Origin: Ignavibacteriota bacterium
GTDB lineage: Bacteria > Bacteroidota > Ignavibacteria > UBA10030
Length of the DNA stretch: 59,239 bases
Reading direction: 5' to 3'
Assembly: GCA_003142475.1 (NCBI GenBank)
Contig: PLMK01000020.1
Span: 1-59,239 of the forward strand
The number at the start of each line of letters is the position of its first letter. Position 1 is the stretch's first letter. The notes under the pieces were generated by a model. The model was not told the origin of the DNA. It saw only the letters and a list, made by a program, of their open reading frames with translations, and ran no database searches. The position numbers and the translations under genes were made by a program. Shown here piece after piece: positions 1 to 59,239 of the stretch.

Positions 1-67
1 GCTCGCCGCGGCCGGTTTGTTCCACAACAATCGGAACGAGTTGATTATAAATTTCTGTATATGCCAT
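1..67 (-). CDS. clpP: ATP-dependent Clp protease proteolytic subunit, N-terminus only (cut by window edge)
   Basis: Only the first 22 codons are present. They begin at an ATG and read MAYTEIYNQLVPIVVEQTGR, followed by GE, which matches the conserved ClpP start in which a short variable leader precedes the LVPxVVEQTxRGE strand that lines the axial pore. A Shine-Dalgarno sequence (AGAAGGAAG) lies upstream. The gene follows trigger factor on the same strand with a 23-base gap, the common tig-clpP(-clpX) order. The catalytic Ser-His-Asp residues lie outside the window, so activity cannot be judged. Confidence 0.85.
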   Translation of the reverse strand, partial: MAYTEIYNQLVPIVVEQTGRGE

Positions 68-90
68 AATATATTCTTCCTTCTATTTAC

Positions 91-1356
91 TTATACTTTT
101 TCTGGGACTTCCTTGATCTTCGCGGAGCTTATAAGAAGTTTCACTAATTTATCGCCTATCAATCGGTCTTTAATTTGGTCAGAAGATTTGTAGTAGTTGA
201 TAAGGCGATCTTTTGGAATTTTGATTTTTGCAGATTCTTCTTCTGCCAACTTTTCGAGATCTTCATCGGAAACAGTAACATTTTCTGCTTTGATTAATTC
301 TTCACGCAGGAGTGCCCACTTTGCTTGATAGATTGCATATGCCCGATTCTCTTCTTTAAACTTTTCACTGTCAAATTCGGATGGCAGGTGCTTATCGGGA
401 TATTCATTCTTAACTTCTTCTAGCAATCCATCAAGCACGCTGCGAATAAGCGATTCAGGTACCTGAAACTCATGACGGCGGATGATTTCTGCTGTCAGCG
501 AATTGATAACCTGCCGATCACTTTTTTCTTTCCAGTATGCAATAATTTCTTCTTTGATATTCGAACACAGCGTTTCTACTGTTGTGAATTTACTTTTCGT
601 GACTTTGGCAACAAACGCATCATCCAACACCGGTAAAGTTACTTTCTCTATTTTCTTTACGATGATTTGCGTGTTGACCGTGTGAGTATGTTCGTCGTGC
701 TTATGCTCGAATTGTACACGGTATTCACCATTTTTCTTGGCTTCTTTCAACGCGTCCTTAAATGGTTGTTCAAGCTGTTCATCGGCGAGATAAAAACGAA
801 TGTTCTCGCTCTTTTTGCCAATCACCAATGCTCCGGTTTCATCTAAATCCTGCAAGGTTGCTGTGACGATGTATTCCGGAGATGTAACGGCTTCTTCCTC
901 TTCCATTATTGCATTTGCTCGCTGAAGGCGCACGAGTTCTTTTTCTACTTCATCATTTGTGATCGTGTGAACGATCTTCTCCACCTCGATGCCCTTGTAT
1001 TCTTTTATCGTAATCTGCGGCCGGACATCGAATTGAATTTTACATCGGAAACTTTCACCGTGTTTGTAATCCATATCAACGAGGATTGGTTCGCCGATTG
1101 GTTTTAAATCTTTCTCTTTCACAGCTTGCCGGTAAAATTCCGTGGCAATTTCATTAAGAGAATCGTTCTCAATCAAATCACCATACAATTTCTTGACGAT
1201 ATCAATTGGCGCTTTACCTTTTCGGAATCCGCGAATTTCAATTTTCTTGCGATATTCCAAATATGCTTTCGTGAAATGAGGTGCTAGGTCTTCCGGTGTG
1301 GCTGTGATTTCTGCCGCACGCAAGACATCTGACAACGACTGAACAGTAACTTCCAC
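91..1356 (-). CDS. tig: Trigger factor, ribosome-bound chaperone
   Basis: A ribosome-associated folding factor and peptidyl-prolyl isomerase that meets nascent chains at the exit tunnel. The ribosome-docking signature GFRKGKAP is at about residues 43-50. A central PPIase-like region (about 150-245) and a long helical C-terminal chaperone domain follow. The length of 421 aa is slightly short for the family (430-450). I chose the GTG at 1356, giving MEVTVQSLSD, because that is the classic N-terminus and an AGGAAG sequence sits six bases upstream. A TTG two codons earlier is too close to that Shine-Dalgarno sequence. clpP follows directly. The central domain lacks an obvious classic FKBP active-site pattern, so isomerase activity is uncertain. 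Confidence 0.95.
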   Translation of the reverse strand: MEVTVQSLSDVLRAAEITATPEDLAPHFTKAYLEYRKKIEIRGFRKGKAPIDIVKKLYGDLIENDSLNEIATEFYRQAVKEKDLKPIGEPILVDMDYKHGESFRCKIQFDVRPQITIKEYKGIEVEKIVHTITNDEVEKELVRLQRANAIMEEEEAVTSPEYIVTATLQDLDETGALVIGKKSENIRFYLADEQLEQPFKDALKEAKKNGEYRVQFEHKHDEHTHTVNTQIIVKKIEKVTLPVLDDAFVAKVTKSKFTTVETLCSNIKEEIIAYWKEKSDRQVINSLTAEIIRRHEFQVPESLIRSVLDGLLEEVKNEYPDKHLPSEFDSEKFKEENRAYAIYQAKWALLREELIKAENVTVSDEDLEKLAEEESAKIKIPKDRLINYYKSSDQIKDRLIGDKLVKLLISSAKIKEVPEKV

Positions 1357-1388
1357 GTCCAACTTCCTTTACATAATGATATGACCCG

Positions 1389-1470
1389 TAGGCACGGAGG
1401 GACTTGAACCCACACGGATTTCTCCACTAGCTCCTAAGGCTAGCGCGTCTGCCAGTTTCGCCACGTGCCC
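1389..1470 (-). tRNA. tRNA-Leu (anticodon UAG)
   Basis: The 82-nt minus-strand sequence folds as a class II tRNA. The 7-bp acceptor stem pairs GGGCACG with CGTGCCT (a G-U pair at position 1-72), the discriminator base is A, and the D-arm carries the AAACTGG core. The anticodon stem CTAGC/GCTAG encloses loop CTTAGGA, giving anticodon UAG. A variable arm and a TTCAAGT T-loop follow, with one mismatch in the T-stem. The 3' CCA is not encoded. It lies between trigger factor and the terminators of the TPR gene. Confidence 0.95.
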
Positions 1471-1505
1471 GTTGCGAAAAATGCCCAATAAGCCGGGCGT
1501 TCTTC

Positions 1506-1530
1506 AAAACGCCTGCAATTGGGCGTTTTT
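1506..1530 (-). terminator. Intrinsic terminator, possibly bidirectional
   Basis: An 8-bp stem (AAAACGCC with GGCGTTTT) closes an 8-base loop, with a T run on both strands. On the minus strand it lies after the TPR gene and before tRNA-Leu. A second GCCC/GGGC hairpin just downstream (1478-1500), also followed by T's on the minus strand, may act with it. Confidence 0.6.
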
Positions 1531-1557
1531 AATATAAGAACCGATTGAGTGAAAAGC

Positions 1558-1584
1558 AAAAAGGGATTCACAATGAATCCCTTT
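1558..1584 (-). terminator. Intrinsic terminator of the TPR gene
   Basis: A perfect 10-bp stem, AAAGGGATTC with GAATCCCTTT, closes a 5-base loop and is followed on the minus strand by a T tract. It lies 27 bases downstream of the TPR gene stop codon. Confidence 0.75.
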
Positions 1585-1610
1585 CTGAATTGCACATTGA
1601 AAATTAAGAA

Positions 1611-3524
1611 CTACCTGCCGGTTCTCTGAAGTTCATTTAGTTTTGTGAGGAAATCGACCGCCTCTTGTTTAGTAGGATCGAGACCAATAGCGTTGTTAAA
1701 ATACTCTCTCGCCTTCTGATAGTTTTTTACATTCTGATGTGCCAAACCGATTTGAATATTAGTTTTATAACTTTTTGGATTGAGTGCAAGTGCTCGTTCA
1801 AAGCTGTGAATTGCACGCGCCGGATCGGCATCACCAAGAAATGCTATGCCAAGGTTGTAATTGGTTGTCCAAAAGTCATTTCCCGCTGAAAGCGCGGTCG
1901 TAAGCACGTTAATAATTTCTTTAAAGTTACTTTGCCTTATATAGAGATTACAGCTTTCGCGGTAGGCGCTCAAGTATAATGTGTCTATTTGATAGGCGCG
2001 TTGATATGAATAATTGGCGCGTATCGGATCACCCGTGCGACTATAAAACTTACCTAGCGTGAAGAATCCGTATGCAAAGTTCGGTGCAATAAGTGTGATT
2101 TGCCGGTACTTATCCTGCGCACTCTGAATATCCTTTGCCCGCTCGAATTGTTCCGCTTCATCGAACATCTTCATCACTTCCGGCGAGATATGCTGCTCGC
2201 GATTTGTTATTCCCACACGTAGCATATCAAATCGGCCGATAATATCTTCATCGTAACACGTGCGGAATATTTGCACTATCTCTTGTTTTGCACTGGTGAA
2301 ATTGCCGTAGTAATAATCGTTCACCGCTTTGAGCATGGAATAGTATGGTTGTGAAAACGAAATTGTATCTTTCTTTAAATTCGGTAAAAAGTCAATTGGA
2401 AAGATTGGAAGATGCGCCTGCCATCGTTCATTGCAGATCCGGATGAACGTTTCGTATGATTCGTTGTCGTTGTATTTTATCAGTCGTGACTGATAGTCTT
2501 CTGGAATCCTCATCTTCAATTCTTTAGCAACAGTATCGGCAAAGTTGAGCGATGAAAATGCTGACGCCAATGTTTCAATCATATAAACATATCGGTAGCC
2601 ATTTTTGCTTGTCGCAGATCCTTCGATAATCCATCGTATATTTTGATCGTCTAGGACGTGCTGGAGTGAATCACGAAAGCTGGTAGCTTGAGCAAGAGAA
2701 ATACGGCATCGACCAAGAATGGGCGCGACTACCGTATCAAGTAAACCGACATTCCATTCGGCGCGTGGTAACGAGTCTAGGATATACTTAAATGTCGGCT
2801 TAAAGCCATCTACCAGTGCGATTCGTGATTTTAAATCCAATTGCGTATTTTTAACAGCCGCTTGGAATGAGACAGAAGTTTCATTGTAATAGTCATCGAA
2901 GCATTGAGTGCGTTTGGTTTTATATTCATCGTATAGTGTAAATATTTTAAAATTTGTATTACCTAATATTTGTTCATAAAAACCTATTGCTGACTTGAAG
3001 TATCTTGCGGTTGCCGCGGCTTCTGCTTGCTTTGCATAGCCGTTCACTGTTGTGAAGCCTGGCCAAAATTCCTCTGGTACCTTAAACTCTACCTGATTTA
3101 TTGTTTCGTCAATTGGACATTGGAATAAAAAAAGAAGATTGATTACGAAGGTCTTAGGGAATCCGAGCAAAACGGAGTTGTTCCCTTCAGAAATCAATTC
3201 CCCTTTCCATTCGATGGGAATTTTCTTTTCGTTCTGATAGATGTTAACCTTTGAAAGTTCATCTTTTACAAAATCCTGATCAAGTTTCCAATCGTCCGCT
3301 GGCGTTACAAGGAAGTAGTAATACTGTCCGCCGTTCACGTTGTCGCTGGTGAGCGGTTGTTGTCGATTCTCATTTGATAATTCGATCTTTACAATGCGTG
3401 GACCGCCCATCCCCAAGAAACCAGATTTCGCTTTTATCTTCAGCTGAACAAATGGAGCTTGTGCATTCAGAATCGCAGCAATACAAAGGAGACCAGAGAG
3501 CAATGATAAGAATCTGGTATTCAT
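1611..3524 (-). CDS. Secreted tetratricopeptide-repeat protein
   Basis: A 637-aa protein of unknown function. The ATG at 3524 is preceded by GAGGT and gives a clear signal peptide (MNTRFLSLLSGLLCIAAILNA, cleavage after NA). An in-frame extension of 31 residues upstream would bury that signal and is unlikely to be translated. The N-terminal half is a mixed alpha/beta region of no recognised family. The C-terminal third holds several TPR units with the usual pattern (for example YGFFTLGKFYSRTGD and TNIQIGLAHQNVKNYQKA), so it probably acts as a periplasmic or surface protein-binding scaffold. It stands alone between a divergent site-2 protease and its own terminators. Confidence 0.8.
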   Translation of the reverse strand: MNTRFLSLLSGLLCIAAILNAQAPFVQLKIKAKSGFLGMGGPRIVKIELSNENRQQPLTSDNVNGGQYYYFLVTPADDWKLDQDFVKDELSKVNIYQNEKKIPIEWKGELISEGNNSVLLGFPKTFVINLLFLFQCPIDETINQVEFKVPEEFWPGFTTVNGYAKQAEAAATARYFKSAIGFYEQILGNTNFKIFTLYDEYKTKRTQCFDDYYNETSVSFQAAVKNTQLDLKSRIALVDGFKPTFKYILDSLPRAEWNVGLLDTVVAPILGRCRISLAQATSFRDSLQHVLDDQNIRWIIEGSATSKNGYRYVYMIETLASAFSSLNFADTVAKELKMRIPEDYQSRLIKYNDNESYETFIRICNERWQAHLPIFPIDFLPNLKKDTISFSQPYYSMLKAVNDYYYGNFTSAKQEIVQIFRTCYDEDIIGRFDMLRVGITNREQHISPEVMKMFDEAEQFERAKDIQSAQDKYRQITLIAPNFAYGFFTLGKFYSRTGDPIRANYSYQRAYQIDTLYLSAYRESCNLYIRQSNFKEIINVLTTALSAGNDFWTTNYNLGIAFLGDADPARAIHSFERALALNPKSYKTNIQIGLAHQNVKNYQKAREYFNNAIGLDPTKQEAVDFLTKLNELQRTGR

Positions 3525-3682
3525 TTGCAACCTCAGGTAGTTAAAGTAAATAGAAAAATCTAAACTCTTATAAAAAGAATATAGAAAAACAGAGTTGCAG
3601 ATGCAAGATTCGTACAATCAACTCCTTGAATTCCTCCACATTTTTTGGTACATATAGATTAAGTATAGAAAATGATTTATGT

Positions 3683-3706
3683 CCGTCCCGCCTTGTTGCG
3701 GGACGG
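3683..3706. repeat. GC-rich perfect palindrome upstream of the site-2 protease
   Basis: CCGTCCCGC and GCGGGACGG form a perfect 9-bp stem around a CTTGTT loop, in otherwise AT-rich intergenic DNA. No T run follows on the plus strand, and it lies 25 bases before the likely protease start, so it resembles a REP-type or 5'-UTR hairpin rather than a terminator. Confidence 0.55.
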
Positions 3707-3730
3707 ATTGTATTTTATAAGGACGCTTCA

Positions 3731-4405
3731 TTGGATTCCCTTTATATATTGCCAATTCTTCTTTTTTCTATTGTGGTGCACGAGGTAGCCCATGGCTGGA
3801 TGGCATTGCGGCTTGGTGATTCAACTGCTCGTGATTCTGGTAGATTGACATTAAATCCCATTCCCCATATTGACCCGATTGGTTCTATTGCTATTCCGTT
3901 ACTTTCATATCTATCCGCAGGTTCTGTATTTATTGCGTGGGCAAAACCGGTACCGATTAACCCGGCAAACTTTCAACATTTTCGCCGTGATGACATTTTA
4001 GTATCTATCATGGGACCGCTTTCCAACTTGCTTGTAGCGTTTTGTTGCGCAGTATTTTATATACTCTCGGAACGTTTTTTCGGTCCATTACAATTGATTG
4101 AAAATGATATTCAGCGCGAAATCGCGGCGTTTTTGATTCACATGTTTGCGGCTGGAATCACCTTAAATATTTTTCTTACAGTTTTTAATTTAATTCCAGT
4201 GCCACCACTTGACGGTTCGCATGTCTTATCAGCTCTACTTCCGGTAGAAATAGGCGAGCGGTATCGGCAAATAGGATTCTTCGGAATACTTCTTGTTATT
4301 ATGTTGATGCGGTTAGATCCATTTCGGAATTTTATATTCACAGTTGTGATGACGGTGCGTATTCCGTATGAAATATTTATCCATCAATTTTTGTTTACGG
4401 TTTGA
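3731..4405 (+). CDS. Site-2 protease family membrane metalloprotease (M50)
   Basis: An intramembrane zinc protease of the short M50B type, about 224 aa. The zinc motif HEVAH is at about residues 17-21 and the distal aspartate motif NLIPVPPLDG at about 153-162; both lie within hydrophobic segments, as the family requires. There is no PDZ domain. I chose the TTG at 3731 because AAGGA stands seven bases before it and the product then starts just ahead of the first membrane helix. A 35-codon upstream extension (from 3626) runs through a GC-rich hairpin and has no family likeness. It is followed after 42 bases by lysA. The substrate is unknown. Confidence 0.88.
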   Translation: MDSLYILPILLFSIVVHEVAHGWMALRLGDSTARDSGRLTLNPIPHIDPIGSIAIPLLSYLSAGSVFIAWAKPVPINPANFQHFRRDDILVSIMGPLSNLLVAFCCAVFYILSERFFGPLQLIENDIQREIAAFLIHMFAAGITLNIFLTVFNLIPVPPLDGSHVLSALLPVEIGERYRQIGFFGILLVIMLMRLDPFRNFIFTVVMTVRIPYEIFIHQFLFTV

Positions 4406-4447
4406 GTTATTGAAACTCTATTGTCTATCGCAAATTAAAAATTATAT

Positions 4448-5716
4448 ATGAATTACATCGCCTATAAAGAAAATATTTTATACTGTGAAGATATTCCGCT
4501 GAGTGAGTTGGCTGAAGAATATGGAACGCCGCTGTACGTGTATAGTAAGAACCAGATTTTAGAAAAATATCGTTCCTTCATTAGTGGATTAGGAAATGTC
4601 AAGTACCAAGTGTGCTATGCACTGAAGGCGAATGCCAATCATCATATTTTACAATTACTTGCCACAGAAGGCGCTGGGGCGGATGTAGTCTCTGCGGGTG
4701 AGTTGTATTTGGCGTTGAAAGCCGGATTTTCTCCAGACAAAATTGTATTTGCAGGTGTGGGGAAGCGAGAAGATGAAATCGAATTTGCCTTAAAACAAAA
4801 TATTTTTTCCTTCAATGTTGAGTCGGTATCAGAACTTCATACTATTTCGCGTGTAGCGCTTCGAATGGGAAAGAAAGCCCGCATTTCGCTGCGCATTAAT
4901 CCAGATATTGATGCACAAAGTCATCCGTATATCACTACCGGTTTGCAATCGTCCAAGTTCGGCATTGAAGCATCAAAGGCGATAGAAGTATACACATATG
5001 CTGCAACATTGTCGTCTTTGGAATTGGTTGGTATTCACACGCATATCGGTTCACAAATCACGAAAGTAGAGCCGTTTATAGAAACAGCAAACTATATTGT
5101 CGGGTTGATCGGAAAATTACGTGAAGCTGGTATCAACTTAACACATATTGACTTTGGTGGCGGTTTTGGCGTTCAATATATCAATGCTGTTTTGCATGAG
5201 GCACTCCCACAAGAGGAAACATCGAACACCATCGTACCAGCCCCTGCGGAGTTTCTCGCAGCAGTATTGCCCATCTTGCAGACAACAGGTTGTTCCATCT
5301 GGATTGAACCCGGTCGTTCGATTATTGCAGATGCCGGCGTTTTGATTACTCGCGTTATTTCCACCAAAGAAAATGCACTCAAGAAATTTGTCATTATTGA
5401 TAGTGGCATGAACGACTTACTCAGGCCCAGTCTCTATCAAGCGTACCATCAAATTGTTCCTTTGTCCATCAATACATATGAGACCGAAAAGGTGGATGTC
5501 GTAGGTCCGATTTGCGAGAGTACTGATTTTTTTGCTCGGGATCGACTGCTTGCGAAAAGCAATACTGGAGATTATCTCGCAGTGCTTACCACTGGTGCAT
5601 ATGGTTTTGTTTTAAGTTCTAATTACAATGGTCGGCCTCGTCCTGCAGAAATTCTTGTGAATGGAGACCGCGTACGCGTCATCCGCCCCCGGCAGATGAT
5701 GGGAGAGTTGGAATAA
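4448..5716 (+). CDS. lysA: Diaminopimelate decarboxylase
   Basis: Catalyses the last step of lysine synthesis, meso-diaminopimelate to L-lysine, with PLP. It is a full-length 422-aa fold III decarboxylase. The PLP-binding lysine is K60 in YALKANANHH. HIGSQI, the phosphate-binding glycine loop GGGFGVQY, EPGRSI and the active-site cysteine motif GPICESTDFF follow in the usual order. No clear Shine-Dalgarno sequence precedes the ATG. It stands between the site-2 protease and a GNAT gene, with no other lysine genes in the window. LysA is hard to confuse with arginine decarboxylase at this length. Confidence 0.96.
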   Translation: MNYIAYKENILYCEDIPLSELAEEYGTPLYVYSKNQILEKYRSFISGLGNVKYQVCYALKANANHHILQLLATEGAGADVVSAGELYLALKAGFSPDKIVFAGVGKREDEIEFALKQNIFSFNVESVSELHTISRVALRMGKKARISLRINPDIDAQSHPYITTGLQSSKFGIEASKAIEVYTYAATLSSLELVGIHTHIGSQITKVEPFIETANYIVGLIGKLREAGINLTHIDFGGGFGVQYINAVLHEALPQEETSNTIVPAPAEFLAAVLPILQTTGCSIWIEPGRSIIADAGVLITRVISTKENALKKFVIIDSGMNDLLRPSLYQAYHQIVPLSINTYETEKVDVVGPICESTDFFARDRLLAKSNTGDYLAVLTTGAYGFVLSSNYNGRPRPAEILVNGDRVRVIRPRQMMGELE

Positions 5717-5934
5717 TCATAGTTTTAATGTAAATATTATTCCAATTGTAGTTTAACTATTGTCTTCTCGACTATTATTCTATGGACAAGAGGAGAATCT
5801 GCCACAATATTTAAAGTCTTATTTCGATTAAATTGTTTGCTGCTATTGACGCTATTCATTTCAAAAACTTTTATTTTGCAAAACTGCTAATTCTATTTGA
5901 AGTTGTCTATTTATCTTTCTTTATTTGTGCAATT

Positions 5935-6420
5935 ATGAATGTAATGCCAAAAAATAATCTCGAAAGAATGATACAACTTGCAGAAGAGTTTTTTGCAACA
6001 AAAGACGATCCTTCACAAATTTCTATCAATAGAAAAATTATGCTTAAGCTTGAAAGGATTCATCCAAGCACGATGATGGAGAAGAAGACAAGCAAGGGAC
6101 CGATTGCCTGGATTCTGGTAATTCCAACTATGCATAAATTAATGGAGCAATTTGTTGCGAGAAAAATAAATGAACGGGAATTGTTGGACAAAACTCCTTT
6201 GCGTGTGAAGTATGATTCCATCTACTTATGTTCGGCATTAGTATTGCCGGAGTATCGCGGTAGGGGATTAGCAAAGAGTTTGATGATAAAAGCGATCAAG
6301 TCCATTCAGAAGGATCATCCGATTAATTGCCTCTTCTATTGGGCATTTAGTAAAGAAGGAAAAAATTTAGCTTCATCTGTCGCTAAAGAATTTTCATTAT
6401 CTCTTTTCAAACGGCCTTAG
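5935..6420 (+). CDS. GNAT-family N-acetyltransferase
   Basis: A small protein of about 161 aa with a GNAT acetyl-CoA site: a beta-strand (LCSALVLP) runs into the pyrophosphate loop EYRGRGLAKSL (R-x-x-G-x-G/A pattern) near residues 98-108. The rest does not point to a substrate. The frame stays open upstream to a TTG at 5833, but that part encodes a hydrophobic stretch unlike this family, so an ATG at 5935 (or 5944) is the likelier start. No clear Shine-Dalgarno sequence is visible. It is monocistronic between lysA and glnS. Confidence 0.65.
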   Translation: MNVMPKNNLERMIQLAEEFFATKDDPSQISINRKIMLKLERIHPSTMMEKKTSKGPIAWILVIPTMHKLMEQFVARKINERELLDKTPLRVKYDSIYLCSALVLPEYRGRGLAKSLMIKAIKSIQKDHPINCLFYWAFSKEGKNLASSVAKEFSLSLFKRP

Positions 6421-6548
6421 ACCCGCCACACCTCACAAGTTTGCGATGCATAGAATGGTGGATCTTGCGCATATAATCAAAGCCTTTTGATAATCGTTCG
6501 GTTTTTACGTATTTTATTTACCACACGAATCGAGAGTAATAAAATACT

Positions 6549-8234
6549 ATGACAACGAACGAGAAAAGCGATTTTATCCGCGAAATCATTGACGAAGATC
6601 TCAAAACCAATAAATTTGAAGGACGCGTACACACGCGATTCCCTCCCGAACCAAACGGCTACCTTCATATCGGTCATGCCAAATCCATTCGCCTGAATTA
6701 TGAAATTGCCAAGGATTACCAGGGCAAATTCAATCTCCGGTTCGATGATACCAATCCGGAAAAGGAGGAACAGGAATATGTCGACTCCATTATCGAGGAC
6801 GTGAAATGGTTGGGCGGTGATTTTGAAGATCGCCTGTTCTACGCTTCGGATTATTTTGAACAGATGTACGAATTTGCAGTCGCTCTTATCAAAAAAGGAA
6901 AGGCGTACGTCTGCGATCTCTCCGCCGATGAAATCCGTTCAACACGCGGAACTCTGACAGAACCCGGTACAGAAAGCCCGTACCGGAACAGAATTGTTGA
7001 AGAAAACCTTATTCTCTTTGAGCAAATGCGCAAAGGAAATATTCCGGATGGAACGAAAACTCTGCGCGCCAAGATTGATATGGCATCGCCGAACATCAAT
7101 CTTCGTGATCCGATTATGTATAGGATTGTTCATGAGGGACATCACCGGCAGGGAGACAAGTGGTGCGTATATCCGACGTATGATTGGGCGCATGGTATTG
7201 AAGATTCCATTGAAGGAATCACGCATTCTATCTGCACACTCGAGTTTGAGAATCATCGCCCGCTGTACGATTGGTACATAAACGAGTTGGGTATTTATCA
7301 TCCGCAGCAAATCGAGTTTGCACGGCTGAATATCACATATACCATGTTGAGTAAGCGCAGATTGCTCCAGCTTGTTCAGGAGCATCATGTCTCGGGATGG
7401 GATGATCCGCGCATGCCGACCATAGTTGGTTTTCGGCGCCGAGGTTACACCGCAGAATCAATAAAAATGTTTTGCGACAAGATCGGTGTCTCTAAAAAAG
7501 ACAGCATTATCGATGTAGCAATGTTAGAGTGGAGTATTCGTGAGGATTTAAATAAGAACGCTCAACGTGCGATGGCTGTGTTGAATCCGGTTAAAGTTAT
7601 TATCACCAATTATCCAGAAAATAAAGTGGAAGAACTTCCGGCCGTCAATAATCCCGAAGATGAATCGGCAGGAACTCGGATAGTTCCATTTGGTCGGGAA
7701 TTGTTCATCGAGCAGGATGATTTTCGCGAAGTGCCGCCGCCAAAGTATTATCGATTGTCGCCGGGAACAGAAGTGCGTCTTCGGTATGCGTACATTATCA
7801 AATGCGCAAAAGTCATCAAGGATGCACAGGGAAATATTATAGAAATTCATTGCATATACGACCCTGAGACAAAAAGCGGATTACCGACGGCTAACCGTAA
7901 AGTAAAAGCGACTATTCACTGGGTGTCTGCTCACGATGCTGTCAATGCAGAAGTGCGGCTCTACGATCGTTTGTTTATTAAAGAAGATCCGGACGAAGTG
8001 GAAGAAGGGAAGGATTTTCTATCCAATCTTAATCCTAATTCCTTGCAAGTGCTCACTCATTGTAAAGTAGAACCAATGCTTGGTGCCGCAGCACCAGGAG
8101 ATCGTTTTCAGTTTGAACGAGTTGGGTACTTCTGCACCGACGCAAAGGATTCCAAACCGGGTGCACCGGTCTTCAATCGTATCGTCACGCTGAAAGATAC
8201 TTGGGCGAAGATTGTACAGCAAGGGAAGAAGTAG
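6549..8234 (+). CDS. glnS: Glutaminyl-tRNA synthetase
   Basis: Charges tRNA-Gln directly with glutamine. This is a complete class I enzyme of 561 aa, with [15 protein letters not shown] (HIGH at 40-43) and the KMSKS-equivalent MLSKRRL near residue 265. The C-terminal half carries the two beta-barrel anticodon-binding domains, ending near [11 protein letters not shown]. GlnRS rather than discriminating GluRS is indicated by these barrels and by the acceptor-binding region DPIMYRI. Its presence suggests that Gln-tRNA formation does not depend on GatCAB. It is convergent with kdpE, with a 41-base gap and no strong terminator. Confidence 0.96.
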
Positions 8235-8275
8235 CTTGGTGACAAACGGAGCCCATCTTCAAGTCGGATTCCACA

Positions 8276-8971
8276 TTAAGCTGCATCTATAAATCTATAT
8301 CCAATTCCAGCTTCAGTAAGAAAGAAAACAGGATTGTTTGGATCGTCCTCAAGTTTTTTTCGCAGTTGTGCAACATAAACCCGCGTGTATTGGGATTCTC
8401 CTTCAAACTTTGGTCCCCATACTTGTTGAAGGATATAATTATGGGTGAGAACTTTTCCTGCATTTCGGATGAACAATACAAGAAGTGCAAACTCTGTCGG
8501 TGTAAGTTTTACAGGCTCACCATTCTTCTTAACAATGTGATTGTCAGTATCAACAAAGATACCTTTTATTTCAACGATAGGGGTCGATGATGTTTTGGAA
8601 TGAAAGACACGAAGCGATGTCCGTAAACGGGCAACAAGTTCTCCACTTCGGAATGGTTTGGTGAGATAATCGTTTGCTCCGGCATCAAGCGCAGAGACAA
8701 TATCTTGTTCTGCCGACCGCACCGATAAAATGATAATGGGATATTGTGCCCATGTACGAATTTTCTTCAATACCTCTATACCATCTAAATCTGGTAGTCC
8801 TAAATCTAAGATGACTGCATCAAAGCGATGTGTTTCAGCATTGCGAATTCCTTCCGCAGCATTTTCCGCCAACGTAACTTTATATCCCGCTGATTCCAAG
8901 GTGATCCGCAACAATCGTCGCATTTGAATTTCATCATCAATAATTAGTATTTCTGTCGATGGTGTACTCAT
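8276..8971 (-). CDS. kdpE: Response regulator KdpE
   Basis: An OmpR-type response regulator, 231 aa. The receiver domain has the acidic pair D12/D13, phospho-acceptor D56 in AVILDLGLPD and conserved K105 in YLTKPF. A C-terminal winged-helix DNA-binding domain ends in GIGYRF. It is the last gene of the kdp operon and its ATG overlaps the kdpD stop by four bases (ATGA), which suggests translational coupling and a matched pair. Phosphorylated KdpE activates kdpFABC transcription in known systems. Confidence 0.95.
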   Translation of the reverse strand: MSTPSTEILIIDDEIQMRRLLRITLESAGYKVTLAENAAEGIRNAETHRFDAVILDLGLPDLDGIEVLKKIRTWAQYPIIILSVRSAEQDIVSALDAGANDYLTKPFRSGELVARLRTSLRVFHSKTSSTPIVEIKGIFVDTDNHIVKKNGEPVKLTPTEFALLVLFIRNAGKVLTHNYILQQVWGPKFEGESQYTRVYVAQLRKKLEDDPNNPVFFLTEAGIGYRFIDAA

Positions 8972-11649
8972 TGAAGTGTTAATGATTGCTGTGCTTCAAT
9001 CGGAATGCGAATAGTAAAACATGCGCCACCATGTGGATTGTTTGATGCTTGAATGGTTCCTTTGTGTGCCTCAACAAATCCTTTCGCAATGGAAAGCCCG
9101 AGTCCTGTTCCACCAGTCTGTGTGCCCGGGACACGATAAAATTTTTCAAAGAGCGTCTTCAATACCTCAGGTGGAAATCCTCTGCCGTTGTCGGAAATAA
9201 GGATAAACAATTCGTCTTCTTGTACATGAGCTTGTATGTCGATTGTGCTTCCTGCGGGTGTATAAAGCGAAGCGTTATGGAGAATATTCGTGAAGACCTG
9301 CTCCAGCAAGACGAAGTCCAACAGCACAAGCGGATTGTTCTCATCAATATGCACCTGTACAATATGACGAGAGAGTTCTTTCTCCAATTTCTTGAGTGAA
9401 GTGTTGATAATATCTCGCACATCGCACCAATCCATTTTCGGAGCAAGCTGTCCAGATTCAAGACGTGTCATATCTAGTAAATTCTCAACCAATCGATTGA
9501 GCCGCTCTGCCGCCGTATGAATTTCACCCAGCAGATCATCATGCATTTTTTTTTCTTGATTCCTATCTGCAAAAAGCAATCCTTCGGATGAGCCGAGAAT
9601 AGCTGCAATCGGTGTTCGTAGTTCATGAGAAATTGAGTTGAACAGAGTTTTGTACAACTTCTCCGATTCTGCAACAACGATGGATTTTTTAGTTACTTCA
9701 TTCAATAATTCCCGTTCAACGGCGGAAGCAATTTGAGCGATAAAATTTTCCAGCAATATTTCCTGATCAATACCTAGTTTTTCATTTTGACGGACTCGAA
9801 CGCCGATAACACCAACCGGATAGCGGGGTCCGGACATGGAATAATAAGTTGCTTGTGCAAAAGGAAGTGTATCTGTAAATTTTCCAGCTTTTTTTTCATT
9901 CCAGTAAGTCCATGCTGCAACACTAAATTCCTTTTCATCCGGTTTCCATGAACTCGCTGTATGTGCTTGATGACTCATATCACCATCTGCATCACCAAGA
10001 AAAACGACAACATCTGCGTTAAAGAACTTTTTAATATTTGCGCTTGTCGCCTGAATGACTTCATCCTGGGAATGTGCAGAGGAAAGATCCTTCGTCAATG
10101 CAAACAAAGCGGAAGAGCGCATTTCGCGTTGGCGGACGGCTCGTTCTCTTTCACGAACACGGGCAGATAAAGTTCCAGATACAGTTGCTACAATAAAAAA
10201 CACTAAAAGCATTAACACGTCTTCAATGCGTCCGATGGAAAATGTATATATGGGTGTTATAAATAAAAAATCCCACGCTAATGCACCACAAGTTGCTCCC
10301 AATAATACTGGGCCGCGCCCCATCCTTAAAGGTAGTAATGATACTGCGAAAAGAATAATGTATGAAATCGTCTTATATTCAATAAGTCGAGCGAGAGGAA
10401 TGCATGCAATTGAGACGCCAAGAATTATCATCGTTGCTAAAAGATATTGCGGTAAACCGGATTGGATATTGGGAATATGTTGGAAGAATAACTGTTGTTG
10501 ATTCTCCTTTTCTTCTTCATGACCGACAACATACACATCGATGTCTCGGCTCTTTCGCAGAAGATTTTTGACAAGCCGCGATGTATGGAAAAAAGCTTTT
10601 GGCTTTGGCTTTCCGATAAGTATCTGCGTCGCATTTTGTTCGCGCGCAACCCGGAGCAGCGCACCAGCTATATCTTCATCGGAAGTCGTTACGATTTCTG
10701 CGCCAAGTTCTCTTGCAAGCTTGAAGTTCTTCGACAGTTGCTCTGTATCTGCAAGCGTTGCTTTTTTTGATGTTTCTACATAGACAGCAACCCATGATGC
10801 ATCCATCGTATATGAAACTCTACGTGCCCAGCGAATGACGGAGAGCGACTGTAGACTGGCATTGATACCGACAACCAGCCGCGTTCCCGATTTCCATGTC
10901 TCAGAAATCCGCTTCGTCTGTTTATATTCCCGTAATTGCTGATCGACACGCTCGGCAGTCAGACGGAGCGACATTTCACGCAACGCCGATAGATTACCGG
11001 CGCGAAAGAAATTTTGTACGGCACGCTGTGAACGCTCAGGTGTATAAACTTTTCCATCTGATAGACGCTTGAGAAGTTCATTGGGTGAGATATCTATCAC
11101 TTCAACTTCATTTGCCGCTTCAAAAATTGAATCTGGCACTGTCTCGCGAATAATGTTGCCGGTAATCTGTGCAACAGTTTCTGCACGGCTTTCAAGATGC
11201 TGCACATTGAGCGTCGTGAAAACATCAATCCCGTTATCAAGAAGCTCGAGTACATCCTGATATCGTTTTGTATGGCGGCTTCCCGGAACATTCGTATGAG
11301 CAAGTTCATCAACGAGGACAAGTTGAGGTTTTCGAGAAATGATCGCATCGAGGTCCATTTCTTCGAGGATCGTTCCTTTGTATTCAATCGTTTTTCTCGG
11401 GATGACAGGCAGGTCGGTAAGGAGAGCTTCGGTTTCAATTCGTTTATGCGTTTCAATGTAGCCAATAATAACATCGATGCCCTTGGATATTTCGGCGTGG
11501 GCATCTCTGAGCATATCGTACGTCTTTCCAACTCCCGCACACATTCCAAAGAAAATCTTCAGTTTTCCTCTTTTTTCCTTCTCCTCCTCTTTCTTTAAAA
11601 GCTGGAGAAGTGTGTCTGGATCTGGACGGTTTTGTTCTTCTATGGACAT
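8968..11649 (-). CDS. kdpD: Sensor histidine kinase KdpD
   Basis: Potassium-limitation sensor kinase, about 893 aa. In order: an N-terminal KdpD domain with P-loop FGMCAGVGKTYDML (residues about 34-47), a universal-stress-protein-like domain (about 245-370), a four-helix DUF4118 membrane region (about 400-500), a GAF-like domain, then HisKA with SHELRTP (His near 675) and a HATPase domain with DNGRGF and GTGLGLSI. All parts are present. The ATG at 11649 gives MSIEEQNRPDPD, the usual N-terminus; another ATG seven codons upstream is possible, and neither has a good Shine-Dalgarno sequence. The stop overlaps kdpE. Confidence 0.95.
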   Translation of the reverse strand: MSIEEQNRPDPDTLLQLLKKEEEKEKRGKLKIFFGMCAGVGKTYDMLRDAHAEISKGIDVIIGYIETHKRIETEALLTDLPVIPRKTIEYKGTILEEMDLDAIISRKPQLVLVDELAHTNVPGSRHTKRYQDVLELLDNGIDVFTTLNVQHLESRAETVAQITGNIIRETVPDSIFEAANEVEVIDISPNELLKRLSDGKVYTPERSQRAVQNFFRAGNLSALREMSLRLTAERVDQQLREYKQTKRISETWKSGTRLVVGINASLQSLSVIRWARRVSYTMDASWVAVYVETSKKATLADTEQLSKNFKLARELGAEIVTTSDEDIAGALLRVAREQNATQILIGKPKPKAFFHTSRLVKNLLRKSRDIDVYVVGHEEEKENQQQLFFQHIPNIQSGLPQYLLATMIILGVSIACIPLARLIEYKTISYIILFAVSLLPLRMGRGPVLLGATCGALAWDFLFITPIYTFSIGRIEDVLMLLVFFIVATVSGTLSARVRERERAVRQREMRSSALFALTKDLSSAHSQDEVIQATSANIKKFFNADVVVFLGDADGDMSHQAHTASSWKPDEKEFSVAAWTYWNEKKAGKFTDTLPFAQATYYSMSGPRYPVGVIGVRVRQNEKLGIDQEILLENFIAQIASAVERELLNEVTKKSIVVAESEKLYKTLFNSISHELRTPIAAILGSSEGLLFADRNQEKKMHDDLLGEIHTAAERLNRLVENLLDMTRLESGQLAPKMDWCDVRDIINTSLKKLEKELSRHIVQVHIDENNPLVLLDFVLLEQVFTNILHNASLYTPAGSTIDIQAHVQEDELFILISDNGRGFPPEVLKTLFEKFYRVPGTQTGGTGLGLSIAKGFVEAHKGTIQASNNPHGGACFTIRIPIEAQQSLTLQ

Positions 11650-11756
11650 AAAGAAATATACGAAAGACATGTGAGAAAAGCGTTTAGAAATAACAAGTCT
11701 ATCGAAAAACTCAACTGAATTATCTTCAAGAAAATTTACAATTTCCTTATGGACTA

Positions 11757-12053
11757 TTAGAGAGTAAAAATAACCCCGCCGGAAGTAATGAGAATTCCAC
11801 CTATCAGCGTCGAGAGGCGAAATGTCTCATGGAAGATGACAACGGAAAGAAATTGAGATACGATAAAAAAGATGACAATATAAATCCCCAGGAGCCGACC
11901 GAAATCCCATTTTAATGTATTTACCATCACACCATATGCAAAAAGGAGGAACGTACCAAGGATAAAACCTATAATTCGTCTGCAAAATCGATAAGGGCCG
12001 AAGTTTTTTTCACTGCACTTTTTTGATCTTTTCGATATTAATAATTCCCGCAT
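11757..12053 (-). CDS. Truncated SMR/EamA-like small membrane protein
   Basis: A 98-aa protein with three hydrophobic helices. The region from about residue 27 lines up by eye with helices 2-4 of small multidrug-resistance or half-EamA transporters (GIYIVIFFIVSQFLSVVIF, then a short loop and a final glycine-rich helix LIGGILITSGGVIF). The first helix, which carries the essential glutamate in SMR pumps, is missing, and no frame upstream restores it. It starts 13 bases after the 60-aa membrane protein and precedes kdpD. It may be a degraded pump gene or a small operon-specific membrane partner. Confidence 0.5.
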   Translation of the reverse strand: MRELLISKRSKKCSEKNFGPYRFCRRIIGFILGTFLLFAYGVMVNTLKWDFGRLLGIYIVIFFIVSQFLSVVIFHETFRLSTLIGGILITSGGVIFTL

Positions 12054-12066
12054 TCTCTATCAATTA

Positions 12067-12249
12067 TCATCGCGGGTACCAACTCTTCCAATCCAAATGA
12101 TCAGGTTTGAACTGAACTAAGTGATCGTGCGAAAGAAATCCCGCCAAAAAACCGATAAGAAGTGCTAGTAAGATAACAATTACCATATGCTGAAATCGGC
12201 TTCTTTCTTCAGGTAATTCTTCTTCCGGTAAATCTTTTTGTTCTTTCAT
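12067..12249 (-). CDS. 60-aa single-helix membrane protein in the kdp operon
   Basis: No family recognised. A charged N-terminus (MKEQKDLPEEELPEERSRF) leads into one hydrophobic helix (about residues 22-42, MVIVILLALLIGFLAGFL) and a short tail ending WKSWYPR. GAAGG precedes the ATG, and the gene begins 25 bases after kdpB, so it is very likely translated. Its place directly behind the pump ATPase suggests a small accessory or regulatory subunit, which is inference. It is not KdpF, which is found elsewhere in the operon. Confidence 0.6.
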   Translation of the reverse strand: MKEQKDLPEEELPEERSRFQHMVIVILLALLIGFLAGFLSHDHLVQFKPDHLDWKSWYPR

Positions 12250-12274
12250 ACCTTCGATCCCTTTCTTGATACAA

Positions 12275-14377
12275 TTAAATAATCTTCATAGCTACCATCA
12301 ACATATCGATCAGCTTGATTCCGATAAACGGAGCTATGACGCCTCCGACACCGTAAATGAGCAAATGTCTTCGCAGCAACTGGACGGCGCTAATCGGCCG
12401 GTATTTTACTCCTTTGAGCGCTAATGGTATCAGTGCAACAATAATCAGTGCATTGAAGATAACTGCAGAGAGGATAGCACTTTCCGGAGTGGCAAGTTTC
12501 ATGATGTTCAATGCATTCAATACAGGATATGTTGTTGCAAATGCAGCGGGGATGATGGCAAAATACTTCGCAACATCATTGGCAATGCTGAAAGTTGTCA
12601 GGGTCCCGCGTGTCATGAGAAGCTGTTTTCCGATTTCAACGATCTCCATAAGCTTTGTCGGATTGCTGTCGAGGTCGATCATATTTGCGGCTTCTCGTGC
12701 AGACTGTGTGCCGGTATTCATTGCTACTGCAACATCTGCCTGGGCAAGGGCCGGAGCATCGTTCGTACCATCACCGGTCATTGCGACAAGACGTCCGCCT
12801 TTTTGATAATCACGAATAAGTTTAAGTTTATCTTCAGGTTTTGCTTCTGCAAGAAAATCGTCTACACCTGCTTCGGCTGCGATGGCAGTTGCTGTTAATG
12901 GGTTGTCGCCTGTGATCATCACGGTTCTAATTCCCATTTTGCGCAGATGTGCAAACCGTTCTTTAATTCCACCTTTGACAATATCTTTCAAATGAATGAC
13001 GCCGAGCACTTCCTTGTTTTCTGCAACGACCAACGGAGTGGCGCCGGCACGGCTGACATCCTGCACTGCCTGTTGGATAGCAGATGGAAACACGCCGCCC
13101 TGTTGTTCGATATAGAGTTTCATTGCCTCAGCAGCACCTTTTCTGATAATCCTTTTTCCGTTTTTGCCTTCGGGCTGGATATCGGCTCCGCTCATACGCG
13201 TCTGCGCACTGAAGGGAACAAAATGTGCCGAAATCTCATGAATGTCACGACCTCGCAATCCGTATTTCTCTTTGGCAAGAATGACGATCGACCTGCCTTC
13301 GGGGGTCTCATCCGCAAGAGAAGCGAGCTGTGCTGCATCTGCCAATCGTTCCTTTGAGATTCCCGGTGCGGGAGTGAATTCTGTCGCCATACGGTTTCCA
13401 AGAGTGATGGTTCCTGTCTTATCGAGGAGGAGCACATCGACATCTCCTGCAGCTTCGATGGCGCGACCCGATGTCGCTATCACGTTATGCCGGATCATCC
13501 GGTCCATACCGGCTATGCCGATTGCAGAAAGAAGTCCGCCGATCGTCGTGGGAATCAAACAGACAAGAAGAGCAACGAGCACCGTTACGGTAACAGGTGC
13601 CCCGTGACCGGCGACTTCAACGCTAAATAACGAGAAGGGAAGAAGCGTCATACAGACGATAAGAAAAATAATGGTGAATGCTGCAAGTAATATATTAAGG
13701 GCAATTTCATTTGGAGTTTTTTGCCGCTTGGCACCTTCAATTAAATGAATCATTCTGTCGAGAAATCCGCCGCCGGGCTCTGCTGTCACCCGAATGATGA
13801 GCCAATCGGAAAGCACGCGCGTGCCGCCTGTGACAGCGCTTCGATCACCGCCGGATTCACGAATCACCGGAGCACTTTCGCCTGTAATAGCGCTTTCATC
13901 TACAGAAGCGATGCCTTCAATAACTTCACCGTCGGCCGAGATGATATCTCCAGCTTCTGCAAGGAACGCATCACCTTTTTGTAATTGCGGCGAAGTGACC
14001 ACATCAAAACCTGAACTTCGCTTGGGACTATGCAATCGCTTTGCCGTTGTGTCCCTACGTGATCGGCGTAATGCTTCCGCCTGCGCTTTTCCTCGTCCTT
14101 CAGCCAATGCTTCTGAAAAATTTGCGAAGAGAACCGTGAACCATAACCAGAGCGATACAAAACCAATATACCATGCTGGCGCTTCTCCAGTGCCGAGCAA
14201 CGCTTGAATCCATAAAGCCAAAGTTAAGACACTTCCAACTTCCACGACAAACATAACCGGATTCCGTGCCATCGACCATGGATTCAATTTCACAAATGAA
14301 TCAAACAACGCACGGCGAAACATTCCGCCGTTAAGTCCTAAAGGTTTCCTGAGTTGTTGTGTAGATTGTATTGCCAT
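12275..14377 (-). CDS. kdpB: Potassium-transporting ATPase ATP-binding subunit KdpB
   Basis: The P-type ATPase subunit that drives K+ uptake through KdpA, 700 aa, complete. TGES is at 165-168 (the serine corresponds to the residue phosphorylated for inhibition in E. coli KdpB) and the phosphorylation motif DKTGT at 319-323. The hinge [20 protein letters not shown] and the C-terminal helices are intact. The start [14 protein letters not shown] is 31 bases after kdpA. It is followed not by kdpC, the usual neighbour, but by two small membrane-protein genes. Confidence 0.97.
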
Positions 14378-14408
14378 TTTTCTATCGTCCTTCTTTCTCG
14401 TGAGTACG

Positions 14409-16151
14409 TTATTGCATCATCAAAAAATGTTCGACAATCGGACCGAGTGCAAGAGCGGGCAAGAAATTCAGTGCACCAACAATCAATACGACGGCAATAA
14501 GCCAGAAAATAAATAGCGGCGTATGCGTCGGCAGTGTTCCTTCGCTCGCCGGAACCAATTTCTTTTTTACAAGAGAACCCGCTAGTGCTAATGTCGGCAC
14601 TGCAAGCCAATAGCGTCCGATGAGCATTGCCAATCCGCCGGTGAGATTGTAAAACGGTGTATTGACACTGGCACCGGCAAATGCACTTCCGTTATTGTTC
14701 GCTTGCGACGTAAAGACATAGAGAATCTCGCTAAATCCATGCGGACCCGGATTCATAATCCCTGCTTTTCCGGCAGCCGTGACAACCGCGAGAGCTGTAA
14801 GAACGAGCACCGTGATCGGCATAATAAGTATGAGAAGCGATGCCATTTTCATTTCATACGCTTCAATTTTATGGCCTAAATATTCAGGTGTACGTCCGAC
14901 AAGCAATCCCGCCACGAAAACAGCAACCACCACAAAGATCAGCATTCCGTATAGGCCTGACCCAACCCCGCCGAAGACAACTTCTCCGAGATGAAGCATG
15001 ACAAGCGTAATCAATCCACCAAGCGGAGTGTAAGAATCGTGCATAGAATTTACTGAACCGTTTGAAGCAGCAGTAGTAACTGTCGCCCAAACAGCGGAAT
15101 TGGGAATGCCGAACCGGACTTCCTTTCCCTCCATATTACCGCCGGGATTGATGGAAGTCGATTGTTGATCCACGCCGAGTGCGGTGAGTTTAGGATTGCC
15201 TGAACCTTCAAGACTATACATCCAAAATACTGCAGCGACAAGTATCAGCATCATAGCAGCATAGATTGCCCACCCCTGGCGCGTATCGTTCACCATCTTT
15301 CCAAATGTGCAGCACAGTGCTGCAGGGATAAGTAAAATTGCAAGCATTTCTAAAAAGTCAGCAAGGGGAGTGGGGTTTTCATACGGATGCGCTGAATTAA
15401 CGTTGAAGAAACCACCGCCATTAGTTCCAAGCTGCTTAATGGCAATCTGCGATGCCGCTGGTCCCATCGCCAGAACTTGATTCGTCACTTTCACACCGCC
15501 GGTGTCGGAGGTCGCTTGGAGAAAAGGAACGGAAACGTATGCAGAATTATTCTGGATAACTCCTTGCGAAACAAGGACGAGTGCAAAGACAATCGCAAGC
15601 GGGAGGAGTATATACAATGTGCTGCGAGTCATATCCACCCAGAAATTTCCAAGTGTTTTCGCAGAATGCCGGGCGACCCCGCGGATAAAAAGGGCAAGTA
15701 CAGCCATCCCCGATGCTGCAGAAACGAAATTCTGCACGGTCAGGGCGAGCATCTGTGTAAAATAGCTCATCGTTGTTTCCCCACCGTAGCCCTGCCAGTT
15801 CGTATTCGTAGCAAAGCTCACGGCGGTATTGAACGAAGAGTCTGGAGTAACGGCTGCCATTCCTTGCGGGTTCAACGGTAAAAATTGTTGAACGCGCTGT
15901 ATAAGATAAACGGCGAGCAGCCCTATAAAATTGAAGAGGAGCAGTGCAATTGCATTTGCTTTCCAATCCATCTCTTCGTCAGGACTGATTTTTGTCAGAC
16001 GGTAGATGAGACGTTCGAGCGGGCCAAGAACAGGATCGAGAAATGTTTTTTCTCTTTGGTACACGCGCGCCATAAATGCACCGAGCGGTTTTGCAAGCAG
16101 TGTCAGCGCTGCGAGGTAAAACGCGATTTGTAAAATCCCATTGAGTGTCAT
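14409..16151 (-). CDS. kdpA: Potassium-transporting ATPase potassium-binding subunit KdpA
   Basis: The channel-like subunit that selects and carries K+, 580 aa with about ten membrane helices. The four selectivity-filter repeats are visible, for example [31 protein letters not shown] and [12 protein letters not shown]. The ATG at 16151 ([14 protein letters not shown]) overlaps the stop of kdpF as ATGA, and its N-terminus matches the family. A longer in-frame extension to 16298 runs through the small upstream genes and is spurious. Confidence 0.97.
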
Positions 16152-16240
16152 TCGAATATCTCCGGTTTCAATAGTGCGACAAGTAAATACGCTAAGAGAC
16201 CAACTGCGATAATTCCTGAAATGATATAGAGAAAGTTCAT
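16148..16240 (-). CDS. kdpF: KdpF, 30-aa subunit of the Kdp pump
   Basis: Sequence MNFLYIISGIIAVGLLAYLL followed by [10 protein letters not shown]: one membrane helix and the typical KdpF ending (LxKPExF). KdpF stabilises the KdpABC complex in E. coli. A strong AGGAGG lies six bases before the ATG. Its start overlaps the stop of the 43-aa ORF and its stop overlaps the kdpA start, each as ATGA, so translation is probably coupled through all three. Confidence 0.9.
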   Translation of the reverse strand: MNFLYIISGIIAVGLLAYLLVALLKPEIFE

Positions 16241-16368
16241 ATGGTGCCTCCTGATTTTTCTTCAATATTTTTATCAGCTTCGGGCTGAAGAACTTCACAT
16301 ATTTTCAGAAGTCCCCACGTAAGAACAAAAAATACAACGGCGACGCCGATATAGATAATGTCGTCCAT
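16237..16368 (-). CDS. 43-aa membrane micro-protein upstream of kdpF
   Basis: A small ORF with one hydrophobic helix (MDDIIYIGVAVVFFVLTWGL) then a polar tail (LKICEVLQPEADKNIEEKSG and so on). Its ATG follows the kdpC stop by two bases, with GGAGG in the last codons of kdpC, and its TGA overlaps the kdpF ATG. Short ORFs of this kind (a helix plus a W-x-x-x-x-C-type tail) occur beside kdpF in other genomes, from memory. The function is unknown; a small structural or regulatory subunit of the pump is plausible. Confidence 0.65.
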   Translation of the reverse strand: MDDIIYIGVAVVFFVLTWGLLKICEVLQPEADKNIEEKSGGTI

Positions 16369-16370
16369 GG

Positions 16371-16967
16371 TTATTTTCCTCCTGATAAGGATTGAGTTTC
16401 ATCGAGTGCAAGATTCAATTTGAGAACATTCACACGAGGTTCTCCAAGAAATCCCAATTGCCTTCCTTCGGTGTATTGAGTCACCAGAGATCGAAGATTA
16501 TCCTGGTTCAGATTTCGGATTCGGGCTACACGGGGAAGCTGATAGAGAGCGGCTGCAATACTGATGTGAGGATCCAGTCCGCTTCCTGAAGCCGTCACAA
16601 GATCCGCCGGAACAGGCTGTATATTCGAGGAGTCGACTGCTTTCAGATCCTGAATTCTTTTCTTCATTCCCTCGAGATATGCCTGATTGATCGGTCCGTA
16701 ATTTGATCCTGTTGACGCTGCGGCGTTATACGCGAATGGGCCTGTTGCCGATAACCGGCTCCAAAAGTATTTCGGGTCACTAAACGGCTGCCCGATAAGT
16801 TCAGAGCCGAAAGTTTTCCCGTCCTTTACAATCAAGCTTCCGTTCGCCTTCTTAGGGAATATTAACTGTGCAAGGCCGGTTACTGCCAGCGGGTACAATA
16901 TTCCCGTGAGAACGGTGAACACGCTAAGAGCGATAATAGAGATGCGAAGATGTTTGAGCAACATCAT
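16371..16967 (-). CDS. kdpC: Potassium-transporting ATPase subunit KdpC
   Basis: The single-helix subunit that raises the ATP affinity of KdpB, 198 aa. One N-terminal helix (about residues 8-30, including LYPLAVTGLAQLIFP) is followed by the periplasmic domain with ANGSLI, GSELIGQPF, YFWSRLSAT, GPINQAYLEG and the DPHISIAAALYQ motif. The start is the ATG at 16967, eight bases after GGAGG; a TTG five codons upstream lies in that Shine-Dalgarno sequence. It is the first gene of this operon, whereas kdpC normally follows kdpB. Confidence 0.96.
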   Translation of the reverse strand: MMLLKHLRISIIALSVFTVLTGILYPLAVTGLAQLIFPKKANGSLIVKDGKTFGSELIGQPFSDPKYFWSRLSATGPFAYNAAASTGSNYGPINQAYLEGMKKRIQDLKAVDSSNIQPVPADLVTASGSGLDPHISIAAALYQLPRVARIRNLNQDNLRSLVTQYTEGRQLGFLGEPRVNVLKLNLALDETQSLSGGK

Positions 16968-17080
16968 TGTGGATTCCTCCAATTGTCATTTTGAATTTTT
17001 GTAACCGCCTCATCAATTAGAAGCGGAGTGATGATAAATTCTTGTTTCATAAAATTTCTATTCATTGTTGCGCTTCCAAT

Positions 17081-17272
17081 ATGGCAAGAGATGAGATACA
17101 AATGCAATCAACAAGGTCTAAAAAGAGAGGCTGGAAGTATAAAGATATTATTAAAAACGGCGAATTCTGTAGAATAATTTCTATTGAGGTAATGCGAAAT
17201 AAAATAGGATACGAGTATAGTATCCTCTATCAAGCTTTGGGAGTGAAGATCGATGAACCTGAACTAAAATAA
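17081..17272 (+). CDS. Small hypothetical protein (63 aa)
   Basis: The reading frame MARDEIQMQSTRSKKRGWKY runs on through KDIIKNGEFCRIISIEV to LYQALGVKIDEPELK. It is basic at the start and looks coding in composition, with alternating strand-like segments, but I recognise no family. No Shine-Dalgarno sequence is visible, and the frame extends upstream to a TTG at 17042. It is divergent from kdpC and convergent with the frameshifted Cas2-like gene. It could be a chance ORF. Confidence 0.35.
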   Translation: MARDEIQMQSTRSKKRGWKYKDIIKNGEFCRIISIEVMRNKIGYEYSILYQALGVKIDEPELK

Positions 17273-17306
17273 AAATGTATCCAAGGATATAACGTGCTGA
17301 CTGCTT

Positions 17307-17575
17307 TTAGTCTCTCAATTCTTTCTTTAACCAATCGGATATCAGTTCTGAACCGTAGGCTTTATAAGGGCGCTTGAGGTTGATAATGTAAATATTGTCA
17401 CCTGTACCGATATGTTTTTTCAGTTCTTCACACACAATGTCCGGTGTTTCATCCGTGATGATTGCATAGGAAGATTCTGAAAGTCGGACGTTAGAATAAC
17501 TATTAATTTTATCAAGTAGATTTGAATAATTCTGTCCGGTTTGTTCGGGTCGAATGTAACGAGAAGTAATGGCAT
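17307..17575 (-). pseudogene. Cas2-like (SinR-family-like) small protein, frameshifted
   Basis: Two overlapping frames together encode an 89-aa protein. From the ATG at 17575 one frame reads MPLLLVTFDPNKP. Around 17536-17539 the homology passes to the other frame, which reads GQNYSNLLDKINSYSNVRLS, later HIGTGDNIYIINL, and ends SDWLKKELRD at a TAA. Joined, this matches the small Cas2-fold proteins (YDLNKPGQNY-x-L pattern, then a strand, a helix and NDxIxVI) often labelled Cas2-like or SinR family. A single missing base in CCGG explains the break. No cas1 or CRISPR array is nearby. It may be a true pseudogene, a sequencing error, or less likely programmed frameshifting. Confidence 0.6.
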
Positions 17576-17742
17576 AATGTTCTTTCTCGAATGAGGATGT
17601 CAGTTGCTATTCTTTTTTGTTATTGCTCTCAATATATAGAGGCTGAAAAAAAATCAAAGTGGAATAAAAAAGGATGCTAAAAGTGTAAAAATAATATAAA
17701 AACAGTGAATCCTGACATATTAAACAAGTAGGAAAATGGAAC

Positions 17743-17757
17743 CCATCTTTAAGATGG
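17743..17757. repeat. Short palindrome after the GNAT gene
   Basis: CCATCTT-T-AAGATGG, a perfect 7-bp inverted repeat, lies just downstream of the minus-strand GNAT stop. It could be a weak terminator, but no clean T run follows. Confidence 0.35.
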
Positions 17758-17767
17758 ACGCCTTTCT

Positions 17768-18580
17768 CTATCCACAATAACCTGTCGCCCTATTATACAT
17801 CATTGCGGGTTGCCAATTTACTTTGTTCCCCAAGATCATACGGGGAGATGTGCGATACTCCTGAAAGCCTTCTGAAGTTAAAAATTCCCGAGCAATTGTA
17901 TTTGTTGCCGGAACAACCGCGGTTGTCTTACCGCGATTTAAACGCACCTTCATTAATTCTAACCCGGCAGCAGAATTACGCGCAATAATTAGTCCTCCAC
18001 CAAAATCAGGCAGAAAAAATCCTGATATACGGGCGAATGTGTCTGGTGCATAAATACAACCCGTTGAAAAAAACCTCTTAATGAATTGAAACCGATCTTC
18101 TCCTGTAACCTCTCTATCTAATTCTTTGATTATCAAAAAATCTTCCTCTCGCATTTCTCTCACATTTGAAATGTGCTGAGTTGGAACAATCGATTCCCTT
18201 TTATAAAACACATACGTCGAATTTATCTCAAAGCCAAGCTTTCTATAGACGGATTCACCCATTTCACTTGCAGTCAATAAATGGCTGGTGCATCCTTTAC
18301 TTCGACAATAGTCTATGAGATTAGTTGTAACTTTTTTCCCTATTCCTTGTCTTCGATATTCCGGTAATACAATTATTGTTCCAAGCCAGCTAATAGGAGC
18401 GTGCATGATGCCGATGCCGCAGCCAACAATCTTGCTATTCAATTCTGCTATCGCTGGGTAAAAATAAGAATGACCAAAGTGAAATGAGAATAATCTGGGT
18501 AGATCTAAATTCCAATCTTCAGGAGGAAAATTTTGTAATTGAGGTATTTCTGACTCTAATATTTCTCTAATTTTTAGCAT
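17768..18580 (-). CDS. Two-domain GNAT acetyltransferase
   Basis: About 270 aa. The N-terminal GNAT domain has the acetyl-CoA loop VLPEYRRQGIGKK near residues 75-87, followed by the typical GESVYRKLGF segment near 110-119. The second half (from about residue 140, REMREEDF onward) resembles the extra domain of YitH-like acetyltransferases and ends in an acceptor-site-like region. I took the ATG at 18580 (MLKIREILESEI); a TTG four codons upstream is possible. The substrate is unknown. It is a single gene, separated from rqcH by 46 bases. Confidence 0.8.
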   Translation of the reverse strand: MLKIREILESEIPQLQNFPPEDWNLDLPRLFSFHFGHSYFYPAIAELNSKIVGCGIGIMHAPISWLGTIIVLPEYRRQGIGKKVTTNLIDYCRSKGCTSHLLTASEMGESVYRKLGFEINSTYVFYKRESIVPTQHISNVREMREEDFLIIKELDREVTGEDRFQFIKRFFSTGCIYAPDTFARISGFFLPDFGGGLIIARNSAAGLELMKVRLNRGKTTAVVPATNTIAREFLTSEGFQEYRTSPRMILGNKVNWQPAMMYNRATGYCG

Positions 18581-18626
18581 AACTCTATCCAATAAAACAA
18601 TTATCTATTTCAAACATACAGGTGAA

Positions 18627-20291
18627 TTATGACGAGGAAGGTAATGCAGGTTCTGCAAAAATTGTTTTCTCACGCTCTACTGTCACTGTTCCCGCAGGTA
18701 CGCCTTTGGGTTTTCTTACGTACTTTCCTTCGCACATTGTCACAGGTACAAGTTTTGACTTCTTCATCTTGCTATAATATGCCGCGATCCCTGCCGCCTG
18801 CTCGATTGCCTGTTTGCTCACTTCACCCTTGCCGGTTCCAATTTTTAAAACCACATGCGAACCGCCTACACCGCGTGCATGAAACCAAAGATCGTTCTTT
18901 GCTGTATGGCGCGTTGAAAGGAGATCGTTGTTTTCGCCGCTCTTTCCTGCCCACACTTGAAAGCCGCCGGCAACTGTAAAGACCCGGAATGGCAGCTGTT
19001 CTTCTTTTTTTATCTGTCCAGATTTTTCTGTTTTCAATCCAAACTGAAAAAGTGCGGTCCGATTTTCTTCTGCAAAATGTTTCAAGTCTTCAGATGTTGA
19101 TATGTGTTCCATTCTATCTAAAAGCAGAGAGATGGATTTTTGCCGTTGTGTTAACTCCACAATTCGATGATGCTGTTCTTCTATCGCATGCCGGGATTTA
19201 TCGGCTTTCTCAAAGTAATGCTCGGCGTTTTTTGCCGGTGTCAGATGCTGGTCAAGCGGAATTTCGACAAGTGCATTGGAACCGTTCACAAAATCTTCCA
19301 CAACCGCTGTTGTTTCGCCTTTCTTAAGAAGATGTAATTGCGAGATCAAAAGTTTGCCGAATAATTCGTACTGCTCTGCACGATTTTGTTTCTCTACTTC
19401 CTCCGTAATTTTATGAAGTGTGTGTTCAATATGTTCGCGCTCTCGTTCCAGCACTCGGACAATATCTTCTTTTTCCTGAAGAATGCTTTTTTCATGGTAC
19501 AAATTGGCGCGATATGTTTGAATTGCTTCCGATACAGAATTATAGGTTTGAAACGTAAAATCACTCAAGTGATGCAGTGGAAGGATGGAGAATCTAACTG
19601 GCGATGTTCCGTCGAAGTACACACGCGGTAATGGTGGAGTAAGAAGTTCTTCATTCATCCTCTTTGCGGAATCCAGCAGCCGAGCAATTTCATTCTCCAG
19701 TAAAGCATTTACCGCTTGTTCACCATTCAGACCAACGCGTGCCAACAGTTCTTTTATAAGCACCGGACCAAATTGTGGAAACACACGCTTAAGTGCCATT
19801 GCAAGTGATAAATCAGCGTATGTGGAAAGAAATGTTTCTGAAATTACAGCACGAGACTTAGTCTGATTAGATTCAATTCCTGTGACTTTCGCATCAGATT
19901 TCTTCAAGAATGTTTCGGTGATTATACCGTTTGTATTGAGTAATAAAACATTCGCTTTCGATCCAAACAATTGTACTACAAACTCGCGCTTATCTTTCAA
20001 ACGAATATGCAGTTGTCGATCGGTCGGATGCATGAAAATATTATCGATTATAGTACCAGGTATGTCAGTAAAAAGATCGGCAGAGTTCCGTCGTGCGCGG
20101 GAAAAAGTCTTCCGTGCATAGATAAAATTATTCGCAGGTTCGCATCCGGTAATGATAACAGCTGGTGTCTCTTTAAATGAGATTACCAATTCACCTCGAT
20201 GTTGAGTAAATATTTCGTTCACTGTTTGTCCGGCAAACTCGTGCTCCAGCTCAGTTGCAACGTGAAATAGTGTATAATAATTTGTAATCAT
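18627..20291 (-). CDS. rqcH: NFACT-family ribosome quality-control factor (RqcH)
   Basis: The homologue of RqcH/Rqc2/NEMF, which binds obstructed large ribosomal subunits and, in bacteria, recruits tRNA-Ala to add alanine tails to stalled peptides. At 554 aa it has the NFACT-N domain (MITNYYTLFHVATELEHEF start), central coiled coil (about 270-420) and C-terminal NFACT-R domain with NDLWFHARGVGGSHVVLK. In many Gram-positives it is annotated as fibronectin-binding protein; the quality-control role is better supported for the family. It is divergent from yicC across a region with DnaA boxes. Confidence 0.9.
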   Translation of the reverse strand: MITNYYTLFHVATELEHEFAGQTVNEIFTQHRGELVISFKETPAVIITGCEPANNFIYARKTFSRARRNSADLFTDIPGTIIDNIFMHPTDRQLHIRLKDKREFVVQLFGSKANVLLLNTNGIITETFLKKSDAKVTGIESNQTKSRAVISETFLSTYADLSLAMALKRVFPQFGPVLIKELLARVGLNGEQAVNALLENEIARLLDSAKRMNEELLTPPLPRVYFDGTSPVRFSILPLHHLSDFTFQTYNSVSEAIQTYRANLYHEKSILQEKEDIVRVLEREREHIEHTLHKITEEVEKQNRAEQYELFGKLLISQLHLLKKGETTAVVEDFVNGSNALVEIPLDQHLTPAKNAEHYFEKADKSRHAIEEQHHRIVELTQRQKSISLLLDRMEHISTSEDLKHFAEENRTALFQFGLKTEKSGQIKKEEQLPFRVFTVAGGFQVWAGKSGENNDLLSTRHTAKNDLWFHARGVGGSHVVLKIGTGKGEVSKQAIEQAAGIAAYYSKMKKSKLVPVTMCEGKYVRKPKGVPAGTVTVEREKTIFAEPALPSSS

Positions 20292-20304
20292 TGTTGTTTA
20301 TCTG

Positions 20305-20395
20305 TTATCCACAATCCCTAATTAAAGTCCGCAAAAATGAAAGGAATTGCAATCCCGATGTGGATAACTCGTGGATAGTGGTGTGCAAATGATGT
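20305..20395. promoter_or_regulatory. DnaA-box cluster between rqcH and yicC
   Basis: Two perfect consensus DnaA boxes lie 45 bases apart in opposite orientation: TTATCCACA at 20305-20313 and TGTGGATAA at 20359-20367. A weaker copy (CGTGGATAG) follows directly, then a direct repeat of TGTGCAAA. The spot is the divergent promoter region of rqcH and yicC. It could be a DnaA-regulated promoter or a titration site; nothing else nearby marks an origin. Confidence 0.45.
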
Positions 20396-20468
20396 GCAAA
20401 AGTAAGTCTTGCCGTACCCTCGAAATTTCCGTACATTTTATTGGAATCATTTAATCAAAGGAGTTTTA

Positions 20469-21350
20469 ATGGTAGCAAGTATGACCGGTTTTGGCCGTGC
20501 AGAAGTCAACAAAGACGGCATTACCGTCAGAACAGAGGTTCGCAGTGTGAACAGCCGTTATCTTGATCTGACACTGCGTTTACCGCGCAACTTTTCCCAG
20601 CGGGAAAAAGAATTGAAAGATATTGTCCGCACGTTTTTAAATCGGGGCAATTTAAATATTACTGTAAAAGTTGAACATGATTCAAACGATGTCGTTCCAT
20701 TGAAAGTGAACAAAGCAGCGGCAAAATCGTATTACAAACTTTTAAATGAAATCCGCAAGTCTGTAAAATTGCGCGAGCATGTAAAACTTGAACACTTGTT
20801 AACATTTTCTGACGTGCTTGAACCTGTGGATGAAGAAGAAACCGATGAGACTGAATGGGAACTTGTACAGGAATCAGTCCGTCAGGCGCTCGAGAGTCTC
20901 AATGCGATGCGCGCTCAAGAAGGATGCGAACTGGCTGCCGATCTTGAAAAGCGAATTCGCTGGATGGATGAGACATTGAATGAAGTAGAAAAACTTTCAA
21001 AGGAGCGGATTCCTGAAGAACGTATAAATCTACAGAAACGCATTTCAGAATTGGTAGAAGATAAATTTGTCATCGATCAAAACCGGTTAGAATTGGAAAT
21101 CGCGCTGCTGGTGGATAAATTAGATATAACGGAAGAATGTGTCCGTTACCGCAGCCATAATAAATATTTTCTGGAAGCGCTCAACAAGAATGAAGCTGCA
21201 GGCCGAAAATTAAACTTCCTTGTGCAGGAAATGAACCGTGAGGCAAATACCATCGGCTCCAAATCCAGCGATGCCACAATTGCACATTTGATTGTTGGAT
21301 TAAAGGAAGAATTGGAAAAAATTCGGGAACAGTTGCAGAACATAGAGTAA
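20469..21350 (+). CDS. yicC: YicC/YloC-family endoribonuclease
   Basis: A 293-aa member of the YicC family, conserved bacterial endoribonucleases linked to stationary-phase growth and small-RNA decay in E. coli. The N-terminus MVASMTGFGRAE and the internal VRSVNSRYLDLTLRLPR are family hallmarks, and the C-terminal DUF1732 part has FLVQEMNREANTIGSKSSD. The start is ATG 20469, preceded by AAAGGAG; 20 upstream in-frame codons lack support. Its stop overlaps the gmk start by one base, and yicC-gmk-rpoZ-coaBC is a common gene order. Confidence 0.93.
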   Translation: MVASMTGFGRAEVNKDGITVRTEVRSVNSRYLDLTLRLPRNFSQREKELKDIVRTFLNRGNLNITVKVEHDSNDVVPLKVNKAAAKSYYKLLNEIRKSVKLREHVKLEHLLTFSDVLEPVDEEETDETEWELVQESVRQALESLNAMRAQEGCELAADLEKRIRWMDETLNEVEKLSKERIPEERINLQKRISELVEDKFVIDQNRLELEIALLVDKLDITEECVRYRSHNKYFLEALNKNEAAGRKLNFLVQEMNREANTIGSKSSDATIAHLIVGLKEELEKIREQLQNIE

Positions 21351-21919
21351 TGAGCGGAAAATTAATTATGATGGCCGCTCCTAGTGGTTGCGGTAAAACG
21401 ACAATTGCAAAGGCGATTCTGGCAAACCATCCCGATATGCTGTTCTCAGTTTCGGCCACAACGCGCCCGAAACGTGGCAACGAAGTAGAAGGGAAAGATC
21501 ATTTTTTTCTGACTAAAAAAGAATTTGAAAAGTATCTCTGTAATGGCGATTTGGCAGAGTGGGAAGAAATTTATGGTAATTATTATGGAACATTGAAAAG
21601 TGAGATCAACCGGGCGCTTCAGCAAGGTCACACGATGTTGTTTGATATAGATGTCAAAGGTGCGTTATCGATTCGGAGACATTTTCCGAATGAGTCCATT
21701 CTTATATTTATCAAACCACCAAGCTTTGAGGTATTGAAGAAACGATTGGAAAGTCGGAATACAGAGAATCCGGAAACACTTAAATGCCGGCTGGAGCGTG
21801 TACCGCTGGAAATGGAACAAGGGCAGCAATTTGATTTTCAAGTTGTGAACGATGATTTGCAAAAGGCCATCAACGAAGTGGATAAAATCGTTCAAGCAAA
21901 CATCAAGAATATTATTTAA
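21350..21919 (+). CDS. gmk: Guanylate kinase
   Basis: Phosphorylates GMP to GDP with ATP, 189 aa, full length. The P-loop APSGCGKTT is near residues 10-18, and the GMP-binding segment SVSATTRPKRGNEVEGKDHFF (S, R and E/Y contacts) follows, with a lid region rich in arginines around 130-145. It overlaps yicC by one base (TAATG), so translation is likely coupled, and rpoZ follows after 29 bases. Confidence 0.96.
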   Translation: MSGKLIMMAAPSGCGKTTIAKAILANHPDMLFSVSATTRPKRGNEVEGKDHFFLTKKEFEKYLCNGDLAEWEEIYGNYYGTLKSEINRALQQGHTMLFDIDVKGALSIRRHFPNESILIFIKPPSFEVLKKRLESRNTENPETLKCRLERVPLEMEQGQQFDFQVVNDDLQKAINEVDKIVQANIKNII

Positions 21920-21948
21920 TCACATTCATAGTTAATGGAGGTAGAACA

Positions 21949-22305
21949 GTGTCAGTCAAACCAGTTGCAATGCACGAATTTTTAAAACAAACCGGGAACA
22001 TTTACGAAGCTATAATCGTGGCTTCTAAACGTGCGCGGCAAATTCACGATGATATGAAGATCGAGTTGACACAACAGCTCGAAACGCTGAAAGCGTTGAA
22101 TGCAACACCAGAACCGGAAGATGATATGGAAGTCGCAACTGTCAACCCGGATCAGCTCAAAATTAGTTTAGAGTTTGAAAAAAGTCCTAAGCCGACAGAA
22201 GTTGCGATCAACGAAGTGCGGGAGAAGAAGATTCCATATCATTATAAGGAACATGTTGATTTCTTCGCGAAAGACACTTCTAAAGATACATCGACAGAAG
22301 AGTAA
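21949..22305 (+). CDS. rpoZ: RNA polymerase omega subunit, Chlorobi/Bacteroidota type
   Basis: A 118-aa omega-like protein. The conserved core GNIYEAIIVASKRARQI (residues about 16-32) is the helix that packs on beta-prime in RpoZ/Rpb6; a long acidic linker and a tail with IPYHYKEHVDFF follow. It starts at GTG 21949, with GGAGGT seven bases upstream. It stands between gmk and coaBC, the usual position. The C-terminus is longer than in E. coli omega. Confidence 0.85.
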   Translation: MSVKPVAMHEFLKQTGNIYEAIIVASKRARQIHDDMKIELTQQLETLKALNATPEPEDDMEVATVNPDQLKISLEFEKSPKPTEVAINEVREKKIPYHYKEHVDFFAKDTSKDTSTEE

Positions 22306-22316
22306 CGAGAGACGCG

Positions 22317-23525
22317 ATGCGCGGCAAGCATGTCTTGGTTGGCGTCACGGGTGGAATTGCAGCATACAAAGTTGGTTATCTCATTCGTGAACTGATAAAA
22401 TCCGATGCAGAAGTTAAAGTGATGATGACCGAAGCGGGAACGCGTTTCGTTACACCGCTCACGTTCTCGGCACTTTCCAAAAATCCGGTCTTCACCGATC
22501 TGTGGTCAAGCAACCAATCGTCGGATTCCGACATCAGCACGCAGCACATAGATCTTGCCAACTGGGCGGATGTTCTTGTTATCGCACCGGCATCTGCGAA
22601 TACTATTGCCAAACTGACGTACGGCATTTCAGATAACCTGCTGACCGTTGTCTCTCTTGCAACCGCACGACCGATCATTCTTGCGCCAACAATGGATACG
22701 GAGATGTATCTTAATGCCATCACGCAGAAGAATCTAACAATCTTAAAAGAACGCGGTTATTTCATCATCCCGCCGGCAGAAGGCGAACTTGCCAGCGGCT
22801 TGAGCGGACCGGGACGTTTGCCTGAAATCAAAATTCTTATTGAGACGATAGAAAAAGTTCTTGGCCATTCAATACAAGATTTGAAAAAGAAACGGATCCT
22901 CATCACAGCCGGGCCGACATTTGAAGCAATTGACCCGGTTCGTTTTATGGGAAATCATTCTTCAGGAAAAATGGGATTTGCAATTGCAAATGCTGCTGCG
23001 CAACGCGGTGCAGATGTAACACTTATCGCCGGGCCGGTGGTTCGTGAAACACCGCGCAACGTCAAACGAATCGATGTTGAATCGGCGCAAGAAATGTTGA
23101 CCGCTGTTCTTGCACAAACTAAAAAAACAGATGCTGTAATTATGTCGGCAGCGGTTGCGGATTTTACACCTGTCCATCCGGCAAAGCATAAAATAAAAAA
23201 ACAACCCGGCAGCGAGACACTGGAAATAACGCTGAAAGCAACACCGGATATTCTTGCAATACTCGGCAAAAGGAAACGGAAAATGGTGCTTGTCGGATTT
23301 GCACTGGAGACAAAAGATGCACTTGCCGGCGCAAAAGACAAACTTCGGAAAAAAAATCTTGACCTCATCGTACTTAATTCTTTTAATGAACGAAATCGCG
23401 TATTCGGTTCCGATGTGAACACGGTTACTTTGATTGACCATTTTGGTAACGTGGCAAGATTTCCAAAGTTGTCAAAGTTTGATGTAGCGAACAAAATTCT
23501 TGATAAAATCAAAAAGCTTGTATAA
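22317..23525 (+). CDS. coaBC: Bifunctional phosphopantothenoylcysteine decarboxylase / phosphopantothenate-cysteine ligase
   Basis: Two steps of coenzyme A synthesis in one 402-aa protein. The N-terminal flavoprotein (CoaC) has VTGGIAAYK, APASANTIAKLTYGISDNLL and the PTMDTEMY segment. The C-terminal CoaB ligase has ITAGPTFEAIDPVRF and NHSSGKMG, and AAVADFTP. At the position of the E. coli ACGD motif, whose cysteine reduces the intermediate, this protein reads ASGL before SGPGRLPE. Serine there is known in some lineages, from memory, but it is a real difference from E. coli. It begins 11 bases after rpoZ. Confidence 0.95.
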   Translation: MRGKHVLVGVTGGIAAYKVGYLIRELIKSDAEVKVMMTEAGTRFVTPLTFSALSKNPVFTDLWSSNQSSDSDISTQHIDLANWADVLVIAPASANTIAKLTYGISDNLLTVVSLATARPIILAPTMDTEMYLNAITQKNLTILKERGYFIIPPAEGELASGLSGPGRLPEIKILIETIEKVLGHSIQDLKKKRILITAGPTFEAIDPVRFMGNHSSGKMGFAIANAAAQRGADVTLIAGPVVRETPRNVKRIDVESAQEMLTAVLAQTKKTDAVIMSAAVADFTPVHPAKHKIKKQPGSETLEITLKATPDILAILGKRKRKMVLVGFALETKDALAGAKDKLRKKNLDLIVLNSFNERNRVFGSDVNTVTLIDHFGNVARFPKLSKFDVANKILDKIKKLV

Positions 23526-23569
23526 GTAATTTCTAGAGCATTCATCGTCTCTGAATTCAATCATTTCAC

Positions 23570-24400
23570 ATGTCTCTCAACGAAGAACTCAAAAATATTC
23601 TTACCGATACCGAACGATTCCTGAAACAGCAGCAGGAATTGTACGGCGATACGATTTTTGTACCGAAAAATGAACCACTTTCTTCCGACTCAACACCGAT
23701 GCCTGCACCGGCAATCGCCGGGCCTGCTGCTCCTGAGATCGACCTCTTCGGGAATGCCGCTCAACCGACAACAAACCATCATAAAACCGGAGAATCGATA
23801 TTGCCAGCATTTCCTAATGAATTGTGGACAAAAACAAAGAATCTTGAAGAATTAAATAACGCAATCAATACCTGCATAAAATGCGACCTTGGAAAGACAA
23901 GAATCAAATTTGTATTCGGCGTAGGAAATCCGAAAGCAGATGTAGTCGTTGTCGGCGAAGCGCCAGGTGCTGATGAAGATGAAAAGGGTGAACCATTCGT
24001 CGGACGCGCCGGACAGCTGCTCAATAAAATACTTGAAGCAGTCCAGTTTAAACGAGAGGAAGTTTTCATTTGCAATATACTCAAATGCCGCCCGCCGAAC
24101 AATCGTGACCCGCAAACGGAAGAAATTGATTGTTGCGAGCCGTATCTTTGGAAGCAATTAGAAATTATCAGCCCAAAAATGATTCTCTGTGCTGGACGCA
24201 TTGCCGGTCAATCGCTGCTGAAGACGAATTCCACGTTGACGCTTTTACGCGGCAAGGTGCATGATTATCGAGGCATTCCGCTGATGGTAACGTATCATCC
24301 GGCGGCATTGCTTCGCAATCCGAACTGGAAGAGACCATGCTGGGAAGATATGCAGCAGTTCAGAAAATTATATGACGAGATGAAAAGTCATAAGTCATAA
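23570..24400 (+). CDS. Family-4 uracil-DNA glycosylase (Fe-S)
   Basis: Removes uracil from DNA. The 276-aa protein has the four [4Fe-4S] cysteines C102/C105 (CIKC), C173 ([13 protein letters not shown]) and C188 or C189. Motif [15 protein letters not shown] is at 129-143 and the HPAALLRNP motif around 243-251. The first about 85 residues are a proline-rich, poorly conserved extension typical of this subfamily. The stop codon lies within a 7-base tandem repeat. The gene follows coaBC by 44 bases and a ferritin-VIT1 fusion follows. Confidence 0.93.
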
Positions 24401-24409
24401 GTCATAAGT
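24386..24409 (+). repeat. 7-base tandem repeat across the UDG stop codon
   Basis: AGTCATA is repeated three times head to tail, plus a partial copy (AGT). The TAA of the glycosylase gene falls inside it, so a change in copy number would shift the last codons or the stop. Confidence 0.7.
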
Positions 24410-24422
24410 ACAATTGATGTAA

Positions 24423-25583
24423 GTGAATAAGAATAAAGAATATATCGGCAATTTAAAAAAAGCATGGCGTGATGAAATGCTGAGCGCCACGAATTACCGC
24501 GCACTTGCTGAACAGGAAAAGAATCCGGAAAGAAAATCTATTTTCATCCGAATGGCAGAAGCGGAAGACCGCCATGCCGAACGATGGGCTACACGCCTGA
24601 AGGAATTTGGCATTGAGATGGGTTCATTCAGGGAAAACCCGATAGAGCTGCTACGGAGGAGAATGCTGCTGAAGAGCTCTCCAGAAGCCGCCGCTCAAAT
24701 GCTTGAAGTGGGTGAAAGTGATGCCGATAAATTATATGAAGTGATGATTGATGCGGCAGAAAGCGACGCAGAGCGTGAATTATTGCTCGATGTTCAGCGG
24801 GAAGAAAATGCACACAGTCTGATGCTGCAGGAGATGTCAAATCCGCGCGTCACGCGCCATCCGCAAAGCCGACTGGATCGCATCCTTGGAAAAGAAAAAT
24901 GGCATGCCACTGCCGGCGGCTGGATTGGTCAGGCAATTTACGGCGTGAACGATGGGCTCGGCGCGGCATTCGGCGTTGTAAGCGGGGTAGCAGGCGCAAC
25001 AGCAGCAAACAGCGAATTTATATTGTTGAGCGGACTTGCAGTTGCGGTTGCATCTGCATTATCGATGGGCAGCGGTGCGTACCTCGCTGCAAAATCTGAG
25101 CGAGAAGTTTACGAAGCAGAAATTGAAAAGGAAAAGCGCGAGATTGAAGAGCATCCGGAAGAAGAACAGGAAGAGATGGATCTCTTCTACCAACTCAAAG
25201 GATTTTCACCGGAAGAAGCTAAAAAAATGGCGGCAAAACTTGCCGAGCAGCCGGAACAATTTCTCAAAACTCTGGCGCATGAAGAACTGGGACTTTCAGA
25301 AAAGTCGTTTCCGAACCAGTGGAAATCAGCATTCAGTGCAATGATCAGCACAGCGCTTGGCGCTATCATCCCTGTTCTTCCTTTCGTATTTTGGTCGGGA
25401 ATGGAAGCGCTCATTATTTCGTTTATTATTAGTACAGCGGCACACTTTGCAGTCGGTGCATCGAAGGTACTTGTCACCGGACGTTCGTGGCTCAAGAGCG
25501 GCACCGAGATGACGCTTGTTGGATTAGGCGAAGCAATCACAACGTATCTCATTGGCATGCTCATTGCGCCGATGATTAGATAG
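24423..25583 (+). CDS. Ferritin-like / VIT1-CCC1 fusion membrane protein (MbfA-like)
   Basis: A 386-aa fusion. The N-terminal about 140 residues form a ferritin-like four-helix bundle with diiron-type motifs (EAEDRHAERW around residues 46-55, and REENAHS). The remainder is a VIT1/CCC1 transporter domain, with GVNDGLGAAFGVVSG and SMGSGAYLAAKSERE, and four to five membrane helices. A charged EEHPEEEQEEM loop is the expected cytoplasmic metal-binding segment. MbfA-type proteins export iron and limit peroxide stress. The start is GTG 24423, with a weak Shine-Dalgarno sequence. Iron or manganese as substrate is inferred from the family. Confidence 0.88.
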   Translation: MNKNKEYIGNLKKAWRDEMLSATNYRALAEQEKNPERKSIFIRMAEAEDRHAERWATRLKEFGIEMGSFRENPIELLRRRMLLKSSPEAAAQMLEVGESDADKLYEVMIDAAESDAERELLLDVQREENAHSLMLQEMSNPRVTRHPQSRLDRILGKEKWHATAGGWIGQAIYGVNDGLGAAFGVVSGVAGATAANSEFILLSGLAVAVASALSMGSGAYLAAKSEREVYEAEIEKEKREIEEHPEEEQEEMDLFYQLKGFSPEEAKKMAAKLAEQPEQFLKTLAHEELGLSEKSFPNQWKSAFSAMISTALGAIIPVLPFVFWSGMEALIISFIISTAAHFAVGASKVLVTGRSWLKSGTEMTLVGLGEAITTYLIGMLIAPMIR

Positions 25584-25637
25584 AAAATTTCCAACCACGA
25601 ATTCTAATCCGTGGAATTTGTAAGGAGAATAAGTTGT

Positions 25638-27068
25638 ATGTCAGATCCAAGAAAAATAATTGACTTCAACACACCACAGTCGGTGTCCACGGAAGGGCGC
25701 GTACCGCCTCAAGCAGTGGATGTAGAGGAAGCGGTCATTGGAGCGATGCTTTTAGAAAAGGATGCCATCGCCAAGGCGATTGAAACACTGGATGACACCG
25801 CTTTTTATAAACCAGCGCATCAAAGTATTTATCGCGCAATGATGGCGTTGTTTGAACGAAGCGAACCTGTCGATCTTATCACGCTGACAGAAGAACTCCG
25901 CCGGCGTGGTGATCTTGAAAAAATCGGTGGCGAGTATTATCTCACCGAGCTCACAACAAAAGTTTCAAGCGCTGCAAACATAGAATATCATGCACACATC
26001 GTACTGGAACGAGCGTTGATGCGGCAATTGATTCACTCCTCATCAGAAGTCATTAATCGTGCGTACAGCGAAACCGAAGATGCGCTCGGTTTGCTTGATC
26101 AAGCGGAACAAAATATATTCGATATCTCCGAACAACGGATGAAAAAAAGTTTTGTCTCGATGAACACTGCCGTGCACAAAACGATGGATATGTTGCAAAG
26201 TATTCACGGCAAGCACAGCGGTGTTACCGGTGTGCCATCGGGTTTTGCCGATCTTGATTCGCTCACAGGCGGATTCCAACCATCTGATCTTATTATTATC
26301 GCAGGTCGTCCGTCGCAAGGAAAGACAGCGCTCGCGCTTTCTGTTGCACGCAATGCGACAGTGCTGCATGATGTTCCCATCGGTATGTTCAGCCTTGAAA
26401 TGTCCACACAGCAATTAGTGATGCGATTGATGTGTGCAGAAGCGCGCGTGGATGCACACAAGGTTCGCACAGGACGTTTGCCGGAAGATGAATGGAAGAA
26501 GTTAAGCATGAGTGTCGGCAGGCTCTACAAAGCAAAGATGTTTATCGATGACACACCCGGACTTGCTGTGCTGGAATTGAGAGCGAAAGCACGCCGCCTT
26601 AAAGTAGAACACGACATCGGTCTCGTCATAGTGGACTATCTTCAATTGATGCAAGGACCAAGAAATGCTCAAAGTCGTGAGCAAGAGATCTCCGCTATCT
26701 CACGATCACTCAAATCGCTTGCAAAAGAATTGAATATTCCAGTCATCGCGCTGTCGCAGTTGAATCGTTCTGTTGAATCGCGCAATGACAAACGGCCTGC
26801 ATTATCTGATTTGCGAGAATCCGGTGCTATCGAACAAGACGCCGACGTCGTTATTTTTGTTCATCGTCCTGAAATGTTTGGTATTACAGAACAAGATAAC
26901 GAACCAACGGAAGGTCTTGCAGAAATTATCATCGGTAAGCAACGTAACGGACCGACTGATACTGTGAAACTGCAATTCATTAAACAATATGCGAGATTTG
27001 AGAGTAGAACGGTATTTCGTCCTGAAACATTCTTGCCGGAAGAAACACCGGAAACAACGCCGTTCTAA
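25638..27068 (+). CDS. dnaB: Replicative DNA helicase DnaB
   Basis: The hexameric fork helicase, 476 aa. The N-terminal domain (VPPQAVDVEEAVIGAMLL) is followed by a linker and the RecA-like ATPase with Walker A AGRPSQGKTAL, Walker B LVIVDYLQLMQ and the C-terminal SRNDKRPALSDLRESGAIEQ region. The start is ATG 25638, ten bases after AAGGAG; a GTG nine codons earlier covers the Shine-Dalgarno sequence. No intein is present. dnaC and rplI, frequent partners, are absent here. Confidence 0.96.
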   Translation: MSDPRKIIDFNTPQSVSTEGRVPPQAVDVEEAVIGAMLLEKDAIAKAIETLDDTAFYKPAHQSIYRAMMALFERSEPVDLITLTEELRRRGDLEKIGGEYYLTELTTKVSSAANIEYHAHIVLERALMRQLIHSSSEVINRAYSETEDALGLLDQAEQNIFDISEQRMKKSFVSMNTAVHKTMDMLQSIHGKHSGVTGVPSGFADLDSLTGGFQPSDLIIIAGRPSQGKTALALSVARNATVLHDVPIGMFSLEMSTQQLVMRLMCAEARVDAHKVRTGRLPEDEWKKLSMSVGRLYKAKMFIDDTPGLAVLELRAKARRLKVEHDIGLVIVDYLQLMQGPRNAQSREQEISAISRSLKSLAKELNIPVIALSQLNRSVESRNDKRPALSDLRESGAIEQDADVVIFVHRPEMFGITEQDNEPTEGLAEIIIGKQRNGPTDTVKLQFIKQYARFESRTVFRPETFLPEETPETTPF

Positions 27069-27142
27069 TTTTCAAATTGTTAATTGTCAAATGCAAAGTA
27101 CTATCGCTTTCTGATAACTGCTCATGGGGAACTTGATTTGCT

Positions 27143-28018
27143 ATGAATCGTCGTACATTTCTGCAATTGATTCCTGTTCTTATAATCTTTCCCCTTTTTC
27201 TTCAGCAACAGAAGAAAACGACAGTTGAAATTTCTGATGATCCGAACGAATTGATCTGCAAGAATAAATTCAATCTCGCCGATTCGATGAAGTTGTGTGA
27301 GAAACCGATAAACGAAGTTGTCGTTGCGATTGCAAAATCTTTCATCGGAACAGATTATTCCGCCAATAGCTTAGATGCACCGGGCAAGGAACAGCTCGTT
27401 GTCAATCTGCAAACATTCGATTGTGTCACTTTCTATGAAAACGCACTTGTACTCGCGCGTTGTATTAAAAAGAATACACTGACCTTTGACGATTATAAAA
27501 AAGAGCTTCAATTTGTCCGTTACCGCGGTGGCATTATCGATGGTTATCCGAGCCGTTTGCATTACACATCTGACTATTTTTTTGATAACGAAAAGAAATT
27601 TGTATTGAAAGATGTGACCAAAGAATTTGGCGGAGTACCGTTCAAGAAGAAAATCAATTTTATGTCTACACATCCGGATTCATATCTTCAATTGAAAAAT
27701 TCTCCAGAGTACGTGAAAGAAATCCGAAAGATTGAAGATGAAATGAACACACGATTGATGTTCCACATTCCGAAAGCGAAGATTAAAAGAATAGCATCAC
27801 AGATCAAGGACGGCGACATCATCGGCATCACCACAACAATCGAAGGATTGGATTGCACGCATACAGGCATTGCCATCTGGCAAAATGAAAAATTGCATTT
27901 GCTTCACGCGCCTATTCCCGGCTCGAAAGTGCAAATCACTGAAATGCCGCTCTCGGAATATCTCGCAAAGATCAAAAAAGATGCAGGAATTATAGTTGCG
28001 CGTCCGGTCGAGCCGTGA
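27143..28018 (+). CDS. DUF1460 family amidase-like protein, secreted
   Basis: A 291-aa NlpC/P60-like protein of the DUF1460 (N-acetylmuramoyl-L-alanine amidase-like) family. The N-terminal hydrophobic segment MNRRTFLQLIPVLIIFPLFL is a signal peptide or anchor. The predicted catalytic cysteine is C94 in TFDCVTFYEN and the histidine H240 in LDCTHTGIAIW. Family members are thought to trim cell-wall peptides, so a periplasmic role is inferred. It follows dnaB by 74 bases. Confidence 0.85.
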   Translation: MNRRTFLQLIPVLIIFPLFLQQQKKTTVEISDDPNELICKNKFNLADSMKLCEKPINEVVVAIAKSFIGTDYSANSLDAPGKEQLVVNLQTFDCVTFYENALVLARCIKKNTLTFDDYKKELQFVRYRGGIIDGYPSRLHYTSDYFFDNEKKFVLKDVTKEFGGVPFKKKINFMSTHPDSYLQLKNSPEYVKEIRKIEDEMNTRLMFHIPKAKIKRIASQIKDGDIIGITTTIEGLDCTHTGIAIWQNEKLHLLHAPIPGSKVQITEMPLSEYLAKIKKDAGIIVARPVEP

Positions 28019-28057
28019 AGATATTTAGTAATTCATGAATTATTAAAGGTATATAGT

Positions 28058-28582
28058 ATGCCTTCTCGGTTTTCTATTGTACAGGGTGACATTACCACAC
28101 AAGCTGTGGATGCTATCGTGAATGCGGCAAATAACTCTTTACTTGGCGGCGGCGGAGTAGACGGTGCAATTCATCATGCAGCCGGACCGAATCTTTTAGA
28201 AGAATGCCGAACGCTGGGCGGATGCGAAACAGGCGGCGCGAAAATCACAAAAGGATATAATCTTCCGGCAAAATTTGTTATTCACACGGTTGGACCAATC
28301 TGGCAAGGCGGTAATCATAATGAAGAAAAACTACTGGCAAATTGCTATAGGAATTCCTTTGCACTTGCACGGAAACATCATATCGGCACTATTGCATTTC
28401 CATCCATCAGCACAGGTGTATATCGATTCCCAATTGAACGCGCTTCACGTAATGCACTGCAGGAAATTTTCCAAGAACTTGAAACCAATACGAACCTTGA
28501 ACGTGTTGTTATCGTATGCTTTGATAGAGCAACATATGAAGCATATTTAGCAACCGAAAAGGAATTGGCTAAAACAAATTAG
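28058..28582 (+). CDS. Macrodomain protein, O-acetyl-ADP-ribose deacetylase type
   Basis: A 174-aa stand-alone macrodomain of the YmdB/MacroD class. ADP-ribose contacts are visible: [26 protein letters not shown] near 18-37, and the diphosphate loop [10 protein letters not shown] near 128-137. MacroD-type proteins hydrolyse O-acetyl-ADP-ribose and remove ADP-ribose from acidic residues. No ADP-ribosyltransferase partner lies next to it; its neighbours are a DUF1460 protein and a DUF2911 protein, so it looks like a housekeeping copy. Confidence 0.93.
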
Positions 28583-28602
28583 TGTTTTAAAAATAGAATA
28601 AT

Positions 28603-29586
28603 ATGAAATCAAAATCTATAAAATGCAGTTTGTTGCTTGTTGCTTGTTTTTTAACTCAAGCGCTTGCTCAAAAACCAATTGTAAGCCCGCGCGATTCAGT
28701 AAAAATTATTTTCAACGGAAAAACGATTGCAATTAATTATGGCAAGCCGTCAATGCTTGGGCGGAAAATATTTGGAGTATTTGTTCCATTCTACAAAGTG
28801 TGGCGTACCGGAGCTGGCGCAGCCACTATCCTGACAACGGAAGCCGATCTTGAAGTGGATGGGGCAGTAGTACCGCGCGGCACATATTCCCTCTACACGC
28901 TTCCAACGGAAGAGCGCTGGAAACTTATTATCAACAAACAGACAGGCCAGTGGGGCACCACGTACATGCCTCAACTTGATCTTGCACGCATCGATTTGAA
29001 AATTAAAAAACTGAAAACACCGGTCGAAGAATGCACATTCAAATTAGAAAGAAATAACACGGGGAGCGGTACACTCAAGATTGAATGGGAAAACACATCG
29101 CTCTCCGTGCCATTCCACATAAGCAAGGATTCTCTGGTGCCAAGTCCGGGGGATTCATCAGTCCTTGTCATAAATGATAAACGAGTATCAGTAAATTACT
29201 GTCGTCCATCGATGCGCGGCAGAAAAATCATGGGCAGCGTAGTTCCGTATGGCATTGTTTGGCGCACGGGAGCAAACGCAGCGACAAGTTTTGTAACGCA
29301 GACAGATCTTGTTTTGTATGGTGTGAAGATACTACGTGGATCGTACACGCTCTACACGCTTCCATCTTCTAAACAGTGGAAGCTCATCATCAATAAGCAG
29401 ACGGGGCAGTGGGGAACGGTGTACAATGAAAAATTCGATCTCGCTCGCATTCCGCTAAAGAAAAATATGCTGAAACAGCCTTTAGAAAAATTCACAATTA
29501 CCTTGGAACGTATTTCAGAAAAAACCGGTGTGATGAAGTTGGCGTGGGAAAAAACCCAGCTCTCTGTAAACTTTCAACTAAAGTAG
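28603..29586 (+). CDS. Secreted protein with two tandem DUF2911 domains
   Basis: A 327-aa protein with a signal peptide (MKSKSIKCSLLLVACFLTQA, then LA). It is an internal duplication: both halves carry the same series, I/V-N-Y-x-x-PSM-x-GRKI, VPF/Y, VWRTGA, RG-T/S-Y-S/T-LYTLP, WKLIINKQTGQWGT and DLARI. The copies span about residues 27-170 and 178-327. DUF2911 is common in Bacteroidota and has no firm function; most members have one copy. The most conserved strings hold few likely catalytic residues, so a binding role seems as likely as an enzyme. Confidence 0.88.
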   Translation: MKSKSIKCSLLLVACFLTQALAQKPIVSPRDSVKIIFNGKTIAINYGKPSMLGRKIFGVFVPFYKVWRTGAGAATILTTEADLEVDGAVVPRGTYSLYTLPTEERWKLIINKQTGQWGTTYMPQLDLARIDLKIKKLKTPVEECTFKLERNNTGSGTLKIEWENTSLSVPFHISKDSLVPSPGDSSVLVINDKRVSVNYCRPSMRGRKIMGSVVPYGIVWRTGANAATSFVTQTDLVLYGVKILRGSYTLYTLPSSKQWKLIINKQTGQWGTVYNEKFDLARIPLKKNMLKQPLEKFTITLERISEKTGVMKLAWEKTQLSVNFQLK

Positions 29587-29596
29587 GAGAAAAGCC

Positions 29597-29827
29597 ATGG
29601 CTGCAAAAATCATAATTAAAAACAACAGCAATATCCAAGTAGAAGGTGAATTTGATTTGTTCGATACGGACGGAAATAAATTTGATCTTGGAGGGCGTAC
29701 AACAATCTCTTTGTGCCGATGCGGCCAGAGTAAAGACAAACCATTTTGTGATGGCACCCACCGCGCGTGCAATTTTAAATCAGAAATAAAAGCGCACAAA
29801 TTACCGCCGGTTTCGCCGAAAGTATAG
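29597..29827 (+). CDS. CDGSH iron-sulfur domain protein
   Basis: A 76-aa protein with one CDGSH motif, C40-x-C42 ... C51-D-G-T-H55 (CRCGQSKDKPFCDGTH), which binds a [2Fe-2S] cluster with three cysteines and one histidine. The N-terminal half resembles the strand region before the motif in bacterial CDGSH proteins. It starts ten bases after the DUF2911 gene, and its stop codon abuts that of the convergent methyltransferase, with no gap between them. Confidence 0.92.
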   Translation: MAAKIIIKNNSNIQVEGEFDLFDTDGNKFDLGGRTTISLCRCGQSKDKPFCDGTHRACNFKSEIKAHKLPPVSPKV

Positions 29828-30673
29828 TCAATGCGCATGCTTAGAAATATTTTTGTTTGAACTGTCCCGCTGGCGCATTACTTCATAAAGAAACACAGCG
29901 CTGGCACTTGCTACATTGAGTGAATCCACGTCACACTGCATCGGAATTGCAATGGGCATATCGCATGTGGAAAGAACCTGTGGCGAAACTCCATTGCCTT
30001 CACTTCCAAACACGAAACAGCAATTGCCGGAGAAATCTGTGCGCTGAATGCTGTGTTCTTCTGTGTGGGGATGTGCCGCAAAGTTTTTAAATTGGTGAGA
30101 GCGTTGAAGTGTCGTGAGAGTGTCCACAAGGTTCGTGCAATGTACAACCGGCATTTTGAATACTGTTCCCATAGAATTTCTCACCGCGCGACGCAAGTAT
30201 GGATTGCTAGATGTCTCACCGACAAGAATCGCTTGCACACCAAATGCGGTGCAATTCCGTACAAGTACACCAATGTTTTCAGCATTGGCTAACCCGTCCA
30301 TTGCGACAAATAAACGCGGCGATAGTGACTGTGTCAACACCGAGTCAAGTGTTTCTTGTGCAGGAATTTTTCCAAGCGCCATAATGCTTTGATGCAAATT
30401 GTATCCGACAATCGTGTTCAGCAATTCTTTCTGTCCGACAAAGATGGTTATTTGTTCTGGACGAGCAGCGAGGCGTTCGCGGTAATCTTCTAACCATTCC
30501 GGTGTTATTAAAACAGAAACAATTTTATGAGCGCTCTCTAGAAGTCGTTGAACAACGATTGTTCCTTCAGCAATAAACAGTCCTTTACGAAATTGTTCAA
30601 CCGATTGACGTAGCGTGCGATACGGTGTCAAGTCCGGATGATTGAGAGATGTAATGGAAACGGTTGTAATCAT
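29828..30673 (-). CDS. TrmH/SpoU-family RNA 2'-O-methyltransferase
   Basis: About 281 aa. It has an N-terminal substrate-binding region (FIAEGTIVVQRLL) and the SPOUT knot with motif 1 NAENIGVLVRNCTAFG, motif 2 FVFGSEGNGVS and motif 3 IPMQCDVDSLNVASAS. It transfers methyl groups from SAM to ribose in rRNA or tRNA; the target cannot be read from the sequence. I took the ATG at 30673 (MITTVSITSLNHPDL); ten more codons are open upstream. It is convergent with the CDGSH gene. Confidence 0.9.
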   Translation of the reverse strand: MITTVSITSLNHPDLTPYRTLRQSVEQFRKGLFIAEGTIVVQRLLESAHKIVSVLITPEWLEDYRERLAARPEQITIFVGQKELLNTIVGYNLHQSIMALGKIPAQETLDSVLTQSLSPRLFVAMDGLANAENIGVLVRNCTAFGVQAILVGETSSNPYLRRAVRNSMGTVFKMPVVHCTNLVDTLTTLQRSHQFKNFAAHPHTEEHSIQRTDFSGNCCFVFGSEGNGVSPQVLSTCDMPIAIPMQCDVDSLNVASASAVFLYEVMRQRDSSNKNISKHAH

Positions 30674-30892
30674 AGTGTTCAGCGCAGAAATGGTTTGCGA
30701 CACAATTATTTTCTTAACTAAAATACAAAGAAGTCGGCATCAAAACTAACTGCAATATTATCATATTAGATGAACCGAATTATTGATATCATGCGATGGG
30801 AAATATTTTAAAGTTAAGGTTGAGCTGTCCTAAAGAATTCTCGAAAGCATACAATTTTTCACTTAGAATGACTTTGTTTATGTAATATCTTG

Positions 30893-31726
30893 ATGAAATC
30901 CGTGTTTAATAAAAAAAACATCGCCTCTTTTCCAAATACTCACGGTGTCTATCTTTTTTATGGTGCTGAAGACATTCTACTGTATGTCGGTAAAAGTAAA
31001 ACGATCCGCGCACGTATTCACTCGCACTTTGCGGCGCGAGAAGAACGATGGCTCATAAAACGCATTTGCCACATTGAAGTTCGCGAAACGGCCGGTGAAC
31101 TTGGCGCACTTTTATTGGAATCGCAGCTCATTAAAGAATTGCGACCGATGTACAATGTACGCTCAAGACAACCGAGACGAATTATTATTGCAAGACGTGC
31201 AGATAACAAGCAAGGATACGCGACAGTCAAATTGGAAGCAGTTGACTATCTCGATATTAAACCAGACTCGCCTATACTTGGCATCTTCAAACACAAAACA
31301 CAAGCAAAGGGATTTCTCGACACGGTTTCTAAAACGCACAAGCTGTGTCCGAAGCTTTTACGGTTAGAAAATTCTAGCGGTTATTGCTTCTCGTATCACC
31401 TTGGACAATGTGACGGCGCTTGCATGGGAGAAGAAGATGTTACAGCTTACAATGCACGCGTGGAAGCGGCATTTGAAGCGCGGCGCATTATTGCATGGCC
31501 GTTTACAGGTGCAATAACTATAGAAGAAGTCTCGAAGGATAAAAAACTGCGCGAAGTATTTGCTATCGACAACTGGTGTTTGATTGCGAGTAGCAAAGAC
31601 GACTATGGTGCCGGAAAGAAATCCTTGACAGCACAGAAATCTTCTCCACACCGCTTCGATTACGACAGCTACAAAATTCTCTACAGCTATGTGATGGAAG
31701 AAGGAAATAAAATCAGAAATATTTAA
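30893..31726 (+). CDS. cho: GIY-YIG excinuclease, Cho-like (UvrC homologue)
   Basis: A 277-aa GIY-YIG nuclease. The catalytic domain reads THGVYLFYG ... LLYVGKSKTIRARIHSHF, with the family glutamate in LLLESQLIKELRPMYN. A middle part with cysteines (LCPKLLRLE, GYCFSYHLGQCDGACMG) and a C-terminal WPFTGAI and FDYDSYKIL match E. coli Cho by eye. Cho makes the 3' incision at bulky lesions when UvrC cannot. The start is ATG 30893; a TTG directly before it is equally open. No UvrB-binding or helix-hairpin-helix domain is present, which separates it from UvrC. Confidence 0.85.
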   Translation: MKSVFNKKNIASFPNTHGVYLFYGAEDILLYVGKSKTIRARIHSHFAAREERWLIKRICHIEVRETAGELGALLLESQLIKELRPMYNVRSRQPRRIIIARRADNKQGYATVKLEAVDYLDIKPDSPILGIFKHKTQAKGFLDTVSKTHKLCPKLLRLENSSGYCFSYHLGQCDGACMGEEDVTAYNARVEAAFEARRIIAWPFTGAITIEEVSKDKKLREVFAIDNWCLIASSKDDYGAGKKSLTAQKSSPHRFDYDSYKILYSYVMEEGNKIRNI

Positions 31727-31815
31727 TCTGATATTATCTAAGATATGTTAAGGCGAGCGATGGATGATTAGCAACGGATTGATGCTATAGTTAACATCCA
31801 TCTGTTAAATCATTT

Positions 31816-33540
31816 TCAGAATGGCCTACAAAATCTTAGAATAAACTGCGCTGGTGCGGGATGATCGGTACGCCATGCAACACCTACACGGAACGAACCA
31901 CTCCGGTTCGAGAACGCGACGCCAAAGTCGTGCCTAAAATCGTTCAATTTGACTGCTTCAACTCCTTCCAATGCTGAAGCTGTTGGTAATGCAATCCGTG
32001 CAAAACCTGCATCTGACAGAATTAAAATATTAACATTGTGGAATATCCACATAGGCCAGAAATCTATTTCCTCAAGAAAACTGCCATTAACTATCAGTTC
32101 TGCATTGATGAGAAGCATACGATTACCTATTTCAGACTTGAAAGGAAAAGCATTCATCGTACCTAAACCGCCTAAATCAAACATTTTTTGCATTATACGA
32201 TCACCGGTTAAAGAACCTGCCCGCAGACGAATGTTAAAATTATTGTACTTCCCAAGAGGTTGAAAGCGACGCAGGTCAATTATGTACTGATCGAACTCAA
32301 ACTCACTGCCCCAATTTTTCTTCGCAAACTCGCCAGAAGCATACAAACTCCATCCTTCGGGTCCATGGCTTGTATTGGAAATCGTACTGACGCCACCGCT
32401 CGCGATTATACTGCGCATTTTACCTGGATCAATAGTAGGATTCAAGCGAAACTTTTTAGCGCCACCAAACAATGCCCAATCAACTTTATTTGTCAGTGAA
32501 TCGTACGTGTCTACCAAATATGCAATCTTCAACTCGTTTTTCAGATAATCATGTTTGGAATAATATGCTGCGTGTAATGTGTAGCCGTTCCGTTGAAAGT
32601 AATCGCGGAAATCTTCATGAATTAATAATGCCGCCGCGGTGTTTTCGTGTAGTGAGATAATCCATTTATCTTTCGTGTCAGTAAGACTGTATCCATCGGC
32701 ACCCAACTCAATAATGCCGCTTCCTTCATTTGTGAGGATTGCAAACTGCCGTGCCAATCCAAGATTGCCGCGCCACGTGTGCGACTTGAATCCCCATCCT
32801 ACTGAGCCGTTCATACTCCAATCTCGTTCTCCGTCCCAATAATATTTCTTTTCAGAACCAAGACCAAGGAAAACACCTTCAACTCGATTATACCGAAAAA
32901 TAAAATTATCTAAATTCATTTGCTCGTCAGACCATGGCACATCAAACGTGTGCTGGGTTCGTGAGAATTTACTGCGTGCTGGACGAAAGCTCGATTTTTC
33001 TTTTCTGGAATAATCTTCGAGCCCTTTAATGACCGCACCATCTTCTTTCAGAATACTCCCATTTACAACACGCGCGTTACCGGTAATCTTGCCTGTGCTT
33101 TTCATATGTAAATCGCCGCCTACCACCAGCACGTCGCCATTGACTGTACCATAAACAGTCAGATCGCCGCCTTTCACAACTATATTGTTGTTAATTGTAT
33201 CAGATTGTTCAATCACTTTGTTGCCGGAGAATGATTGCGCGTTGCTATCTATTTCGCTGTCGGTAATATTTGGTGATATATAAGATGTAGAATCAATAGT
33301 GTCGACTTCTGTAATTTGTTCATTATCGAAAGGTGAAGTCCATCGCTTGACTATATTATTAACCATATTATCGGTGTTGTTCCCGATATTATTGATTTCT
33401 TTACCAACTTTATCGGTTTCGTATCCAATGCGCTCGCTGACACCCTCATTGTTCGTTTTCTGCAGCTTTGATTGCGCGTTAGCAGAAAATAAAGGTAAAA
33501 TCAATCCAAGAGTAATGAGATATAGGATCAAGTTTTTCAT
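31816..33540 (-). CDS. Outer-membrane beta-barrel with bactofilin-like segment
   Basis: A 574-aa exported protein. It has a signal peptide (MKNLILYLITLGLILPLFSA, then NA), a low-complexity stretch rich in Asn, then a short beta-helix repeat (about residues 118-172, GGDLTVYGTVNGDVLVVGG) like polymer-forming bactofilin or DUF8173-type proteins. The rest is a beta-barrel with alternating strands, including LGGLGTMNAFPFKSEIGNRM, which is the typical BamA/surface-antigen barrel motif, and a C-terminal aromatic residue (FILRFCRPF). No POTRA domains are present. Its role is unknown; it may serve as an outer-membrane scaffold. It is divergent from pdxJ. Confidence 0.75.
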   Translation of the reverse strand: MKNLILYLITLGLILPLFSANAQSKLQKTNNEGVSERIGYETDKVGKEINNIGNNTDNMVNNIVKRWTSPFDNEQITEVDTIDSTSYISPNITDSEIDSNAQSFSGNKVIEQSDTINNNIVVKGGDLTVYGTVNGDVLVVGGDLHMKSTGKITGNARVVNGSILKEDGAVIKGLEDYSRKEKSSFRPARSKFSRTQHTFDVPWSDEQMNLDNFIFRYNRVEGVFLGLGSEKKYYWDGERDWSMNGSVGWGFKSHTWRGNLGLARQFAILTNEGSGIIELGADGYSLTDTKDKWIISLHENTAAALLIHEDFRDYFQRNGYTLHAAYYSKHDYLKNELKIAYLVDTYDSLTNKVDWALFGGAKKFRLNPTIDPGKMRSIIASGGVSTISNTSHGPEGWSLYASGEFAKKNWGSEFEFDQYIIDLRRFQPLGKYNNFNIRLRAGSLTGDRIMQKMFDLGGLGTMNAFPFKSEIGNRMLLINAELIVNGSFLEEIDFWPMWIFHNVNILILSDAGFARIALPTASALEGVEAVKLNDFRHDFGVAFSNRSGSFRVGVAWRTDHPAPAQFILRFCRPF

Positions 33541-33706
33541 GGGTTCACCATAGTGTTCTTAAGAAACGCTTCTTGCAATATTACGGCATAATAGAGTTGA
33601 AAGTTACAGAATTCTTTACATAAGATAGTTTGAGATCGGCTGATATTCAATTCTTTTACGAAAATGAGTATATTATACTGAACTTATATAATAGAGGATA
33701 AAAAAA

Positions 33707-34456
33707 ATGAGATTAGCTATAAACATCGACCACATAGCAACATTGCGCAATGCGCGCGGTGGAAGCGACCCAGATCCCGTGAAAGCGGCGCTTCTTTGCG
33801 AGGAAGCTGGCGCTGTTGGTATCGTATGTCATTTGCGCGAAGATCGGCGTCATATGAAGGATGATGACGTGCAGCGCCTCCGATCTACAATCAAGAAAAA
33901 GCTCGATCTTGAGATGGCAGCGACCGAAGAAATTATCGGTATTGCAATTAAAACAAAACCCGATCTCGTAACACTTGTGCCGGAACGGCGTCTGGAACTT
34001 ACAACTGAAGGCGGATTAGATGTAGTTGCGCAGAAGAAATATCTTGGTGAAGTTGTTAAGCAATTTAGGCAAAATAATATTCCAGTCAGCCTGTTCATTG
34101 ACCCCGCAGATGCTCAAGTGCGTGCATCAGCGGATATAGGGACTGATATGATTGAAATTCATACAGGCGAATATGCTGAAGCAAAAACCGAAAGCGAAGT
34201 GAGAGAACAATTCCAGCGAATTCAGGAAACCGCTAAATTTGGTAAATCGCTTAGGCTTGGTGTCAATGCTGGTCATGGATTAGATTATGATAACGTTGCT
34301 GCTGTTGCTGCTATTCGCGAAATTGATGAAATGAGCATCGGTCACGCCGTAATCGTACGCGCATTGTTCGTTGGGCTAGAACAGGCTGTGCGGGAAATGA
34401 TACATTTAGTTGAAGGAAAAACAAACCAAGTAAGACGGCAGGTAGAAGAAGAATAG
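33707..34456 (+). CDS. pdxJ: Pyridoxine 5'-phosphate synthase
   Basis: Makes pyridoxine 5'-phosphate from deoxyxylulose 5-phosphate and 3-amino-1-hydroxyacetone phosphate in the DXP-dependent B6 pathway, 249 aa. Family motifs INIDHIATLRNARGG, HLREDRRHM, LVPERRLELTTEGGLD and NAGHGLDY are in place, including the catalytic histidine and glutamates. GAGG stands before the ATG. No other B6 genes are in the window. Confidence 0.97.
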   Translation: MRLAINIDHIATLRNARGGSDPDPVKAALLCEEAGAVGIVCHLREDRRHMKDDDVQRLRSTIKKKLDLEMAATEEIIGIAIKTKPDLVTLVPERRLELTTEGGLDVVAQKKYLGEVVKQFRQNNIPVSLFIDPADAQVRASADIGTDMIEIHTGEYAEAKTESEVREQFQRIQETAKFGKSLRLGVNAGHGLDYDNVAAVAAIREIDEMSIGHAVIVRALFVGLEQAVREMIHLVEGKTNQVRRQVEEE

Positions 34457-34527
34457 GAGAGTAAAAATTTCATCAACGTAAAATTAAGCTGTTATTGCAC
34501 ACACTTGCTAAACATGTAGTCACATAT

Positions 34528-35514
34528 CTATACTTTCATCGCCTCGTCTAATACGCGCTGGTTCTTTAATCCTTCTTCAGTGGGTATCGGCGATTCGGTA
34601 TTGTTAAGAATACATTCCGAGAAAAGCGTCACTTCCTTCTCGTACAGATTGGGAACGACAATTATTTCTTCCTGTGTTTCTGCTGCCGTGCCATTTTTCC
34701 CCAGTACAATCGTTAACGGAAGGGTCAAATTGCTCAACGTAAAGTTTTCTGCGGAAAGAATACCTTCTTGTCCTATTACTTCAATAATTGATCTACGGAA
34801 TGATGCTACAAAAGAACAATAGACACTTGCCGGCGTTCCTTGTGAAAACTTCAGCGCCAAAAGCGAGGTTTGTTCGGTCGTGGTCTCTGTTGGTATTGGC
34901 GCAAGCTGACTCTTTACTGAGACAACATCATCATCCAATAAAAAACGGATTGTATCTAAACAATGGATGCCAATATCGAAAGTTGCCCCGCCACCGGCAG
35001 TTTTTTTATCATGCAGCCACCGCCGTTTTGAAAGACGCGCATCATACATGTATTCTGTTTTTACAAACGCTACCTTGCCAATGGCTCCGGAGTGAATCAA
35101 TTCTTTCATACGAACAATAAGGGGAGAGAGGCGAACCATTTGCCCAACCATGAGTTTAACATTCTTGCTGCGGCAGACTTCGATCATTTGCTTAGCTTCT
35201 GCAGTATTCATCGCCATCGGTTTTTCAACTAACACATGCTTGCCAGCGAGTGCGGCTGTGATGGTGTCCTGCGCATGTTGGACTACTGCGGAAGCGACAA
35301 ACACTGCGTCAATATCCGGATGATTTACTAATTTTTCTGCAGAATCAAACGCTAGCGGAACATGAAAGTCACGTGCTTTTTCCACAGCGGCAGTAAGCGA
35401 ACGCTTCTGAAGCGCAAACAATTCCGAGTTTGATGATGATTGAATTGCAGGAGCAATGGTGCGTTCCGCAAAGTTACCGAAGCCAAGGATACCGTAACGA
35501 ACTTTTCGTGCCAT
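34528..35514 (-). CDS. Gfo/Idh/MocA-family oxidoreductase
   Basis: A NAD(P)-dependent sugar-type dehydrogenase, 328 aa. The Rossmann motif GILGFGNFAERTIAP is at residues 7-21, the conserved EKPMAMN lysine motif near 95-101, and the C-terminal barrel with GGATFDIGIHCLDTIRF holds the catalytic-type D/H pair. I chose ATG 35514 (MARKVRYGILGFG), preceded by GGAGAAAG; twenty upstream codons are in frame but unlike the family. The substrate is not identifiable. It is convergent with pdxJ. Confidence 0.9.
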   Translation of the reverse strand: MARKVRYGILGFGNFAERTIAPAIQSSSNSELFALQKRSLTAAVEKARDFHVPLAFDSAEKLVNHPDIDAVFVASAVVQHAQDTITAALAGKHVLVEKPMAMNTAEAKQMIEVCRSKNVKLMVGQMVRLSPLIVRMKELIHSGAIGKVAFVKTEYMYDARLSKRRWLHDKKTAGGGATFDIGIHCLDTIRFLLDDDVVSVKSQLAPIPTETTTEQTSLLALKFSQGTPASVYCSFVASFRRSIIEVIGQEGILSAENFTLSNLTLPLTIVLGKNGTAAETQEEIIVVPNLYEKEVTLFSECILNNTESPIPTEEGLKNQRVLDEAMKV

Positions 35515-35576
35515 CTCTTTCTCCGTAAAAGGATTACCTGAATTGAAAATACTGAAGAATGCTCGTGAACTCAAAT

Positions 35577-35713
35577 AATATAATAGAGACCTCTGAAATA
35601 TTAATGAAATAACGGTAGACGCGAACTTTAGTTCGCGAGAATAATTAAAAAACGAAATCTGAAAAATGCGACTACCTTATTAAAACCGATATTTCAAAGG
35701 TCTCTATATAATA
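35577..35713. mobile_element. MITE-like imperfect hairpin element
   Basis: An approximately 137-base non-coding element made of nested inverted repeats. The outer arms AGAGACCTCTGAAATAT (35585-35601) and ATATTTCAAAGGTCTCT (35689-35705) match at 16 of 17 positions. An inner arm around GGTAGACGC (35614-35622) pairs with GCGACTACC (35668-35676). A perfect 7-bp palindrome, CGCGAAC-TTTA-GTTCGCG (35620-35637), lies near the left inner arm. It encodes nothing. Such a structure fits a MITE or a REP/BIME-like hairpin, 330 bases upstream of hdrC. Confidence 0.55.
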
Positions 35714-36042
35714 AATATTTTGGTGTAAATATTCATTAATAAAGATTTATTAATTTTAATTGTTCGAATTATTCCGTATCTTTACTTCATAAAATGTTGT
35801 AGTAAAATTGGAATATCTTGATTAAGAACAAAGAATAGGAAATTTTAATACTTCTTTAGTAAAAAAAGTGATGGGAATCAGTTATAAAGATTTAAAGCAT
35901 GTCGTTTGTAGATTGATTTTTTAGATGCTCATTCTTAAATATTAGATTCTAACTTTCTGAAGATTGATAGAATCTGACATTTCTTTCCCGCCAAAGTATT
36001 ATCCTACGGTAATTCCATTTTCTACAAAAAATAGGAATTATT
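35714..36042. promoter_or_regulatory. Upstream region of the hdr-flx operon with candidate operator
   Basis: This AT-rich stretch has no gene. A perfect inverted repeat, AGATTCTA at 35944-35951 and TAGAATCT at 35968-35975 with a 16-base spacer, lies about 70 bases before hdrC, a plausible binding site for a dimeric regulator. The remaining sequence shows no convincing promoter elements and only very short ORFs. Confidence 0.35.
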
Positions 36043-36609
36043 ATGTCTGTAAGTATAGACTTCGGTGGGGATTCTCTTGCCGGATGGATACAACATAAGT
36101 CCGGAATATCTGTCCAGCGGTGTTATCAGTGTGGTAAATGCTCTGCAGGATGTCCGGCAAGCAGCGATATGGATTTTGCCCCAAGTGTTCTTCTGCGCCT
36201 GCTTCAATTACAGAACGCTGAATCCGATCAGAAAGTACTAAGCAGCTATTCCATTTGGCTCTGCCTCACTTGTCATACCTGTAGTGCACGTTGTCCAATG
36301 GAAGTTGACCTTCCAAAAGTAATGGATGTTCTCAGAGCAGAATCACTCCGTCACAAGTTGGTCAATAAGCGTGCTAAAGATATTGTAGCATTCCATAAAT
36401 CATTTATTGATACTATTCGCAATTTTGGACGATTGTGGGAAGTTGGTCTTGTTGCCGATTACAAACTCCGCACGCGCCATTTCTGGCAAGACGTCGTTGT
36501 AGCTCCTGTTATGTTGAAAAAAGGAAAATTGTCTTTGATTCCTTTGTTTCATAAAAAGTTTGTCAGTCGCATTTTTTCCGGTCTGCGCAACAGAGAGGAG
36601 CGCGCATAG
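36043..36609 (+). CDS. hdrC: Heterodisulfide reductase subunit C
   Basis: A 188-aa Fe-S electron carrier with two [4Fe-4S] motifs: C27, C30, C33, C37 (CYQCGKCSAGCP) and C74, C77, C80, C84 (CLTCHTCSARCP). In the soluble complex HdrC passes electrons from HdrA to HdrB. It is the first gene of a seven-gene operon; its stop codon overlaps the GTG start of hdrB. The C-terminal about 100 residues are basic and helical. Confidence 0.93.
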   Translation: MSVSIDFGGDSLAGWIQHKSGISVQRCYQCGKCSAGCPASSDMDFAPSVLLRLLQLQNAESDQKVLSSYSIWLCLTCHTCSARCPMEVDLPKVMDVLRAESLRHKLVNKRAKDIVAFHKSFIDTIRNFGRLWEVGLVADYKLRTRHFWQDVVVAPVMLKKGKLSLIPLFHKKFVSRIFSGLRNREERA

Positions 36610-37508
36610 TGAAAATAGGTTTATATCCTGGATGTTCATTAGAAGGCTCTTCCCGTGAATATGCCGAGTCTCTTCGTGCCATTGCTCCGCATCTTGGTTT
36701 GGAATTGGAAGAGATAGAAGGTTGGAATTGCTGCGGTGCAAGTTCAGCTCATCAGCTTGATCATACATTGTCGCTGGCATTACCGGCGCGTATTTTAGCG
36801 CAAGCTGAGAAACAAAAATTTCCTGAGTTGCTGGTTCCATGTGCGGCTTGCTACAATCGACTTGCTTCCACAAAAAAAGATCTAGCTAATGATGCGTCAA
36901 CGCGCGACAAAGTTACGGATCTAATAAACATGCCTTACACTGGCGTTACGTCAGTACAGAATATTTTAGAAGTACTAAATCTTGTTCTTACGCCGGATGT
37001 TCAAAAAAAAATACCCGCGGCATTCCCTCATAAAGTAGTTTGTTATTACGGATGTTTGCTTGTGCGTCCTGCGAGTGTTGTTCATGCGGAGAAAATGGAA
37101 GACCCGATGCAAATGGATGATTTAATGAAACGCATTGGCGCAACACCTTTAGATTGGGGAATGAAAACAGAATGCTGCGGTGCAAGTTTGTCCATTACTC
37201 GCACCGATATCGTTGGAAAATTATGCGGCAATATATTGGAAGATGCAACAATGCGCGGCGCGGAAGCAATTATTGTTGCATGCCCTATGTGCCATTCAAA
37301 TCTTGATATGCGCCGGAAAGAAATTGAACGCGTTACAGGAAAGAAGTTTTCTATCCCCATCGTTTATATTACACAAGCGATTGGAATGGCGCTTGGTTTA
37401 GATGCAAAGAGTTTGGGTTTGCATCGGCATTTTGTAGAAGTCTCAGTTCACGGAAAAAACAAAGTTCAGCAAAACGTATCGTCGCCTTCAATGGCAGCGG
37501 TATCATAA
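36609..37508 (+). CDS. hdrB: Heterodisulfide reductase subunit B
   Basis: The catalytic subunit for disulfide reduction, 299 aa. Both CCG motifs that hold non-cubane [4Fe-4S] clusters are complete: C9, C41, C42, C78, C81 and C149, C189, C190, C225, C228. It starts at a GTG that shares its first base with the TAG of hdrC, so translation is coupled. The C-terminal tail (about 30 residues) is variable. Outside methanogens the physiological disulfide acceptor is not settled, so the substrate is open here. Confidence 0.93.
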   Translation: MKIGLYPGCSLEGSSREYAESLRAIAPHLGLELEEIEGWNCCGASSAHQLDHTLSLALPARILAQAEKQKFPELLVPCAACYNRLASTKKDLANDASTRDKVTDLINMPYTGVTSVQNILEVLNLVLTPDVQKKIPAAFPHKVVCYYGCLLVRPASVVHAEKMEDPMQMDDLMKRIGATPLDWGMKTECCGASLSITRTDIVGKLCGNILEDATMRGAEAIIVACPMCHSNLDMRRKEIERVTGKKFSIPIVYITQAIGMALGLDAKSLGLHRHFVEVSVHGKNKVQQNVSSPSMAAVS

Positions 37509-37524
37509 TAAATAGAGTTTATCG

Positions 37525-39522
37525 ATGTCACGTATCGGAGTATTTATCTGTCATTGCGGTGAAAACATCAGCGCAACGGTGGATTGTGAAAAAGTAGCGA
37601 AGACGCTCGCGTCTATGCCGGGAGTAGCGCACAGTGTTGATTATAAATATATGTGCTCCGACCCGGGGCAAAGTCTTATTCGTAGCGCAATCAAAGAAAA
37701 AAAACTTACAGGTGTTGTAGTCGCTGCGTGTTCTCCTCGTATGCACGAACCTACATTCCGCAAAGCTTGCGCGGAAGCAAGATTAAATCCGTTCTTGTGC
37801 GAAATGGCAAATCTTCGTGAACATTGCTCATGGGTTCATGCCAAGGGCGATGCAACGACAGATAAAGCTATCGATCTGGTTTCGATGTTGGTTGAAAAAG
37901 TGAAACGGAATAAACCGCTGTTTCCGATTAAAGTTCCTGTCACAAAAACTGCATTGGTCATTGGCGGCGGCATTGCAGGCATTCAAGCCGCGCTTGATAT
38001 TGCAAACGCTGGACAGAAAGTAGTTTTAGTAGAACGCGAACCGTCTATCGGCGGGCATATGTCGCAGCTTTCGGAAACATTCCCTACGCTTGATTGCTCG
38101 CAATGTATATTAACGCCGCGCATGGTAGAAGTTGCACAGAATCCAAATATCACTCTCTACACTTACGCAGAAGTAGAAAGTCTTTCAGGATTTATCGGGA
38201 ACTTTACGGCACGCATTCGAAAAAAAGCAAAGAGTGTTGATGAAAAACTTTGCACCGGCTGCGGTGAATGTGCAACGGCATGTCCTATCAAAAAAATTCC
38301 AAGTGAATTCAATACTGGACTCGGCATGCGCGGGGCAATTTATGTTCCATTCCCGCAGGCTGTTCCGAACAAACCAGTCATTGACCGCTCGCGCTGTACA
38401 TATTTTAAATCCGGAAAATGCAAATTTTGTGCATCAAAATGTCCTGCGCAAGCAATTCGTTTCGATCAACAAGATGAAATTATTGAAATACCGATTGGTT
38501 CTGTTGTTGTTACGACTGGTTTCAATATTAAGGAAACATCATTCTTTCCTGAATATGGTTATGGAAAGTATAAAGATGTTGTTACTGGATTGCAATTTGA
38601 ACGATTGCTTTCTGCATCGGGGCCGACACTTGGTGAAGTTAAACGCCCGTCCGATGGAACAGTGCCTAAAAAAATTGTTTTTGTTGCATGTACAGGCTCG
38701 CGCGATCCAGCGAAAGGCATAGAGTATTGTTCCAAAATTTGCTGCATGTACACGGCAAAGCATGCAATGCTATACAAACACAAGGTGCATGACGGCGATG
38801 CTTATGTGTTTTACATGGATATACGTGCGGCAGGAAAAGGATACGATGAGTTTTTTCGCCGGGCGATTGAAGAAGACCATGTGAATTATATTCGCGGGCG
38901 TATTTCGCGTATATATGAGCGTAATGGAAAATTGATCGTGCGCGGGGCAGATACTTTACTTGGTGCCCAGCAGGTAGAAATTGAAGCCGATATGGTAGTA
39001 CTTGCCACTGCCGCCGTAGCAAATGACGGAGCAGAATCCCTGGCGCAAAAATTACATGTCAGTTACGATGCACATCATTTCTTTGCTGAAGCTCATCCGA
39101 AATTACGCCCGGTGGAAACAAACACAGCAGGAATTTTCCTCGCAGGGGCATGTCAATCACCAAAAGATATTCCCGAAACCGTCAGTCAGGCATCTGCTGC
39201 GGCAAGTAAAGTAATCGGATTATTTTCTAATGCAGAATTGACGCGGGAACCGATAATTGCAGTTGTGAATCGTACTGCGCCGCCTTTGTTTTCAACTTGT
39301 GTAGGCTGCTTTATGTGCCAGTCTGCCTGTCCGTATCACGCAATTGAACAAGAAGAAATAAAAACGCGCGAAGGCAAATTGATTAAGATGGTCGCCAAAG
39401 TCAACCCAGGATTGTGTCAGGGGTGCGGGACTTGTGTAGCTTTTTGCAGATCAAAATCAATCGATCTACAGGGTTACAGCAATGAGCAAGTTTATGCTGA
39501 AGTGATGGAATTGTTGAGTTAA
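37525..39522 (+). CDS. hdrA: Heterodisulfide reductase subunit A, flavin-bifurcating core
   Basis: A 665-aa FAD and Fe-S protein. The N-terminal domain has cysteines at 9, 11, 44 and 69 region, the FAD loop GGGIAG is at 147-152, and a CSQC pair is at 191-194. Two inserted ferredoxin clusters follow (C243/C246/C249/C253 and C291/C299/C302/C306), and two more at the C-terminus (CVGCFMCQSACP and CQGCGTCVAFC). This is the full architecture of HdrA, the subunit in which flavin-based bifurcation takes place. No fused MvhD or thioredoxin-reductase extra domain is seen; MvhD is the next gene, one base away. Confidence 0.95.
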   Translation: MSRIGVFICHCGENISATVDCEKVAKTLASMPGVAHSVDYKYMCSDPGQSLIRSAIKEKKLTGVVVAACSPRMHEPTFRKACAEARLNPFLCEMANLREHCSWVHAKGDATTDKAIDLVSMLVEKVKRNKPLFPIKVPVTKTALVIGGGIAGIQAALDIANAGQKVVLVEREPSIGGHMSQLSETFPTLDCSQCILTPRMVEVAQNPNITLYTYAEVESLSGFIGNFTARIRKKAKSVDEKLCTGCGECATACPIKKIPSEFNTGLGMRGAIYVPFPQAVPNKPVIDRSRCTYFKSGKCKFCASKCPAQAIRFDQQDEIIEIPIGSVVVTTGFNIKETSFFPEYGYGKYKDVVTGLQFERLLSASGPTLGEVKRPSDGTVPKKIVFVACTGSRDPAKGIEYCSKICCMYTAKHAMLYKHKVHDGDAYVFYMDIRAAGKGYDEFFRRAIEEDHVNYIRGRISRIYERNGKLIVRGADTLLGAQQVEIEADMVVLATAAVANDGAESLAQKLHVSYDAHHFFAEAHPKLRPVETNTAGIFLAGACQSPKDIPETVSQASAAASKVIGLFSNAELTREPIIAVVNRTAPPLFSTCVGCFMCQSACPYHAIEQEEIKTREGKLIKMVAKVNPGLCQGCGTCVAFCRSKSIDLQGYSNEQVYAEVMELLS

Positions 39523-39523
39523 T

Positions 39524-39961
39524 ATGGAAAATAATTTTGAACCAAAAATAGTAGCCTTTGTATGCAACTGGTGCACGTATGCTGGTGCAGACTTGACGGG
39601 GACAAGCAGAATCAAATATGCGACAAACGTGCGCATCATCAGATTTCCATGTACCGGGCGCATAGATTACAATTTACTGCTTAAAGCGTTTGCCCAAGGT
39701 GCCGACGGTGTGATTGTTTCCGGTTGTCATCCTAATGACTGTCATTACACTTCTGGAAATTTCCATGCACGCCGACGCTGGATAGTATTTAAACAAATGA
39801 TGGAGTATATGGGAATAGACATGCGCCGTGTAAAATTTTCCTGGGTATCAGCGGCCGAAGGAGCAAAGTGGGCGGATATAGTAAACACGACTGTAAATGA
39901 AATCCGTGAACTCGGTCCCTCACAGGAATATTTAGAAATGTCCCGGCAAGGAGTTGCTTAA
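39524..39961 (+). CDS. MvhD/FlxD-type iron-sulfur subunit
   Basis: A 145-aa protein of the MvhD family, a small [2Fe-2S] protein that links an electron-input module to HdrA. Conserved cysteines C14, C17, C43, C68 and C73 lie in VCNWCTYAGAD, FPCTGRID and SGCHPNDCHY. It begins one base after the hdrA stop. In hydrogenase-linked systems the partner is MvhAG, but here the following genes are Flx-like, so FlxD is the better name. Confidence 0.92.
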   Translation: MENNFEPKIVAFVCNWCTYAGADLTGTSRIKYATNVRIIRFPCTGRIDYNLLLKAFAQGADGVIVSGCHPNDCHYTSGNFHARRRWIVFKQMMEYMGIDMRRVKFSWVSAAEGAKWADIVNTTVNEIRELGPSQEYLEMSRQGVA

Positions 39962-40019
39962 GAATATTATTATAATGGCAGAACAACATTCTGTCAAAGT
40001 TTTTATTTGAGAGAAAAGA

Positions 40020-40820
40020 ATGCAAGCGTTACATCAAAAAGCTAAAGAGCTGTTAGAATCTGGAAAAGTTCAGGTAATCATTGGATATGGCGATGGCAGC
40101 GGTGATCGTGTCCGTCCCGTTTTTATCAGCAAAGCAGAGAGCGCTTCTGATTTAATTTGGGATGATCGGTGCAGGCAAAATTTAGCTGTGTATCTGAACA
40201 AACCTGAAATCAAAAAACTTGGAGTACCGGCTATAGTTGCGACACCGGTTGTTGTGAAAACCATTATTCAATTGATTTCTGAGAATCAGTTGAAGAGCAG
40301 TAATATTGTTGTGCTGGTTGTAGATAATGATGTTGTTTCTGAATTAACAGACAATGCTTCACTGGAAGCATATTCTGCAGGTCATCCGGTAGTATTTCCG
40401 CCTTTCGTTGTCAAAGAGATAAAAGACATTGCTGAGATGTCTATACAGCAGCGGAATAAGTATTGGCAGGATGAACTTTCTCGCTGCTTCAAATGCTATG
40501 CATGTCGTGCGGCGTGTCCGTTATGCTATTGTGAGCGGTGCCTCACAGATAACAATCAACCGCAATGGGTCTGTGTAGCTTCACATGCACAAGGAAATTT
40601 TGAGTGGCACATAAATCGTGCAATGCATCTTGCGGGGCGTTGTGTTGAATGTGGTTCATGCACTATCGCATGCCCTGTCGGCATTCCTATCGGTTTGCTT
40701 ACTATAGAAGCATCACGAATAGTAAAACAGGAATTCGGGCAGGAACCGGGATTGCATTGCGACGCAGATTCGGCAATGTCATCGTTCAAAGTTGAAGATA
40801 CGGAAACGTTTATAAAATGA
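40020..40820 (+). CDS. FlxC-like 4Fe-4S dicluster protein
   Basis: A 266-aa iron-sulfur protein. The N-terminal about 150 residues form a Rossmann-like region without a clear cofactor motif. The C-terminal part holds a cysteine-rich array: C156, C159, C162, C166, then C169, C171, C174, and a second 4Fe-4S set C208, C211, C214, C218. It matches the iron-sulfur relay subunit of FlxABCD-type complexes by order and size. Its stop overlaps the next ATG (ATGA). Confidence 0.8.
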   Translation: MQALHQKAKELLESGKVQVIIGYGDGSGDRVRPVFISKAESASDLIWDDRCRQNLAVYLNKPEIKKLGVPAIVATPVVVKTIIQLISENQLKSSNIVVLVVDNDVVSELTDNASLEAYSAGHPVVFPPFVVKEIKDIAEMSIQQRNKYWQDELSRCFKCYACRAACPLCYCERCLTDNNQPQWVCVASHAQGNFEWHINRAMHLAGRCVECGSCTIACPVGIPIGLLTIEASRIVKQEFGQEPGLHCDADSAMSSFKVEDTETFIK

Positions 40821-41845
40821 GCATGCAACAAAGAGTCATACAACATGAAAATTTATTAAAGTTTCTTGGCGAAATCATTTCGTCCGGTAAACAGCTTTAT
40901 GCTCCACAAAAGAAGGCAGAAAAAACATATTTTCTACCTGCAAGCGATGTGCATTCTATTGTATTCGATTATATTCAGACGGCCGAATCACCGAAAGAAT
41001 TATTGTTTCCTAAAACGGAAAGAATGCTTTCGTACGAACAAGTAGATGGCAAATTAAAGATGATCGACCATGCAGAAGGCGAAATATTTCCAGAAAGAGT
41101 ATTGTTTGGTTCACATCCCTGCGATGCGGTTGCATTAAAGACACTTACGGATTTTTTTCGCCATGATGTTCCTGATGCTTTCACTCAAAAACGTCAAGAT
41201 TCCTTGACTGTGATCAGCGTAAGTTGCATCAAAGCGGACGATAATTGCTTTTGCACTTCTGTCGGGACTTCGCCCGGCGATACAGAGGGCAGCGATATAT
41301 TGCTGACACCTATAGGGAATGCAAAATATTATGTCGAAGTGATGACAGAAAAAGGACAGTCATTATTTGCAGCGCATGAAAAATATTTTGAAAATAGTGA
41401 TATAATATCCAAAGATAAATATCTAACAAAAATGAGCGAAGTATTTTCTTCTAGTGAAGTTACTGCACGTCTATCGAAAGCATTCGATCATCCAATATGG
41501 AGCGATGCATCGTTGAGATGTTTAGGATGCGGCGCTTGTGCTTATGTCTGTCCGGTTTGTTCCTGTTTTGATATTCAGGATGAGGGAACAGACAAGAAGG
41601 GTGATCGACTACGGTGCTGGGATTCGTGTGGTTTTTCATTATTTACACTGCACACATCTGGGCACAATCCTCGCAAGAATCAAAGCGACCGCTGGCGGCA
41701 ACGTGTCATGCATAAGTTTTCGTATATGCCTGAGCGATACGAACTGCTTGGCTGCGTCGGCTGCGGCAGATGTTCCCGCGCTTGTCCAGCAGATATGAAT
41801 ATCAAAGAACAGCTAAAAGAAATCACAGAAAAAATAGAAGGTTGA
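40817..41845 (+). CDS. FlxB-like 4Fe-4S subunit (AsrA / hydrogenase beta-like)
   Basis: A 342-aa protein of the anaerobic sulfite reductase A / sulfhydrogenase beta family. The N-terminal half has HPCDAVALKTL and the CFCTSVG segment (cysteines 137, 144, 146), and two 4Fe-4S clusters follow: C235/C238/C241/C245 and C313/C316/C319/C323. It relays electrons between the flavin subunit and the Hdr part. It overlaps the previous gene by four bases. AsrC or a hydrogenase large subunit is absent, which favours the Flx assignment. Confidence 0.85.
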   Translation: MSMQQRVIQHENLLKFLGEIISSGKQLYAPQKKAEKTYFLPASDVHSIVFDYIQTAESPKELLFPKTERMLSYEQVDGKLKMIDHAEGEIFPERVLFGSHPCDAVALKTLTDFFRHDVPDAFTQKRQDSLTVISVSCIKADDNCFCTSVGTSPGDTEGSDILLTPIGNAKYYVEVMTEKGQSLFAAHEKYFENSDIISKDKYLTKMSEVFSSSEVTARLSKAFDHPIWSDASLRCLGCGACAYVCPVCSCFDIQDEGTDKKGDRLRCWDSCGFSLFTLHTSGHNPRKNQSDRWRQRVMHKFSYMPERYELLGCVGCGRCSRACPADMNIKEQLKEITEKIEG

Positions 41846-41861
41846 AGACCGCCGGAAATTT

Positions 41862-42701
41862 ATGAGTTCGAGTAATATATATAAACCGTATCTAATGCAA
41901 ATAGAGAAAGTCATCGACGAAGCTCCCGGCGTGAAAACTTTTCGGCTTAGGTTTACTAACGATGCCGATAAAGAACAATTTAATTTTACGACCGGACAGT
42001 TTGGCGAGTACTCGGTTTTCGGTGAAGGAGAATCGACATTCTGTATTGCATCATCACCGACGAGGAAAGATTATATCGAATGCACATTCAGACAAGCCGG
42101 ACGGGTCACTTCAGCGTTGGCTCAGAAAGAAGAAGGTGATGTGATCGGTTTCCGCGGACCATATGGAAATATCTTTCCGTTGGAAGAATGGTATGGAAAG
42201 AATCTCTTGTTTATCGCTGGTGGTATTGCACTTCCGCCTCTTCGTAGTGTGATTTGGAATGTGCTTGATCTACGTGATAAATTTAACGATGTGACTATCT
42301 TATATGGTGCTCGTTCTGTTGCAGATCTTGTGTACAAACAAGAATTGGACGAATGGGGAAAGCGTTCAGATGTAAAACTTGTTACTACTGTCGATCCGGG
42401 CGGAGAAACGCCAGACTGGAAAGGCAAAGTTGGTTTCGTGCCTTCAGTGCTTGATTGGATGGAACCGTCAAGCGAAAATACAATTGCGATAGTCTGCGGT
42501 CCACCTGTGATGATCAAATTTACGTTTCCAGAGCTGCTGAAACTCGGTTTTACACCAGATACTATTTTCACAACGCTCGAAAACAGAATGAAGTGCGGTG
42601 TGGGTAAGTGTGGTCGTTGCAATGTTGGCAAAGTTTATGTTTGCAAAGACGGTCCGGTGTTTACGTACAAGCAGCTTCAGGAATTACCGGCGGAGTATTA
42701 G
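41862..42701 (+). CDS. FlxA-like NAD(P)H-FAD oxidoreductase subunit
   Basis: A 279-aa ferredoxin-NADP reductase-fold protein of the AsrB / sulfhydrogenase gamma type. The FAD-binding domain is followed by the nucleotide domain with LLFIAGGIALPPLRS, VTILYGARS and VCGPPVMI. A C-terminal [2Fe-2S] site carries C245, C250, C253, C261 (KCGVGKCGRCNVG). It would take electrons from NADH or NADPH and feed them to the Fe-S chain. It is last in the operon and is closed by a strong terminator. Confidence 0.9.
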   Translation: MSSSNIYKPYLMQIEKVIDEAPGVKTFRLRFTNDADKEQFNFTTGQFGEYSVFGEGESTFCIASSPTRKDYIECTFRQAGRVTSALAQKEEGDVIGFRGPYGNIFPLEEWYGKNLLFIAGGIALPPLRSVIWNVLDLRDKFNDVTILYGARSVADLVYKQELDEWGKRSDVKLVTTVDPGGETPDWKGKVGFVPSVLDWMEPSSENTIAIVCGPPVMIKFTFPELLKLGFTPDTIFTTLENRMKCGVGKCGRCNVGKVYVCKDGPVFTYKQLQELPAEY

Positions 42702-42729
42702 AAATAAATTTCAAGGCAATGTGTACACG

Positions 42730-42752
42730 GGCGATCTTTGATCGCCTTTTTT
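42730..42752 (+). terminator. Terminator of the hdr-flx operon
   Basis: GGCGATC-TTT-GATCGCC forms a perfect 7-bp stem with a 3-base loop and is followed by TTTTTT. It lies 28 bases after the FlxA-like gene. Confidence 0.9.
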
Positions 42753-42774
42753 ATAAAAACAATTATACCTGCTT

Positions 42775-43359
42775 ATGAAAATAATTGAAGTGCCTGAATA
42801 TATCAAAGGGTTAATATTTGATTGCGATGGAACGTTGGTAGATTCAATGCCTCTGCATATGAAAGCATGGGAACATGCAATCACGCAAGCAGGCGGAGTA
42901 TGGAATTATGATTTTATATTTTCTAAGAAAGGGATGCAAGGCAAAGACATTCTTGCATTATATAATAAATCTTTTGGATTTGATCTGGATGTGGAATATA
43001 CGGCACGCGTAAAACAAGAATATTTCCACAAGCATTGCGCGGAGATGAAGCCGATAGATACTGTCGTGGACATTGTGCACCAATACGCATCACGGCTTCC
43101 CATGGCGATTGCTTCCGGTGGTTCGCGAGAAAATGTATTGCTCTCTTTAAAATTGATTGGGATCGAAGAATACTTTGCTACTATTATTACGGCTGACGAT
43201 AAAGATGTTCAGCCGAAACCATCGCCGGAAATATTTTTAGAAGCCGCAAAACGAATTAATGTTGATCCGAAGTTATGCCAAGTTTTTGAAGATGGAGATA
43301 TTGGGTTGGAAGCGGCACGCAATGCAGGCATGTTAGGAACTGATATCCGTGAGCTGTAA
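42775..43359 (+). CDS. HAD-family phosphatase, beta-phosphoglucomutase-like
   Basis: A 194-aa HAD hydrolase of subfamily IA. Motif I is GLIFDCDGTLVDSMP near residues 12-26, motif II is the serine in AIASGGSREN, and motif III-IV spans PKPSPEIFLEA and FEDGDIGLEAARNAG. The cap is small and helical. The class includes sugar-phosphate phosphatases and mutases; the YqaB-like form is plausible. It begins 22 bases after the operon terminator, so it has its own promoter. Confidence 0.9.
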   Translation: MKIIEVPEYIKGLIFDCDGTLVDSMPLHMKAWEHAITQAGGVWNYDFIFSKKGMQGKDILALYNKSFGFDLDVEYTARVKQEYFHKHCAEMKPIDTVVDIVHQYASRLPMAIASGGSRENVLLSLKLIGIEEYFATIITADDKDVQPKPSPEIFLEAAKRINVDPKLCQVFEDGDIGLEAARNAGMLGTDIREL

Positions 43360-43566
43360 GAACAACGTTACGTACTAAATTATTACCGGATCGAACATAA
43401 CCATAGTCTACATTTCTATTCTCTTATGAGCGGCGAACTTTGTACTCACTTAACTTTTAATTTGTAACTGAATTGTTGCATATGTTCAGCATCCGCCTTG
43501 AATTTTCTTTTCCTTCTTCGCTTCTTTTAACTCCTTGTAATTCTTAAAGTGAGATCGTCTTTATAT

Positions 43567-43597
43567 AAAAATCGGCAGCCCGAACAAGCGCTGCCGA
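43567..43597 (-). terminator. Terminator of the secreted hypothetical gene
   Basis: TCGGCAGC and GCTGCCGA form an 8-bp stem with a 10-base loop. On the minus strand the stem is followed by TTTTT. It lies 30 bases after the 169-aa gene. Confidence 0.8.
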
Positions 43598-43627
43598 AGA
43601 ATAAACAAGAACGTTGAATAGTTTAAG

Positions 43628-44137
43628 CTACCATTTTCCATTTTTGATAATAATCGCTGCGATCTTTTTGAGCTGTTCCTGCGTAAGAATCGGTTTCATA
43701 CCTTGTGCAACATCGATTGAGGTCGAGATTGTTATCCAGTGCGTTCCCTGTCGCACAGAAAGAATAAATGGGTCCATCTTGGGTGGACCGTCGTACGCTT
43801 CGTCACCGATTTCCTTCACCGGACCGTTAAACGCACTCTTGAACGAACTCGATGCTTTGGTTTTCGCAAACTCTTTCAGATCGACAGTTTCAAATACGAC
43901 ACTCAAGATCCTTTTTCCGTCCGGCTTAACAAAATTCAGATCACCAATCATTCGTTTGCTTGGATCTTTTGGAACCATCTTGAGACCCTGGATTCCTGTT
44001 ACTTTTACCACATCGGCAATAGACAACAATTTATCATTCGGTGGATCTGCGGCAAACACATGGACACCAGAAATGCTTGTGATAAATATTGCCAGCAACC
44101 ATGCCACGGCGAAATTGATGAATGTAGGTCTCTTCAT
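43628..44137 (-). CDS. Secreted hypothetical protein (169 aa)
   Basis: No family recognised. The signal peptide MKRPTFINFAVAWLLAIFIT continues to HVFA and is followed by a mature part starting ADPPNDKLLSIADV. That part contains a helix-strand region, a segment GDEAYDGPPKMDPFILSVRQ and a strand HWITIST, a pattern that recalls small periplasmic proteins with a DUF3558-like fold, but the link is weak. It is flanked by its own terminator, and nothing nearby suggests a pathway. Confidence 0.7.
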   Translation of the reverse strand: MKRPTFINFAVAWLLAIFITSISGVHVFAADPPNDKLLSIADVVKVTGIQGLKMVPKDPSKRMIGDLNFVKPDGKRILSVVFETVDLKEFAKTKASSSFKSAFNGPVKEIGDEAYDGPPKMDPFILSVRQGTHWITISTSIDVAQGMKPILTQEQLKKIAAIIIKNGKW

Positions 44138-44384
44138 AACGCCTCTCTTAATTAATGAATTTTTTTAGTGATGGTATAAGAAAATTATAATCTTGAACTA
44201 TCATAGACAAATAAAATCTATCATTAATGCAATGCAAAAACAATCGAATTCTTAGGAATATCTATTGATATGTAAAAAGGGCAATAACTTTCGTCCAACC
44301 TTGGACGGGATTATCTCTTACCGCTGGCCGTTCGTTTGTCTGTTTGACTGTCTTCACATTAAAAATTATATTGAAAAAGATGTT

Positions 44385-44456
<72 letters not shown>

Positions 44457-44546
44457 CACCGAGCATGGTAGTCCTTGCATTAAAAGTGATGTAGTAATCA
44501 CTAGTCCGAAATCCATACATTCATCAACAAACCAAAAGGAGAAATT

Positions 44547-44945
44547 ATGAAAAAAGTTCTTATTGGCGCTGTTGTTGTATTTGTGATTTTAGAAGTGCTG
44601 GATTTTCTTATCCATGGTGTTATCCTTGCCCCTGCCTATGCAGCCACAAAAGACATCTGGCGTTCCGATATGATGGATAAGATGTGGATCATGTATATTG
44701 TAACAATTGTGGTTTCATTTTTCTTCGCATTGATCTTTTCAAAGGGGTATGAAGGAAAAGGGGTCATAGAAGGCGTTCGTTATGGCCTCTATGTCGGAGT
44801 GATGATAGGCATTGGTATGGCCTACGGCACATATGCAATGATTGCCATTCCATATTCGCTTGCAGTGCAATGGTTTATCTTTGCGGTGTTCGAATACACC
44901 ATTGCCGGCGTCGGACTGTCGCTGGTGTATGGGAAGAGAAAATAA
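44547..44945 (+). CDS. Small four-helix membrane protein
   Basis: A 132-aa integral membrane protein with four predicted helices (about residues 3-25, 46-66, 78-96 and 104-126) and a basic C-terminus (GKRK). AAAGGAG precedes the ATG. I recognise no named family; it has the look of DUF1761-like or similar small membrane proteins. A conserved-looking FSKGYEGKG loop links helices 2 and 3. It is a monocistron with its own terminator. Confidence 0.75.
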   Translation: MKKVLIGAVVVFVILEVLDFLIHGVILAPAYAATKDIWRSDMMDKMWIMYIVTIVVSFFFALIFSKGYEGKGVIEGVRYGLYVGVMIGIGMAYGTYAMIAIPYSLAVQWFIFAVFEYTIAGVGLSLVYGKRK

Positions 44946-44991
44946 ACACAAGTTTAACTTGAAATACTCATATCAATAAACGTACAACTCT

Positions 44992-45017
44992 TGCCTGGTT
45001 TTCCTCCGGGCATTTTT
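44992..45017 (+). terminator. Terminator after the small membrane protein
   Basis: TGCCTGG and CCGGGCA form a 7-bp stem with one G-U pair and a 7-base loop, followed by TTTTT. Confidence 0.75.
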
Positions 45018-45106
45018 ATATACATACAAGTAACCTTCTGCATTGAATAAACGTAATACTGAAAAGAAATTATTCCCATGGCCACAAACGGTAGGTTCGA
45101 ATAGCT

Positions 45107-46624
45107 ATGAAACGTTCATCCATTATCATCCTTGTCTTTGTTCTTGCTAAATTCTTCCTTCAACTTGCAGCTCTTCTTCAACCGGAGTATGGGTTATTCC
45201 GCGATGAATTGTATTATCTTGCCTGCGCCAAACATCTTGCGTGGGGATTTGTCGATCAACCTCCGTTTTCTATTGCGGTGTTGTGGGCTTGGGTCTCCAT
45301 TGCCGGCGATTCACTCGTTTCGCTTCGCGTACTTGCGGCACTCATTGGCACCTTGCCGGTTGCGATGGCAGGGCTTATTACACGTCAGCTTGGCGGTGAA
45401 TGGAAAGCGCAAGCGCTGGCATGCTTCGCTGTGCTGCTCGCTCCGATTCAAATCGGTATCTCAAGTTTCTATTCTATGAATGCGATAGAATATGCACTGA
45501 TCACCGTGCTTGTTTGGTTGTTACTACGAATTATCATAAAACAGGAATCATCTCTTTGGATTCTATTTGGTGTTTTTCTCGGTGTCGGAATTATGAATAA
45601 GCATACATTCGCTGTTCTTGCAGGATTTTTGGTCGTTGGTCTTTTGTTTACTTCATCGAGGAAAGAATTTCTGAAAAAGCAATTCTGGATTGGTATGGGA
45701 ATAGCTTTCCTCATTGTTTTGCCGAATCTCATCTGGCAGATCTCGCATAGCTTTTTATCGCTGGAGTTCTATGAGAACGCTTCAAAATTAAAAAATGTCC
45801 CAACGCCTCCGCTGAAAATTGTTCTCGAACAATTGCTTTCAAGCAATCCCATTGCAGGAATTCTATGGGTAACCGGACTCATATGGTTTTTACGAGGGAA
45901 AGAACGGAGTGAGTACCGAATATTAGGTATTGCATTTTTATTGATGCTTGTGATGATGATGATCGCCCAATCGAATCGAGCAGATCGAATTGCGCTCTAT
46001 ATTCCCGCGCTTGTTGCAGGTGGTGCGGTTATCTGGGAACGCTTCAGTGCCAAGCGTTTTATGAATTGGCTTATTCCTCTCACTACTGTTTTATTGCTTA
46101 TAGTCGGATTAGTTTCAATGCCTATTGCACTGCCGGTTATGTCTCCATCTTCTACCGCTAAATATCTTCAACGGATTGGTATGCAGCCAAGTTTCGAAAA
46201 AGGAGTTACAGCAAAGCTGCCCCAGAATTTTGCAGATAGGTTTGGATGGAAAGAACTTGCTGATTCTGTTGCCGCAGTGATTCAACGATTACCGGAACGA
46301 GAGCGTCATTCTTTTATTCTTGCCGGCCAGAACTATGGCGATGCAGGAGCATTGGAATATTACGGACGCTCGTTGAATTTTCCGCAGGTAATCAGCGGGC
46401 ATAACAGTTACTGGTTATGGGGGCCCGGTGAACAAGCAGAGGTTCTCATTATGGTCGGAAATTCGCGGTCACGGATGGAAGAGCTTTTCTATGATGTGCA
46501 GGAAGGAACACGCGCATCCACCGGTTGGCAGATGAATTACGAATGCAATCGTCCGATCTGGATTTGCCGAAAACCGAAAATGTCTATAGCGGAAATATGG
46601 CCCAAAGCAAAAATGTTTATTTAA
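45107..46624 (+). CDS. Glycosyltransferase family 39-like membrane protein
   Basis: A 505-aa polytopic protein of the ArnT/PMT (GT39, GT-C fold) type with about ten helices. The first periplasmic loop has the acidic motif FRDELYYL (about residues 30-37) and WGFVDQPPF, which are typical of polyprenyl-phosphate-dependent sugar transferases. The C-terminal periplasmic domain from about residue 345 contains GQNYGDAGALEYYG. It likely moves a sugar from a lipid carrier to lipid A or another envelope acceptor; the acceptor is unknown. It is a monocistron. Confidence 0.88.
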   Translation: MKRSSIIILVFVLAKFFLQLAALLQPEYGLFRDELYYLACAKHLAWGFVDQPPFSIAVLWAWVSIAGDSLVSLRVLAALIGTLPVAMAGLITRQLGGEWKAQALACFAVLLAPIQIGISSFYSMNAIEYALITVLVWLLLRIIIKQESSLWILFGVFLGVGIMNKHTFAVLAGFLVVGLLFTSSRKEFLKKQFWIGMGIAFLIVLPNLIWQISHSFLSLEFYENASKLKNVPTPPLKIVLEQLLSSNPIAGILWVTGLIWFLRGKERSEYRILGIAFLLMLVMMMIAQSNRADRIALYIPALVAGGAVIWERFSAKRFMNWLIPLTTVLLLIVGLVSMPIALPVMSPSSTAKYLQRIGMQPSFEKGVTAKLPQNFADRFGWKELADSVAAVIQRLPERERHSFILAGQNYGDAGALEYYGRSLNFPQVISGHNSYWLWGPGEQAEVLIMVGNSRSRMEELFYDVQEGTRASTGWQMNYECNRPIWICRKPKMSIAEIWPKAKMFI

Positions 46625-46709
46625 ATATTTGTATCAAAAAGTAATTCTGCCTTATCATCGAGTTCAGTCAATTTAATATTCGTGTTCGTGCGTATTCATT
46701 TATATTCCT

Positions 46710-46808
46710 AAGGATGTGCGTATGAAATACGCATGTTGCCCGGTCTCTTACTCGTCCCTTCACTCTCAAGGTTTATGTGCAAAAACTTTTGCATTTTGTA
46801 TACAATAA
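46710..46808 (+). promoter_or_regulatory. Candidate leader ORF and attenuator before the ABC-F gene
   Basis: A 28-codon ORF (46722-46808) starts at an ATG seven bases after AAGGA (46710-46714) and reads MKYACCPVSYSSLHSQGLCA, then KTFAFCIQ. A hairpin covers its start region (46714-46736, ATGTGCGTAT with ATACGCATGT, including two G-U type pairs). A second hairpin, TGCAAA/TTTGCA (46778-46793), is followed by TTTT. The ABC-F start is 46 bases on. Leader-peptide attenuation is known for antibiotic-resistance ABC-F genes; its presence here is inference. Confidence 0.3.
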
Positions 46809-46854
46809 CCGTCGACTATATCTTCATGAAAATAAATAACGTGTAACACATATT

Positions 46855-48753
46855 ATGTCTAAAACTATCAGCCCGAGCATACTCTCTGCACAAAATCTTG
46901 CTGTTCGGTACGGTCCTCAAACCGTACTCAAAGATGCTACATTGAATGTTCATCAGACAGATAGGATAGGGCTCATTGGGAACAATGGTTCCGGCAAATC
47001 GACTTTACTGAAAATAATTGCAGGCATCATGCAGCCGGATTCAGGTTCGATCTCACGGCGCAGAGATATAATTACTGGGTACCTTCCACAGAATTTTCAA
47101 CTTGATCCCACTAAATCTGTGTACGAGAATATTGTAGACGGTGCACACGATGTCATTGATATTCTAAGAGAATACGAAAGCCTGCCGCCGACATCCGAAA
47201 AGCGCCACGTGCTGGAAGAACAAATCCTTCATCGTGATGGATGGAATCTTGAAAATCGAATTGAAACGGCGATGCATTCGCTCAACGTACCAGATAAGCA
47301 GCGCGCAATTGATACACTCTCCGGAGGCGAAAAAAGGCGTGTGGCATTGTGCAGGGCTATTATTGCGCGCCCTGATTTTCTAATTCTTGATGAACCAACG
47401 AATCATCTCGACACACAATCGATTGAATGGATAGAAGAATATCTTGAAAACTATTCTGGTGCATGTCTCTTCGTTACACACGACAGGTATTTCTTAGATT
47501 CGATTGCAAACAGAATTGTCGAACTTGTAAATGGTGAATGTTATTCCCATGATGGCAATTATGATGACTTTTTGATAGACAAAGCAGAGCGGGAAATGCA
47601 ATTAGAGACCGAAGAGAAAAAACGGGCTAGCTTTTTACGCCGGGAACTTGCATGGGTTCGCCGTGGAGCACGGGCGCGAAGGACCAAAGCAAAGAGTCGA
47701 CTCAATGCATATTTTGAAGCCGCAGATCAAAAAGGACCTGAGGTTGAAGGGGAAGTGGAGTTGATTATTCCTCCGGCGATAGGACTCGGGTCGACAATCT
47801 TGAATTTAAAACATATAGGAATGGAATTAGGCGGAAAGAAATTATTTGAAGGGCTTGATTTCAATTTTGACAGGAAACGGAAATTAGGAATCATCGGACG
47901 GAACGGTCTTGGTAAAACAACATTGTTGAGAATTATATTGGGGGAACTAAACGCCGCCACAGGTAATATTGTCGTTGGTGAAAGAACAGTATTCAACTAT
48001 ATAGATCAATCGCGCGTGGCGTTGGACGACGAGAACACTGTGGTTCAGGAACTCGGCGAAGGAAGGGAATGGATAATGTTCGGCGAAGAGCGGATGAAAG
48101 TATGGACGTATTTGCGGCGTTTTCTCTTTGCCGATGACCGAATGAATACGAAAGTAGGAAAACTTTCCGGTGGAGAGCGAAGCCGGCTGCTGCTTGCAAA
48201 GGTATTAAAGAATGGTGGAAATTTTTTAATTCTCGACGAACCGACAAACGATCTGGATCTTGCCACGCTCCGCATTCTGGAAGAAGCGCTCGCAGCGTTT
48301 AATGGATGCGTCATTGCGGTCAGTCATGATAGGTATTTCTTGAATCGAATTTGTAACGGTATTCTTGCGTTTGAGGGTAACGGCAAAGTGCACTTCAGCG
48401 AAGGCGATTATGACTATTATTTAGAGAAGCGCACTGCAAGAGAAACAGAAGTATTGGCAAAATCTATAATATCTGCACAACCCGAAAAGCAAGAAATACG
48501 CCAAAAACCGCAAACGAATAAATTGAAATGGAAAGAGGCAAAAGAACTTGAAACGATTGAAAATGATATTATGCATGCCGAATTGGAAGTCGTACGCATT
48601 GAAACAATCTTTGCGTCTCCCGATTTCTATGAGAAGCGCAGTGAGCAAACAGTTCAATTGACAGAAGCGCTTGCCACTGCAAAAGTTTTAGTTGAGCGTC
48701 TTTATACACGATGGCATGAGTTGGAAGAAATAAAAGCTGGGAATCGGGAATAA
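46855..48753 (+). CDS. uup: ABC-F family ATPase, Uup-like
   Basis: A 632-aa soluble protein with two ABC cassettes and no membrane domain. Walker A motifs are GNNGSGKST (about 43-51) and GRNGLGKTT, signatures LSGGEKRR and LSGGERSR, and Walker B motifs FLILDEPTNHLDT and FLILDEPTNDLDL. The interdomain segment with WVRRGARARRTKAKSRLNAY is characteristic of Uup. The C-terminal about 80 residues form a coiled coil, as in Uup. ABC-F proteins act on the ribosomal E site; Uup has also been linked to DNA-structure binding. The candidate leader ORF lies upstream. Confidence 0.93.
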   Translation: MSKTISPSILSAQNLAVRYGPQTVLKDATLNVHQTDRIGLIGNNGSGKSTLLKIIAGIMQPDSGSISRRRDIITGYLPQNFQLDPTKSVYENIVDGAHDVIDILREYESLPPTSEKRHVLEEQILHRDGWNLENRIETAMHSLNVPDKQRAIDTLSGGEKRRVALCRAIIARPDFLILDEPTNHLDTQSIEWIEEYLENYSGACLFVTHDRYFLDSIANRIVELVNGECYSHDGNYDDFLIDKAEREMQLETEEKKRASFLRRELAWVRRGARARRTKAKSRLNAYFEAADQKGPEVEGEVELIIPPAIGLGSTILNLKHIGMELGGKKLFEGLDFNFDRKRKLGIIGRNGLGKTTLLRIILGELNAATGNIVVGERTVFNYIDQSRVALDDENTVVQELGEGREWIMFGEERMKVWTYLRRFLFADDRMNTKVGKLSGGERSRLLLAKVLKNGGNFLILDEPTNDLDLATLRILEEALAAFNGCVIAVSHDRYFLNRICNGILAFEGNGKVHFSEGDYDYYLEKRTARETEVLAKSIISAQPEKQEIRQKPQTNKLKWKEAKELETIENDIMHAELEVVRIETIFASPDFYEKRSEQTVQLTEALATAKVLVERLYTRWHELEEIKAGNRE

Positions 48754-48792
48754 TTAATTTGCCTGCAATAAATATACTAAATACTCATCGAC

Positions 48793-51297
48793 TTATTTCC
48801 CTATTGGTTTTCTTTTCACCGTCCTGTTCGTAGGTTTTGCCGTCAGCGGATCTTCTGGCCAGACATGCTTGGGATAGCGCACGCGCATTTGCATTCGAAT
48901 TTCTGGATAGGTGTTTGTCCAAAAGCTGTGTAAATCCTGTGTGACCGCGAGCGGACGATGTGCCGGAGAAAGTAAATGCACAAGCACATTCACTTTGCCA
49001 CCGTATATCTTGGGTGTTTCAATCTGCCCGAATAATTCTTGCAAGCGGACGGCAAGCACTGGCTGATCTCCGGAATAATCTAATGCGATGCGTGATCCAC
49101 TCGGCAAATTCAAATGCGACGGTGCAAACCGTTCTAATTCTTTTTGTTGCGCATACGTGAATCGTGCATGGAGAATATCCATCAACGATAATTTCTGAAG
49201 TTGATCACGGCGCCATATATTATCAAGGAATGGAACGAGCCAATCTTCCAATGTTTTTAACAGAGTTGAATTACTGATATCCGGTAAATCAGGGCGATCG
49301 AGATTCTTTCGCAGCCATTCAGCCCGTTGTTGAAGCGAACGCGTTTCTTTATCCCATGGCAGACATTCCAATCCAAGCTGTCGCACACCATCAACCATTG
49401 CTGCGCTTACTTTCTCTCCATGCGGTTTGATATGTTGCTCGGAAATAATAATTGCTCCAAGTCGTGAGATATTTCGTGTAATTACCATATCATCGCTTGA
49501 ACTCCAGCGAATTTCTTCTTCCTCTATTATAGCATCGGCAAATACGCGTTGTAAATCTTTTTTGGCAAGTGGTGCGGCAAGATATATACGAACTTCAGTG
49601 CCAATGCCGTCTACTTCACCAATCGCAAGAAATTCTTCACGAGCAAGCAAGCTTCCCTTTGGCAAAACACCTGTTGTCCTGTTTGCCAATTGATAACGAT
49701 AGCTGTTGTTCTCGCGTAGGCGGGCTATGCGTTCCGGATATGCAAGGGCGAGTAAAATCCCGGGCTCGTTTTCTTCTGTTTTTTTTAATTCATCGCGAAC
49801 GCCGACAAGTTGTTTTAATCGTTTTGATTGAGATGTGATGCGTTCGTAAATTCCTTTATCACTCGTGTGTTTCTGATGCAATGTGTGTAGTCGCAGTGCA
49901 AGATCAATGTCACTATCTTTACTCCCTGCAAGAATATCCCGCTCTTCAAGCAATGCCGCGATGTCGCATGCAAGTGCGCCTAAGTTGAATTCCATACCGC
50001 GCAAAATCATGTTCGCAAATCGCGGGTGAAGAGGTAATTCAGTCATTGTACGCCCGTGCACAGTTAACTTTCCGAATCGATCCAACGCGCCAAGTTCTTC
50101 AAGCAAAGTTCGTGCTTGTGTGATGTGCGCATCCAGGGGAGGATCAAGAAATCGTAAGTTGCTGCCGTTTGGGGTTCCCCACTGGGCCAGATTAAGGACG
50201 AATGATGCAAGATCGGCCGTTTTGATTTCCGGCTGCGGATAATCTGGAAGCTGTGCATGTTCTGTCTCAGTCCACAAACGATAACATACTCCGGCTTGCT
50301 GGCGTCCTGCGCGTCCACGCCGTTGGTCCGCGACAGCCTTGGAAACGGGAACCGTTACTAGCCCGGTCATTCCGCGCCGTACATCGAAGCGTGCTGTGCG
50401 CGCCAATCCAGAATCGATTATTACACATACGCCGTCAATCGTTAAGCTTGTTTCTGAGATACTTGTGGAGAGAATAACTTTGCGTTTGCCAGCCGGTGCT
50501 GGAGACAATGCTGCCGATTGCTGTTGATATGACGCATCACCGAAGAGCGAATGAACAATTACATCACTCGGCAAATGTTTTTCCCATAAAGAATTTTCTA
50601 CCCGGCGCATTTCTCGTTGTCCGGGAAGAAATGCAAGCACATCGCCCTCGTGTTCGCTCAGAGCTCGTTTAATGGTATCAGCCATACGGATTTCAATTGT
50701 TTTATCGGAAGTAAAGCGAGTGTAATTGGTAGTAACAGGATAAAGAAATCCGGCGCTTTCAACAATCTGCGCATTGCCAATTAATCTTGCCACTGCTATA
50801 CCATCGAGCGTGGCAGACATAACAAGAACGCGTAAATCATTCCGCAGATGTTCCTGCACGTCCAGCGTCAACGCAAGTCCAAGATCGGCGTGAATGCTGC
50901 GTTCATGGAATTCGTCAAAAATAATCAAAGCAACATTTGGCAAATCCGGTTCGTGCTGAAGATGCCGGGTAAGAATTCCTTCCGTTACTACTTCAATTCG
51001 AGTGTTCTTGCTGACGACCGCTTCACCGCGAATGCGATAACCAACAGTCTGACCGACAGATTCGCCGAGCTGAGCCGCCATATATTCTCCGGCACGGCGC
51101 GCGGCAAGGCGACGAGGTTCGAGCATGATCAATTTTTTCCCTGCCATCCAATCTGAAGCGAGCAGAGAAATTGGAACGCGTGTAGTTTTTCCCGCCCCGG
51201 TTGGTGCGGAAAGAACGATGTTATTTGTTTGTTGAAACGCTTTCAGTAATTGTGGTAAGACGTCGTCGATGGGATATGTGTGTTTGAGATTCTGCAT
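48793..51297 (-). CDS. hrpB: ATP-dependent RNA helicase HrpB
   Basis: A DEAH-box type helicase of 834 aa. Motif I is APTGAGKTT (31-39), motif II DEFH in IIFDEFHERS (near 127-136), motif III SATLD, and motif VI DQRRGRAGR. The C-terminal HrpB-specific domain ends with YPKHVWPEDP, a segment typical of the family. The function in bacteria is unclear; it is non-essential in E. coli. It is last in the kdtA-larC-priA-hrpB run, 35 bases after priA. Confidence 0.95.
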   Translation of the reverse strand: MQNLKHTYPIDDVLPQLLKAFQQTNNIVLSAPTGAGKTTRVPISLLASDWMAGKKLIMLEPRRLAARRAGEYMAAQLGESVGQTVGYRIRGEAVVSKNTRIEVVTEGILTRHLQHEPDLPNVALIIFDEFHERSIHADLGLALTLDVQEHLRNDLRVLVMSATLDGIAVARLIGNAQIVESAGFLYPVTTNYTRFTSDKTIEIRMADTIKRALSEHEGDVLAFLPGQREMRRVENSLWEKHLPSDVIVHSLFGDASYQQQSAALSPAPAGKRKVILSTSISETSLTIDGVCVIIDSGLARTARFDVRRGMTGLVTVPVSKAVADQRRGRAGRQQAGVCYRLWTETEHAQLPDYPQPEIKTADLASFVLNLAQWGTPNGSNLRFLDPPLDAHITQARTLLEELGALDRFGKLTVHGRTMTELPLHPRFANMILRGMEFNLGALACDIAALLEERDILAGSKDSDIDLALRLHTLHQKHTSDKGIYERITSQSKRLKQLVGVRDELKKTEENEPGILLALAYPERIARLRENNSYRYQLANRTTGVLPKGSLLAREEFLAIGEVDGIGTEVRIYLAAPLAKKDLQRVFADAIIEEEEIRWSSSDDMVITRNISRLGAIIISEQHIKPHGEKVSAAMVDGVRQLGLECLPWDKETRSLQQRAEWLRKNLDRPDLPDISNSTLLKTLEDWLVPFLDNIWRRDQLQKLSLMDILHARFTYAQQKELERFAPSHLNLPSGSRIALDYSGDQPVLAVRLQELFGQIETPKIYGGKVNVLVHLLSPAHRPLAVTQDLHSFWTNTYPEIRMQMRVRYPKHVWPEDPLTAKPTNRTVKRKPIGK

Positions 51298-51332
51298 TTG
51301 TTAGTTTGCAATATGCAAACGTATCAATCAAT

Positions 51333-53879
51333 TTACATCATTCCTTGCGGATCCACATCGATAATCATTTTTATTTTTTTGTTGGCGGCAAGTGGCGATG
51401 CATCGAATTGTGCTTTAGCTTTAAGAATCGCGGAGCGTAGGTATGCACCGGAAGGATCGTTTTCTTTTAAATCTTTGATGACAACATGTTTGCGGAAAAC
51501 GTTTTTGATTTTTGGAATAGCGGCATCAGCGGGACCAAGAATTATGAACCGCTTCTGTTGATTGTACGCTGCAAGGTATTCGGTGAACTTCCGTGCGCGG
51601 TGCTGAACTTCATTCTCCCGCTCGCCGGAAAATTCCAGTAGTACAATCCTTGAGAACGGCGGATAATCCAACTCGCGCCGGTATTCTAATTCCTCTTGAT
51701 AGAATCCGCGGAAGTTGTGTGTGATGACATGTTTTAAACTGTAATGATCCGGTTGCAAAGTCTGAATTACAACTTCACCGGCAAGCGTGCTTCGTCCAGC
51801 ACGCCCAGACACTTGTGTTAATAATTGGAACGTAGATTCCGATGCGCGAAAATCCGGCAGCAGCATTTGTGTGTCAGCAGAAATTACGCCGACCAGGGTC
51901 ACACGCGGAAAATCCAATCCTTTTGCGACCATCTGTGTGCCGAGGAGAATGTCCGCTTTGCCGGAACCGAACTGCTGTAGAATCTTATCGTGCGCACCTT
52001 TGCCGCTCGTGGTGTCGCGGTCCATCCGAAGAATAACTGCCCCTGGGAATAGTGCCTGCAATTCCTCCTGCACTTGCTGAGTGCCGAAGGCGTGCATCCG
52101 TAGTTCAATGCTTCCGCACTTCGGGCAAATCGTCGGTGGTTTTTTTACGAAGCCACAGTAATGACAGCGAAGATGTTTTTTTGTTGCATGGAAAGTGAGC
52201 GAGACATCGCAGTTATCACACTTCTCTACGAATCCGCAATCGAAACATTCCATTACATGTGAAAAGCCGCGGCGATTTTGAAGAAGAATGATTCCTTCTT
52301 TTTTCTCTAAACGATTGGTGATCTGAGATTGCAGTAGCCGGGAGATAGAGGAGTACGGAAGCCGTTTAGGAAACTCCATCCCATTTTTTTTAATTTCCAT
52401 TTTAAGGCTGTTATAGACTGCTCGTCGCTCTTCCGCCATATCAATGATATCAATCGTAGGAAGCTGGGCGTTGTCAACGCGGTAGGGAAGTTCTAGCAAT
52501 GTATATTTCTCATGAAGTGCATTTGCGAAACTCTCCGCCGATGGTGTTGCCGAACCAAGCACCACGACGGCGTTAATGTGCAATGCGCGGACCAATGCAA
52601 CATCACGGGCATTATAGCGCGGCGTGGCATCGAACTGCTTGTACGAGCTATCATGTTCTTCATCCACTACAATAAGTCCAATATTCTCTAACGGTGCAAA
52701 AATTGCCGAGCGTGGTCCGATGACTATTTTAACTATACCTTGATGTGCCATCCGCCATGCATCATACCGTTCGCCTACAGACATTTGACTATGCATAACT
52801 GCAACATCGTCGCCAAAATGTGCTTTGAAGCGGCGTACTGTTTGGGGTGTGAGTGAAATCTCTGGAACCAGCACGATGGCTGTCTTGCCCAGAGCCATTA
52901 CGCGACGAATTGCATCGATATATACTTGCGTTTTGCCGCTGCCAGTAATCCCATGTAAAAGGAACGCACGAAACTTGCCTGCCATAGTCGCATTCGTAAT
53001 CTCATCCAGTGCGTGTTGTTGATTTATATTTAATATGATTTCTGGCGGCGGTTCATCTGGTTCGTAATCTGAGCGGCGGAATACTTCGCGCTCAGAAATC
53101 TGCAAAACGCCGTTCTTCACTAATGTCTTAAGAGAAGAAAGCGATACATTATTTCGTTTTAAGAAGGAATTGAGACCAATTACATTAGTTTCAGTCGTAA
53201 GTTCTTTTTGAAGTGCTTCAACAAGAAATATTTGCTTTGAAGAAAACGATACCCTGCTTATTCCATCTGAAAGAACTTTTATACCTTCTGTTGTAAAACT
53301 GACGACTCGTTCTGTCTTCGGTTTTGCTTTCGGCTTTTTTATTTCCTCTTCTACAGAAATCCATCCACGCTGCTGCATTTCGTTTACCACAGCGTGAATA
53401 CCTTTTGCGTGTGCTTTTTTTAGGAGCTGAGAAAAGGAAAGTGTTGCGCTGCTTTTTAGCGCCTGTAGGATTGCGTTTTGGCGCGGCGCCGATTTTTTTG
53501 TCGTTTGTAAAAGTGTTTCAACATTTTGTGCCAGAAGATGAACCATCTTTTTACTTTCTTGCGAAAATCCTTGTGGTGTTGTGGCCCTTAGCACTTCGCC
53601 CCACGGTGCAAGATAATATTCCGCAATCCATTTTGTCAGTGCAAGAAGTTCTGATGAGAATGTCGGTTTCACATCAAGAATATCGTTAACGGCTTTCAGT
53701 CCTGTAACATCTGTCGTTGCAGGCAGTCCAACAATAACACCCGTGAGATATTTGTTACCGAACGGAACTATTGCGCGTTTGCCGATGGTGACAGAAGATT
53801 GAAGTTCCGGGGGAACAAGATAGGTAAACGTGTGGTCGAGTGGAATATACAGGGCAATATTGACTAAGAATGGTTGCAA
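51333..53879 (-). CDS. priA: Primosomal helicase PriA
   Basis: Restarts stalled replication forks; 848 aa, longer than E. coli PriA. It has an N-terminal DNA-binding domain (ALYIPLDHTFTYLVP), an extended winged-helix region, Walker A GITGSGKT, the DEEH box VDEEHDSSYKQ and zinc-binding cysteines CFDCGFVEKCDNC plus CHYCG and CPKCGS. Helicase motifs end with QVSGRAGR. The start is a TTG at 53879 (TTG CAA CCA), the only reasonable start after the larC stop, though it has no clear Shine-Dalgarno sequence. Confidence 0.95.
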   Translation of the reverse strand: MQPFLVNIALYIPLDHTFTYLVPPELQSSVTIGKRAIVPFGNKYLTGVIVGLPATTDVTGLKAVNDILDVKPTFSSELLALTKWIAEYYLAPWGEVLRATTPQGFSQESKKMVHLLAQNVETLLQTTKKSAPRQNAILQALKSSATLSFSQLLKKAHAKGIHAVVNEMQQRGWISVEEEIKKPKAKPKTERVVSFTTEGIKVLSDGISRVSFSSKQIFLVEALQKELTTETNVIGLNSFLKRNNVSLSSLKTLVKNGVLQISEREVFRRSDYEPDEPPPEIILNINQQHALDEITNATMAGKFRAFLLHGITGSGKTQVYIDAIRRVMALGKTAIVLVPEISLTPQTVRRFKAHFGDDVAVMHSQMSVGERYDAWRMAHQGIVKIVIGPRSAIFAPLENIGLIVVDEEHDSSYKQFDATPRYNARDVALVRALHINAVVVLGSATPSAESFANALHEKYTLLELPYRVDNAQLPTIDIIDMAEERRAVYNSLKMEIKKNGMEFPKRLPYSSISRLLQSQITNRLEKKEGIILLQNRRGFSHVMECFDCGFVEKCDNCDVSLTFHATKKHLRCHYCGFVKKPPTICPKCGSIELRMHAFGTQQVQEELQALFPGAVILRMDRDTTSGKGAHDKILQQFGSGKADILLGTQMVAKGLDFPRVTLVGVISADTQMLLPDFRASESTFQLLTQVSGRAGRSTLAGEVVIQTLQPDHYSLKHVITHNFRGFYQEELEYRRELDYPPFSRIVLLEFSGERENEVQHRARKFTEYLAAYNQQKRFIILGPADAAIPKIKNVFRKHVVIKDLKENDPSGAYLRSAILKAKAQFDASPLAANKKIKMIIDVDPQGMM

Positions 53880-53913
53880 TGATAAGCCAGCAAAGAGAAG
53901 GAAGCTGCGAAAA

Positions 53914-55080
53914 TTAACTGCTGAGTTCCTTTTCTAATTTCCGATACACTTCTGCAAGCGGCAGATTTTTTTCTACAGCGATGCGTTTGCATTCTTCAAA
54001 TTCTACCCGCAGCTGTTCCTTACCATCGACATTAATAACTTTAGCGGAAACAGTACCGAAAGATGTTTGTACCGGTTTTGTGCTGCGCGGAAGTTTTTTG
54101 CGTTCGATCGATTGAATGCGCACACCGAGTGTAGTTGTTTCGCGGAAGATAATATTGAGAATCCGATCAATTTTTGCGCGTTCGACGAGCGCTGAAAGAA
54201 TAATACCGGGACGACCTTTCTTCATCAAGATCGGAATCATATATGCATCGTATGCGCCGGCGGAAAAAAGCTTCTCGATGACGTACGGATAAATTTCTGG
54301 GTTCATGTTATCAATGTTTGTTTCAATACTTACGATTTCATCGCCGAGATAATTCGGTTCCAAATTACCAATGAACACGCGAAGTAAATTCGGCAATTGT
54401 TCAATTTCACGTCCGCCAGCGCCATACCCGATGGCAGAGATCTGTATCTTTTCTGTCGTTAAAACGCCTTGCGAAAGCGCTTTAATGATAGCGGCTCCGG
54501 TTGGTGTCGTCAATTCAAATGGAACATCAGTCAGCAGAATTGGATAATCTTTTAAGATTTCCATCGTTGCCGGTGTCGGCACTGGAAGAGCACCGTGTTG
54601 AGATTTCACAATACCGCCGTTGCCAACCTTTATCGGAGATGAATAGACAGCTTGAATGCCCAATTTTTCTAAACAAATAGAAACGCCGACAATATCAACC
54701 AAAGAATCAATGGCGCCGACTTCATGAAAGTGTACTTTTTCGATGGCAGTGCTATGAACTTTTGATTCGGCATGTGCAACTTCTCTGAAAATCTTCTTTG
54801 ACCATTCTTTGACATTTTGAGTGAGAGAACTTCTCTCAATCAGTTCTTCTATGTCTTTCATATGCCGATTGTAATGCGGCTGCTCTGAGATAACGACATC
54901 CACTTTTGTAGCAACCATACCGTTGCGCTCAATATGCCGCGCTTGGAGTTCGAATCCGCCAATGCCGAGTACTTGAAGTTCTTTATTTAATTCATCGAAT
55001 GGAACGCCAGCACTGACGAGTGCCCCTAACGTCATATCTCCACTGATGCCGGCAATAGTATCGAAATAAGCTATTTTCAT
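53914..55080 (-). CDS. larC: LarC-type nickel insertion protein
   Basis: A 388-aa protein of the LarC family, which inserts nickel into the pyridinium dinucleotide cofactor of lactate racemase and related enzymes. The N-terminus YFDTIAGISGDMTLGALVSA and the stretch KVHFHEVGAIDSLVDIVG are family hallmarks, and the ETNIDNMNPE segment of the C-terminal half is intact. Unlike Lactobacillus larC, it is one uninterrupted frame with no programmed frameshift. larA, larB and larE are not in the window. Confidence 0.9.
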   Translation of the reverse strand: MKIAYFDTIAGISGDMTLGALVSAGVPFDELNKELQVLGIGGFELQARHIERNGMVATKVDVVISEQPHYNRHMKDIEELIERSSLTQNVKEWSKKIFREVAHAESKVHSTAIEKVHFHEVGAIDSLVDIVGVSICLEKLGIQAVYSSPIKVGNGGIVKSQHGALPVPTPATMEILKDYPILLTDVPFELTTPTGAAIIKALSQGVLTTEKIQISAIGYGAGGREIEQLPNLLRVFIGNLEPNYLGDEIVSIETNIDNMNPEIYPYVIEKLFSAGAYDAYMIPILMKKGRPGIILSALVERAKIDRILNIIFRETTTLGVRIQSIERKKLPRSTKPVQTSFGTVSAKVINVDGKEQLRVEFEECKRIAVEKNLPLAEVYRKLEKELSS

Positions 55081-55206
55081 ATTGTGAGTCAGTTAATTGG
55101 TTATTAATAAAATTGAGTGATTATGATATATTGACTTGATCTTTTATTCTGTTCCATTCCATTGCTTTTATGTTTCATTAACTCAATTACTCAACAACTC
55201 ATGAAC

Positions 55207-56484
55207 TCAAAGGCTTTTTTCTAAGTGCTGAATGAATCGTTCTGTAGCGCCGACATTTTCTTTCACTAAAGCAAACGCTTGTAAACCGGCAATGGAATTT
55301 GCTTTCTTATCATCAAGCAGTGTGCGGAGTGTGCGATAACATTCCTGTTGATCATTCACGACGAATCCGCCGCTGCGATGCAATAGTTCAATTGCTTCCT
55401 GCGAATTTGTGTACTTCGGTCCAAAAACAACAGGAATGCCGTACACTGCCGGCTCTAGCACATTGTGGATGCCTTGCCGGAAACTTCCGCCGACGTAGGC
55501 TACATTCGCATATTGATAGAGTGCCATCAAAATGCCAATGCTATCGACAATAATAATATGTTCGTTGGAATAGTCATTGAGATTGGAGAAGCGAATCGAT
55601 CGTGGTTTTGAACCAAGTTTATTTTCAACATCTTCAAGCGCATCTTCTGTTGGTTCGTGCGGCACGAGAATCACCAGTACGTTTGAATCATACTGAAGAA
55701 TTTTTTTGATTGAGGGAATAAGAACCTCTTCGTCTTCCGGCCACGTGCTGCCGGCAAGAAGAAGTATTTTCCCTTTCAAGATTGCAGGAGAAATTATATG
55801 TTTCTTCTTTGCATCATCGCTGCGCTGCCATACCTGATCGTACCGTGTCTCGCCAATAGGTTCAACCGAGGGATGTGTCAATCCGAACATAGCAAATGCA
55901 TTGGCATCTTTAGCAGATACAGTAAAAATAGACTCAAAATTGTTGAATAAAAAGCGATGAAAATTTTTCAACAGTGGATAAAATCGCGCCGATGTCGTGC
56001 GCATAGTGGCGTTTGCGATGAATGCTGGAATTCCTCGTGCGTTCAATTCCCATAAATGATTTGGCCATACATCGTACCGCACAAACACGGCTGCCGTTGG
56101 TTGTATTAGGTCAAGGAACCGGTGTGCGTTTGCTTTTGTATCAAATGGGATGTATGTGATGATGTCGGCAAGTTTATAATTTTTTGAATGATCATAACCG
56201 GACGGTGAAAAGAATGTGACAATAATATTAATATCACGGTATTTCCTCCGTAGTGCCGCAATAATAGGTTTTGCCTGTTCGAACTCTCCCATCGACGACG
56301 AATGAAACCATATGCGCCGTTTCGATGTGAGTTTTGCTAGATCGCGTTCAACTTTTTCAAACAATCCTTTCCGCCCGTCAATACCGCGACGAATTTTAGT
56401 GTTGAATAGCGCGGCAATCTGTAATAGCGTCCAAAAGGATGGTATGAATACTATATTATAAAGAATAAACCAGATTTTTTTCAT
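55207..56484 (-). CDS. waaA: 3-deoxy-D-manno-octulosonic acid transferase (KDO transferase)
   Basis: Adds KDO to lipid IVA at the inner membrane, 425 aa. An N-terminal hydrophobic helix (about residues 5-25) anchors it. Family motifs include RIWFHSSSMGEFEQAKPII (with the acceptor-site glutamate), FVRYDVWPNHLWEL, the nucleotide-binding LAGSTWPEDEE and the C-terminal VGGSFRQGIHNVLEPAVYG. It marks the organism as a lipopolysaccharide maker. It heads the minus-strand run with larC, priA and hrpB. Confidence 0.93.
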   Translation of the reverse strand: MKKIWFILYNIVFIPSFWTLLQIAALFNTKIRRGIDGRKGLFEKVERDLAKLTSKRRIWFHSSSMGEFEQAKPIIAALRRKYRDINIIVTFFSPSGYDHSKNYKLADIITYIPFDTKANAHRFLDLIQPTAAVFVRYDVWPNHLWELNARGIPAFIANATMRTTSARFYPLLKNFHRFLFNNFESIFTVSAKDANAFAMFGLTHPSVEPIGETRYDQVWQRSDDAKKKHIISPAILKGKILLLAGSTWPEDEEVLIPSIKKILQYDSNVLVILVPHEPTEDALEDVENKLGSKPRSIRFSNLNDYSNEHIIIVDSIGILMALYQYANVAYVGGSFRQGIHNVLEPAVYGIPVVFGPKYTNSQEAIELLHRSGGFVVNDQQECYRTLRTLLDDKKANSIAGLQAFALVKENVGATERFIQHLEKSL

Positions 56485-56608
56485 TATGCTGCAAACGAAT
56501 AATGGAAACTAAATTTCGGAACTATGGTAGAGAAAGTTTGATGGAAATGCAAGATAAGGAAGTGTGGAGCAAGAAAAAAGCAAATTCTGCTTAAGAAAAT
56601 AGAGTAAC

Positions 56609-56652
56609 GATTGGGACGCTTCTTTTTTTTAGCTGCATGCAACGTCCCAATC
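56609..56652. repeat. Inverted repeat downstream of amt
   Basis: GATTGGGACG and CGTCCCAATC form a perfect 10-bp stem around a 24-base loop. No T run follows on the minus strand, so it is a weak terminator candidate for the first amt gene. Confidence 0.45.
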
Positions 56653-56671
56653 ATTTGGAACATACTACTAT

Positions 56672-58263
<1,592 letters not shown>

Positions 58264-58466
58264 TTATGTGTAAAGTATTTGACGTGCAGAACATTATTAA
58301 CTATAGTAATTTAAAATATATTACTAATTAATCAAAGGTTGTTCTCATTAATATTTGATTTTAATAATGTTGGAATAAATAGGCACTGTGTAAAAAAATG
58401 ATAGAGATGTAAAAAAGAAGGATGGAAAAGAATTGTTGCTTGTGCAGAAAAACCTTGATAAATAAT

Positions 58467-58496
58467 GGGCGCTTTACATACAACTTCCAAGCGCCC
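58467..58496 (-). terminator. Hairpin downstream of the second amt gene
   Basis: GGGCGCTT and AAGCGCCC form a perfect 8-bp stem with a 14-base loop; on the minus strand a weak T-rich tract (ATTATTTAT) follows. It lies 16 bases after the amt stop. Confidence 0.6.
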
Positions 58497-58511
58497 CTGG
58501 AGCATGTCGAC

Positions 58512-59239
58512 TTAGAAAATATAACCGCTTTCACCGTGCTGGCTAAGGTCTAAACCTTCTACTTCTTCCTCGATTGGAACGCGTACGCCCATTGTCCGAT
58601 CAAGTACTTTAAGAATGATCCATGTAACACTGAATGCATACACAACTGCTACTGCAACGCTTAAGAGCTGGACAAGAAGGAGAGATGGGTTTCCGAAGAA
58701 TACACCGTCAGCTCCTGCAGCATTTATTGCTTTTGATGCGAAGAAACCCGTCGCAAGCGCGCCGAATATACCACCGACACCATGAACTCCGACTGCATCA
58801 AGTGAATCGTCAAAACCGAAATAATTTTTTATATTCACACCAAAATAGCAAAGGGCACCGGCGCAGAGACCGATGAGAAGAGCTGCAAGCGGGCCCACAA
58901 AACCAGATGCCGGAGTAATCGCAACCAGGCCTGCAACTGCACCTGACACTGCACCGAGGAGCGTCGGTTTCCCGCGATGTTTCCATTCCACAAAGATCCA
59001 CGAGAGCGTAGCTGTCGCCGCTGCAATATGAGTCGCTAAGAATGCAGATGTTGCAAGTGCGCCGGATGCAAGAGCACTGCCTCCGTTAAATCCAAACCAA
59101 CCGAACCATAAAAGCGTTGCTCCAAGTAATGTCATGGTCAAATTGTGAGGAGGCATATGTTCATGTCCATGACCTTTACGTTTTCCGATGATGATTGCCG
59201 CAGCAAGAGCCGACACACCGGAACTAATATGTACTACAA
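58512..59239 (-). CDS. amtB: Ammonium transporter, second copy, C-terminal part (cut by window edge)
   Basis: The last about 242 codons of a second Amt protein. It shows VVHISSGVSALAAAIIIG, FGWFGFNGGSALASG, DDSLDAVGVHGVGGI and the same C-terminal GLDLSQHGESGY tail. It is very similar to the first copy but differs at many positions, so it is an old duplication rather than a recent copy. The frame continues past the window edge, so the length is unknown. A downstream hairpin separates it from glnK. Confidence 0.95.
   Translation of the reverse strand, partial: VVHISSGVSALAAAIIIGKRKGHGHEHMPPHNLTMTLLGATLLWFGWFGFNGGSALASGALATSAFLATHIAAATATLSWIFVEWKHRGKPTLLGAVSGAVAGLVAITPASGFVGPLAALLIGLCAGALCYFGVNIKNYFGFDDSLDAVGVHGVGGIFGALATGFFASKAINAAGADGVFFGNPSLLLVQLLSVAVAVVYAFSVTWIILKVLDRTMGVRVPIEEEVEGLDLSQHGESGYIF

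Follow-up and report, generated by a model that had tools for sequence, protein, structure and literature searches.

Flx-Hdr complexes are regarded as one of the routes by which anaerobes obtain low-potential ferredoxin from NADH. In the related methanogen complex MvhADG-HdrABC (5odc) the input enzyme is a [NiFe] hydrogenase and the substrate is CoM-S-S-CoB. The FlxABCD-HdrABC system of Desulfovibrio vulgaris Hildenborough, as described in PMC10920352, is named in the order of its locus tags from FlxA (DVU_2399) to HdrC (DVU_2404), has FlxC and FlxD fused (FlxCD, DVU_2401), has an iron alcohol dehydrogenase at the next locus tag (DVU_2405) and is proposed to bifurcate electrons from NADH, with ferredoxin and most probably DsrC as the acceptors. 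The cluster of Bilophila wadsworthia is written hdrCBA-flxDCBA and is co-expressed with the isethionate microcompartment according to PMC12125255, while PMC6103483 attributes to Ramos et al. the occurrence of an hdrCBA-flxDCBA cluster in many phyla.

The locus analyzed here is a complete and intact Flx-Hdr of this already well-known kind, with the usual gene order. It occupies positions 36043-42701 of the window, i.e. the whole stretch of 59,239 nucleotides under study, and according to the list of open reading frames reads hdrC-hdrB-hdrA-mvhD(flxD)-flxC-flxB-flxA, with all genes on the + strand and gaps of at most 58 bases between them. The subunit names FlxA-D and HdrA-C are those of D. vulgaris, but flxC and flxD are separate genes. 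As the preliminary description had stated, all seven genes are present, and their family matches agree with this; the host belongs to an FCB-group lineage (Ignavibacteria), and neither the open reading frames nor the family matches place an alcohol dehydrogenase next to the block; unlike in D. vulgaris, no iron alcohol dehydrogenase scored above the cut-off anywhere in the genome.

Subunits and cofactor sites

The first three genes encode the HdrABC part. HdrC (36043..36609, 188 aa; TIGR03290, 5.4e-18; Fer4_8/Fer4_17) contains two [4Fe-4S] motifs and is the electron-transfer subunit. HdrB (36609..37508, 299 aa; 5odc_B, 5.6e-32), the disulfide-reducing subunit, matches PF02754 over two stretches that represent its two CCG motifs, and the ten cysteines involved (C9, C41, C42, C78, C81, C149, C189, C190, C225 and C228) are kept in 82/82 alignment rows. 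HdrA (37525..39522, 665 aa; NF040770, 8.2e-236), the presumed site of bifurcation, matches 5odc_A over residues 3-660 at 7.7e-207 and possesses both the FAD domain and the ferredoxin domains; Lys412 is conserved in 92/92 rows, and each cysteine of the ferredoxin domains in at least 89 and up to all 92 of them. The adaptor between HdrA and the input module, MvhD or FlxD (39524..39961, 145 aa; PF02662, 1e-51; 7bkb_F, 5.6e-48), retains five cysteines in 79 or 80 of 80 rows. The cysteine alignments contain the window row, exclude the outgroup rows L039 and L054, and include L050 and L139, which are the same record. Chains of solved HdrABC complexes (5odc, 7bkb, 8rvu) match HdrA, HdrB and MvhD over most of their length, and the 5odc chains are homologous to those of the window, where FlxABC takes the input place held by the hydrogenase in the methanogen.

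Among the input genes, flxC (40020..40820, 266 aa) encodes a [4Fe-4S] protein whose family matches are weak and confined to 4Fe-4S dicluster-type models (best 2.2e-6), and its identity follows from its position and from tblastn matches to relatives. FlxB (40817..41845, 342 aa; NF040833, 1.5e-52; PF17179; 9nez_B, 1.2e-45) and FlxA (41862..42701, 279 aa; PRK08345, 6.1e-77; 9nez_C, 1.3e-61) are homologues of the beta and gamma subunits of sulfhydrogenase 1, respectively; unlike in that enzyme, hydrogenase subunits were not found at the window locus. Of the two sulfhydrogenase models that FlxA and FlxB match, one is named NADPH-dependent and the other NAD(P)-dependent. FlxA carries the NAD-binding (PF00175) and DHODB [2Fe-2S] (PF10418) domains, with all four cluster cysteines in 71/71 rows, and scored 20.9 against the FAD domain PF00970, just below the cut-off of 21.1. 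These putative sites for NAD(P)H, FAD and a [2Fe-2S] cluster point to an NAD(P)H-type entry and support the earlier assignment of FlxA as the electron input. Across the seven proteins, no listed NCBIfam cut-off was reached (for HdrA, among the best 25 of 93 families). The claim of intact cofactor motifs held up across the aligned relatives, and of the two observations named beforehand as speaking against the proposed system, the loss of key cysteines was not seen, all ligands being conserved in the window row.

Gene order among relatives

Gene order was compared in the 80 nearest named loci, the best 80 of at least 577 confirmed matches to the window-type HdrA, so that the counts describe near relatives; these loci span many phyla, and Desulfovibrio is absent among them. 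The same transcribed order was present in 56/80 and the opposite order in 0/80, while the remaining 24/80 contained parts of the block in the same sequence of genes. Within the class, hdrCBA-flxDCBA was found in 10/12 loci. A close likeness exists to Flx-Hdr systems from Bacteroidota (Bacteroides oleiciplenus, Alistipes, Dysgonomonas and Segatella; L081, L090, L091 and L093), which have the same seven genes in the same order and an HdrA that is 75-79% identical to and in one clade with that of the window, with lower values (43-55%) for HdrB, HdrC, FlxB and FlxC. The preliminary description had regarded the order as a mirror image of that in Desulfovibrio, a view that does not survive these counts. 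The D. vulgaris genes are presumably on the minus strand, in which case their transcribed order would equal that of the window. A mirror-image order as a novelty is thus ruled out by the locus counts together with the clusters as written in PMC12125255, whose Bilophila order is that of the window, and PMC6103483.

Electron flow and the disulfide partner

Judged from its sequence, the locus probably encodes a cytoplasmic FlxABCD-HdrABC that would bifurcate electrons from NAD(P)H to ferredoxin and a disulfide. Knowledge of the family would further predict a preference for NADH, bifurcation as such, its direction, the formation of a complex and the following electron path. The FAD of FlxA would accept hydride from NAD(P)H, and electrons would pass from the FlxA [2Fe-2S] cluster through the clusters of FlxB and FlxC and through MvhD to the FAD of HdrA. 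The pair would be split there, one electron leaving through the HdrA ferredoxin domains to ferredoxin and the second reaching, by way of HdrC, the CCG clusters of HdrB, at which the disulfide would be reduced; run in reverse, ferredoxin and a dithiol would yield NADH. That the complex operates mainly in this reverse direction, as a confurcating NAD+ reductase using a dithiol and reduced ferredoxin from 2-oxoacid oxidation, is possible but the less probable case. Confurcation is part of the D. vulgaris model during fermentation (PMC10920352), and the genome has genes for POR_N-type 2-oxoacid:ferredoxin oxidoreductases, the three POR_N matches indicating that this bacterium probably uses ferredoxin; on the other hand, nothing in the sequence fixes the direction of electron flow.

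DsrC (PF04358) was not found in the genome of the window, of which about 1% is missing, while the E. coli control was matched, and consequently the acceptor of the D. vulgaris model published in PMC10920352 is missing. The disulfide partner here cannot be DsrC, unless its gene lies in that missing portion. DsrC was likewise not found in 10/12 further Flx-Hdr genomes, among them the named isolates Bacteroides oleiciplenus YIT 12058 and Dysgonomonas sp. HGC4, and the presence of DsrC, a feature of the D. vulgaris model, does not define the Flx-Hdr family. The only partner that we found reported as interacting with Flx-Hdr is DsrC, in work cited in PMC10504309, and the same disulfide-partner problem has already been stated in the literature for Syntrophomonas. 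Ordinary as the locus is, it sharpens the question of which disulfide Flx-Hdr reduces where DsrC is missing, and the named isolates would be simpler places than an Ignavibacterium bin in which to seek it.

Instead of a free disulfide, HdrBC might feed an enzyme acceptor such as thiol:fumarate reductase (TfrAB), which we consider improbable. The best profile for the window HdrB is NF042965 (173.9 bits, compared with 136 bits for TIGR03288), named for a subunit of 8-methylmenaquinol:fumarate reductase, and PMC6315080 reports that korABCD and tfrAB are intermingled with flxABCD-hdrABC, for which it suggests a single complex. In a genome of the same class (locus L052, genome G031) hdrA, mvhD-flxC, flxB and flxA are located among 2-oxoacid:ferredoxin oxidoreductase-type genes, along with hdrC, hdrB, an FeS protein and a FAD_binding_2 flavoprotein. 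However, the window locus has no TfrAB-type genes, the L052 FeS protein had no match at 1e-5 in the window genome (a search run without a positive control), and L052 is only 51% identical to the window in FlxA and 57-58% in HdrA.

Besides the set in the window, the genome contains two further HdrABC-MvhD sets, which adjoin hydrogenase genes on contig C9 and methylenetetrahydrofolate-reductase/glutamate-synthase-like genes on contig C68. A hydrogenase or other input enzyme elsewhere that replaces FlxA was the second observation named beforehand as counting against the system; a hydrogenase-linked Hdr is indeed present on C9, but it is a separate set, and the intact FlxA is not replaced. It is conceivable, though unlikely, that the NAD(P)H-fed module and those fed by hydrogenase and by the methylenetetrahydrofolate-reductase/glutamate-synthase-like proteins share one disulfide or disulfide-bearing protein. 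If so, this carrier would serve FCB-group anaerobes as a common high-potential redox hub, in a role comparable to that of CoM-S-S-CoB in methanogens.

Origin and flanking regions

The preliminary description had proposed a phylogenetic check of HdrA and FlxA; it was run for HdrA, and the window protein was placed in a clade composed mostly of Bacteroidota, separate from the main clade of Ignavibacteria (AU p 4.7e-7). Window-type HdrA was not found in the same-genus genome G033, and lateral transfer, or an old duplication followed by loss, likely lies behind this HdrA type. The window genome is 64.7-65.9% identical to G007/G018 in RpoB and 83.9-86.3% in HdrA. Recent transfer within the class on the basis of these identities was dropped as an explanation, because in 15/15 pairs of main-clade genomes (n=6) the identity of HdrA likewise exceeds that of RpoB, the difference being 1.0 to 18.8 points; the G007-G018 pair is reversed (RpoB 90.6, HdrA 85.1).

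The Bacteroidota-type HdrA and its absence from G033 might also suggest a recent, unused or decaying import, but this is very improbable: all reading frames and ligands are intact, the G+C and GC3 of the operon resemble those of its surroundings with no step in composition, and its 3' side is syntenic with G033. Relative to the nearest relative (L077), dN was 0.046-0.185 per gene; for five genes dS was 1.7-3.9, and for the other two it was undefined. A dN far below dS indicates purifying selection on the hdr-flx genes, which likewise argues against an unused or decaying import. Subunits, cofactor ligands, conserved order and selection are what can be read from the DNA itself.

Directly 3' of flxA, a consensus scan placed a terminator-like hairpin of 8 pairs (5 G-C) with a T run (42729..42747, + strand); the 8.2 kb scanned contained 16 terminator-type sites where 7.2 were expected, so the match alone is weak, and its position supports it. 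On gene spacing and this hairpin, the seven genes appear as one operon-like block. The A+T-rich region 5' of hdrC (35575..36042, + strand) contains an element of about 135 bp that has related sites in G033 and in genome G149, as well as a promoter-like site at 35974-36002 whose 10-of-12 match is not above chance (16 sites in the scan, 18.8 expected). At the gathering threshold, Rfam matched only a tRNA (44385) within 33000-45000.

Partner genes were sought by an all-against-all comparison of ORFs from 92 loci and the window, chosen by length, a choice that can hide genes. No additional neighbor family occurred in more than 9/93 loci, and no candidate partner was retained. The two largest clusters (9/93 and 7/93) start from ORFs antisense to core genes (L045), and the next ones (6/93), read from their letters, resemble a histidine kinase, an ABC ATPase, an aminotransferase and another antisense frame. 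Neighbor genes in L052, L131, L142, L150 and L156 are a feature of a sub-lineage.

Subunits and gene order of the operon

The Flx-Hdr locus of contig C29, which constitutes the window within a genome of 3.58 Mb in 81 contigs (98.98% complete), is intact, was named correctly and is unexceptional among loci of its kind. Its seven co-oriented genes (36043-42701, + strand) overlap or are separated by at most 58 bases. Family searches identified HdrC, HdrB, HdrA, MvhD (FlxD), FlxB (sulfhydrogenase-beta-like) and FlxA (NAD(P)H/FAD/[2Fe-2S] protein), with FlxC being an FeS protein with a weak family match; FlxA and FlxB are homologous to the gamma and beta chains of sulfhydrogenase 1, respectively. 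Residues 3-660 of HdrA align with HdrA of the solved HdrABC complex 5odc, and Lys412, the counterpart of a 5odc lysine near the flavin, is kept in all 92 aligned rows. Similarly, the ten cysteines of the two CCG motifs of HdrB are kept in 82 of 82 rows. The subunits and ligands of the complex are evident at the sequence level, and the seven-gene HdrABC-FlxABCD block with intact motifs that the preliminary description proposed is real. A terminator-like hairpin (42729-42747) lies directly 3' of flxA, followed by a HAD-hydrolase gene (42775), while a Gfo/Idh/MocA-family gene is located upstream of the operon on the opposite strand.

A search of genome contigs with HdrA yielded at least 577 confirmed places, and gene order was counted in the best 80 of these, with repeated matches to one gene taken as one. 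The order hdrC-hdrB-hdrA-mvhD-flxC-flxB-flxA on one strand was observed in 56 of these best 80 loci, three of them with a gap of 1.5-2.6 kb somewhere and the others with gaps of at most 0.6 kb. The remaining 24 had only some of the genes, arranged in the same succession (gaps of 1.9-2.3 kb in three); contig ends cut many of these loci, whereas others, such as L087, L099, L111 and L123, seemingly offer enough space for the unmatched genes. The opposite order occurred in none of the 80, which include no Desulfovibrio, and literature passages also give the order hdrCBA-flxDCBA. A special status for this order, earlier described as a mirror image, was thus not supported. Among the 12 loci of the same class, ten were complete, L053 was cut off and L052 was rearranged.

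Several individual loci deviated. In the Candidatus Azobacteroides locus (L099), HdrA stood without matches to any of its six partner genes within 18 kb, and L087 contained hdrCBA with no mvhD or flx match in 8 kb downstream. Trichlorobacter thiogenes (L123, genome G155) carried six of the seven genes, with no FlxA match in 4.9 kb after HdrA; DsrC was not found in this genome. In L052 (G031:C49:10000-27900, 1-11135), Flx-Hdr genes with fused MvhD and FlxC are interleaved with genes of the 2-oxoacid:ferredoxin oxidoreductase type, a flavoprotein and an FeS protein, a layout resembling the rTCA-linked arrangement told in a passage of PMC6315080.

Relationships of HdrA and FlxA

Some HdrA match at 1e-30 was present in 48 of 149 genomes of the class, and a near-full-length match of at least 58% identity in 13, own genome included. 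The HdrA tree (93 rows, quick method, support by SH-aLRT only) placed the window with its nearest relative L077 and genomes G062, G007 and G018 (99), within a clade of 30 rows (100), 22 of them labelled Bacteroidota. The other Ignavibacteria rows, save the long-branched L052, formed a clade of their own with 12 rows (100). A tree constrained to unite 17 rows of the two sets was rejected (delta lnL 127.7, p-AU 4.7e-7), these rows having been chosen after tree inspection, including L136 (titled Bacteroidetes, placed among them) and leaving out L052. The FlxA tree (72 rows) likewise separated the two sets, with lower support at the joins: Bacteroidota rows accompanied the window's set at 81-86% bootstrap, and the main set of Ignavibacteria was not a single clade.

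Window-type HdrA was not found in the same-genus genome G033, whose RpoB is 97.6% identical and in which the operon's 3' neighbours are kept on contig C15 and its 5' neighbours on contig C6. Together with the clade placement of HdrA, this absence fits a transfer; an old duplication with loss may also account for it. No description of Flx-Hdr in Ignavibacteria was recognised in a literature search on Ignavibacteria/Melioribacter, mostly at the level of listings, and no claim of a first report is made.

An element with imperfect 40-nt inverted arms (35577-35711) begins at the point up to which the window aligns with G033 contig C6. It matches seven sites (73-91%) in G033 and G149, and a search of its own genome at 1e-5 returned only itself. 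On the other G033 contig (L163, G033:C15:50500-70400), an ORF (11953-12618) immediately 5' of the HAD gene, read by eye, looks like a putative bacterial microcompartment shell protein.

Proposed electron route and disulfide partner

NADH would be oxidised at FlxA, and HdrA would divide the electrons between ferredoxin and the HdrB disulfide site, the latter reached via HdrC. This is the published model as told in PMC10920352, and by analogy the window complex most likely follows it; for this complex, catalytic activity, a preference for NADH over NADPH, the direction of electron flow and assembly of the subunits are presumed.

According to a passage of PMC10504309, DsrC of D. vulgaris is said to interact with Flx-Hdr. 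A search for DsrC (PF04358) that detects the E. coli protein gave no match in the window's genome, nor in ten of 12 further Flx-Hdr genomes, picked from the 80 loci with completeness unstated. These ten include Bacteroides oleiciplenus, an Alistipes, a Dysgonomonas and a Segatella, while Geobacter sp. AOG1 and one Chlorobiales bin carried DsrC. A table in PMC6338057 lists dsrC in other Ignavibacteria/Chlorobi-group bins carrying sulfate-reduction genes, and a passage of PMC6687939 already noted Flx-Hdr without DsrC in Syntrophomonas BUT1, proposing an unknown carrier. Among 93 loci, no neighbour gene family beyond the seven was seen at over nine, and the one Fe-ADH family match in the genome was under the curated cut-off. 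What remains of interest is which disulfide partner serves Flx-Hdr where DsrC is missing.

Other Hdr and hydrogenase sets

Also of interest are three differently placed Hdr sets within one genome. The second HdrABC-MvhD set, with NiFe-hydrogenase large and small subunits, lies on contig C9 (L039, G000:C9:1-19000, 1718-14455), where hdrCBA-mvhD is followed by an Oxidored_q6 protein and the large subunit and adjoins a second, sulfhydrogenase-like NiFe set that includes genes resembling flxA and flxB. Genes at 15560-18336 encode a histidine kinase and a response regulator of the sigma-54 type. Hydrogenase-linked HdrABC is described in another Ignavibacteriae genome in a passage of PMC7509429. The third set, consisting of hdrC, hdrB, a 1489-aa HdrA-like protein and mvhD (L040, G000:C68:15000-33000, 3763-17860), is surrounded by genes for glutamate-synthase-like proteins, methylenetetrahydrofolate reductase and DUF5981. 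Contig C52 encodes a third NiFe large subunit. The window itself also encodes Kdp potassium uptake (KdpA, E1-E2 ATPase and KdpD, 8971-16298) and a nickel insertion (PF01969) protein (53917-55080).
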